A stretch of DNA of 35,123 bases from IMG/VR virus record IMGVR_UViG_3300017992_000008, positions 1 to 35,123 of that record. One strand, 5' to 3'. Under the pieces are notes generated by a model. The model was not told the origin of the DNA. It made no database searches and saw only the letters and a list, made by a program, of their open reading frames with translations. Positions 1 to 35,123 of the stretch are shown piece by piece. Numbering within the stretch: position 1 is the first letter of the stretch; each line of letters opens with the position of its first letter. Source of the stretch: a virus. The position numbers were made by a program, and so were the translations under genes.

Positions 1-123
1 GGACGTCCTGTGCCAAACCTTGGAATCTCAGGAGCTCCTCGCTCATATGCTTGTTGTCCAATATTAATTAATTCTTGCGCCATCGGCCTTAATAATTCTG
101 GCCGTTGTGGCTGACCTTCTTTA
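1..123. repeat. Left copy of 123-bp terminal direct repeat (contig closure)
   Basis: These bases are identical to 35001-35123. The two copies lie exactly at the window ends, and the coding frame of the ejection-protein gene continues through the join, so the molecule is a 35,000-bp circle or a permuted linear genome. The overlap may be an assembly overlap rather than a physical terminal repeat; the sequence alone cannot separate these. Confidence 0.95.
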
Positions 124-758
124 GCAGCACCATCATCTGTATCACCAGGTTCACCAGGTGGAGGTGGTGCAGCTTGGCCAATTAAATTTCTCAATTGATC
201 TGCAATAACTGTTGATGCTGGTTGCGGTCCAGCTTGTGTACCACCTGCCCTAGGGGTAGCACCTTGTTGTACATCTCTATAAGCAGGTTGCCCTAATAAG
301 CCTTCTATCTGTGATCTTACTGCTTCTTCTTGTTCAGGAGTTTTTAATGTCTCCTGACTTCTCATGTTTGCAGCTTGATTGAAAAGATCTATTCCTGTAT
401 CACCTATAACACGCTTTGCAGGTTCAAATGTTTTACCTTCAAAAGTCTTTAGGAAGTCATTATGAGCTCGTATCTCCCTCTTAGTTTTAGGATCATTATT
501 AATAACGTTTCTTGCTTCAGCATCGCTAAGTTTATGTTTAGCTCTCCAATCTTTAAAGTCATCGTACGTAGCAGTTATCTCCATTCTATCTGCTGCATCG
601 TTTAAAGATTTTAATGCTATATCTGCAAAAGATCCCGTACCTCCTGCTGCTATATCTTGCTTCTTTGCTTTATCAAAGTCCTTACGTAGACCAACCAGAA
701 TTTTTTTTACAACTGCCCTTGACTTCTTTGACATACCTTTCTTCTTTGTTTTAGCCAT
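1..758 (-). CDS. Probable ejection (internal virion) protein, N-terminal part; gene crosses the contig ends
   Basis: The ATG at 758-756 follows an AGGAGG Shine-Dalgarno by six bases and overlaps the upstream stop by one base (TAATG). The frame is open to base 1 and continues in frame at 35000 down to a stop at 33755, giving one 667-residue protein; only about 252 codons lie in this piece. The N-terminus is Lys-rich (MAKTKKKGMSKKSR), followed by a charged helical region and, near residue 200, a Pro/Gly-rich linker (APPPPGEPGD). It is the middle of three consecutive genes with Gly/Ala-rich segments, placed after the tail genes. That layout matches the three ejection proteins of P22-like phages, and the role is inferred from it. 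No catalytic motif is visible. Confidence 0.6.
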   Translation of the reverse strand, partial: MAKTKKKGMSKKSRAVVKKILVGLRKDFDKAKKQDIAAGGTGSFADIALKSLNDAADRMEITATYDDFKDWRAKHKLSDAEARNVINNDPKTKREIRAHNDFLKTFEGKTFEPAKRVIGDTGIDLFNQAANMRSQETLKTPEQEEAVRSQIEGLLGQPAYRDVQQGATPRAGGTQAGPQPASTVIADQLRNLIGQAAPPPPGEPGDTDDGAAKEGQPQRPELLRPMAQELINIGQQAYERGAPEIPRFGTGR

Positions 759-1591
759 TATATACCTCCTAATTGCTGAGGAACTCGCTGAGCTGTATAT
801 GCAGGTTGCTGTCCAATCTGGAATTGCCTTACAGCCTGCTGTTGTTGTTCAGCACCTAATATATTTTGCAAGCCAGCTTCACCTATGTTTTGTTGCATTT
901 GTCCAAGATAATCAGCTCTTACGCCTTGTTGCTGTTGTTGTCTAAGTTGATTTAAGAAGTTTGTAAGTGCTGTATTAGCTTCATCACGCTGAAGACCTAG
1001 ATTACCAGCTTCTAATTGTGCCATTGCATTTCTTGTAGCAAAATCACCTAGTAATTGAGCCCTTGATTGTGCTAACCCTGTCATTCTATTACGCAAAGCA
1101 TCTTGCATCATAGCAAGTTGTCCAGATGTTCTTCCAAGTGGATTTCTTACAGGTCCACGACGCACACCTATCTGCGCCAAATCTGTCTGATAACCAGATC
1201 TTGCAGCTTGATCCATGGCACCCAATAATCCTGAAAGTCCTCGAGCATACTGTGGTTGTGGAGCTGTTCCAACTTGTGTAGGTAAGCCTGCTGTTATATC
1301 TCCAGCTTGCTGCATTTGAGCCATTCTTGGATGAAATACATCCTGTATAGGACGCATTCCCTGCAATGCTCTGGAAAGACTTTGTCTTCTAAGTTGATAT
1401 TGTTCCGGTGTAGCACCCACCTGCTTTAATATTTGCTGTCTTCGAAACCCTGCTGGATCTCGCCATTCCTTAAATTTACGTACCCCTCCAGCTGCTTTCC
1501 CCAACAACCATGGAGTTGCCGCAGCTACCGCAGGTAGCACGTATGGAGCTGCATAAGAGGCCGCTGTACCTAACGCTGCTAATAAAGCCAT
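758..1591 (-). CDS. Probable small ejection (internal virion) protein, 277 aa
   Basis: The protein starts with a hydrophobic Ala/Leu/Pro-rich stretch of about 33 residues (MALLAALGTAASYAAPYVLP), then a basic patch (FKEWRDPAGFRRQQ) and a long Gln/Leu-rich, probably helical remainder with a run of Gln near residue 220. It has no enzyme motif. A Shine-Dalgarno (AGGAG) precedes the start, and its stop overlaps the start of the next, larger ejection-type gene. A small hydrophobic, Gln-rich protein heading a set of three such genes resembles the smallest of the P22 ejection proteins in layout. The family assignment is inference; a minor tail protein is the alternative. Confidence 0.5.
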   Translation of the reverse strand: MALLAALGTAASYAAPYVLPAVAAATPWLLGKAAGGVRKFKEWRDPAGFRRQQILKQVGATPEQYQLRRQSLSRALQGMRPIQDVFHPRMAQMQQAGDITAGLPTQVGTAPQPQYARGLSGLLGAMDQAARSGYQTDLAQIGVRRGPVRNPLGRTSGQLAMMQDALRNRMTGLAQSRAQLLGDFATRNAMAQLEAGNLGLQRDEANTALTNFLNQLRQQQQQGVRADYLGQMQQNIGEAGLQNILGAEQQQQAVRQFQIGQQPAYTAQRVPQQLGGI

Positions 1592-1609
1592 AATACTTTC
1601 TCCTATCTA

Positions 1610-1623
1610 TGATATATATATCA
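1610..1623. promoter_or_regulatory. 14-bp perfect palindrome between divergent genes
   Basis: TGATATATATATCA is a perfect palindrome in the 87-base gap between the leftward ejection gene and the rightward 155-residue gene. Its place next to a weak plus-strand promoter-like pair makes it a candidate operator. It could also be simple AT-rich sequence. Confidence 0.35.
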
Positions 1624-1631
1624 ATGAACTG

Positions 1632-1659
1632 TTCACATAAATCTTAGTAGCAATAATAA
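1632..1659 (+). promoter_or_regulatory. Weak sigma70-like promoter for the 155-aa gene
   Basis: TTCACA (1632-1637) is followed after 16 bases by TAATAA (1654-1659), just upstream of the only rightward gene in this leftward region. A separate promoter is expected there because no upstream plus-strand gene could drive it. The match to consensus is modest. Confidence 0.35.
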
Positions 1660-1678
1660 AAAACTTAGAGGAAAAATT

Positions 1679-2146
1679 ATGGCACAAGAGATTTTAATAG
1701 CTAGTAAAGTTGCTTACTCACAAGATGATAAGCAATTATTGCGCAATGTTTATAGAAAAGTTAATGACTTCACTTATATTATCAATACGAAAGATACTGG
1801 CATATATAACGATGAAGAATTTTTTACATCTCAACAATGGTATGTTAATAAAGCCGTTGGTGATCAAGAAACAATATATCGCAAAGTAATTGATTGTGGA
1901 GCACTTCCTAATTCAGCAATAAAACTTGTTGCGCATAACTTAAATCCAGGTGGAACCATAGACAATACATGGGATTTTATAAAGATTTATGGAGTTGCAA
2001 AAGATCCTGGAACTCCGCAATGGATTCCATTAGCTCATCCTGATATAATACTTCTTGTCAATAATACTAATATAGTAATTACAACTACAGCTAATTTAAG
2101 TGCTTATACCGATACTAAAATTATCATCGAATATATTAAGCCTTAG
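1679..2146 (+). CDS. Beta-rich virion-type protein of unknown role, 155 aa
   Basis: The ATG at 1679 is preceded by AGAGGA at good spacing. The C-terminal two thirds have an alternating beta-strand pattern (VIDCGALPNSAIKLVAHNL, then a WDFIKIYG stretch, and a closing IIIEYIKP). This resembles small beta-sandwich proteins often found beside phage tail genes, a family I recognise only loosely. It is the sole plus-strand gene in a long leftward virion block. It converges with the tail-hub gene, the two stop codons sharing bases 2144-2145. It has no signal peptide or membrane segment. A head-decoration or accessory receptor-binding protein acquired as an independent unit is plausible but inferred. 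Confidence 0.5.
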   Translation: MAQEILIASKVAYSQDDKQLLRNVYRKVNDFTYIINTKDTGIYNDEEFFTSQQWYVNKAVGDQETIYRKVIDCGALPNSAIKLVAHNLNPGGTIDNTWDFIKIYGVAKDPGTPQWIPLAHPDIILLVNNTNIVITTTANLSAYTDTKIIIEYIKP

Positions 2147-4221
2147 AGGCTCACTGCAGGTGTTACATGCAACATAATTGCATTAATTGTAAGTTGTTGA
2201 TATGGAAGATCTGGGTCTAATAATTCATTCTGATCAAAACTGAGGACTAATGATACAGATTGCCCAGTTGTTTGAGTATAAACGTCATGCCATAACTTTG
2301 ATTGATTAGCCTCTTCAGAAATTAAAGCATATGCTGCTGTGTCAAGCTTTCTATCGCCTAAATAAAAATTAAAATCTTCAACTTCATAAGCAGCGTTATT
2401 AGGACCGCCTACTACACTTATTCTCCCATTAGTTGTAGTTCTATTAACATTAAACGTCACCTTATTAATTGATGTTCCAAGACCACGATTCATATATGGA
2501 TTGAACTGCTTAGTAAATATCTGAATTTGATCTATAAGTGCAATAGTACCATCCCCAAGATAGTTTCCTACAACTGAGGTGTCATTCAAAACTCTTATAG
2601 TATCAACGTCTAACACAGATTCTATTTGGTATGAACCGTTAAATCCAGGAAGCAGAGAGTTTTCAATCCTAATAAAAGAATCAACTTCTAATTGATGATT
2701 ATATATCTTGAGATCAATATTTTGCGCATCAAATCTTGTCATGCTAATAACACTTTGAGACGCATCATTTCTATATTGCGTTGAAATCAAAACAAACGTA
2801 TATCCACGATGATTTCCTATCATTGTTCTTTGTTGAAATCTTAGATTTCCATTTGGTAAATGATACATTGTGCCAATAGTTGTACACAAATCATGCATCT
2901 CGCTAAATGTATTATTCCTAAAATTATATATTTGTAATCTATTACCATATACATTATTAAAAGTTGTAGATGTTAATATATATATAAACTCATCGCTTGA
3001 GTCTTTATGTATCGTTCCGTATAGATATTCAAATGTATCTGTTTCATCGCCAAGCTGAACACTCGCCTTGTTAACATTTCTTCCATCATAGAAATAAAAG
3101 CCAAAGTTATTAGCAAACATTAGCATATTATTAACTTCAACAACCCCTGTAGACTTATTTCCATGTGTATTATCTACAAGAGCAACCTGGAACGGCTCTC
3201 TATAATTACCAGTAGGAACTAACTCATAAATGCTATCATCTGAAAATACAATTAACCTACCATCAAGTATTTCTGCGTTATTTATTTCTACACCTGAAGG
3301 AAGATCAACAAACCCTCCCTTATTGCTTATATCTGGTGGTGAATACCAAGAATCAGGAGAGAATGCATCTCCAAAAGCACTATATCTAATACGATTAACA
3401 TGCTTAATCGTATCAGCTAGATTTCCTTCACGCTCAGTCGTATTAAGCAATAATAATCTACCTTGAAAGTTAATAACATATTTACATCTTCTTACATTAT
3501 AGTTTGCAACAGCACTTGTAGCAGGAAGAAGATTAGTAAATGTCGGAGTAGTAGCAGTATAATATCGTAATCCGTTATCATTCTTTGTGGTTACTATCAA
3601 TGCAGGCTCACCTGATAAAGAACCTTGAAAATTTACCCAACTTATACGCTGATTAACTGTAGATGCAAATAATCCAGCACCAAGAGTTACACGCTCCCAA
3701 CCTCCTGTAGTGGTATCATATTTATATGCGAACTGAAGATCAAAAGCAAACTCAAGATTTGTTCCATCAGTTTGAAAATATGTTGCAAATCCAATTACTG
3801 GTTGACTAGGATACCAGTATATTGTTGTTCCTGGTGCTGCACCTACAATTGTAGCTGTAGAAGTTCCGACATTAAAAGTTCCAGTTGCACCTGCTGGAGA
3901 TACTGACATTGCACCATTAGCTTGATATACGGTAAATATTGTATCCGCAACTGAGAATTGTTGTCCAATGGATGCTGTTCCTGGCACTATGAACGGTCCT
4001 GCATTTCCTGCGGGATCAGTTATAGCAACATTAATCCTAAGCCTAGAAGTTAACCCTCTAGCATCTGTTGTGTCTAAATGCTGAGATCCTGGTCTACGTT
4101 TGATTTTTCCTTGGTAGATGATCATGTTCTCTAAAGATTGAAATGCATCGTCTGGCAACATAAACTCTACTAAATTATCCTGCATACCATGTTTGAACGG
4201 CGCTATAAGTATCTTATCCAT
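2143..4221 (-). CDS. Tail hub / packaged-DNA stabilisation protein (P22 gp10-like), 692 aa
   Basis: I chose the ATG at 4221 (MDKILIAPFKHGMQDN), which overlaps the end of the adaptor gene by eight bases; the frame is open upstream, but that stretch lies inside the adaptor gene. The N-terminal 45 residues (a LEN-x-IIYQGKIKRRPGSQHL motif) are typical of phage proteins that plug the head-tail junction. The middle holds beta-propeller-like repeats, including RIRYSAFGDAFSPDSWYS and a region of the form ILDGRLIVFSDDSIYELV, as in P22 gp10-like and podoviral nozzle proteins. It is longer than P22 gp10 (about 470 residues), with extra beta-rich C-terminal material. Position directly after the adaptor supports a role in closing the head and forming the tail hub. 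Confidence 0.65.
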   Translation of the reverse strand: MDKILIAPFKHGMQDNLVEFMLPDDAFQSLENMIIYQGKIKRRPGSQHLDTTDARGLTSRLRINVAITDPAGNAGPFIVPGTASIGQQFSVADTIFTVYQANGAMSVSPAGATGTFNVGTSTATIVGAAPGTTIYWYPSQPVIGFATYFQTDGTNLEFAFDLQFAYKYDTTTGGWERVTLGAGLFASTVNQRISWVNFQGSLSGEPALIVTTKNDNGLRYYTATTPTFTNLLPATSAVANYNVRRCKYVINFQGRLLLLNTTEREGNLADTIKHVNRIRYSAFGDAFSPDSWYSPPDISNKGGFVDLPSGVEINNAEILDGRLIVFSDDSIYELVPTGNYREPFQVALVDNTHGNKSTGVVEVNNMLMFANNFGFYFYDGRNVNKASVQLGDETDTFEYLYGTIHKDSSDEFIYILTSTTFNNVYGNRLQIYNFRNNTFSEMHDLCTTIGTMYHLPNGNLRFQQRTMIGNHRGYTFVLISTQYRNDASQSVISMTRFDAQNIDLKIYNHQLEVDSFIRIENSLLPGFNGSYQIESVLDVDTIRVLNDTSVVGNYLGDGTIALIDQIQIFTKQFNPYMNRGLGTSINKVTFNVNRTTTNGRISVVGGPNNAAYEVEDFNFYLGDRKLDTAAYALISEEANQSKLWHDVYTQTTGQSVSLVLSFDQNELLDPDLPYQQLTINAIMLHVTPAVSL

Positions 4222-5203
4222 AATAGAACCATGAGTTAGTAAGATTTTCAGCCCCTGTAAAGATTGTCGATGTTCTATCTTTTGATTTATTAAGATGAGT
4301 TTTACGCATAACAAATATTTTTTGCCGTTCATATTCTGGCATTATTTGGGCAATTGTTTCATGATCTGATGAATCTTCTAATAATTTCTTTGCGGCTCCA
4401 TATGCTATGAACTGCCACCATTCTTTAATCAATGGAGTATCAGCATCTAGATCAAATTCTGTAGGTTGTACTCTAACCTGAAGCTTTACTTCGTATACTT
4501 TGTCAGGCACAGGCCTTAAGGTAAAGGTGTTGTCGAAGAACAAAATACCATCGGGAATTGTTGCTTGGAACGGAAACATCTCATAGTTAATAGATTCTCC
4601 AGCAGCAGGCGCAGAAGGAAACGTTACATCTATAGCACCTGTAATATAGTTTATTGTTCCAATATTGTTATCACCATTATCTCGCAATGTACCCGTATTT
4701 GCCTCACGACCATACGTATCTGTATTTGGAAGATCTCTTGCAATTAAACCTTCACCCGCAGCATTTAATGCTCCAATAAGAACCGAATTATGAAGTATTT
4801 TTGTGGGAAGATTATAAGTAAAGTTGGTAGTAGCACCATCGCCTGTACCTATACTCCCTAAAGTTTTAACTTGACGATAATTATTATAAAAATTTTCAGG
4901 ATCCTGAAACATTCTGATTTGACTTCCAGCTAAATATACTGGTTTGTCAGTCATTACGACAAAATCTTTAAAATTTTTCAAGTTGAGAATAAAGTTACCA
5001 GTTGTAGTAGAGTATTTATCTACGTAGGGAGTTGTAGAGAACGATATATTCTTGAATAAATCAGAAGTTTGGACCATCTGAGGAAAATCATACAAGTAGA
5101 ATGTATTAATATATTCTTTTAAAGAAGCGTCAGATATCTGTGTAGTTGACGGCCTTCTTGTTAGAAGCCTAACTTTATTTTTTATATTAAGAAACGTTGA
5201 CAT
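4214..5203 (-). CDS. Head-tail adaptor protein (gp4 / tail-tubular-A-like) with inserted beta domain, 329 aa
   Basis: The protein has a helical N-terminus (LNIKNKVRLLTRRPSTTQIS) and a helical C-terminus (residues 255-300, with KEWWQFIAYGAAKKLLEDSSD), as expected of adaptors that ring the portal. Between them, about residues 117-210, lies a beta-sandwich-like segment starting GDGATTNFTYNLP and ending with TINYITGAIDVTFPSAPAAG, a module seen in many phage tail and baseplate proteins. The start is preceded by GGAGG. It sits between a small unknown gene and the hub gene and overlaps the latter. The adaptor assignment comes from these features plus gene order; the inserted domain is directly visible. 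Confidence 0.6.
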   Translation of the reverse strand: MSTFLNIKNKVRLLTRRPSTTQISDASLKEYINTFYLYDFPQMVQTSDLFKNISFSTTPYVDKYSTTTGNFILNLKNFKDFVVMTDKPVYLAGSQIRMFQDPENFYNNYRQVKTLGSIGTGDGATTNFTYNLPTKILHNSVLIGALNAAGEGLIARDLPNTDTYGREANTGTLRDNGDNNIGTINYITGAIDVTFPSAPAAGESINYEMFPFQATIPDGILFFDNTFTLRPVPDKVYEVKLQVRVQPTEFDLDADTPLIKEWWQFIAYGAAKKLLEDSSDHETIAQIMPEYERQKIFVMRKTHLNKSKDRTSTIFTGAENLTNSWFYYG

Positions 5204-5219
5204 ACAACTCCCTCCTTAT

Positions 5220-5594
5220 TTAATTATCCATAAGATCATCTACACGACGGAATGTATAACGCCTTACCATTCCTTCACGTTTGCCTAGATATTTTCCGCC
5301 TTTATCTACTTCGGCATTACTTACGGGATAAGCACATCGATTAATATGTTTTGCTACTTCTATAGGAAGTTTATATTTCTTCCCATCTTCAAGCGTATAC
5401 TTCTTAGGTACGCCTTTAGAACCACATAATTCTTTAGAAAAATAACTAAATGTGATAGGTGCCCCACGTACTTCCCAATTCTTAAAAATTCCCTCTACTA
5501 CAGGGACTTTTGATTTATTTGACTTACCTTTAGTAGTTGTTAGTGTCTGCTCTAGTTTATCTTGAGGCTTAATACTTTGTTGCTTTGATTCCAT
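5220..5594 (-). CDS. Small conserved phage protein of unknown function, 124 aa
   Basis: The first 30 residues are polar and Lys/Gln-rich. A compact domain follows, with GAPITFSYFSKELC, YTLEDGKKYKLPIEVAKHIN and RRYTFRRVDDL segments. This pattern (an LEDG-x-x-Y core, then VAKHIN) is familiar from small proteins in phage structural operons, but no function is assigned here. A good AGGAG precedes the ATG. It lies between the structural protein at 5638-6552 and the adaptor, only 16 bases from the latter, so a minor head or connector component is the likeliest role by position. No membrane segment or catalytic motif is visible. Confidence 0.55.
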   Translation of the reverse strand: MESKQQSIKPQDKLEQTLTTTKGKSNKSKVPVVEGIFKNWEVRGAPITFSYFSKELCGSKGVPKKYTLEDGKKYKLPIEVAKHINRCAYPVSNAEVDKGGKYLGKREGMVRRYTFRRVDDLMDN

Positions 5595-5614
5595 AAAATC
5601 TCCTTCACTAAGAT

Positions 5615-5633
5615 TGGGGGCATAATGCCCCCA
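5615..5633 (-). terminator. Junction hairpin (terminator-like) after the structural protein gene
   Basis: TGGGGGCA and TGCCCCCA (8-bp perfect stem, 3-base loop) lie a few bases past the stop of the 304-residue gene. There is no clear U-tract after the stem on the minus strand, so this is either a weak terminator or an RNA processing or stability element. Confidence 0.5.
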
Positions 5634-5637
5634 TTAA

Positions 5638-6552
5638 TTATATTCCGAATGAGTCTCCTGCAATCCAATAGATTTCGTCATTGGCAACTCCACCAGCAGC
5701 CGCAGCTCCTGATTGAATTTCAAAACCTCTGACTTGCGCATTGGTAACAGGGCCACTAAGAGGTACAACTTCAGCATATGCTGATAACGGTACATCTGTT
5801 GCTGCAGCGAATGCAAATGCAGTGAATGCTGAAGAATCAACATCTACTGTAATAGTATTATTTGCTGTTGATACCGCAGTTATCTTAGCTTCCTGAAGGT
5901 TCATTTGTCTCATGCCAAATTCTTCAGGCACCATGATCCTTACATAATCACCGACAGCATAGTCATGTGTAACTGTCATTGTAATAACAGCTTCAGAAGC
6001 TTGTGTAATAGCAGAAATAAACCTTGTACGTGGATACCATAATTTATCATATTTTACACGATAAAAATCATTTCCCGTACCTGCAACAGCCAACTGAGCC
6101 ATATAAGGCAATCTAAATGATGTATTAGCAACAAGAGTATCAATAGTAAAGTCCATTCCTTGTAGTTGCTCTGCGCCTGTTATAGTTTCAAATCTAACAA
6201 TACTACCATTAACTAATCCTGCTGTAGATGTAGCAGAAACTATAGGAACTGCTGCTGTACTTACAGCAGTACCAGTAGTATTAACTGTATCTAATGGATT
6301 GTCACCACTATTAAATTTAGTGACACCTGTAGCTGCTGCTAACTGTGACACAGCTAACGAATCATCTGCAGCCAATTTAGAATATCCAAGACCATAATCT
6401 ATACCCTGTTGCCAGAATACTTCAGATATTGTCCCAGCACCACCTGCTGCGGATGTAGTTAAATTAATAATCTTTAACCAATTAGCATCGAATGGTACTT
6501 CCAACAACTTAACTGTTCCGTCTGCGGTATAATTACCTTGCATCATAGCCAT
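5638..6552 (-). CDS. Virion structural protein (head-decoration-like), 304 aa
   Basis: I chose the ATG at 6552 (MAMMQGNYTADGTVKLLEV), which follows AAGGAA and lies 11 bases after the capsid stop; the frame extends upstream to 6579 without a good ribosome site. The sequence is Ala/Thr/Val-rich and beta-stranded. A distinctive segment near residues 200-245 (DYVRIMVPEEFGMRQMN, then KITAVSTANNTITVDVDSS) is a fold I associate with structural proteins of uncultured phages. Tight linkage directly after the major capsid gene suggests an abundant capsid-associated or tail-sheath-like protein. The precise role is inferred from position. Confidence 0.55.
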   Translation of the reverse strand: MAMMQGNYTADGTVKLLEVPFDANWLKIINLTTSAAGGAGTISEVFWQQGIDYGLGYSKLAADDSLAVSQLAAATGVTKFNSGDNPLDTVNTTGTAVSTAAVPIVSATSTAGLVNGSIVRFETITGAEQLQGMDFTIDTLVANTSFRLPYMAQLAVAGTGNDFYRVKYDKLWYPRTRFISAITQASEAVITMTVTHDYAVGDYVRIMVPEEFGMRQMNLQEAKITAVSTANNTITVDVDSSAFTAFAFAAATDVPLSAYAEVVPLSGPVTNAQVRGFEIQSGAAAAGGVANDEIYWIAGDSFGI

Positions 6553-6563
6553 AATTATATTCC

Positions 6564-7502
6564 TTAAGCAGTTGTACAACGCACTCTTAACAAGTAAGAG
6601 TCATTGAGGATTCTAGGTACTTGTACCCATTTAACAGCAGCAGTAAAGTTCTGGTGTAGAGGATCGAGAGGTGGTGTATATAAGAATTTAGCATTGCCTT
6701 CAAGTGATACTCGAGCAGCAGCTTCTTTTCCTACACAGAAAATATTATATACATCGTCACCATCAGCAGATTGAACAGAGTCTATAGACCCTTGAGATGA
6801 TACATGGAAAGCAAATCCATTAATTGTACCATGCTCAGAGTGTCTTATACCAACCTGATTTGGATATTTAATTTTTTCTACAAATGTAGGAATAGCGTCT
6901 AAATCAGTAATAAGATCTGTATGACACAATGCATAGTATGCTTCGCGAGTTGGTATTGTATTGATTTTAGGTGATCCTTCACGCCCCATAATACATGGAT
7001 ATGCATCATTGCTACGAAGTGTTTGATACGCTCTAGCCATATCTTCTTCAGTAACTTCAGTTGGAGCATCACCATTATCTCCAGCTGTGCAGTTCTGGAA
7101 TGAAGCAGTACTTGCTAGGACGTTTCTGATAAGCTCGTCATCAGTTTCCTTCATAAATACACCAAGACGCTCTGCAAGTACGTTGAGAACTGGATCTTGA
7201 GAGGTAATTACTACCTGCTCATTAGAGGTAACATATGTTCCATACCATTGTACCTGTGCGTCAATATCAATTGCTCTTAGTTGTTGTCCTGGAGGAGTTG
7301 CTCCAGAATTGCCAAGAGGGGTTGTATCTGTAACAAGTGGGATATATCTTCTAAATCTTAATGTATTACCATTGTTCTTCTGCAAAACTTTCTGTTCGAG
7401 AGGAAGGCCGTGAATTAAAGCTCGTGTTCTTGAACGTAAAAGCTTATATGCATAACTTTGAGCTATCGGTGGAGGTAATACAGTTGTGGTTGTAATAGCC
7501 AT
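6564..7502 (-). CDS. Major capsid protein, N4-gp56 family, 312 aa
   Basis: The N-terminal portion (LLRSRTRALIHGLPLEQKVL, then KNNGNTLRFRRYIPL at about residues 42-56, TPPGQQLRAIDI, a QWYGTYVTSNEQ segment and DPVLNVLAERLG) follows the N4-gp56 major capsid pattern: the strongly conserved K-N-N-G-x-T-x-x-F-R-R block followed by the Y-G-x-Y-V-T motif. These proteins have the HK97 fold. The 312-residue length is in the usual range. AGGAGT precedes the ATG. It follows the scaffold gene after a 213-base gap holding a terminator-like hairpin and three tandem hairpin repeats, so its expression is probably set apart from that of the scaffold. Confidence 0.88.
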   Translation of the reverse strand: MAITTTTVLPPPIAQSYAYKLLRSRTRALIHGLPLEQKVLQKNNGNTLRFRRYIPLVTDTTPLGNSGATPPGQQLRAIDIDAQVQWYGTYVTSNEQVVITSQDPVLNVLAERLGVFMKETDDELIRNVLASTASFQNCTAGDNGDAPTEVTEEDMARAYQTLRSNDAYPCIMGREGSPKINTIPTREAYYALCHTDLITDLDAIPTFVEKIKYPNQVGIRHSEHGTINGFAFHVSSQGSIDSVQSADGDDVYNIFCVGKEAAARVSLEGNAKFLYTPPLDPLHQNFTAAVKWVQVPRILNDSYLLRVRCTTA

Positions 7503-7540
7503 AACTTACTCCTATAAAATTTTATACATAATTACACACT

Positions 7541-7624
7541 GGGTGGCGAAGCCCTTACAGCCTATGGAGTGGCGAGTTCCCTACAGCCTAAATATGTTGG
7601 AATGACGAATTCCTATACAGTCTT
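7541..7624. repeat. Three tandem hairpin repeats upstream of the major capsid gene
   Basis: Three imperfect units each pair a small inverted repeat with a shared tail. The hairpins are GGGTGGCGAAGCCC (7541-7554), GGAGTGGCGAGTTCC (7566-7580) and GGAATGACGAATTCC (7599-7613). Each is followed by a tail of the form TACAG(C/T)CT. Stem bases change between units while pairing is kept (GC, GU and AU pairs on the plus strand), whereas the loop TGRCGA core stays constant. They lie in the capsid leader, so a protein- or RNA-binding control element is likely; the mechanism is unknown. Confidence 0.6.
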
Positions 7625-7668
7625 AAATAATCTTAGAACGGTAAATGAAAAAAATTAAAGCAAAAGAT

Positions 7669-7706
7669 GCTGGATACCTGAAAGGAAGTCAATTCAGGCA
7701 CCCAGC
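7669..7706 (-). terminator. Strong hairpin after the scaffold gene
   Basis: Arms 7669-7682 and 7693-7706 form a 14-bp stem in minus-strand RNA, with two G-U pairs where the plus-strand version would have A-C mismatches. The loop has 10 bases. It starts 10 bases past the scaffold stop, and a T-rich tract including seven consecutive T lies downstream. It probably ends or attenuates transcription between scaffold and capsid genes. Confidence 0.65.
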
Positions 7707-7715
7707 TAGTGAAGA

Positions 7716-8486
7716 TTAGTATCTTGCTATAGCATCATACATTTCTTTCTCAAGAGCCTCTCCAACCTCTTCATTGTATCCATTGGCTAACATCCCAGCT
7801 GTACTTAAAGGAGATGTTTGCTGGCTCTTAATTGCAGATGTCGGCATCGGCTTGCCAGTATTTGCTTCAACTTTCGTTTGATTATGCATATTTACAGGTT
7901 GCTTCTTATCATTATCGATAAATTTTTTAATTAATCTATATGTAGCTTTACCGCGATTATAGAGAGGATCATTGTTTTGAACAGAAGGTTTCAATTCAGG
8001 ATATTGTTTAAGCAATGTTTTTACATTGTCAGCAGTAACAACATTATTGAAATCAGAAAATTCTGTATTAAGTTTAAGCTCTGCAGTCATCTCTTCGCTA
8101 TAATTTCGCCATTGATTTAATTCTTGCTTCATTTGTTGCATTTGCTTAGTAACTTTATTGAAGTCTTTACCTTCAACATAATCGTCATCCTGCAAACCTT
8201 GCTCTTGTGGCTGCTGTTGAGGCGCTAACTGATTTTTAATATTTTGTATATATTGAGCCATCTGATCGCGCTCATACTCAGCTTTAGCTGCACGCTCTGC
8301 CTCACGCTGCTTAGCTTCTCTCAGGTTTTTAACATTCTCTTCAAATGAATTGTTTTTAGGCGCTTCAGACTGAGCAACTGGCTCCTCTGAAACTTGCTGT
8401 GGTTGTTCCTGAACTTGTGGTGTCTCTGCGACAGCTTCTTGTGTAGGCGGTTGTTGTATTGATTGATCCATACTTTCTTCGTTCAT
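7716..8486 (-). CDS. Capsid scaffolding protein, 256 aa
   Basis: The protein is highly charged and low in complexity. It has an N-terminal Gln/Glu/Pro-rich tract (residues 1-45), a long predicted coiled coil (about 48-150, with REAKQREAERAAKAEYERDQ and KQMQQMKQELNQ), a short globular segment (ELKLNTEFSDFN to KPSVQ) and a basic or amphipathic C-terminus. That composition, and the place immediately before the major capsid gene, are the usual signature of phage scaffolds. Its Shine-Dalgarno AGGAG abuts the upstream stop (AGGAGTTAAT before ATG), so it is probably translationally coupled to the 176-residue gene. Confidence 0.75.
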   Translation of the reverse strand: MNEESMDQSIQQPPTQEAVAETPQVQEQPQQVSEEPVAQSEAPKNNSFEENVKNLREAKQREAERAAKAEYERDQMAQYIQNIKNQLAPQQQPQEQGLQDDDYVEGKDFNKVTKQMQQMKQELNQWRNYSEEMTAELKLNTEFSDFNNVVTADNVKTLLKQYPELKPSVQNNDPLYNRGKATYRLIKKFIDNDKKQPVNMHNQTKVEANTGKPMPTSAIKSQQTSPLSTAGMLANGYNEEVGEALEKEMYDAIARY

Positions 8487-8487
8487 A

Positions 8488-9018
8488 TTAACTCCTTGTT
8501 ACTGCATGCACTTGCTTTCGTCCCTTATTATTCTCGCGATATTCTATCTGAGCAAGTTCTCCACTATAATATCTTCTAATATTCTCATATAAATCTTTCT
8601 CATCGTCAGGTATAATTCCAATATTGTATTTATACAGCTCACATAGGTCTATATCAGGAACAACCCATAGATATTCAAGTCTGTCGTCTCCACTATGATA
8701 TTTATATACTGCTTGGTCATAGAACGGCTTAGGACATGATTTTTGAGCTGCAAATATGTTCTTGCGCTTATCAGGAACTATGCGATCCATACAAAATAAT
8801 ACATGTATATAAAAATCCCCATCGAAATGCTTCTTTCCATTCTTTATGCATTCCATTACCTGATCTGGATAATCTTTAAGTTCCTCATCAACCTGATCTT
8901 GTGCACAATGTGTATTATATTTACGTTTAGATTCTAAAAGCAAAGATTTGGATCCAATAGTTTGATCGCAATCTTCTTTTAACTTCGTATATCTCACCCA
9001 TCCTTTATATTTTTGCAT
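8488..9018 (-). CDS. Unknown protein co-transcribed with scaffold, 176 aa
   Basis: I chose the ATG at 9018 because AAAGGAAG lies just upstream; the open frame extends further, to 9177, but that part overlaps the divergent plus-strand gene. The protein is charged, with a Cys/His/Asp-containing middle (CIKNGKKHFDGDFYIHVLFC, then MDRIVPDKRKNIF) and a DIDLCELYKYN segment. No motif I can assign to an enzyme is clear. It is the first gene of the leftward head-gene run and ends two bases from the scaffold start. An accessory head-assembly or regulatory role is a guess from position only. Confidence 0.5.
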   Translation of the reverse strand: MQKYKGWVRYTKLKEDCDQTIGSKSLLLESKRKYNTHCAQDQVDEELKDYPDQVMECIKNGKKHFDGDFYIHVLFCMDRIVPDKRKNIFAAQKSCPKPFYDQAVYKYHSGDDRLEYLWVVPDIDLCELYKYNIGIIPDDEKDLYENIRRYYSGELAQIEYRENNKGRKQVHAVTRS

Positions 9019-9035
9019 ACAACTTCCTTTATATT

Positions 9036-9044
9036 TGCTATAAT
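9036..9044 (+). promoter_or_regulatory. Extended -10 promoter for the plus-strand island
   Basis: TGCTATAAT begins at 9036, giving an extended -10 (TG, one base, TATAAT) about 40 bases upstream of the ATG at 9086, which has a strong GGAGG. No good -35 is needed for this class. It overlaps the promoter-like sequence of the divergent minus gene, so the two directions may compete. Confidence 0.55.
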
Positions 9045-9069
9045 ATAATTGACATATTAATAATCTAAA
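9040..9069 (-). promoter_or_regulatory. Possible promoter for the 176-aa/scaffold operon
   Basis: On the minus strand TTTAGA (9069-9064) and TATTAT (9045-9040) are separated by 18 bases, upstream of the ATG at 9018. The match is fair, and the site overlaps the plus-strand -10. Confidence 0.35.
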
Positions 9070-9085
9070 CTCGGAGGTAATTAAT

Positions 9086-9352
9086 ATGAAGGCAATAAAT
9101 GCCATTCTATTATTAACATTGTTCTCTTCTCTTACAATATGTCCAACTAACAAATATAAGAAGTTGCGGGTCTCCAAAAGATCTAGAGTTACTAAACAAG
9201 AAGAGAGGTTTTATAACAGAGACAACAAGAAGGCCAAAGTTTGTACACCAGAGGTAATAAATCTTACAGCAAAGATAGTGTCTTCTTTGATTCAAGGTGG
9301 CGCAATAATAATGGGAGCCGTTCTTAGAGCTGTTATAGACAACAACGATTAG
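9086..9352 (+). CDS. Small secreted or membrane protein of unknown function, 88 aa
   Basis: Residues 1-20 (MKAINAILLLTLFSSLTICP) look like a signal peptide or N-terminal anchor, though the Cys lacks a standard lipobox. A strongly basic middle follows (KKLRVSKRSRVTKQEERFYN), then a hydrophobic, Gly-containing C-terminal helix (about 58-84: LTAKIVSSLIQGGAIIMGAV). GGAGG at 9073-9077 supports the start. It opens the plus-strand island of small genes. Two hydrophobic segments flanking a basic loop could suit a holin-like or host-envelope protein, but nothing identifies it. Confidence 0.5.
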   Translation: MKAINAILLLTLFSSLTICPTNKYKKLRVSKRSRVTKQEERFYNRDNKKAKVCTPEVINLTAKIVSSLIQGGAIIMGAVLRAVIDNND

Positions 9353-9366
9353 TGTTTCGTGTAATT

Positions 9367-9388
9367 GGCCCGGTGAAATATCTGGGCC
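9367..9388 (+). terminator. GC-rich hairpin after the 88-aa gene
   Basis: GGCCCGG and CTGGGCC form a 7-bp stem (one G-U in RNA) with an 8-base loop, 15 bases past the stop. There is no real U-tract, so it is a weak terminator or an insulating element ahead of the next promoter at 9404. Confidence 0.4.
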
Positions 9389-9403
9389 GCTTAATTATAT
9401 AGC

Positions 9404-9432
9404 TTGACACAATATACACTATGTGCTATTAT
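9404..9432 (+). promoter_or_regulatory. Strong sigma70 promoter of the plus-strand island
   Basis: TTGACA (9404-9409), a 17-base spacer and TATTAT (9427-9432) make a near-consensus promoter. The first downstream gene with a ribosome site starts at 9470, and seven more-or-less overlapping genes follow in the same direction. Confidence 0.8.
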
Positions 9433-9469
9433 ATAGTATATAAGGGGATACAAGCCTTAAAGGATATTA

Positions 9470-9649
9470 ATGGTTATAATAATGTGTATATTTGGGTTTC
9501 TAACGTTGTTAATAATGGCGCTATGTAAGGCTGTATTAGCAATATCTGGTTCGGAGCACAAACGCAAATTAGAGATTGCCAGGGCGAGTAGGTGTTGCAA
9601 TTGTTGTAGGAGAAAAGATGAGATTAAACAAACGTCAAAAGATTATTGA
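9470..9649 (+). CDS. Small membrane protein with Cys-rich tail, 59 aa
   Basis: The ATG at 9470 follows AAAGGA by five bases and is the first start after the strong promoter. Residues 1-26 form one hydrophobic helix (MVIIMCIFGFLTLLIMALCK). The cytoplasmic-type tail is basic and carries a Cys cluster (RCCNCCRRKD, about residues 41-50), which could bind metal or form disulphides. It ends with TGA at 9649, inside the next gene, which starts at 9618, so translation is probably coupled. The function is unknown. Single-helix proteins of this size can be holin or superinfection-exclusion factors, but there is no direct evidence. Confidence 0.5.
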   Translation: MVIIMCIFGFLTLLIMALCKAVLAISGSEHKRKLEIARASRCCNCCRRKDEIKQTSKDY

Positions 9650-9860
9650 AGAATTGATGAGGTCATGTCTTTCTAATCAGGATAAAAAAACCATATTATT
9701 AATATTTAAAAATAAGAAGATAGATGCTGCTGTAGATCTTATAAATAACCCATCAAATATATCTGGCGATACAATTGATAGTATTGCAAAGACTATAGAT
9801 TATATTAGTGAGAAGCTATATAAATTAGACAAATATAAGATTATGACAAAGGATTTTTAG
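9618..9860 (+). CDS. Small helical protein of unknown function, 80 aa
   Basis: I chose ATG 9618, preceded by AGGAG at five bases; a TTG further upstream keeps the frame open but has no ribosome site. The protein is Lys/Ile/Asp-rich and probably all-helical (KRQKIIEELMRSC, then KKIDAAVDLINN, then SIAKTIDYISEKLYKLD). It overlaps the previous gene by 32 bases and its TAG shares a base with the GTG start of the next gene. The pattern suggests a small helical-bundle regulator or inhibitor, but I do not recognise a family. Confidence 0.5.
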   Translation: MRLNKRQKIIEELMRSCLSNQDKKTILLIFKNKKIDAAVDLINNPSNISGDTIDSIAKTIDYISEKLYKLDKYKIMTKDF

Positions 9861-10117
9861 TGATAAATAAAGCATTATTTGCTTCATTACTACTTTTCTC
9901 GACACTCGGGGGCATGAAGAAGGTCCCCGAGTGTCGAGATAAAGATTTCGAAGCTATAAGAACACAGATTAGGGAGCTCAATAGATTTGAGGCCATCCTA
10001 CGACTCAGGAGAGACATTAAAAAACAAATCTTAGAGAGCGAAGAAAATATGAAGAAATTTTTCAAAGAAGAGATTAAACGAAGAATCAATAAGGATAAAG
10101 ATGAACATAACATTTGA
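9860..10117 (+). CDS. Small protein with N-terminal signal/anchor and coiled coil, 85 aa
   Basis: The start is GTG at 9860 in a TAGTG overlap with the upstream stop. Residues 1-17 are hydrophobic (INKALFASLLLFSTLGG). After a short Lys/Pro/Cys linker, residues 27-80 form a charged helix or coiled coil (FEAILRLRRDIKKQILESEE). An N-terminal anchor plus coiled coil is the layout of inner-membrane spanins, but other roles fit equally well. An unusually strong hairpin (9897-9939) lies in its coding sequence just after the hydrophobic segment, and its loop contains an in-frame ATG (Met at about residue 19) that could start a shorter soluble form. Confidence 0.5.
   Translation: MINKALFASLLLFSTLGGMKKVPECRDKDFEAIRTQIRELNRFEAILRLRRDIKKQILESEENMKKFFKEEIKRRINKDKDEHNI
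9897..9939 (+). other. Near-perfect 17-bp hairpin inside a coding sequence
   Basis: Arms 9897-9911 and 9925-9939 are perfect 15-base inverted repeats (core CTCGACACTCGGGG). A G-U and a C-G pair extend the stem to 17 bp around a nine-base loop that contains ATG. It is not followed by a U-tract. It lies inside the 85-residue gene, about 37 bases from its GTG start, so it should affect translation or serve as a DNA- or RNA-binding site. Confidence 0.75.
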
Positions 10118-10433
10118 AGATCTTTCGGCTAAAGGCAAAGAAATAATTTGGGACGTAAAGAAGCAAGATGATGATAACTATGAGGTTACTGTTACATTTG
10201 ATCACGATGCAAATAAATCACTTATTCTCCATGCGGTCCCTGGTAAATATGTTACAGAAGATGGGGCCGCATATAAAGATAGAAAACTTACTGAGGAAGA
10301 ATCGCTAAAGCTTGTAGATCTAAGAGTAAAAACATGGCTAGAACAGCTACAACAGGCTGTATTTACAACAAAATTCTATGGCGGTAATATCAATGGATTT
10401 ATAAGTTCAGGGGAAGTTAATGGAAAGTCGTAA
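10101..10433 (+). CDS. Unknown acidic protein, 110 aa
   Basis: AAGGAT precedes the ATG at 10101, and the gene overlaps the previous one by 17 bases. The N-terminal half shows beta strands (EIIWDVKKQDDDNYEVTVTF, then HDANKSLILHAVPGKYV). The C-terminal half is helical (ESLKLVDLRVKTWLEQLQQA) with a Gly-rich tail (FYGGNINGFISSGEVNG). It has no signal peptide, membrane segment or Cys. I cannot assign a family. It shares the dense, overlapping arrangement of the island, which implies a common transcript from 9404. Confidence 0.5.
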   Translation: MNITFEDLSAKGKEIIWDVKKQDDDNYEVTVTFDHDANKSLILHAVPGKYVTEDGAAYKDRKLTEEESLKLVDLRVKTWLEQLQQAVFTTKFYGGNINGFISSGEVNGKS

Positions 10434-10713
10434 AGCTGAAGACATTCTACATGAGGTAATCGTTAAGGCTATAAAGATGAACACTCAAACTAGAATCAAT
10501 AAAGATCTAGATAATCAAGTAAAAGCAGTACATTCAGCAACAGTGATGTCTATTCTTGAGCCAGCATTTGATTACATGGTAAATACCGGTGATGAAGGGC
10601 TGGAAAAGATCGTTGAAGTATACAAGCAAGAGCTAAAGTATTTTCACGAGTGTGGACTTTTAACACATGGAGAACTAGAGGAAGCAGATGCGAAAGATAA
10701 CAGTAGTTCTTAG
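10420..10713 (+). CDS. Unknown helical protein, 97 aa
   Basis: The ATG at 10420 overlaps the previous gene by 14 bases, with GGGGA shortly upstream. The protein is charged and mostly helical (AEDILHEVIVKAIKMNTQTR; ILEPAFDYMVNTGDEGLEKI), with a helical continuation that carries a single Cys at about residue 79. The acidic C-terminus (LEEADAKDNSSS) overlaps the start of the next gene. No domain is recognisable. By context it belongs to the same co-translated set of small cytoplasmic proteins. Confidence 0.5.
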   Translation: MESRKAEDILHEVIVKAIKMNTQTRINKDLDNQVKAVHSATVMSILEPAFDYMVNTGDEGLEKIVEVYKQELKYFHECGLLTHGELEEADAKDNSSS

Positions 10714-10873
10714 AGATGAAACTCTTGAAAGGTTTGAATATATACTTAAGTCTCGTGCTGAGCGTGATGGATGGCAAAGAATACCAAGTTACAAGGAGAT
10801 TATGGTAGAAGCCATGCAACTACTTTACAGGAAGGAACGATATGGACAAGATCAAGAAGATGGTGGGACTTGA
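10688..10873 (+). CDS. Small ribbon-helix-helix-like protein, 61 aa
   Basis: The start (MRKITVVLRDETLERFEYIL) gives a short beta strand followed by a helix. A turn and a second helix (YKEIMVEAMQLLYRKERYG) follow. Strand-helix-helix in about 50 residues, with alternating polar and hydrophobic residues in the strand, is the Arc/MetJ/CopG layout of dimeric DNA-binding repressors. GAGG lies about 10 bases upstream of the start, inside the previous gene. If correct, it is the most likely regulator of the island or of the divergent scaffold operon. The fold call rests on pattern only. Confidence 0.4.
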   Translation: MRKITVVLRDETLERFEYILKSRAERDGWQRIPSYKEIMVEAMQLLYRKERYGQDQEDGGT

Positions 10874-11153
10874 TAGAGAGAGTGCATTACTACTTAAGAA
10901 CCAACAGATAAAAGTAAGACAAGAGATTGACGATCACAGCAAAAGACTATTATCTATGTGCTTCGAGAATGCTCTAATATTATTCTATGATACTGTTGAT
11001 AAGCGATTAGATCCTAAGACGGGTGAGATTACTAAAAGACAGACTATATATCTTTCTCCTAGATCTAACGGAAAATTCAATGAACTAGCATTTAGATACA
11101 ATTATACTATGCAAGATCTTGCCAATCTGGTTATTAAAAATATTTATGGGTAA
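10842..11153 (+). CDS. Unknown protein closing the plus-strand island, 103 aa
   Basis: The ATG at 10842 overlaps the end of the previous gene by 32 bases. The protein has a helical first half (ESALLLKNQQIKVRQEIDDH, one Cys in LLSMCFENALILFYD), a short acidic-basic link (DPKTGEITKRQTIYLSPRSN) and a C-terminal helix (FRYNYTMQDLANLVIKNIYG). The link and following segment recall small phage proteins with a helix-turn-helix-like end, but I do not recognise a family. It ends the island; the next gene is on the opposite strand beyond a hairpin at 11184-11204. Confidence 0.5.
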   Translation: MDKIKKMVGLDRESALLLKNQQIKVRQEIDDHSKRLLSMCFENALILFYDTVDKRLDPKTGEITKRQTIYLSPRSNGKFNELAFRYNYTMQDLANLVIKNIYG

Positions 11154-11183
11154 CTATCCCTCAATACACCTAACTCATAAAAG

Positions 11184-11204
11184 TAGGGTGGCAATGCCAC
11201 CCTA
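11184..11204 (-). terminator. Convergent-junction hairpin
   Basis: TAGGGTGGC and GCCACCCTA form a perfect 9-bp stem with a 3-base loop, between the end of the plus-strand island and the end of the 32-residue minus gene. On the minus strand the stem is followed by ACTTTTATG, a short U-tract. It could stop transcription from both sides. Confidence 0.6.
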
Positions 11205-11216
11205 TAAAGCAGACCA

Positions 11217-11315
11217 TTAGGTCTTCTTCTTTCTTTTCTTTGGTTTCTGAACAGCCCCCAGGATACTTTCTGCAATCTGTGTTGCTTTACCCTTAGGCCG
11301 CATTGACGCAGGCAT
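11217..11315 (-). CDS. Very small basic protein, 32 aa (tentative)
   Basis: The ATG at 11315 lies eight bases after the stop of the 78-residue gene. The product reads MPASMRPKGKATQIAESILG and ends in a Lys/Arg tail (KPKKRKKKT). The Shine-Dalgarno is weak (AGGT). Strong charge bias, the stop just before a terminator-like hairpin and tight spacing favour a real gene, but with 32 codons chance cannot be excluded. Possible roles are DNA or capsid binding. Confidence 0.35.
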   Translation of the reverse strand: MPASMRPKGKATQIAESILGAVQKPKKRKKKT

Positions 11316-11322
11316 AACAGAC

Positions 11323-11559
11323 CTAGTAAGGACCGTAACTATCAGATCCTTCACCTTTCTTACCAACATCATTAGCCATAGGAAGAGACATTTCCATGAA
11401 TTGTCCTGGAATAACTCCCTTCTGAGCTTTCACCATATTCCAATATTTGCCTTGATCCATATCAGAATTATAGCGTCCTGCGAATGGCTCATAATATCCT
11501 GAGTCATATGTTTCGAACTTTTGGTACGATTTGCCCATACCTTTAGATTTCTTAGGCAT
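11323..11559 (-). CDS. Small Tyr/Gly-rich protein downstream of portal, 78 aa
   Basis: The protein starts with a basic stretch (MPKKSKGMGKSYQKF), then is rich in Tyr, Gly and Asp (ETYDSGYYEPFAGRYNSD; GKKGEGSDSYGPY). It has little hydrophobic core and is probably partly disordered. GGAGT precedes the ATG. Its place between portal and the plus-strand island suggests a minor virion protein. No family is recognised. Confidence 0.5.
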   Translation of the reverse strand: MPKKSKGMGKSYQKFETYDSGYYEPFAGRYNSDMDQGKYWNMVKAQKGVIPGQFMEMSLPMANDVGKKGEGSDSYGPY

Positions 11560-11614
11560 AACCTTACTCCTATATATAGTAGTTAAAATATTAATATTTC
11601 AATCTTTCTTTTCC

Positions 11615-11649
11615 AAGAGTAGATGGCCATAATAAGACCACCCACTCTT
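11615..11649 (-). terminator. 14-bp junction hairpin after the portal gene
   Basis: Arms 11615-11628 and 11636-11649 pair completely over 14 bp in minus-strand RNA, three of the pairs being G-U; the plus-strand RNA would carry mismatches at those sites. The loop has seven bases. It lies 14 bases past the portal stop. There is no U-tract downstream, which argues for a processing or stability element or a non-canonical terminator. Confidence 0.6.
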
Positions 11650-11662
11650 AAGAGGAGAATCT

Positions 11663-13780
11663 CTATACTAACTCTTGTTGGAACATCTGCTCATCAGGTT
11701 GTAACATCTCTTCCTGAAATGCCTGCTCCTCTGGCATCTCAGGTTGCGCTATAGGCTCATTGGCCATCTCTTGATTGAGCAACTCATCTTCAAGCGGCAC
11801 TTCTTTGGCAGCATCCTCACGCTCAGCCTGTATTATCTGCATTAATTCCATAAGCTCATCAATCTTATTTGGATCTGATTGCTCAAGATCTTTAAGAACT
11901 TTAATAGCCTCTAGATTTGTTTCTTGCTCCTTGCGTGCAGTGTCCATAGCTTCGTTAATCATGTCAAACTTATCTTTATCTACCTCGCTATCACGAGTTT
12001 TTGCCAATGCTTGGTCAGCTTCAGCCTTAGCATTCATCATATTCATCGTAGCTTGTTGCTCAGCCATTGCAGCCTGTGCTTGTTGCTGTTGCATCTGTGC
12101 AACTTCTTGTTTCTGCTGATCTATAGCCTGTAATAACTCATCCTTGTTTTGTATATTAGCTGCATTGATCATAGCAGAATCTGGAATCTCAATACCAAGC
12201 TCCTTGAGAACCACAAGCTCCGTAAATGCTTGTTGACGTTGTGTCGCCGTATCGAATCCTTCTTCAATTGCAATATCATACTTAGCAAACTTCTTACTAT
12301 AGAACTCTTGTGTCGGTTCTTCACCTATAATTCGACGAACTTTACCCGGTGTATAATTATTCTGAATTACTTTTACAATAACCTCACCTAGTAATTTTTG
12401 TGAGTGGTCCAGCTGATCAAATAAAGTTTGTTGTTGAATAAGGGCCCAGCCATGACGTTGTTTTGCAAGTGCGGCTGATTTAAAGTCATCAGCTACACCT
12501 AAAAGCTCCTCGCTGGCACCAGATATCTCTTGGAATTCTCTCCCGAGGGCCTCAGTAAGCTGTGGCCATGAGCTTGGAATCTCATTCTGTGGTATAGGTA
12601 CAAAATCACCCATATCTGCATTCTTCTTAAGTCGTATCATGCGCCCCTGACCAGTCTTCATTGGTGCATCAGGATCTACAAGTGAGGATTCTTTATATAT
12701 ATAGCCATTAGTTGCAACTGATTCTGCATAATCAAGCTCTATAATCTTTCTTCTATTATATAGATATTGAGTATCCCTCAAACCTCGCACAATCCCCTGG
12801 ATTCTTAGTGGAAAATTATATACATCTGGATCAAAATACCCAAATACCGGTACGAATGGATACGTATCTATACCTAATGGATTAACATCGTCGTATACTA
12901 CAGATCCATTAACAAGTAATGCTAGCTTAACTGTTGGAACGTTCGTATCTATCACCTTAACTTGTGGATACATAGATAAAAACTCTCTAAGAGCTTCATC
13001 ACTACCCGTCCACTCCAACGTCTCTCCTAAATTGACATCAACTAAAAGTTTTTGCTTACGATAGTCCCTATAATAAAACTCGTCATATGCTAGTAAATTC
13101 TTATTTAGAAGTTCATTCTCTGGAAGATAAGGGAACTTACCATCATTATAATAAGATGTCATAGGCTCTATTATTTCTTTCTTATCAGGTATCAATGATA
13201 TTACCGCATCCTTGGTTAAGAATGATCGCTTCCACATTGCATTGCAATCAGATAAATCTCGCTTTCTGAAGTATGGATCCATAATGAAACTATTATAACT
13301 ACAGTTATCTACCCTGATATCACCAGATATAGGATCATTTCTGTAGTCAACCCACACCTGCATAAGATTCATACCTGTAACCATAGCGCCATTATACGCT
13401 TCTGATACTACATCTAATATATTAGCATTGCGTGTAGCAGAAGATAGAAGCTTTGTAAGTTGATCTGCAGTTGATTGATCACTATTCTCTACAGGAGTCG
13501 CCTTCATAGACTTGCGAGTCCTACGTTGATATCCAGAGAGGAGATTAGTTATTCGCCTAATATGATTAAAACTAAAGTTTTTTCTCGTTCTTATAGGGAC
13601 ACTATACAATTCACTCCATAAGGTCTGGTCGCCAGCGTTAAACCTAGCGTCAATACTAGCCTCATGCCAATACGTCTGGTTTACCATCATAGCATCATTG
13701 TAGAATGTCTCGACCATCTCTCTTATGGCAGCATCTCCACTGTTGAATGTCATAATGTTGCCCTGAGGAAATAAAGCCAT
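11663..13780 (-). CDS. Portal protein, P22 type, 705 aa
   Basis: The protein forms the dodecameric ring at the head vertex through which DNA is packaged and ejected. The N-terminal region (about 40-120: WHEASIDARFNAGDQTLWSE, then RITNLLSGYQRRTRKSMKAT) matches the start of P22-type portals. The core continues with DPYFRKRDLSDCNAMWKRS, FPYLPENELL, PFVPVFGYFDPDVY and GIVRGLRDTQYLYNRRKIIE, then EISGASEELLG (around 430) as in this family. The C-terminal 150 residues are a long Gln/Glu/Ala coiled coil, consistent with a portal barrel. Length is close to the P22 portal (725). GGAGT precedes the ATG. It is separated from TerL by a nuclease gene and a structured gap. Confidence 0.85.
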   Translation of the reverse strand: MALFPQGNIMTFNSGDAAIREMVETFYNDAMMVNQTYWHEASIDARFNAGDQTLWSELYSVPIRTRKNFSFNHIRRITNLLSGYQRRTRKSMKATPVENSDQSTADQLTKLLSSATRNANILDVVSEAYNGAMVTGMNLMQVWVDYRNDPISGDIRVDNCSYNSFIMDPYFRKRDLSDCNAMWKRSFLTKDAVISLIPDKKEIIEPMTSYYNDGKFPYLPENELLNKNLLAYDEFYYRDYRKQKLLVDVNLGETLEWTGSDEALREFLSMYPQVKVIDTNVPTVKLALLVNGSVVYDDVNPLGIDTYPFVPVFGYFDPDVYNFPLRIQGIVRGLRDTQYLYNRRKIIELDYAESVATNGYIYKESSLVDPDAPMKTGQGRMIRLKKNADMGDFVPIPQNEIPSSWPQLTEALGREFQEISGASEELLGVADDFKSAALAKQRHGWALIQQQTLFDQLDHSQKLLGEVIVKVIQNNYTPGKVRRIIGEEPTQEFYSKKFAKYDIAIEEGFDTATQRQQAFTELVVLKELGIEIPDSAMINAANIQNKDELLQAIDQQKQEVAQMQQQQAQAAMAEQQATMNMMNAKAEADQALAKTRDSEVDKDKFDMINEAMDTARKEQETNLEAIKVLKDLEQSDPNKIDELMELMQIIQAEREDAAKEVPLEDELLNQEMANEPIAQPEMPEEQAFQEEMLQPDEQMFQQELV

Positions 13781-14082
13781 TAAACTACTCCTATCTAATT
13801 AATTTCCATATACACAATATAAGACTAAAACAAATAAAAATTTAAGTGATGGTAAATCTTGACAGACAACGTCAAGCAAAAATAAAAACCTTCTTACCAG
13901 ATAACGACAACGCAGGCCCTCCGAAGAGAGCCCACTAACAATGAAAAGAAGAAATGTGCAGGTAGAAACTTCAAATTTCCATGATTTTTGCATGTTGCCC
14001 CCGCAAATATCAAGTAACCATTAACATAAAAAACGAATCCAAACATTTATCAAAAAATAACACACAACGCGGGGGCAAATCT
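13781..14082 (-). ncRNA. Structured non-coding gap between nuclease and portal genes (candidate RNA)
   Basis: This stretch of about 300 bases has no convincing gene, only a hydrophobic, Cys/Phe/Leu-rich frame of 64 codons without a typical ribosome site. It holds a perfect 10-bp GC-rich inverted repeat (TTGCCCCCGC at 13995-14004 with GCGGGGGCAA at 14069-14078), a 7-bp hairpin closed by a UUCG tetraloop in minus-strand RNA (13915-13932), and a 6-bp hairpin (CTTGAC/GTCAAG, 13858-13876). This could be a leader, a terminator set or a free-standing RNA. Confidence 0.4.
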
Positions 14083-14745
14083 TTAATATTTTCTTAATTT
14101 CTTAGATTTAAACTTCATTGCTCCAAATCTGTTCTCTAACAAATCTAAGTCATCTATCTTAAAGTAAATCTTGTTATCCTTGTGCTTATCTCTGTAGCAA
14201 GATTTTCGATTCAATACAGAAATATCTTCCATAAATACCCCATGAGGTGACGGTTCAATCGAGTGAATTCCAAGTCCCCCATCAAGCTTCCAAGCAACTG
14301 CTATAAAGTTTGTTTTAAACTCCCTATCAATATTTAAATAACGCTCGAATAAATCATAATCCATAACAACCGCCCAATACGGATCACCTTCAGATGGAAC
14401 ATACCGAGTTGCTACTTCAAGATGTTTAACCTCAAGAAGCCTATAATAGCCTGGTGTATTAACAATTATGTCTGGGCACTGACACTCATCATCTTCAATA
14501 AGATTATCAAGCGTAGTACCACGCCCCTTAAGATCTTTTATACCAACTTTAACTGCATCAACCCCCATAGATAAAAATCTCCTAATAATGTCCTCCTCGG
14601 CGGCATGACCATAAGCTCTGTTCTGCATCCAAGAAAGATTACCCTTAATACTAAATTTTGTATCTATATTTTTAACCTGATCACACTGAATATCCGTCAA
14701 TGTTTTTAACTTTGCTTCAATCTTTAACATTTGTAAATCTGTCAT
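14083..14745 (-). CDS. PD-(D/E)XK-type nuclease, 220 aa
   Basis: Residues 43-58 (RAYGHAAEEDIIRRFLSMG) give the leading helix with an acidic residue; PDIIV at 91-95 supplies the Asp, and LLEVKH at 103-108 the E-x-K. Together they make the classic E, PD, ExK metal site of restriction-like endonucleases. GRGTTLDN lies between the first helix and PD. Relatives include phage resolvases, recombination exonucleases and mobile nucleases; which one this is cannot be told from sequence alone. It stands between terminase and portal, so a role in trimming DNA for packaging is possible, as is defence against competing phages. An ACTTAGTAGGAG ribosome site precedes the ATG. Confidence 0.65.
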   Translation of the reverse strand: MTDLQMLKIEAKLKTLTDIQCDQVKNIDTKFSIKGNLSWMQNRAYGHAAEEDIIRRFLSMGVDAVKVGIKDLKGRGTTLDNLIEDDECQCPDIIVNTPGYYRLLEVKHLEVATRYVPSEGDPYWAVVMDYDLFERYLNIDREFKTNFIAVAWKLDGGLGIHSIEPSPHGVFMEDISVLNRKSCYRDKHKDNKIYFKIDDLDLLENRFGAMKFKSKKLRKY

Positions 14746-14762
14746 AAAATCTCCTACTAAGT

Positions 14763-14804
14763 GGGAGCACTAGGGGAAAGGAGAGAAAAAAACCTAGTAC
14801 TCCC
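14763..14804 (-). terminator. Junction hairpin covering the TerL stop codon
   Basis: Arms 14763-14774 and 14793-14804 form a 12-bp stem, perfect in minus-strand RNA with one G-U. The stop codon of the terminase gene (14794-14796) lies in the 5' arm of the RNA hairpin, and the 18-base loop starts with seven U. It would change ribosome termination or RNA stability between terminase and nuclease genes. Confidence 0.5.
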
Positions 14805-16170
14805 GTTCAATAAACACGGGCGGAAGATTAGACCCTCCACCATATGTTAATTCTTTGTATCTTTTATCAAAATCTTCTGGAGGTCGCTCATCAGAATCAA
14901 TATGTGCTAATGACATACACATATATCTAAACGCATCAGCATGATCTGTAGCCCAATCTTCTTTATCTTTATTATGAAATCTCTTAGTCACTGGATCCCA
15001 ACGTCTAGAATAATGTTCTAACGCATCCAACAATAATGTACAATTGTTCTCATCAATAAAGACTCTCTTAAATGTATGACGAACCACCTCAATTCCATCA
15101 TTCAATAATGTCTGATCTAAAACCTCTGTATCAAGTCCCAATCTATTCAAAATCTGTAGCCTCGTCTCACCAGATCCAAGCTCATGTTTTTTAGCATCAT
15201 GAGGGAAGAAATGCTTCCCATATTGATAACCTTTCGTATCAGAATATGAGCGTAACAGACTCACATAATGTGAAAGATCTTCGTTACTTTTATGATAATG
15301 GTCAATAACGCAAACCTTTCTGCCAATCACCTGATAAAATATAATAACACTAGGGCACCGATACCCAAGATCCCAAGCAGTATAAACCTCATGAGAACTA
15401 TCATGGGGTACATAACCGACCCGCTGGTCAGCATACGCTTGGTGAACATACTTCGCATAGTAAGCTCCCGTATTTGCAACCTCAAAGGAGGAATAATATT
15501 CCTGCAAGAACATCTCATCAGACATTCTCGCTTTCTCCTGAGCAAGAACCTTAGCAGTTACATGCTTAGTTTCATCAACGGTAAGGATTTGAGAGTACCA
15601 TTCAGGATCATCGCCGCTCTTGGCATGCTTATACACATCATAGAAAGCATTATGGCCATTAGGTGTAGATATAAATACTACCCAACCACCATTCGCAGCC
15701 AATATAGGTGCGATAACCCCATTGTAAGCTTCAGGATGATTAACGCGACTATATTCAGAAAACACAACACCAACAGGATTAGTTCCTCTAAGCGAGTCTG
15801 CATTATCAGCTCCATTGAATTGAATGATACTACCGTTAACAAGCACAATCTTCATCTCTACGTTGTTTTTCTTAGCAATCAAGCGTCGAGGTATAAAATC
15901 TAAAAACTTTTCGCCTGTGATCAATATTGAGTCCCATACAGCACGACGACACTGATCATATTTGGGGTAGAGATAATAATATACCCCGACACGCTTAAAT
16001 GCCTGGCGTAGCATGAGGTTGAGGGAAGCCACGTCTTTACCGGCACGACGTGGCCATACAATGACAAACTTCTTCTTGCCCTCATGCTCTAAGGCATTAA
16101 TGAGATCCTTCTGATACCAGCGAGGCTCAAAAGTAGTAACTTTTATGACTTCTTCTCTTCTTTCTTGCAT
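14794..16170 (-). CDS. terL: Terminase large subunit (TerL), 458 aa
   Basis: The packaging motor ATPase and nuclease docks on the portal. The N-terminal ATPase domain has an adenine-binding region (RWYQKD, 17-22), Walker A WPRRAGKD (39-46), a Walker B-type block VGVVFSEYS (133-141, with Ser-Glu in place of Asp-Glu) and coupling motif STPNG (168-172). The C-terminal RNase H-like nuclease has AWDLGY (Asp267), FFPHDAK (Asp325) and TDHADAFRY (Asp409/Asp412). Length is normal for the family. The start at 16170 overlaps the upstream membrane-protein gene by 28 bases. A probable small subunit lies five genes upstream, so the packaging genes are not adjacent. Confidence 0.93.
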   Translation of the reverse strand: MQERREEVIKVTTFEPRWYQKDLINALEHEGKKKFVIVWPRRAGKDVASLNLMLRQAFKRVGVYYYLYPKYDQCRRAVWDSILITGEKFLDFIPRRLIAKKNNVEMKIVLVNGSIIQFNGADNADSLRGTNPVGVVFSEYSRVNHPEAYNGVIAPILAANGGWVVFISTPNGHNAFYDVYKHAKSGDDPEWYSQILTVDETKHVTAKVLAQEKARMSDEMFLQEYYSSFEVANTGAYYAKYVHQAYADQRVGYVPHDSSHEVYTAWDLGYRCPSVIIFYQVIGRKVCVIDHYHKSNEDLSHYVSLLRSYSDTKGYQYGKHFFPHDAKKHELGSGETRLQILNRLGLDTEVLDQTLLNDGIEVVRHTFKRVFIDENNCTLLLDALEHYSRRWDPVTKRFHNKDKEDWATDHADAFRYMCMSLAHIDSDERPPEDFDKRYKELTYGGGSNLPPVFIEREY

Positions 16171-16421
16171 TCTTCAGGCTTCTCTTCCTTTAATTTACGT
16201 CTGGTACGCTTATGTTTGTTCGCAGACAAAGCTTTCTCAATCTTTCCATCTATACTTAAGCGATATGATGCAATCTCGTGCCTCATACCAGCCAAGTGAC
16301 TCTTAAGCTCACGAATAGTCTCGGCATTATCATCCTGAACCGATTGATAAAGCTTAAAAGTTATAAACATATCTAGAGTTATCATTAACCCAAACAACAA
16401 AAACATAGTAGATATAGCCAT
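16143..16421 (-). CDS. Membrane-anchored coiled-coil protein, spanin-like layout, 92 aa
   Basis: An N-terminal transmembrane helix (FLLFGLMITLDMFITFKLY, about residues 7-25) is followed by a coiled coil (SVQDDNAETIRELKSHLAGM, then RHEIASYRLSIDGKIEKAL) and a very basic/acidic tail (NKHKRTRRKLKEEKPEEC). AAGGAG precedes the ATG. Anchor plus coiled coil matches inner-membrane spanins of lysis cassettes in layout, and the adjacent two-helix gene would suit a holin, but no endolysin is found. The assignment is inferred; an uncharacterised membrane factor is the alternative. Confidence 0.5.
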   Translation of the reverse strand: MAISTMFLLFGLMITLDMFITFKLYQSVQDDNAETIRELKSHLAGMRHEIASYRLSIDGKIEKALSANKHKRTRRKLKEEKPEECKKEEKKS

Positions 16422-16436
16422 AGTAGGCTCCTTTCG

Positions 16437-16625
16437 TTAAGAGTTTATAAAAGAATCAATAAGGTCATACCAAAAGACTGCTGACGTCACAATCACCGGT
16501 ATACCAAAAAACATAAAACCTAATGTAAACATACTTAAATTAAAGAACTCTATACCTACAATGATGGCTATAAATACTACCATCAAGATAATAGATAGAG
16601 TACAAATTTTATCATCACTTCTCAT
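16437..16625 (-). CDS. Small membrane protein, two predicted helices, 62 aa
   Basis: Two hydrophobic segments (ILMVVFIAIIVGIEFFNL and FTLGFMFFGIPVIVTSAVFW) are joined by a short loop, with a polar N-terminus (MRSDDKICT) and a short acidic C-terminus. Its ATG overlaps the stop of the Cys-rich gene (ATGA). Two-helix small proteins next to a coiled-coil anchor protein suggest a holin, but no sequence signature shows it. Confidence 0.5.
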   Translation of the reverse strand: MRSDDKICTLSIILMVVFIAIIVGIEFFNLSMFTLGFMFFGIPVIVTSAVFWYDLIDSFINS

Positions 16626-17014
16626 TGCTTCTCCTTTATTTTCTTACCAATCAACGGTTCATTCTCAGTCAAACATTGCGAACCATCCGACGCCATACAG
16701 TGATTTATTATCTCAGCAATCCACTCACAAGCCTCCTGAAAATCTGCCTGGCAACCCTCACACAACTGCACCTCCGGCGACAACACCACCTTGGCCCCCA
16801 CGAACGATCCAGGCACGGCCATATTCACGCTCTCCGCATCCCAGTCATCCTGGCCAACAATATTTGGAAAGCCATCATTTAAATCTGTGTCAAGCGACTC
16901 TGCATATCGTGTAGCCAAAACTTGAGGCTTACTCTGGGACGTCAAGCACTCACATCGAGATCCACGTTCTAAATTCTCAAAGCAGTAACCACAGACTGTG
17001 TAGGCTCGTAGCAT
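16622..17014 (-). CDS. Cys-rich, probably zinc-binding protein, 130 aa
   Basis: Seven of its eight Cys fall in paired clusters: CGYC at about 8-11, CEC at 21-23, and CEGC near residue 85 followed by another Cys about eight residues later, consistent with one or two zinc sites. The middle is acidic with no known motif. The C-terminus is basic (GKKIKEKQ). The DNA of this gene is visibly richer in G and C than its neighbours (runs such as GGCCCCCAC around 16793), which hints at separate acquisition. Its stop overlaps the start of the next gene. The function is unknown. Confidence 0.5.
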   Translation of the reverse strand: MLRAYTVCGYCFENLERGSRCECLTSQSKPQVLATRYAESLDTDLNDGFPNIVGQDDWDAESVNMAVPGSFVGAKVVLSPEVQLCEGCQADFQEACEWIAEIINHCMASDGSQCLTENEPLIGKKIKEKQ

Positions 17015-17023
17015 TATTTCTCC

Positions 17024-17239
17024 TCAAAGTTCTTCACGCACATAATCATATTCACTTGACAGATCACGCCCTATGCACCCTTCGCCATGTATACTTGGAA
17101 CATCACCAAAATATTTCTTCTCCGCCGATATTCCAGCAACTATTCGATCAGCTAACTCTTGAGCATAAGCTTTGTCAACTCCACGCTTCTTCAAAAGATC
17201 CAGATAGCAGAGTTTATGCAGCATCTTATCCTTGGTCAT
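17024..17239 (-). CDS. Small unknown protein, 71 aa
   Basis: The helical N-terminal half (MTKDKMLHKLCYLDLLKKRG, then AYAQELADRIVAGI) is followed by a polar C-terminal half with an acidic end (SSEYDYVREEL). The ATG overlaps the small-terminase stop (ATGA-type overlap at 17236-17239), so it is translationally coupled. No domain is recognised. It may be a small cofactor of the packaging or replication block. Confidence 0.45.
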   Translation of the reverse strand: MTKDKMLHKLCYLDLLKKRGVDKAYAQELADRIVAGISAEKKYFGDVPSIHGEGCIGRDLSSEYDYVREEL

Positions 17240-17721
17240 TTCTTCTCCCTATAATCATCGAATACAATCTTGATAGGTTGTGTCTTTGCCTGGTCCTCAC
17301 TGGATTTAAGAGCTGCCTTATCCTTGTTGGCCTTATCCCACTCTCTACTATACATGTGCAGAGTATGCGAGAGGGTCTTAGGATCATAGCTTGCCATCTT
17401 CTCTTCACGACGGAGGCCAATAAGGTCGATGCAGAAATCATGGCGTTTCTTAAGGTATGGATATCTCTGAAGCCAATCGTGATATGTATCATAAATTACT
17501 CCCTTATATATCCTAAAGGCCTTGATGTGCATTATATTCTTGTCATTGTTCACAAACTCAACCATCTCATCAGCGAAGTGCTCTATAATCTTGTCTGTTA
17601 CGTGCTCTCCCGACAGAAAGAACTCCTGTGCCTCTGAATAAAATCTCTTGGAGGCTACTTCAGGTTTTTTCTTCTTGACACTATTCTTTCTAGGTTTGCT
17701 GGTCTTATTTCTTGGCTTCAT
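17236..17721 (-). CDS. Probable terminase small subunit (TerS), 161 aa
   Basis: A basic N-terminal tail (residues 1-26, Lys/Arg-rich) precedes a helical body. The core (about 65-110: IKAFRIYKGVIYDTYHDWLQ, then RYPYLKKRHDFCIDLIGLRR) has the pattern of small terminases of this phage group: a helix-turn-helix-like start, Y-x-x-W-L-x-x-Y-P, then an I-G-x-R-R-E run. It ends with a helix and a KIVFDDY segment. TerS binds phage DNA and hands it to TerL. It is preceded by GGGAGG. It is not next to TerL but in the same direction, four small genes away. An alternative is another DNA-binding regulator. Confidence 0.6.
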   Translation of the reverse strand: MKPRNKTSKPRKNSVKKKKPEVASKRFYSEAQEFFLSGEHVTDKIIEHFADEMVEFVNNDKNIMHIKAFRIYKGVIYDTYHDWLQRYPYLKKRHDFCIDLIGLRREEKMASYDPKTLSHTLHMYSREWDKANKDKAALKSSEDQAKTQPIKIVFDDYREKK

Positions 17722-18103
17722 TGGTTCCTCCCTTCACCTTTCGTATTGGTCTAATAATTATCTCTGTATGAGGGTCATCGCTATATTCTTTGTGAAGTTT
17801 AACATCGTATAGAAGATGTTCCTTCTTGTATACTGTACCCTCAGCAATAAAATTAATGAATTCAAACAACTTAACGATAGAAACTCTGTGTTGCCGATAC
17901 TTAGCTGTGACTGGCAAGAAGAATTTAAAGTCTGCTATAACGGGATGGTCGATGATTTCTTCTTTGTCTAGTTGATTTTCTAGCGTTATCCTATATCGTA
18001 ATTTATTCTCCATATATGTATCCAATGGTTGACGTCCTTCATCTTCTTTCTTAAATACGCGCACAGGTGCTCCTGGTATTCTAAACACGTACCGTCTTTT
18101 CAT
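17705..18103 (-). CDS. RusA-like protein, probably lacking the catalytic aspartates, 132 aa
   Basis: The pattern fits RusA Holliday-junction resolvases: an N-terminal strand with FRIPGAPV (7-14), a strand DHPVIADFKFFLPV (52-65), a helix leading to FINFIAEGTVYKKEHLL (82-98) and a closing YSDDPHTEIIIRPI (107-120). In active RusA the helix begins D-x-D-N-x-x-K and the following turn is Y-x-D-D; here the corresponding regions read RVSIVKLF and VYKKEHLL, so the known catalytic Asp residues appear to be missing. It may bind junctions without cutting, or the fold call may be wrong. Translation is coupled to the next gene (17-base overlap). A strong GAGGAG precedes it. Confidence 0.45.
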   Translation of the reverse strand: MKRRYVFRIPGAPVRVFKKEDEGRQPLDTYMENKLRYRITLENQLDKEEIIDHPVIADFKFFLPVTAKYRQHRVSIVKLFEFINFIAEGTVYKKEHLLYDVKLHKEYSDDPHTEIIIRPIRKVKGGTNEAKK

Positions 18104-18164
18104 CTATCTCCTCATATTATTTATCGATCATAAAAGATTCTCCTGTTGCATACTGTTAATAATC

Positions 18165-18506
18165 TTAGTTATCACGCTCGTCCTTCACATCATCGTTGAA
18201 TAGCATATTATATTTTTCTAAATAATCTTTACGTGACACATGTGCATATCGCTCTTCACGCTTGCGTAGTTTTTCTAATATCTGGTCTCTAAGTTGGGTA
18301 TTTAATGGATAGTTCTTCATAGAAGCATAGGTTCTGCACTGTCTATGTATAATATCGAATGTTATAAAGTTTTGAGAGCATGAGTTTACATAAGATATAA
18401 CTTCAACAGGAAATTTAGAAAGTTCGGCTACCTGTGTTGGTGATAGCTTTATCTTAATCTTATTAATCTCATCGAATATTGTGTGCTTGTCAGGTATACT
18501 ACTCAT
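18165..18506 (-). CDS. Unknown protein of the replication/packaging block, 113 aa
   Basis: The protein is helical and polar. It opens with DKHTIFDEINKIKIKLSP, then a segment with TQVAELSKFPVEVISYVNSC and a FDIIHRQCRTYASMKN stretch. It ends in a charged helix (QILEKLRKREERYAHVSRKD) and an acidic tail. It has two Cys and no metal motif. The Shine-Dalgarno is AGAGGAG. Position between the winged-helix and RusA-like genes suggests a DNA-metabolism accessory role; no family is recognised. Confidence 0.45.
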   Translation of the reverse strand: MSSIPDKHTIFDEINKIKIKLSPTQVAELSKFPVEVISYVNSCSQNFITFDIIHRQCRTYASMKNYPLNTQLRDQILEKLRKREERYAHVSRKDYLEKYNMLFNDDVKDERDN

Positions 18507-18523
18507 AATTCTCCTCTAAATAA

Positions 18524-19306
18524 TTACTTGCTCCCTGATTTGTGCTGTTGTCCAAGAATCCAGTTACGACACACCTTTACCCTGGTCTTATTATCAGATA
18601 CAGCCCTCAGTACTTCTCTAAATTTATCCTCTGGCATTTGATCTGCGCACTCAGATAGTTGATCTAGATAATTAACTGCTGTCGAGCAGATCTCTAGCTG
18701 TTCTTTAGCTTCTTTAGCTTCGTGTAAAGTTTGTTCTAATTCATCGAGTTTATATTTTTCGTTATCTGTGGGATCCATTATTTCCCCTATAGATCTAAAG
18801 CCCCTGGGTTTTTGAGGCACCCTATTATCTTCCCCATCAACCCAGGGTTTATGATAGGCAGCGCTATAGGTTCTATTGTTATCCATAGTTTGTTTCTTCT
18901 TTCTAAAAGTAGGAATAAGGAGTTGCCCAACAGAGAACGAGAGCTTAACAATGTTAGGCAACAGCCGCTTAAGTAATTCTTTTATATTCGTACGTTTAAA
19001 TATATCAGCTATAAGATATATGCATGTATCGTAAGTCCTGTGTATTTTAGCAATTAATCCTAGGTTGGTAAGTTTAGAGATCACTCTATTGATTTGCCGT
19101 CTTGTTAACCCTAGCCACGTCCCGAGTGTCGCTTGGGAAACGTATACGTTATTGTATGTTGCAGAAAGCTTGAACATATAGTTGAGAATGGCAAGTTCTG
19201 TGTCATTAAGGGAAGACATGCTCAACAGAGGATCTCTAACAAAAGATTCATCAATAGGTAAGATTTTCGTTTGTGGGTGGGATAATAATGTAGGACTTAT
19301 ATCCAT
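18524..19306 (-). CDS. Winged-helix replication-initiator-like protein, 260 aa
   Basis: I chose ATG 19306 (MDISPTLLSHPQTK), preceded by AGGAA; the frame is open upstream to 19351 but that runs through a hairpin. Residues 30-95 contain a winged helix-turn-helix: LNDTELAILNYMFKL, then VYVSQATLGTWLGLTRRQIN and RVISKLTNLGLIAKIHRTYD, the usual recognition-helix layout. A basic linker follows (FRKKKQT), then a Glu-rich coiled coil (about 180-215) and a C-terminal helical end. The arrangement resembles replication proteins of phages and plasmids (wHTH plus coiled coil). A regulator is the alternative. It lies just inside the control region that may hold the origin. Confidence 0.5.
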   Translation of the reverse strand: MDISPTLLSHPQTKILPIDESFVRDPLLSMSSLNDTELAILNYMFKLSATYNNVYVSQATLGTWLGLTRRQINRVISKLTNLGLIAKIHRTYDTCIYLIADIFKRTNIKELLKRLLPNIVKLSFSVGQLLIPTFRKKKQTMDNNRTYSAAYHKPWVDGEDNRVPQKPRGFRSIGEIMDPTDNEKYKLDELEQTLHEAKEAKEQLEICSTAVNYLDQLSECADQMPEDKFREVLRAVSDNKTRVKVCRNWILGQQHKSGSK

Positions 19307-19324
19307 AATTTTCCTATCAATATC

Positions 19325-19349
19325 GGTGGGGTGCTTATGCAACCCCACC
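19325..19349 (-). promoter_or_regulatory. Leader hairpin ahead of the winged-helix gene
   Basis: GGTGGGGT and ACCCCACC form a perfect 8-bp stem with further inner pairing, 19 bases upstream of the chosen start. The start of the open frame lies in it, which argues for the downstream ATG. It may modulate translation or end transcription. Confidence 0.5.
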
Positions 19350-19378
19350 AAGTAATGAAGAACTGAGCTTTATCATAC

Positions 19379-19396
19379 GGGGGTGCTGAGACCCCC
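19379..19396 (-). terminator. Second GC-rich hairpin after the 197-aa gene
   Basis: GGGGGT and ACCCCC form a 6-bp perfect stem with a 6-base loop, about 33 bases past the stop of the upstream gene. It resembles the 19325 hairpin in its TTGG(G)-type lead and C-tract arm, so the pair may be tandem copies. No U-tract follows. Confidence 0.4.
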
Positions 19397-19429
19397 AACC
19401 AAAACAAATATCAAATACTTACAAATACA

Positions 19430-20023
19430 CTATAGCACAGATTCTATATTAATGCAAGAAATATTTTGTTGATTTTTTAAATCTCCTCGAGCTTCTGCCT
19501 TGATGTTAGCTGTGATAGCTTCTTCTGCTCGTTGTATATATAAATTTATTTCGTGTACTACATCTGGTCTAGTAAAACATTTCGATAGATATTTTAAACC
19601 TTTAAGGTTTAAATTTGGAGTTTTGAGTGAATCTTTAAATGTCTGTAGTGGATCAAGTACATTCCCATCGGGTTGCATATGTAATAACTTTTCTTTTAAT
19701 CCTCGTAGATCTTTATTGTTTTTCTCTAAATGTCCTTCGATCTTTAGCACGAGCCTCATTGAGAATTTTTCTTCGTTAAGTGATATAGATTTATTTATAT
19801 CAAAGTTACCTGCAAGTGCCCAATCTGGATATGTCTTTTGGAGTTCGCAGAATCTAAGTGCAATTGCATATAGCGCATTAACTTTATAACAGGGAATATA
19901 TCTCTGTATTTTCTCAAAATCTCTATTAGCCTTAAACAAGACTGATCTTGGGATGGTTCCCAACAAATATTGACCGTTCGGTGTCAATCTTAGATCTCTT
20001 AACTGATCAAATATATCTAACAT
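19430..20023 (-). CDS. Unknown early protein, 197 aa
   Basis: This is the first gene after the control region, with AAAGGA before its ATG and a near-consensus minus-strand promoter upstream. The protein is helical with a basic N-terminus (MLDIFDQLRDLRLTPNGQYL), a Cys-containing stretch (PCYKVNALYAIALRFCELQ) and a charged middle (EEKFSMRLVLKIEGHLEKNN), then a second basic segment (LKYLSKCFTRP). No motif is recognisable. By place it should be an early control or replication protein. It could regulate the divergent ERF operon. Confidence 0.45.
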   Translation of the reverse strand: MLDIFDQLRDLRLTPNGQYLLGTIPRSVLFKANRDFEKIQRYIPCYKVNALYAIALRFCELQKTYPDWALAGNFDINKSISLNEEKFSMRLVLKIEGHLEKNNKDLRGLKEKLLHMQPDGNVLDPLQTFKDSLKTPNLNLKGLKYLSKCFTRPDVVHEINLYIQRAEEAITANIKAEARGDLKNQQNISCINIESVL

Positions 20024-20047
20024 GATTTCCTTTCGTATTATTTTTAA

Positions 20048-20075
20048 GTATTACATAAATCAAAGCTCTTGTCAA
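20048..20075 (-). promoter_or_regulatory. Leftward early promoter
   Basis: On the minus strand TTGACA (20075-20070) and TAATAC (20053-20048) are spaced 16 bases, 25 bases before the ATG of the 197-residue gene. The -35 is perfect and the -10 is imperfect. The 13-base inverted repeat at 20088-20121 ends just upstream of the -35, a common place for an activator or repressor. Confidence 0.5.
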
Positions 20076-20087
20076 CATATATTTAAC

Positions 20088-20121
20088 TTTAATCTAATTG
20101 CCATATTTCAATCAGATTAAA
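20088..20121. promoter_or_regulatory. 13-base inverted repeat beside the leftward promoter
   Basis: TTTAATCTAATTG (20088-20100) and CAATCAGATTAAA (20109-20121) are inverted copies with one mismatch and an 8-base spacer. Their location immediately upstream of the minus promoter makes them a likely operator or origin element. Confidence 0.5.
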
Positions 20122-20333
20122 CGAATTAATACACAGATAAGTATTTGCTCGAATTATTTAAATTAATCTCTTAGGGTTGAAGTTTAATATACATATGAAA
20201 GCTTAAACTAAATATAAGAACCCCCGTTACGGTTATACAAAATATTACTTCGCAGCAATTGTCTCACAAGCACCCCTCTTGAAGCTTTATTAAAAATCTC
20301 TCTACCATATTTCCCAACTGGGAAGAATGGTCA

Positions 20334-20378
20334 GTCGTCGACAGGTTGTCGACAACTCCCTCGCGTACGCGCGCGCGT
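20334..20378. other. Palindrome pair and alternating CG tract in the control region
   Basis: GTCGTCGACAGG (20334-20345) and the perfect palindrome GTTGTCGACAAC (20345-20356) are related, TCGA-centred motifs with an 11-base shift. They are followed by CGCGTACGCGCGCGCGT (20362-20378), a 17-base strictly alternating purine/pyrimidine run. It is a GC island in AT-rich DNA and could be a protein-binding array, an origin feature or a non-B-DNA site. Confidence 0.55.
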
Positions 20379-20603
20379 CTCTCTCATTTCTACAATCCAA
20401 AGATATACATAACTAAGAAGAGTGATACATGCTATACCCGTATACTCTCTTACAAGCCGTAACTATATCTAAGAGATATACTCTAAGTATTTTTATATAA
20501 ATATATTAAGAGATTATATAGTGAGACATTCATGGCAATAAACCCTCTGGGAGCACTAGTCTAAAATTACATAAATTTATTTAAAATTAATTTAAAAAAA
20601 CAC

Positions 20604-20632
20604 TTGACAAAGATTCAACTCTATGTTATGAT
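20604..20632 (+). promoter_or_regulatory. Strong sigma70 promoter of the ERF operon
   Basis: TTGACA (20604-20609), a 17-base spacer and TATGAT (20627-20632) lie about 45 bases before the first gene, whose ATG at 20678 follows AAAGGA. The near-consensus match predicts high early expression. Confidence 0.85.
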
Positions 20633-20677
20633 GTTAGTGTTGAAGTTGAGAAGTCCCGAAACAATGAAAGGAAGACG

Positions 20678-21454
20678 ATGACAAAGATAGAAGAAATCAA
20701 AAACCAAATTAAGACATACGACAAGATGATACAAGAGTTAGTAGATTTAAACTCCCCTGATAGTGTGGTCGGTAGATTGGAGCTCAAGAGACAAAAATTA
20801 ATAGACAGATGTAGAAAACTTGAAGCAAGCAAACCTAGTACAAAGGAAGTAACAAGTGAAGCTCCAACTTCCGATCCTTATAGCGTAATTGCCAAAGGCC
20901 AATCCCTCCCAATCCCTGCAGAAGATCCATACGCAGATCAAATCAACCCAAGACAAGATGTTCTTAAAGATATTAATGATGATAAATCAGGGTCATTTCA
21001 AGAGAAATATGGTGATAAATTAGAGGAGATTGAAAAACTTAACAAATCTATAGAGATATATGACGACATGATACTCAAGATAGCTCTACACAACCCTCAA
21101 GATCCAACACTTGAAGAAATCAAATCTAAGAGAGGAAGATTGGCAGATAAAGTTAGTATTCTTGTATCAGAGACCGGAGACTATGAATACATTCCATCTG
21201 CTGGAAAGACAGTATCTAAAATAAACAAACTTGATAAGATCAACGATAAACTACACCAATGTAGAACTGCTATCAGAAGAGCCACCAAGAATCTATTCAA
21301 AGTAGTAACATCACCAGACTATATTCCAGGAGATATACCAGAAGAAGTAAGCGACCTGCTAACCCTCAAGAAGTATAAGACTAGACTTGAAGAGCAAGAG
21401 CAAGAAATACTAAAAAACATCAGCAAGTTCTTTAAAGCTAAACTAACTATATAA
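20678..21454 (+). CDS. Coiled-coil protein with internal repeats, upstream of ERF, 258 aa
   Basis: This is the first gene of the rightward operon. About residues 3-48 and 114-162 are diverged copies: IEEIKNQIKTYDKMIQELVD compares with LEEIEKLNKSIEIYDDMILK, each followed by a Pro/Asp turn and a Lys/Arg-rich helix. A third, weaker copy runs from about 185 to 246. Each unit looks like a helical hairpin. Between the first two lies a Pro/Ser-rich, probably disordered linker (50-110). There is no enzyme motif. By operon position it may partner ERF in annealing or protect single strands, but this is inference. Confidence 0.55.
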   Translation: MTKIEEIKNQIKTYDKMIQELVDLNSPDSVVGRLELKRQKLIDRCRKLEASKPSTKEVTSEAPTSDPYSVIAKGQSLPIPAEDPYADQINPRQDVLKDINDDKSGSFQEKYGDKLEEIEKLNKSIEIYDDMILKIALHNPQDPTLEEIKSKRGRLADKVSILVSETGDYEYIPSAGKTVSKINKLDKINDKLHQCRTAIRRATKNLFKVVTSPDYIPGDIPEEVSDLLTLKKYKTRLEEQEQEILKNISKFFKAKLTI

Positions 21455-21477
21455 TCAAAAACTATCAGGAGACGATT

Positions 21478-22218
21478 ATGGATAAGAGAGAATTAATAGA
21501 AATCATAAATGCTGTAATTGACAGCAAGGGATTAGGACAAGTCAAAGACGTACAAGGTAAACTACAGAGCGATGACCTAGATAAGTTAGCACCAGCTTTA
21601 TCAGCAATGCAAGGTAAATACAAGACCGTTCTACCAACAAGAAAGAACCCTAGATTCAACAGTGACTATGCAGAGCTTGACAGCATACTAGGATCAGTCA
21701 GAAAACTTATGCCAGAGTTTGGATTTAGCCTAATGCAACGTGAAGAGACATATGATGGTATAAGATACTTGAGAACAACTCTTCTACACAACAGTGGCCA
21801 ATACATCTCAGCATTTATAGAGGTAGTACCAGATAATATAAATAAAAATTTAGTACAGGCATACGGAAGTGCTTTGTCATACCACAAGAGATACTCCGCT
21901 CAATCACTACTTGGTATAACTGTAAGCAAAGACCCTTACGACAATGATGGTGAACCAATGGAAGAACAAAATAAGATCAAGACGCAAGAAAAGACACAAG
22001 ACAGATCTAAACCTCAAAAGAATGATACTCTTCTTTCTGATGGCGAAGTTACATTTATAAAGAATAGACTTAAAGGACATGAAGACATCAAGAAACAACT
22101 TTTAAATGATCTACGTAAACCAACTATAGATATGTGCCTCAAAAGCATGTTTGATGTGATAGTAGAATATATTGATAATAGTTTAAAATTAAAACAAAAG
22201 AATAATCGTCTCACTTAA
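21478..22218 (+). CDS. erf: ERF-family single-strand annealing protein, 246 aa
   Basis: ERF proteins (P22 Erf type) anneal complementary single strands during phage recombination and genome circularisation. The family core is visible at about 55-147: KNPRFNSDYAELDSILGSVR (the conserved N-P-x-F-x-S-x-Y-A-x-L block), then FGFSLMQ, TTLLHNSGQYI (the L-x-H-x-S-G motif) and AYGSALSYHKRYSAQSLLGI (the G-S-A-x-x-Y-x-x-R-Y motif). The C-terminal part is polar with a Lys-rich tail. A ribosome site (AGGAG) lies upstream of the ATG at 21478, 23 bases from the previous stop, so both genes share a transcript. No matching 5'-3' exonuclease is apparent nearby. Confidence 0.88.
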   Translation: MDKRELIEIINAVIDSKGLGQVKDVQGKLQSDDLDKLAPALSAMQGKYKTVLPTRKNPRFNSDYAELDSILGSVRKLMPEFGFSLMQREETYDGIRYLRTTLLHNSGQYISAFIEVVPDNINKNLVQAYGSALSYHKRYSAQSLLGITVSKDPYDNDGEPMEEQNKIKTQEKTQDRSKPQKNDTLLSDGEVTFIKNRLKGHEDIKKQLLNDLRKPTIDMCLKSMFDVIVEYIDNSLKLKQKNNRLT

Positions 22219-22251
22219 TACTACAATTCTTTCTTAGCTCACTTCATAGCT

Positions 22252-22279
22252 GCCCCCAACAGAACTGCTTGTCGGGGGC
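22252..22279. terminator. Convergent hairpin between the ERF operon and the tRNA/fibre block
   Basis: GCCCCCAACA and TGTCGGGGGC pair over 10 bases, with an A-C mismatch in plus-strand RNA that becomes a G-U pair in minus-strand RNA; the loop is 8 bases. It sits about 34 bases past the ERF stop and 46 bases beyond the tRNA end, and TTTT follows on the plus side. A two-way terminator is likely. Confidence 0.55.
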
Positions 22280-22302
22280 GGTTACTTTTGGGGGATCTAT
22301 CC

Positions 22303-22317
22303 GTGACATAATGTCAC
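22303..22317. promoter_or_regulatory. 15-base palindrome beside the tRNA gene
   Basis: GTGACATAATGTCAC has 7-base arms around one central A. It lies eight bases from the 3' end of the tRNA gene. Candidate roles are an operator, a processing signal or a recombination site. No recombinase gene is present to support the last. Confidence 0.4.
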
Positions 22318-22324
22318 ACCTTCA

Positions 22325-22397
22325 TAGCCCTAGGGGGAATTGAACCCACCGACTCCGTCTTGAAAGAACGACGTCCTCACCACTAGACTATAGGGCC
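22325..22397 (-). tRNA. tRNA-Glu (anticodon UUC)
   Basis: A full cloverleaf is readable. The 7-bp acceptor stem (GGCCCTA with TAGGGCT) has a G-U first pair. The D arm carries TAGTGGTGA, the anticodon stem-loop TCGTT-CTTTCAA-GACGG has UUC at 22364-22362, and the T loop is TTCAATT on a stem with one U-C mismatch. The 3' CCA is not encoded. The 5' end begins directly after the stop of the upstream 100-residue gene, so it is probably cut out of the fibre-operon transcript. Phage tRNAs often supplement host decoding of codons that the phage uses more. Confidence 0.85.
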
Positions 22398-22700
22398 TTA
22401 AATTTCAACCGCTATTGCCTCGTCTTTAGCTTTCCTATCTTTATAATCCTGACGAGCAAATATAGCTTCTGCAAAAGCATCGGGCTGCACAGGAATTGAC
22501 TCTGCACCCTCCGCAATCAAGATTGGCTCCCAGTGAGCTTTCAATCTCTTATAACATTGCTCATACTTATGCTTTAAAGCATACTCTACTCTTCTCTTCA
22601 TGTCAGCATCAAAGATATCTGAATTGATATCGTTCTTGATAACGTTCTTTTGTGTTTCTGTAAGCGAAAATAATTCTTTATCATCTACTGAAATTTTCAT
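22398..22700 (-). CDS. Unknown small protein between fibre gene and tRNA, 100 aa
   Basis: AAAGGA precedes the ATG. The protein is charged, with an N-terminal SVDDKELFSLTETQKNVIKN, a Tyr-rich helix (RRVEYALKHKYEQCYKRLKA), a Trp segment (HWEPILIAEGAESIPVQPD) and a final DAFAEAIFARQDYKDR. Similar small proteins follow tail-fibre genes in other phages, and I read it as a conserved accessory, but no function is known to me. It directly abuts the tRNA. Confidence 0.5.
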   Translation of the reverse strand: MKISVDDKELFSLTETQKNVIKNDINSDIFDADMKRRVEYALKHKYEQCYKRLKAHWEPILIAEGAESIPVQPDAFAEAIFARQDYKDRKAKDEAIAVEI

Positions 22701-22713
22701 AGAAATCCTTTCT

Positions 22714-25700
22714 TTAACTTAGTAAGCATCCACTTATATGAGTATTATATGGAGAGCTTGTACCATTAATATCAACAACATCACTTGCCTCACCAACAAC
22801 ACGCACAACGAATGTACATGTATCAGAAGCGTCCATGTCAGCTATAACCGATATACTTGTCCCTGTCTGTGGAGTGCCATTTGGATCTACAACAAATTGA
22901 TAGCTTCTATTTGAAGTTACAACACGCGTATTAATTAATGTAGCGGAAGCTGTCATATTCTGGTATAACACAGAATAATTAATCTGATATTTACCAGTTA
23001 CTGGCGCTGTAAATGTACCGTTAGTATTAAAATCACTTCCAATATCATATACTTCTGTAAACGCAACATTAGTACCCAATGTATATGCTGTACCTGCTCC
23101 TGTTACATTGTTATCAGAGCTGCCAAGATATGCTAAAAATCTAACATTCTCTAACGATCCCAGTTGTCCATTAGAATCTATAATCAAAGACCCATCATGA
23201 CCACCACTAGGCGTTGTGTTATATATACCTGCAATAAAGCACGTATCTTGTTCAAAGTTGCCTGTGCCTTGAGTACCTATGCGTATGGTGTTATTATCGC
23301 CTGCTATGCCAGCATTAGATATGCATATATTATCTGAATCATTTGTTGTAAGAGAATCACCTCCCGTATTTCCAAGACAGATATTATTTGATCCACTGAC
23401 AAGGTTACCTAATGCTGTTGATCCTATAGCTAGATTATTGCTACCTGTGGTAAGCTTTTCCGCTGCCAATCTACCTATAAGCATATTGCTATCACCAGAT
23501 GTAACACTCTTCCCTGCTTCTGTTCCTATACCAACATTAAAACTACCATCCAGAACATCTTCTAAGGCTAATCCTCCAATTGCAACATTTGATATACCAT
23601 CTGCCACACTTGTTAAGGCATTATACCCAAATGCCATATTATAATTGCCAGTTGTTAAAGCATCCAATGTTCCAGATCCAGCACTAACATTATATGATCC
23701 ACTTAAAGTTCCATTACCAGCATTTGCACCAATAAATACATTATCTGTTCCATAAGTATGAAATACTCTTGTACTATTAATCTCTATGACACCCTCAGTT
23801 AATGCAGCATTTGTGGTAGGAAGATTAAGATTATTTGTTCCAATGATGTCACCAACAGTTCCAAGCTGTCCACTAGCATCAGTAAGTACTGTACCAGTAA
23901 CTGCGCCTGTTGGCGTTGTGTTATATATACCAGCTATAAAGCACGTATCTTGTTCACCATTACCCGTGCCCTGCGTTCCTATACGTATAGTGTTATTATC
24001 CCCGACCGTTCCAGAACTCGATATAAGAATATTGTCACTATCTGTCCCTGTTAATGCTGATCCAGCTGCGTTACCCATACCAACATTGTAGCTACCCGTT
24101 GTAATACTAGCTAATGCATTATTTCCTAAGCAAGAGTTCCTCTCTCCGCTTGTAACCTCCAACATCGAATTGATACCAATACTCATATTAAACAGAGCAG
24201 TTGTAGCAGCTTTAAGCGATTGTGTACCTATAGCTATATTTTGAGTGCCACCTTGAAGTGTAGTCAATGCATCATATCCTATAGCTACATTGTCATCGTC
24301 GTTAGATGCGCCACTCAAATTGTCCAACGCGTTTACACCAATACCTATGTTTCTTATTGCGTTAGCATTCATTGTTCCATTACCGGCATTTGCTCCGATA
24401 AAAGTATTGCTAGTGCCAAACGTATGAAATATTCTTGTGCCATTCTGCTCAATGACGCCTTCAGATAAGGCAGCATTCGTTGTAGGAAGATTTAAATTAC
24501 CTGCAGACGCCGTTATATCTCCTGTTGTTGCAGTCACCCCTGTACCCGCTGTAAGCGATCCTGATACAGATGGGCTGTTGTCCAGGTTAACTGTTACAGT
24601 TGAAGTTGCTCCCGCAGTGTTCATATTTGAGCCACCTGCTACTGTAAATACTGCTGATGCTGCCTGAGCAGAGCCACTGTCAGTTGTCATTGTAAGATCA
24701 TCTATAGTTTCTAAAGCAGATTGTACTGTTGTATCAGCTGCACTTAATATATGGTCAAAGTTAGTTGTATCTGTAAGCACCAAGGACGCAGTTGTTGCAG
24801 TTACCCCAGAGAAACTTGTTCTAGCAGTCTCCTTGGCAATAACTACTTGAACTATCGATGTAGTAGATTCTTCAAATACTATATAACCAAGCTGGGCTAG
24901 CTCTAAAGCTGCCAGCTCTCCAGTAGCTGTAGGAATAGAGTCGTTAGCAATAGCAGTGTCAGCAGCAGCCAAGTTGTTATACTCAGCGTCACCCATAACA
25001 GAAAAGTATACAGGTGTAGCAGAATTAAGATTGTCTTTGCTTACATATAATCTATTAACAGTATATTTATTACTTCCAATTGCTGTTGGTGTCCCTGCAT
25101 TGTTCCAGGTGCCATCAAACGTATCACTCTGCGCATTGCGTGCCCACTTGCCTGAGCCCAAGGTATAATACTGTTCAAATGTTTCAGCTACACCTCCACT
25201 GTCTGGAATAGTAGTTTCAAGTCCATGATCCTCAAGCTCATCTGCTCCTGATATCTCTATCTTTTGAGTGCCGTTAAGAGTAATATTAGCACCACCTTGC
25301 TTATCAGATATAACAGGCCCTATTGTATCGTGTGCCCACACAGATGCTTTCCATGGAAATTCGAATGGATGATTTTCTTTAACCGTGACCTGGATATTAG
25401 TGCCTGTTGTAGAGTCTCTTAAGCATTCGAACAAGACTATATAATCACTAAACAATGTATCTGAATATGACGTCGTCTTGCCTATAGTGCCAGTATTATC
25501 AATATAAATATAATAAGTATTACCAGCTGTCATACCAGTTACAGTCTGTGGAGCTGTCCATGTTACTTGCACACCTTTAATATATCCAGTACCTGCTTGT
25601 GATACTGTGAACTGACCAAGTGTAGTATCGTCAAAATATGGTGCTCCACCTGACCATCCTTCAAATCCTGAATCAGACTTTAGGACGTCAGACGTATCCA

Positions 25701-25971
25701 ATGTTGTAGTACTTCCAGCGCCAGATGTAGATAATGGTCCTGATGCCCCTACAACGCTAAACGCTCCACTAGCTGGAGTGCAAGTGCCTGAGTCCGTTGT
25801 AATTGATGTAGGAACTGCATCAAAATCAATATCTCTATCATCTACTGTCCACGTACGAGTGGTCGCTGTTGTTACGCCAGATACATCTACAGTAACTTCT
25901 TTAGTAATATCTGTGCTATCAGTTACTGTAAGTGGCCCAGTCTTGTTATTTATCGAATTTTTCGTTGCCAT
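22714..25971 (-). CDS. Large tail-fibre protein with YadA-head-like repeats and C1q-like tip, 1085 aa
   Basis: Residues 1-90 are nearly the same as the start of the 245-residue neighbour (MATKNSINNKTGPLT, then DDRDIDFDAV and SGTCTP), so this is probably the virion-attachment part. Residues 100-420 are a beta-rich shaft (GSGKWARNAQSD; YFSVMGDAEYNNL). Two long cassettes (about 491-705 and 725-930) carry short repeats with alternating IGxxAL/TTGxxN patterns like trimeric-adhesin head domains, each ending IRIGTQGTGN-x-EQDTCFIAGIYNTTP. The last about 140 residues form a C1q-like jelly-roll-type domain (FTAPVTGKYQINYSV; MDASDTCTFVVRV). It probably binds the host surface. AAGGGGG precedes the ATG. 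Confidence 0.7.
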   Translation of the reverse strand: MATKNSINNKTGPLTVTDSTDITKEVTVDVSGVTTATTRTWTVDDRDIDFDAVPTSITTDSGTCTPASGAFSVVGASGPLSTSGAGSTTTLDTSDVLKSDSGFEGWSGGAPYFDDTTLGQFTVSQAGTGYIKGVQVTWTAPQTVTGMTAGNTYYIYIDNTGTIGKTTSYSDTLFSDYIVLFECLRDSTTGTNIQVTVKENHPFEFPWKASVWAHDTIGPVISDKQGGANITLNGTQKIEISGADELEDHGLETTIPDSGGVAETFEQYYTLGSGKWARNAQSDTFDGTWNNAGTPTAIGSNKYTVNRLYVSKDNLNSATPVYFSVMGDAEYNNLAAADTAIANDSIPTATGELAALELAQLGYIVFEESTTSIVQVVIAKETARTSFSGVTATTASLVLTDTTNFDHILSAADTTVQSALETIDDLTMTTDSGSAQAASAVFTVAGGSNMNTAGATSTVTVNLDNSPSVSGSLTAGTGVTATTGDITASAGNLNLPTTNAALSEGVIEQNGTRIFHTFGTSNTFIGANAGNGTMNANAIRNIGIGVNALDNLSGASNDDDNVAIGYDALTTLQGGTQNIAIGTQSLKAATTALFNMSIGINSMLEVTSGERNSCLGNNALASITTGSYNVGMGNAAGSALTGTDSDNILISSSGTVGDNNTIRIGTQGTGNGEQDTCFIAGIYNTTPTGAVTGTVLTDASGQLGTVGDIIGTNNLNLPTTNAALTEGVIEINSTRVFHTYGTDNVFIGANAGNGTLSGSYNVSAGSGTLDALTTGNYNMAFGYNALTSVADGISNVAIGGLALEDVLDGSFNVGIGTEAGKSVTSGDSNMLIGRLAAEKLTTGSNNLAIGSTALGNLVSGSNNICLGNTGGDSLTTNDSDNICISNAGIAGDNNTIRIGTQGTGNFEQDTCFIAGIYNTTPSGGHDGSLIIDSNGQLGSLENVRFLAYLGSSDNNVTGAGTAYTLGTNVAFTEVYDIGSDFNTNGTFTAPVTGKYQINYSVLYQNMTASATLINTRVVTSNRSYQFVVDPNGTPQTGTSISVIADMDASDTCTFVVRVVGEASDVVDINGTSSPYNTHISGCLLS

Positions 25972-26188
25972 CGACTACCCCCTTAGAAGCATTGTATTCG
26001 TTCTCTTCTTTCTTAATTCCTTCTTTCTCTTCTGGTGTAAAATCAATCTCTATCCCTGTCTTCGCTTCGATAATCTGCTCAGCTATCTGCTCTAATGCAT
26101 TGTCTTTCTTCTTGATAATTATTGTTGATATTGCACCAACAATGAGAGAAACACCAACTATTATTGCTCCGACTAAATTTAAACTCAT
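25946..26188 (-). CDS. Small membrane protein between the two fibre genes, 80 aa
   Basis: A hydrophobic N-terminal helix (SLNLVGAIIVGVSLIVGAIS, about 2-24) is followed by a basic turn (KKKD) and a charged helix (NALEQIAEQIIEAKTGIEID). The C-terminal codons overlap the start of the 1085-residue fibre by 26 bases. GGAG precedes the ATG. Such short proteins (helix plus E-rich tail with an AEQIIEAKTG motif) recur in phage structural blocks and are sometimes called holin-like, but I cannot show it. A shortened relic copy lies upstream of the other fibre (26945-26986). Confidence 0.5.
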   Translation of the reverse strand: MSLNLVGAIIVGVSLIVGAISTIIIKKKDNALEQIAEQIIEAKTGIEIDFTPEEKEGIKKEENEYNASKGVVDGNEKFDK

Positions 26189-26203
26189 AACTAACTCCTC
26201 AAA

Positions 26204-26941
26204 TTAACCAACTAAATTACCAGAGAACCATGTATTGAATGGAGTTCCGGCTCCGCCAACATCAATATCTTTTAGCCCAGAAGTAACAGTAACTTCAAGC
26301 TTTGCAGTATCAGAAGAATCCATGTCTATAAGGATAGAACCTGCAACACTAAGTTCACCTCCAGTAGAACATGCATATGGGTTACATTTATGCACAAGAA
26401 AACTCCCATTACTAGAGTTTAATACTAGAGTGTAGAATGTATCACTAGAATCAAAATCTTGCATATTTACAGCAAAATCAAACCTATATTTGGCTGTACT
26501 GGGCGCGGTAAATACGCCAGTACTTGCATTAAAATCAGATCCCGCATCAAACATCTCGGTAAACCCTTCAGTGCTGCCTACCACATGCGTCGTCCCATCA
26601 CCAGTTACATTGTCCTCATTCTCTGATAGTCTTGCCAGAAATCCTACATCTAAACTTCCTGCGCCACCAGCAGTTACTGTAATTGTACTACCACTTGCTG
26701 ATGTTGAACCTCCAGATCCAACTATGGAGAACGAGCCTCCTGCCGGTGTGCAGGTTCCTGAATCTGTACTTATAGAAGTAGCTACTGCATCAAAGTCTAT
26801 ATTTCTATCATCCATAGTCCAAGTACGTGTAGTGCCTGTACTTACTGGGCTGACATCATATAATATTTCTTTGGTAATGTCAGCACTGTCAGTAATAGTA
26901 AGCGGCCCAGTCTTATTATTTATCGAGTTTTTCGTTGCCAT
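26204..26941 (-). CDS. Short tail-fibre paralogue with C1q-like tip, 245 aa
   Basis: The first 90 residues match the large fibre (MATKNSINNKTGPLTITDSA, then DDRNIDFDAVATS, then SGTCTPAGG). The remaining 150 form a C1q/TNF-like jelly-roll domain of the same family as the tip of the large fibre (FTEMFDAGSDFN, then FTAPSTAKYRFDF, then MDSSDTAKLEVTVTSG, ending FNTWFSGNLVG). It is thus attachment part plus receptor tip without the shaft, probably a second receptor-binding protein or a cap. AAGGAG precedes the ATG. The relic upstream and the shared 5' flank show descent by tandem duplication. Confidence 0.7.
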   Translation of the reverse strand: MATKNSINNKTGPLTITDSADITKEILYDVSPVSTGTTRTWTMDDRNIDFDAVATSISTDSGTCTPAGGSFSIVGSGGSTSASGSTITVTAGGAGSLDVGFLARLSENEDNVTGDGTTHVVGSTEGFTEMFDAGSDFNASTGVFTAPSTAKYRFDFAVNMQDFDSSDTFYTLVLNSSNGSFLVHKCNPYACSTGGELSVAGSILIDMDSSDTAKLEVTVTSGLKDIDVGGAGTPFNTWFSGNLVG

Positions 26942-26944
26942 CGA

Positions 26945-26986
26945 CTATCTCCTTAGAAGCATTACTCCGATTATATTTAAACTCAC
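26945..26986 (-). pseudogene. Remnant of a second copy of the 80-aa membrane-protein gene
   Basis: These bases read VSLNIIGVMLLRR then stop. The first seven codons match the start of the 80-residue gene (MSLNLVGAI). The last part reads NASKG-type codons in the other frame, matching the 3' end of that gene before the shared fibre start. An internal deletion of about 200 bases joined the two. The bases then run straight into the fibre start, exactly as in the intact copy. Confidence 0.65.
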
Positions 26987-26988
26987 AA

Positions 26989-27141
26989 CTAACTCCCATA
27001 TTCTGAAGCATAGCGTGCCCTAATGCTCGCTTGTGCTTTAGTTTTTGAACTTGAATATCCAACAACTTTCCAGCGACCGTTCTCCTTCTTGTAGATCGGC
27101 CAACCTTTCTTAGTTTTTTTAGATCCTGTCTTCCATGGCAT
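26989..27141 (-). CDS. Small basic protein, 50 aa
   Basis: The ATG at 27141 follows AGGAG by five bases. The product is Lys/Arg/Ser-rich with aromatic residues (MPWKTGSKKTKKGWPIYKKE, then GRWKVVGYSSSKTKAQASIR, ending ARYASEYGS). The short form, in which a strand pattern with W-x-V is followed by K-x-K-A-x-x-x-x-R, is typical of tiny phage and virus proteins of unknown role. It lies between the 536-residue fibre and the short fibre. Confidence 0.6.
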   Translation of the reverse strand: MPWKTGSKKTKKGWPIYKKENGRWKVVGYSSSKTKAQASIRARYASEYGS

Positions 27142-27150
27142 TATAAACTC

Positions 27151-28761
27151 CTATACTATTGTCCAGTTTCCCTTACTGCTTAAGACTGTCCATGTCGTGT
27201 TAGCAACAGTACACAACAATTCTACAGCGTCATAATCATCTGTAGACTCAATATAGCCACCTACTCCAACTGTCGTAGCACTAACTTCATCCCAAATAAT
27301 CTGCTCCCCGGCATTCTGGGATACCTTAACTCCACCTGCACCTTTACCACATATGCGCACAACAGAACCAAGAGCCGCTGTATCAGGTAAAGTCACATCT
27401 ACTTGCGCTGCGTTATTTGTGATATATCCAGTGTCTACTGCGGCTGCTTGCGTGGTTCCGGTTACTTCTGACCATGTAATACCACCACCTGAGATTGTAA
27501 CAGTATTACCTGCTCCATCAGTAGATAGAGAGCCAGAGCCAACAATATTTATGATACCTCCGGCAGGTGTAGCAGTAGTTCCATCTGTCGCATATGATGT
27601 TGCAACCTCGTCCATATCAATATCACGATCATCCATTGTAATAGTACGCGTAACACCATTAGATATTTGGTCGCATTGAAATACTAATTCTTTTGTATTA
27701 TCAGCATCATCATATATAGTAAATACGCTATCTGCAAACTCACTTACAACGGCAGATGCAGTAGAACCAAGTTCACCATTAGCATCTATAATGACTGTCT
27801 GATAAGCTCCTGTAGGAGTTACGCCATGAATGCCTGCTATAAATGTGTTATTTTGCTCGCCTATGCCAGTACCTTGTTTTCCTATTCGTATAACATTGTC
27901 ATCTCCAGCTACACCAATATTGCCGATTAAGATGTTATCAGAATCTGTTGTTGTTATAGCACTTCCTGCATTGTGTCCTACAGCTATATTTGAATCACCC
28001 GTAGTAATGTTTTCTAATGTAGAGGAACCTATGGCTGTATTGTTAAATCCTGTTGTAAGATTAGACAGAGAATTGAAACCTATAGCTGTAGTATCATCGC
28101 CTGTTGTGAGATTTTCTAGCGAAGAATTCCCAATTCCAACACTAGATACTGCAGTTGTAACATTCTCGCCAGAATCTCCTCCAAGAAATACGTTATCGGT
28201 TCCCAGGGCATGTAAGAACGGCACTGAATTTATCTCAATAGCTCCCTGAGTTAATGCTGCATTAGTAGTCGGAAGAGTAAGATTTCCAGCTTGTATAGCT
28301 GCATTTCCTGAAGTTACAATAAGCGCTGTCCCTGCTGTTACTGTTCCAGGAAAATCTGGATCAATAAGACTTAGATCCTGATCACACATTGTAATTTCAC
28401 GCACTGTACCTGTTGTAATCTGATCACATTCAAACGCTAATTTTGCAGTATTATCGCCATCGTCATACACCCTGAATACATTATCCGCAAACTCGTTACC
28501 TGCTGTTGCTGATATAGTTATTGTTCCTGCTCCATTGACTACATTTATATTAGCACCTGCAGTAATAGTCGAAAGCACCGGAGCTGCGCCAGTTGATCCT
28601 ATTGGGATTTGTCCATCGGTAGCAACTGCAAGCGATGTGAGTGCACCTGTAGCAGCACCTACTACTAATGCATTAGGTGTTGCCCCTACTATCTCACCTG
28701 GATTGGTAATATTAAGTGGCAGCCCTAACGATGTAGCCGCATCTATATATATTTGTGACAT
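27151..28761 (-). CDS. Fibre-type protein with YadA-head-like repeats and beta C-terminal domain, 536 aa
   Basis: The N-terminus (MSQIYIDAATSLGLPLNITN) differs from the other fibres, but the protein repeats two modules shared with them: the DDRDID-x-D-E-VATS-TDG-T-TPAGG segment and an adhesin-head cassette (about 190-330: IGNSSLENLTTGDDTTAIGF, ending IRIGKQGTGIGEQNNTFIAG). The C-terminal about 110 residues (ITWSEVTGTTQAAAVDTGYI, then LPDTAALGSVVRICGKG, ending WTVLSSKGNWTI) form a known fibre-tip-like beta domain. It probably contributes to host binding. AGGAGT precedes the ATG. Confidence 0.65.
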   Translation of the reverse strand: MSQIYIDAATSLGLPLNITNPGEIVGATPNALVVGAATGALTSLAVATDGQIPIGSTGAAPVLSTITAGANINVVNGAGTITISATAGNEFADNVFRVYDDGDNTAKLAFECDQITTGTVREITMCDQDLSLIDPDFPGTVTAGTALIVTSGNAAIQAGNLTLPTTNAALTQGAIEINSVPFLHALGTDNVFLGGDSGENVTTAVSSVGIGNSSLENLTTGDDTTAIGFNSLSNLTTGFNNTAIGSSTLENITTGDSNIAVGHNAGSAITTTDSDNILIGNIGVAGDDNVIRIGKQGTGIGEQNNTFIAGIHGVTPTGAYQTVIIDANGELGSTASAVVSEFADSVFTIYDDADNTKELVFQCDQISNGVTRTITMDDRDIDMDEVATSYATDGTTATPAGGIINIVGSGSLSTDGAGNTVTISGGGITWSEVTGTTQAAAVDTGYITNNAAQVDVTLPDTAALGSVVRICGKGAGGVKVSQNAGEQIIWDEVSATTVGVGGYIESTDDYDAVELLCTVANTTWTVLSSKGNWTIV

Positions 28762-28769
28762 AACAACTC

Positions 28770-29117
28770 CTATGTTCTATTATGATAGCCATTGGCTACG
28801 TCTACAGATCCACTTGTTGGAGCTGCGCCTGCGGTATATCTTTTGACGTACACAACTGTACCTTTAGGAAGTGCAAGCCCATCCGACGCACTATCAATAA
28901 TAATATGTCCACCTGCTGGTATAGCTAACATATCATTAGCACCATCAAAGCTTACTTTAACAGCTATATCAGTAAAATTATTAATCATAAATACTCGCGT
29001 TGGATAACCAAGTCCTGTACCAATTGCAGTATAGGCATCTACTACACCTCCAAATGCCAATGTTCGTAGAGGCTCAAACCATCCGCGCTGAGTCGATAAA
29101 TTCTGAAATCCACTCAT
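28770..29117 (-). CDS. Small beta-rich virion protein, 115 aa
   Basis: The N-terminal polar start (MSGFQNLSTQRGWFEPLRTL) is followed by beta strands (RVFMINNFTDIAVKVSFDGA; AGGHIIIDSASDGLALPKGT) and a VYVKRYTAGAAPTSGSV end, a layout typical of small phage structural proteins that pair with fibres. AGAGGAG precedes the ATG. It lies between two fibre genes, with eight bases to the following one. It may be a fibre adaptor or cap; this is inferred. Confidence 0.55.
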   Translation of the reverse strand: MSGFQNLSTQRGWFEPLRTLAFGGVVDAYTAIGTGLGYPTRVFMINNFTDIAVKVSFDGANDMLAIPAGGHIIIDSASDGLALPKGTVVYVKRYTAGAAPTSGSVDVANGYHNRT

Positions 29118-29170
29118 TATACACTCCTCTTATATTTAAAAATATTTTTAGCCATATAAGATCCTTTAAG

Positions 29171-29198
29171 ATGGCGCCCAACTTATGTCAGGCGCCAT
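29171..29198 (-). terminator. Junction hairpin after the 963-aa fibre gene
   Basis: ATGGCGCC and GGCGCCAT pair perfectly over 8 bases around a 12-base spacer, 12 bases past the fibre stop. On the plus strand TATTTTC follows, and on the minus strand CTTAAAGG follows, so a terminator would work better toward the plus side. Confidence 0.45.
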
Positions 29199-29210
29199 TA
29201 TTTTCATAAA

Positions 29211-32102
29211 TTACGCGGCAATTATCCAGAATGTAACAATGATATCGCCGTTAAGAGCTGCTGCGCCATTATTTTGCAAGTCTAGTGTAAAGGATCCAGC
29301 TGCTGGTTTTACCCTCTCTAATGACATTCTCGCATCATTGCTCCCAACGTTAGCCACAGTAGCCATAATTGCAGAGCTTGTTGTGCATATGCTATTGGTT
29401 ACTGTTAATGTTACCTGCGCTCCTGCTGCTGTTGTTTGGCCAGTATAGGTTGCTACTCCAACGTTTGCATTAATTGTTAGAGATACACCTGCTACACTTG
29501 CAGTTGCTGGTTGCAATGTTGCTATACCTGCAGCGTTAAGTGCTATTCCACCAGTACCTGCTTGGATTGTTGTACTTGATGTGGTATTTGTTGATCCTGC
29601 AGTAAGGTCTCTTGCTGCTGCTCCTGTACAAATATTTACAGCTTGAGCATCAGCATCGTTACCTATCGATATTACTCCTGCGCTTGAGTTCAATTCAAGA
29701 ACGCCATCTGCATCGATAAGGATCGTGTCATCTGAATCTATTGTAATATCACCTGTACCTGTTGAAGCAAGTGCAATGCCACCTGTACCAGCATTAAGAG
29801 CAAGTCCTGTAGCACCTGTTACATTACCCATGGTAATAGTATGTGCTATTGCATTTGTACCAATATTTAATGCGCCTGTACCACAATCAAGAACAAGACT
29901 TGTAGCTCCTGTACCATTACCCATAGTAATCGTTCGAGCTGCAGCACCTGTACCAATATTAATAGCTTGTGCATCTGCATCGTTACCTATAGATATTGCT
30001 CCTGCAGAACTATTAAGCTCTAATGCACCGTCAGCATCTAATAATAATGTATCATCTGAATCTATTGTAATGTCACCTGTGCCTGTAGATGCTAATGCTA
30101 GGCTTCCTGTTCCAGCAGTAACATTAACAGCCGTTGCACCTGTAGCATTACCAATATTGAGTGTATGCGCTATTGCGTTAGCACCTATATCTATAGCGCC
30201 TGTGCCTGATTCTATAGCTACCGCCGTTGCTCCTGTGCTATTACCAATTGTAATAGTATGAGCAACTGCATTTGTACCAATATTAAGTGCCCCTGTGCCA
30301 CAATCAAAGACTAAGCTTGTAGCTCCTGTGCCGTTACCAACTGTAATGGTTCTAGCTGCAGCGCCTGTACCTATATTGATATTTTGCGCATCTGCATCAT
30401 TACCTATAGATATTGCACCTGCACTTGAGTTGAGTTCAAGTACGCCATCTGCGTCTAATAGTAAGGTATCATCAGAATCTAATGTAATGTCACCTGTGCC
30501 TGTAGATGCTAATGCGATACCGCCTGTACCTGCATTAAGCGCAAGTGCCGTCGCACCAGTTACATTACCTATTGTTATTGTATGCGCTACTGCATTTGTA
30601 CCGATATTTAATGCTCCTGTACCACAATCTAATACAAGTGAAGTTGCACCTGTGCCATTACCTACAGTAATTGTTCTGGCTGCAGCACCGGTACCTATAT
30701 TTATTGCTTGTGCATCAGCGTCATTACCAATACTAATAGCGCCAGCAGAACTATTAAGTTCCAATACTCCATCAGCATCAATGAGAAGCGTATCATCAGA
30801 GTCCAAAGTTATATCACCTGTACCTGTGGATGCAAGAGCTATACCACCGGTTCCCGCATTAAGTGCGAGAGCTGTTGCCCCAGTTACATTACCTACAGTT
30901 ATTGTACGAGCCGCTGCGCCTGTACCTATATTGATGTTTTGTGCATCTGCATCATTACCTATACCAATAACGCCCGCTGAAGAGTTAAGTTCAAGAACTC
31001 CTGCTGCATCAATTGTTACAGCATCTGTAGAGGTTACCGCAACATCCCCTGTTCCAGATTGAATTACAGTGCCAGAAGTTGTTGTTGTAGACCCAACTGT
31101 TGTGGTATGAGCAGTAGCTGTAGTTCCAAAGTTAGCTGCTCCAGTTCCTACATCTACAGTTACAGAACTTGCGCCTGTAGAGTTACCTATTGTTACAGCT
31201 TTTGCAGCTGCGTCAGTTCCAAGTCCTATAGCTCCGGTTCCAGTAGCAAGAGTAAATGCTCCATTGCCACCAGTAACTGTCATGCCTCCGGTACCATAAT
31301 CACAGTCTATTCCACCGCCAGCGTTAGAAGCATCGATTATTATCGAGTTTGCTGCAGCTAATCCTGCATCTAAAGTTATACCACCAACGTCTGATATGAT
31401 GCCAACAGAATTAACCCCTGTTCCTTGATCCGAGCGTATTCTAATTGTTTCACTTGTTCCACCATCAGCATGTAAATATATCGTGTCTGCTGCATCACTA
31501 TCACCTGTAATTGTACAATCACCCGAAGTCATATTAAGATCAACGCCAGCTGTTACGGATGTTCCTGCTGTTACAGATGTAGCAGCTGTTAAAGATCCTG
31601 CAACTGATGGGCTAGCATCGAGATTAACTGTTACTGTAGCTCCAACTCCAGTAGTCCCAATATTTGTACCACCGGCTATAGAGGTTGCCCCTGCAAGTGG
31701 TGTAGCTGTTCCTGCATCTGTTGGGAACGAACTAGCTGTGGCTCCAGGCGCCCTAAGATCTATAGAGTTTGTTCCATTGACAAATGTAATACTACCGTCT
31801 CCAGATGTAAGATTTGCCCATACTGCTGCTGCTCCAGTTGCGCCAATAAGCAATTGCCCATCTGTACCATCAGGTGTAGCATCAGCTATCTCTATCCATG
31901 TTGCTGTAAGAGGTGAACCTGATTTAGCTGTAAGAATATAGACTTTACCTGTAGTGGTATTTACCCATAATCTTCCAAGCTCTGTAAGGTCATCCGATGC
32001 TGGAGCTCTCTCATATTCTAATGCAATATTTTTTAAATCTATTACCTCGACTTTCTTACCATATGAGGTAAATATGCGAGGCAAACTTTCTTTGATTGCC
32101 AT
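29211..32102 (-). CDS. Large tail-fibre/adhesin with nested beta repeats, 963 aa
   Basis: After an N-terminal attachment-like part (residues 1-70, GRLWVNTTTGKVYILT) the protein is a long string of Gly/Thr/Ala-rich beta repeats. Between about 29650 and 31015, units starting D-A-D-G-V-L-E-L-N-S-S-A-G repeat at spacings of 77, 108, 139 and 108 residues, that is 77 plus zero, one, two and one copies of a 31-residue sub-repeat (GTGALNIGTNAVAHTITIGN and so on). The C-terminal 110 residues (VATYTGQTTAAG, then SAIMATVANVGSNDARMSLE, ending IIVTFWIIAA) form the globular tip. Its shaft modules also occur in the 1085- and 536-residue proteins. AGGAG precedes the ATG. Confidence 0.65.
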   Translation of the reverse strand: MAIKESLPRIFTSYGKKVEVIDLKNIALEYERAPASDDLTELGRLWVNTTTGKVYILTAKSGSPLTATWIEIADATPDGTDGQLLIGATGAAAVWANLTSGDGSITFVNGTNSIDLRAPGATASSFPTDAGTATPLAGATSIAGGTNIGTTGVGATVTVNLDASPSVAGSLTAATSVTAGTSVTAGVDLNMTSGDCTITGDSDAADTIYLHADGGTSETIRIRSDQGTGVNSVGIISDVGGITLDAGLAAANSIIIDASNAGGGIDCDYGTGGMTVTGGNGAFTLATGTGAIGLGTDAAAKAVTIGNSTGASSVTVDVGTGAANFGTTATAHTTTVGSTTTTSGTVIQSGTGDVAVTSTDAVTIDAAGVLELNSSAGVIGIGNDADAQNINIGTGAAARTITVGNVTGATALALNAGTGGIALASTGTGDITLDSDDTLLIDADGVLELNSSAGAISIGNDADAQAINIGTGAAARTITVGNGTGATSLVLDCGTGALNIGTNAVAHTITIGNVTGATALALNAGTGGIALASTGTGDITLDSDDTLLLDADGVLELNSSAGAISIGNDADAQNINIGTGAAARTITVGNGTGATSLVFDCGTGALNIGTNAVAHTITIGNSTGATAVAIESGTGAIDIGANAIAHTLNIGNATGATAVNVTAGTGSLALASTGTGDITIDSDDTLLLDADGALELNSSAGAISIGNDADAQAINIGTGAAARTITMGNGTGATSLVLDCGTGALNIGTNAIAHTITMGNVTGATGLALNAGTGGIALASTGTGDITIDSDDTILIDADGVLELNSSAGVISIGNDADAQAVNICTGAAARDLTAGSTNTTSSTTIQAGTGGIALNAAGIATLQPATASVAGVSLTINANVGVATYTGQTTAAGAQVTLTVTNSICTTSSAIMATVANVGSNDARMSLERVKPAAGSFTLDLQNNGAAALNGDIIVTFWIIAA

Positions 32103-32163
32103 TATTATCTCCTAAAGTTAACCAATAATTCTTATTTCAATATACGTTGTCATTTAATTAATA

Positions 32164-33744
32164 TTAACGTCTATATGCCATTGGATTTGAAGCTGATAAA
32201 ATATCACTTAAAGCAAGAGATCTTTCAGCTTGTTGTACTGGTGTTGCTGCTTGCCCTCCACGAACTGCAGCTTCACCGCCAATCATTCCAGCTCCTCCAA
32301 GACCCATGCCTCCTAGACCTCCAAGTGCTGCTCCTACTGCTGCTCCAGGAAGTCCTCCTATTGCAAGACCCGCTAATGCTCCACCAGCTAATCCGCTACC
32401 TGCTCCAATCGCTCCTCCAACTATGGCTCCTGTACCTCTCTGCGCGAACTGCTTTTCTTTCTTTTGGAGTGCTTTGTTTTTCTTAAGTTTCTTTGCGGCG
32501 TTACGCACTGTCTTTCCATATTCCTTGTAATATGGCTTCATCTTCTCTTCTACTTTGTCAAAGAATCCTGGAACAAAGTTATAATTATTATCGCGCCTAA
32601 TTCTTGCAGCTATCTCGTATGGCTGCATTTCTAATTTGGTTTGGGCAATAAGATATTCTAAAACTCTAGCTCGTGCTTCTGGAGATTGATTAACGCTTGG
32701 GAGAGCCTTGGTAAATTTATCAAATATAATCTCTGTCATTCTACCCTGGCCCTTCATCTTTGCTGGCAAACGCTTATATAAGTCAGCTGAAAGTTTCTTT
32801 TGCTCTTGCGCATTAAGATTTAAATATGAATCTAGATTAAGACCAATCTTCTTATTAATAAGATCTGCAAAATTATTCCACGATTGGTACCCAAAGTTAG
32901 TTGCAGGATCGTTATTCATATCTCTCATTCGCTCAAGAACTGTAACATCTTCATGCAATTGCGCACTATTCTGTCGCATTTCAGCATAATCTTTGTAGTA
33001 TAGATCGTTAAGGGCTTTACGTTCTGCTAAAGATCGATTATATTTTTTTTCTGCAAGATCACTATCAAGCTTTACTTGCGCTCTCTCATCTGCCCGCCTA
33101 TCTAAATCTAATTTATCAAGTTTAGCTTGGAGTTTTCTATCTTCAAGAATAGTCTGCTGCACAGCACCTCTTCTATCTTGTATGTGTTTTGCTACTTGCA
33201 TATATTGTTGCTGAGTAAGGTTAGAGTTTGCCAATCTGTCTTCTAATGCTGATATATCATTAAGTTCGTCTGTGATTGCTATCTTATCATCTCTGGTCAT
33301 TCTATCATCTCGAGGAGCCGGTGCTCGTTGCGCAACAGCCTTACCAACATCTCGCAACTGGCCTTCTGGCATTTGTGTTAACTGTTGTTGTTCTATGCCT
33401 AATGCTTCTGGGGTAAATCCATACCTCTCTTGTGGTTGTTGCTGTTGTTGCATTCCAGCTTGTTGGCCCCCCATAACTCTCTGAAATTCTGATGCTCCTA
33501 GGCCTTGCATCATTTGAGGGAGCTGTTGCGAAGGAATTTGGGCATACTGAGATAATTCTTCATCAGGCATATTTGGATATCTAGCTTTTAATATTCGTCT
33601 GTTAGCGTCGAATTCTCTTCGTGTTCTATCTTGCTCTAATTTAGCTCCAAGATAGCCTCCGAGAATCTGACTCAATGTTCCCCCTAGCATTCCAATAGCT
33701 TGGCCTCCGGGGGTAAAATTCTGGAAATTTTGATCATAAGCCAT
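32164..33744 (-). CDS. Probable large ejection (internal virion) protein, 526 aa
   Basis: AGGAGT precedes the ATG. The N-terminal half is Gln-rich and charged, followed by helical coiled regions (about 170-290: RDDKIAITDELNDISALEDR; LDRRADERAQVKLDSDLAEK). Residues 440-500 are a Gly/Ala-rich membrane-active type stretch (GAIVGGAIGAGSGLAGGALA, continuing LAGLAIGGLPGAAVG). A glycine-zipper hydrophobic block near the C-terminus fits podoviral proteins ejected with the DNA to build a channel. It is the last of three such genes and starts 10 bases after the 667-residue gene. The role is inferred from composition and place. Confidence 0.6.
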   Translation of the reverse strand: MAYDQNFQNFTPGGQAIGMLGGTLSQILGGYLGAKLEQDRTRREFDANRRILKARYPNMPDEELSQYAQIPSQQLPQMMQGLGASEFQRVMGGQQAGMQQQQQPQERYGFTPEALGIEQQQLTQMPEGQLRDVGKAVAQRAPAPRDDRMTRDDKIAITDELNDISALEDRLANSNLTQQQYMQVAKHIQDRRGAVQQTILEDRKLQAKLDKLDLDRRADERAQVKLDSDLAEKKYNRSLAERKALNDLYYKDYAEMRQNSAQLHEDVTVLERMRDMNNDPATNFGYQSWNNFADLINKKIGLNLDSYLNLNAQEQKKLSADLYKRLPAKMKGQGRMTEIIFDKFTKALPSVNQSPEARARVLEYLIAQTKLEMQPYEIAARIRRDNNYNFVPGFFDKVEEKMKPYYKEYGKTVRNAAKKLKKNKALQKKEKQFAQRGTGAIVGGAIGAGSGLAGGALAGLAIGGLPGAAVGAALGGLGGMGLGGAGMIGGEAAVRGGQAATPVQQAERSLALSDILSASNPMAYRR

Positions 33745-33754
33745 TATTTTACTC

Positions 33755-35123
33755 CTAAGTTATACTTACATCATAATCGCTGCTCGTTAATCTAGTCGGC
33801 GAGGTAGCTACTGGATTTACTTGTATCGGTGCAGACTGATTAAGTGCTTGCATAATTCTTGATTGAACGAATGGTGTGGTTGCTTGTTGAAGTGCGCTTC
33901 CAGTTGCCATTAACGCTTCTGGTACGCCAGGCTGCTGAGGTATTCTTTCTAGTGGCATTTGAAGTTTCACTTGCTGGCCAGATAATGCTTCTGCTTGAGC
34001 AAGTTGATTTCTTTGTGCCTGCATTCTTGCACGCTCAACCATCTCTCTACCTCTAAGGCCTTCGCGCCTTACAGCCCTACCAAAAGCTTGCTCTTGTTGT
34101 TGTCCAGTTAATCTACTAAGAGCTTCTTGAGTTGCTCTATTAACTTCAATGCCTGCTTTTCGTTGTGCCAATGCTTGTCGTTTACCCCTAATAGCTGATT
34201 GTTTTATTTCCTGTCTTGCTAGTTGAGGTCCTATAGCTGCAAGCATTTGTGCATCTAACCCTCTTGTAAACATCTCTGCAGGTAATTGGCGCCCCATATA
34301 TCGTTCTGCTTGTTGTTGTAATGCTGGAACAAATCCTGCAAGTACAGGATTAATTGCCATTCCAGCCAAATCACCTTGAGGGGTATATTGTTGAGGAGTT
34401 TGAGGAAATATACCTAATCGTTGCCCTAATCCTCGAGCACCTCTAGCCAAAAGTTTATCTAGACCAAGCTCACGCCCTAGACCCATAGCAGCTTCACCTA
34501 TCTCTAGCCCAGTTCGTATTTGCTCTGCTCTACCTGGTTGACCTAGCCATTCACCTGCTGTTCTGACGCCACTACCAAGACTTTGTCTTAATCTTCCTAC
34601 TCTACCCTGTGGAGCCCTTCTTCTAAACAGTCCAAAACCTGTCCTTAATGTTGATCTTGGATCTTCTCCAGATATAAGTCCCGCAAGTCCTCTTGTTCCA
34701 CCTCTAAGCCATCCAGCACGTGTGCCAGATAATAATCTACCTAATTGTGCTAACTCAGGTTCAGGCCTTGATAATTTATTTAATGCAGCACCCAAACCAA
34801 GTCCTCCTAAAGCTCCAGCAGCTCCTCCTGCAACGGTTCCAAAGCCTGGACCTCCTAAAGCAGTTCCTATAAGCTGCCCTATAGAGGCTCCTCCCTGAGC
34901 ACCATATGGAGCAACTGCAGCTGCTGCTCTCTGCGCTGTAGTTCTTTCTGGACGCATCCTATTAATTAGTTCATCGTATGCTCTTAAAGTTTGGCTTTGT
35001 GGACGTCCTGTGCCAAACCTTGGAATCTCAGGAGCTCCTCGCTCATATGCTTGTTGTCCAATATTAATTAATTCTTGCGCCATCGGCCTTAATAATTCTG
35101 GCCGTTGTGGCTGACCTTCTTTA
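33755..35123 (-). CDS. Probable ejection (internal virion) protein, C-terminal part of the boundary-crossing gene
   Basis: This piece holds about residues 212-667 of the 667-residue protein that begins at 758 in the closed circle. It carries a Gly/Ala-rich, hydrophobic segment at about 289-328 of the whole protein (GASIGQLIGTALGGPGFGTV), a long Arg/Gln-rich helical region (RATQEALSRLTGQQQEQAFG; REGLRGREMVERARMQAQRN) and a Gln-rich tail ending YDVSIT. The stop at 33755 lies 10 bases before the next start. In this window it must be read together with bases 1-758; the 5' end is missing here. Confidence 0.65.
   Translation of the reverse strand, partial: KEGQPQRPELLRPMAQELINIGQQAYERGAPEIPRFGTGRPQSQTLRAYDELINRMRPERTTAQRAAAAVAPYGAQGGASIGQLIGTALGGPGFGTVAGGAAGALGGLGLGAALNKLSRPEPELAQLGRLLSGTRAGWLRGGTRGLAGLISGEDPRSTLRTGFGLFRRRAPQGRVGRLRQSLGSGVRTAGEWLGQPGRAEQIRTGLEIGEAAMGLGRELGLDKLLARGARGLGQRLGIFPQTPQQYTPQGDLAGMAINPVLAGFVPALQQQAERYMGRQLPAEMFTRGLDAQMLAAIGPQLARQEIKQSAIRGKRQALAQRKAGIEVNRATQEALSRLTGQQQEQAFGRAVRREGLRGREMVERARMQAQRNQLAQAEALSGQQVKLQMPLERIPQQPGVPEALMATGSALQQATTPFVQSRIMQALNQSAPIQVNPVATSPTRLTSSDYDVSIT
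35001..35123. repeat. Right copy of 123-bp terminal direct repeat
   Basis: This is identical to bases 1-123. Removing one copy leaves 35,000 bp and restores one continuous gene at the join. Confidence 0.95.

Follow-up and report, generated by a model that had tools for sequence, protein, structure and literature searches.

We analysed an island of eight small rightward genes set within the leftward head genes of a tailed phage, and our preferred reading, held with modest confidence, is that the island is an insulated, early-expressed and self-regulated module with small envelope proteins among its products. The island has a core of three genes that is fixed in order and orientation among close relatives, and two of the core products are of ribbon-helix-helix (RHH) type by predicted structure or sequence pattern.

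The window, the whole stretch of DNA that was analysed, is a complete IMG/VR record of 35,123 bases. Its proteins gave strong PHROG family matches for portal, major head protein and large terminase, with the portal merely 22-25% identical to its nearest cultured relatives. No tyrosine integrase match was found in the window or in four relatives, records that may be incomplete. All eight rightward ORFs were found where a preliminary description had placed them, dividing the leftward head genes (Table 1). That description had the island splitting the portal from the scaffold genes; it does lie between the two but is in direct contact with neither, as g11323 and g11217 separate it from the portal and g8488 separates it from the scaffold. 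One further gene, at 1679-2146 (+), also runs antisense to the late block; it is conserved in the clade (~49-72%) and is without a family match. Elsewhere in the window we noted a tRNA-Glu (TTC) gene at 22325-22397 (-), between an ERF-like gene and the tail genes, and, at 22714-32102 (-), long fibre-like proteins in which near-identical repeats (NNTIRIGTQGTG, DADGVLELNSSAG and others like them) occur many times.

Table 1. Positions of the island genes and of the transcription signals in and around the island.
Feature	Position	Strand	Remarks
Divergent promoter region, g8488 (leftward) / i1 (rightward)	9022-9085		TGCTATAAT is the extended -10 for i1; conserved in i1-bearing relatives; weak leftward promoter-like sites
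i1, 88 aa	9086-9352	+	Signal-like hydrophobic N-terminus, hydrophobic C-terminal stretch; separate unit
Terminator-like hairpin downstream of i1	9366-9389	+	Equivalent hairpin position in L004, L017, L020, L030
Island promoter, TTGACAC-N12-GTGCTATTAT	9404-9432	+	Overlapping TGACAC/GTGYYA element is a candidate operator; type common to all eight populations
i2, 59 aa	9470-9649	+	Single-span membrane peptide, Cys cluster; most relatives have short single-span membrane peptide ORFs
i3, 80 aa	9618-9860	+	Helical, variable; no relative found
i4, 85 aa, GTG start	9860-10117	+	N-terminus resembles a signal peptide; remainder charged and helical
i5, 110 aa, core protein	10101-10433	+	Predicted alpha-beta3-alpha; present in all eight populations
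i6, 97 aa	10420-10713	+	Helical; missing in L004, L037/L038
i7, 61 aa, core protein	10688-10873	+	RHH-like; all eight populations; fused to i8 in L006
i8, 103 aa, core protein	10842-11153	+	Tandem (two-domain) RHH, predicted structure
Late-sense terminator ahead of island	11184-11204	-	Hairpin and T-rich tail here in all eight populations

Related loci were found by portal and capsid scans, followed by tblastn of the window genes and by calling genes in the portal-g8488 interval (hereafter the slot). Close relatives with a sequenced slot made up seven other populations (L003/L004, L005/L017, L006, L007, L009/L030, L020 and L037/L038), with portal identities of ~58-91%, as against ~46-52% for the distant relatives. 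A codon model built from genes already known in the clade gave each of the eight ORFs its best score in its own frame. Moreover, tblastn found homologues in relatives for seven of them, all but i3, and we therefore regard these seven as real genes. Scans of all eight products against Pfam, PHROGs, NCBIfam and PADLOC returned chance-level matches only and no credible one.

Comparison of the slot among relatives separated a fixed from a variable part of the island. The genes i5, i7 and i8 were present in 8/8 populations, window included, with slot, order and antisense orientation all kept. In the close relatives the variable part consists of i1-i4 and i6: i1 was present in L004, L017, L020 and L030 and absent from L006 and L038, some relatives lack i1 and i2 or have other genes in their place, and i3 was found by tblastn in none of the related loci. 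In the distant relatives, i5-i8 were not found by tblastn or by gene calls at the slot. In most of these the slot holds short genes on the same strand, and in some it holds other cargo, such as a DNA methylase in L027; in L097, a still more distant relative, the slot is nearly empty. The slot of another distant relative (L013:10038-12016) holds GroES (Cpn10, E 6.5e-15) and GroEL (Cpn60, E 7.4e-72). IMG/VR scans with i5 and i8 gave matches confined to the window's own clade, neither protein had a tblastn match in cultured phages, and searches of cultured phages with portal, i5 and i8 found no isolated close relative of the lineage. Within one lineage, then, the island core is fixed, while the slot itself differs in content across the wider family. 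Another variable slot lies between portal and terminase, where the gene at 14083-14745 (-), which had no match in Pfam or PHROG, shows 28-33% identity in relatives whose portals are 91-98% identical.

By its signals the island seems to consist of two transcription units, i1 alone and i2-i8. The island promoter is the sole 11/12 sigma-70 match within 7.5-13.8 kb and has an extended -10 TG; as a class, promoter-like sites were not commoner in this interval than in shuffled sequence. It had been described as the strong promoter of all eight genes. Its strength was borne out, but it would serve i2-i8 only, because i1 ends before it, with a hairpin in between. At the other end, a late-sense hairpin with T-rich sequence precedes the island in eight of eight populations, so that head-gene transcription would be expected to end at this point and resume on the far side. 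These signals suggest that the island is independently transcribed and insulated by terminators. Since it is an insulated, non-structural insert in the late block, in a slot whose content differs in the wider family, we consider the island moron-like, which retains part of the earlier label of accessory cargo. It is not sporadic cargo, however, because all close relatives with a sequenced slot have i5, i7 and i8 in one fixed order and orientation.

These observations also bear on whether the island encodes proteins of virion assembly whose antisense placement is incidental, the least probable of the explanations that we weighed and one that we regard as extremely unlikely. Its position between portal and scaffold and its fixation in the clade would suit such a role. 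However, the genes lie on the opposite strand with their own promoter and terminators, and the distant relatives share the head genes without having i5-i8. The preliminary description had taken fixation in relatives together with structural homology as the pattern that would count against cargo; fixation was found for the core in the near clade, whereas structural-gene homology was found for no island member.

The best-characterized product of the core is i8, which was folded alone with AF2. The model (pLDDT 94.3) has the order E4-10 H12-28 H36-51 / E65-71 H73-85 H90-102, that is, beta-alpha-alpha twice in one chain, in line with the fold that defines the RHH (MetJ/Arc) superfamily, and holds no domain besides the two RHH units. 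In Foldseek searches against the PDB, the eleven best matches were chains of the F-plasmid relaxosome (probability 0.93-1.00, TM ~0.57-0.67, E 0.012-0.27), with 13-21% identity in the structural alignments. We take these chains to be TraY; the structure library names the complex only. F TraY is described as a monomer in which one polypeptide forms the whole RHH dimer fold (PMC12117103). Against named viral RHH/CopG proteins, Foldseek gave TM values of 0.68-0.74. In the alignment of relatives, the invariant residues K3, K5, R66, T68 and Y70 alternate at or in the two predicted strands (4-10 and 65-71), and we infer that they face DNA as in RHH proteins.

Sequence searches gave weaker matches. 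The window's own i7 and i8 had no Pfam RHH match, PDB profile searches with i5, i7 and i8 gave nothing credible, and a PDB sequence search with i8 gave nothing significant. Among relatives of i8, each family match came from a single member: RHH_7 at 6.4e-4 in one, RHH_1 at 0.021 for L030, under its cut-off, an 'Arc-like repressor' at E 0.18 in one, and phrog_876 (phage transcriptional repressor) at E 9.5e-6 over residues 15-94 of the L030 protein. Overall, i8 is predicted from the model to be a tandem RHH protein. With its RHH-type sequence pattern, i7 looks like a single RHH domain; it had no match in Pfam or the PDB, and its profile did not match the i8 domain profiles significantly in alignments made without the fused L006 protein. 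In that population i7 and i8 are fused in one 170-aa ORF (L006:6717-7226, -). The preliminary description had recognized the RHH type in the island but missed i8 as a second protein of this type. It had also proposed anti-defence cargo; the best-identified part of the island is regulatory instead.

RHH proteins are a common class of antitoxin, and the small genes of the island overlap, features that would fit a toxin-antitoxin-like module in which i7 and i8 would be the antitoxins and either i5 or i6 the toxin. We consider this quite unlikely, as i1-i6 had no toxin family match in the Pfam, PHROG, NCBIfam and PADLOC scans, the RHH genes are kept in two populations that have no i6, and i8 consists of its two RHH units alone. 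The AF2 model of i5 (pLDDT 84.6) is an alpha-beta3-alpha arrangement with no Foldseek match among PDB folds. PDB profile matches of i6 were to designed PPR/solenoid repeats only; these were treated as generic helical matches, and i6 was not taken to be a PPR/solenoid protein.

A candidate site of action for the RHH proteins overlaps the -35 and -10 of the island promoter. All eight populations share one type of island promoter, TTGACAC (TTGACTC in L020)-N12-GTG(T/C)(T/C)A. The pattern TTGACNC-N12-GTGYYA occurred at 13 sites in four near-clade genomes and at none in eight distant genomes, and its reversed control gave 0 sites. Some of the sites are those of the island promoter, and others stand ahead of early-region genes in relatives G001-G004. 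The GTG element was present in 13 of 22 promoter-like sites in intergenic DNA and in none of the 13 within genes (p = 0.0006); base-by-base covariation of the dyad was not significant in a permutation test. Part of the CAC/GTG signature may reflect a strong host promoter with an extended -10. Moreover, motif and island co-occur within one clade, and shared ancestry alone could explain their association. The window's own early promoter (20604) has AAA...ATG in place of CAC...GTG, and the full element is absent from it. Extra small RHH-like genes were seen in the early regions of G003 (contig 12491-12649, in L071) and G004 (contig 28822-28986, in L074), each behind a promoter of the TTGACAC-N12-GTG type; since these two genomes carry them, another protein could be the ligand of the element.

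In the mechanism we propose, i7 and i8 would bind DNA at the TGACAC-N12-GTGYYA element, and the operon would thereby be autorepressed. They may also tune or shut off early transcription, a role suggested because the island promoter type also precedes early genes in relatives. The remaining two core and variable proteins, i5 and i6, are probably partners or effectors under the control of the RHH proteins.

The small secreted or membrane products could have a role at the cell envelope, such as superinfection exclusion. Inspection of sequence and hydropathy confirmed hydrophobic N-termini on three products, i1, i2 and i4, and located the Cys cluster that had been noted to i2. As an alternative to the self-regulated module, the island may be an envelope-targeted exclusion or host-takeover operon whose purpose is i1, i2, i4, i5 and i6 and whose RHH proteins merely autoregulate. 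We regard this as possible although doubtful. The three signal-like or membrane N-termini speak for it, as does a short single-span peptide being usually the first gene downstream of the island promoter in relatives, and the comparable region of P22 contains the exclusion gene sieA (PMC2629481). However, the membrane genes belong to the variable part of the island while the RHH genes and i5 are fixed, and no exclusion-protein homology was found among the products in the Pfam, PHROG and NCBIfam scans. The same three small membrane or exported proteins could instead be holin- or spanin-like members of a lysis cassette, and lysis genes were identified nowhere else in the window. We judge this very unlikely: an early-type promoter and RHH partners are ill-suited to a late lysis unit, two of the three genes (i1 and i2) are not constant among relatives, and the small membrane genes at 16143-16421 and 16437-16625 are better conserved candidates.

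Under the self-regulated module that we favor, a former block of 'unknown cargo' becomes a testable regulatory module in which a TraY-like tandem RHH protein is paired with a defined promoter element, and which includes two proteins, i5 and i6, without an assigned family. If i7 and i8 control early promoters, they would constitute a candidate temporal switch for an uncultured lineage of phages. As for the host, strong portal relatives occurred in 8 of 233 genomes from the phylum to which a Chlamydiia MAG belongs and in 0 of 460 genomes of two control phyla (p = 0.00015), counts that leave out centre genomes. The portal relatives in Chlamydiota MAGs (L062, L085-L097) are distant ones outside the window's own clade, and they lie mostly on separate phage-sized contigs of 15-41 kb, for which mis-binning is possible. 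The counts hint at chlamydiae as hosts of the wider phage family, and few tailed phages of Chlamydiota are known. A more far-reaching proposal, which we consider unlikely, is that a tailed-phage lineage, possibly on Chlamydiota, has a fixed antisense head-operon island whose tandem-RHH protein is the early-gene master switch of a shared promoter-operator regulon, making the island an immI counterpart without integrase, with i5 and i6 as new effectors.

A literature search for a matching phage module returned the comparison with P22 only. Arc and Mnt of P22 belong to the RHH class. The P22 ant moron is an independently expressed block in the late operon that carries mnt and arc for repressors, ant for an antirepressor and sieA for exclusion, and the content of the ant moron/immI region differs among wider P22-like relatives (PMC2629481). 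The island resembles it as a block inside a late operon with RHH proteins, with its own promoter and terminators (known here from sequence), and with slot content that varies with distance. The two differ in that immI lies next to the tailspike gene whereas the island lies between portal and scaffold genes, family scans detected no homologue of ant, arc, mnt or sieA in the island, the island phage is without a detectable integrase, the island core is fixed and not in flux, and the island has two RHH domains on one chain. By analogy, the island may work like the P22 ant moron, without homology to it or membership in it. The match of phrog_876 to the L030 i8 is a further, partial likeness; the profile has 239 positions, is partly covered and was not reached by the window's own i8. 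Finally, although no relaxase, oriT or conjugation context was seen with the island, the i8 model shares with F-plasmid TraY the arrangement of both halves of an RHH dimer in a single chain.
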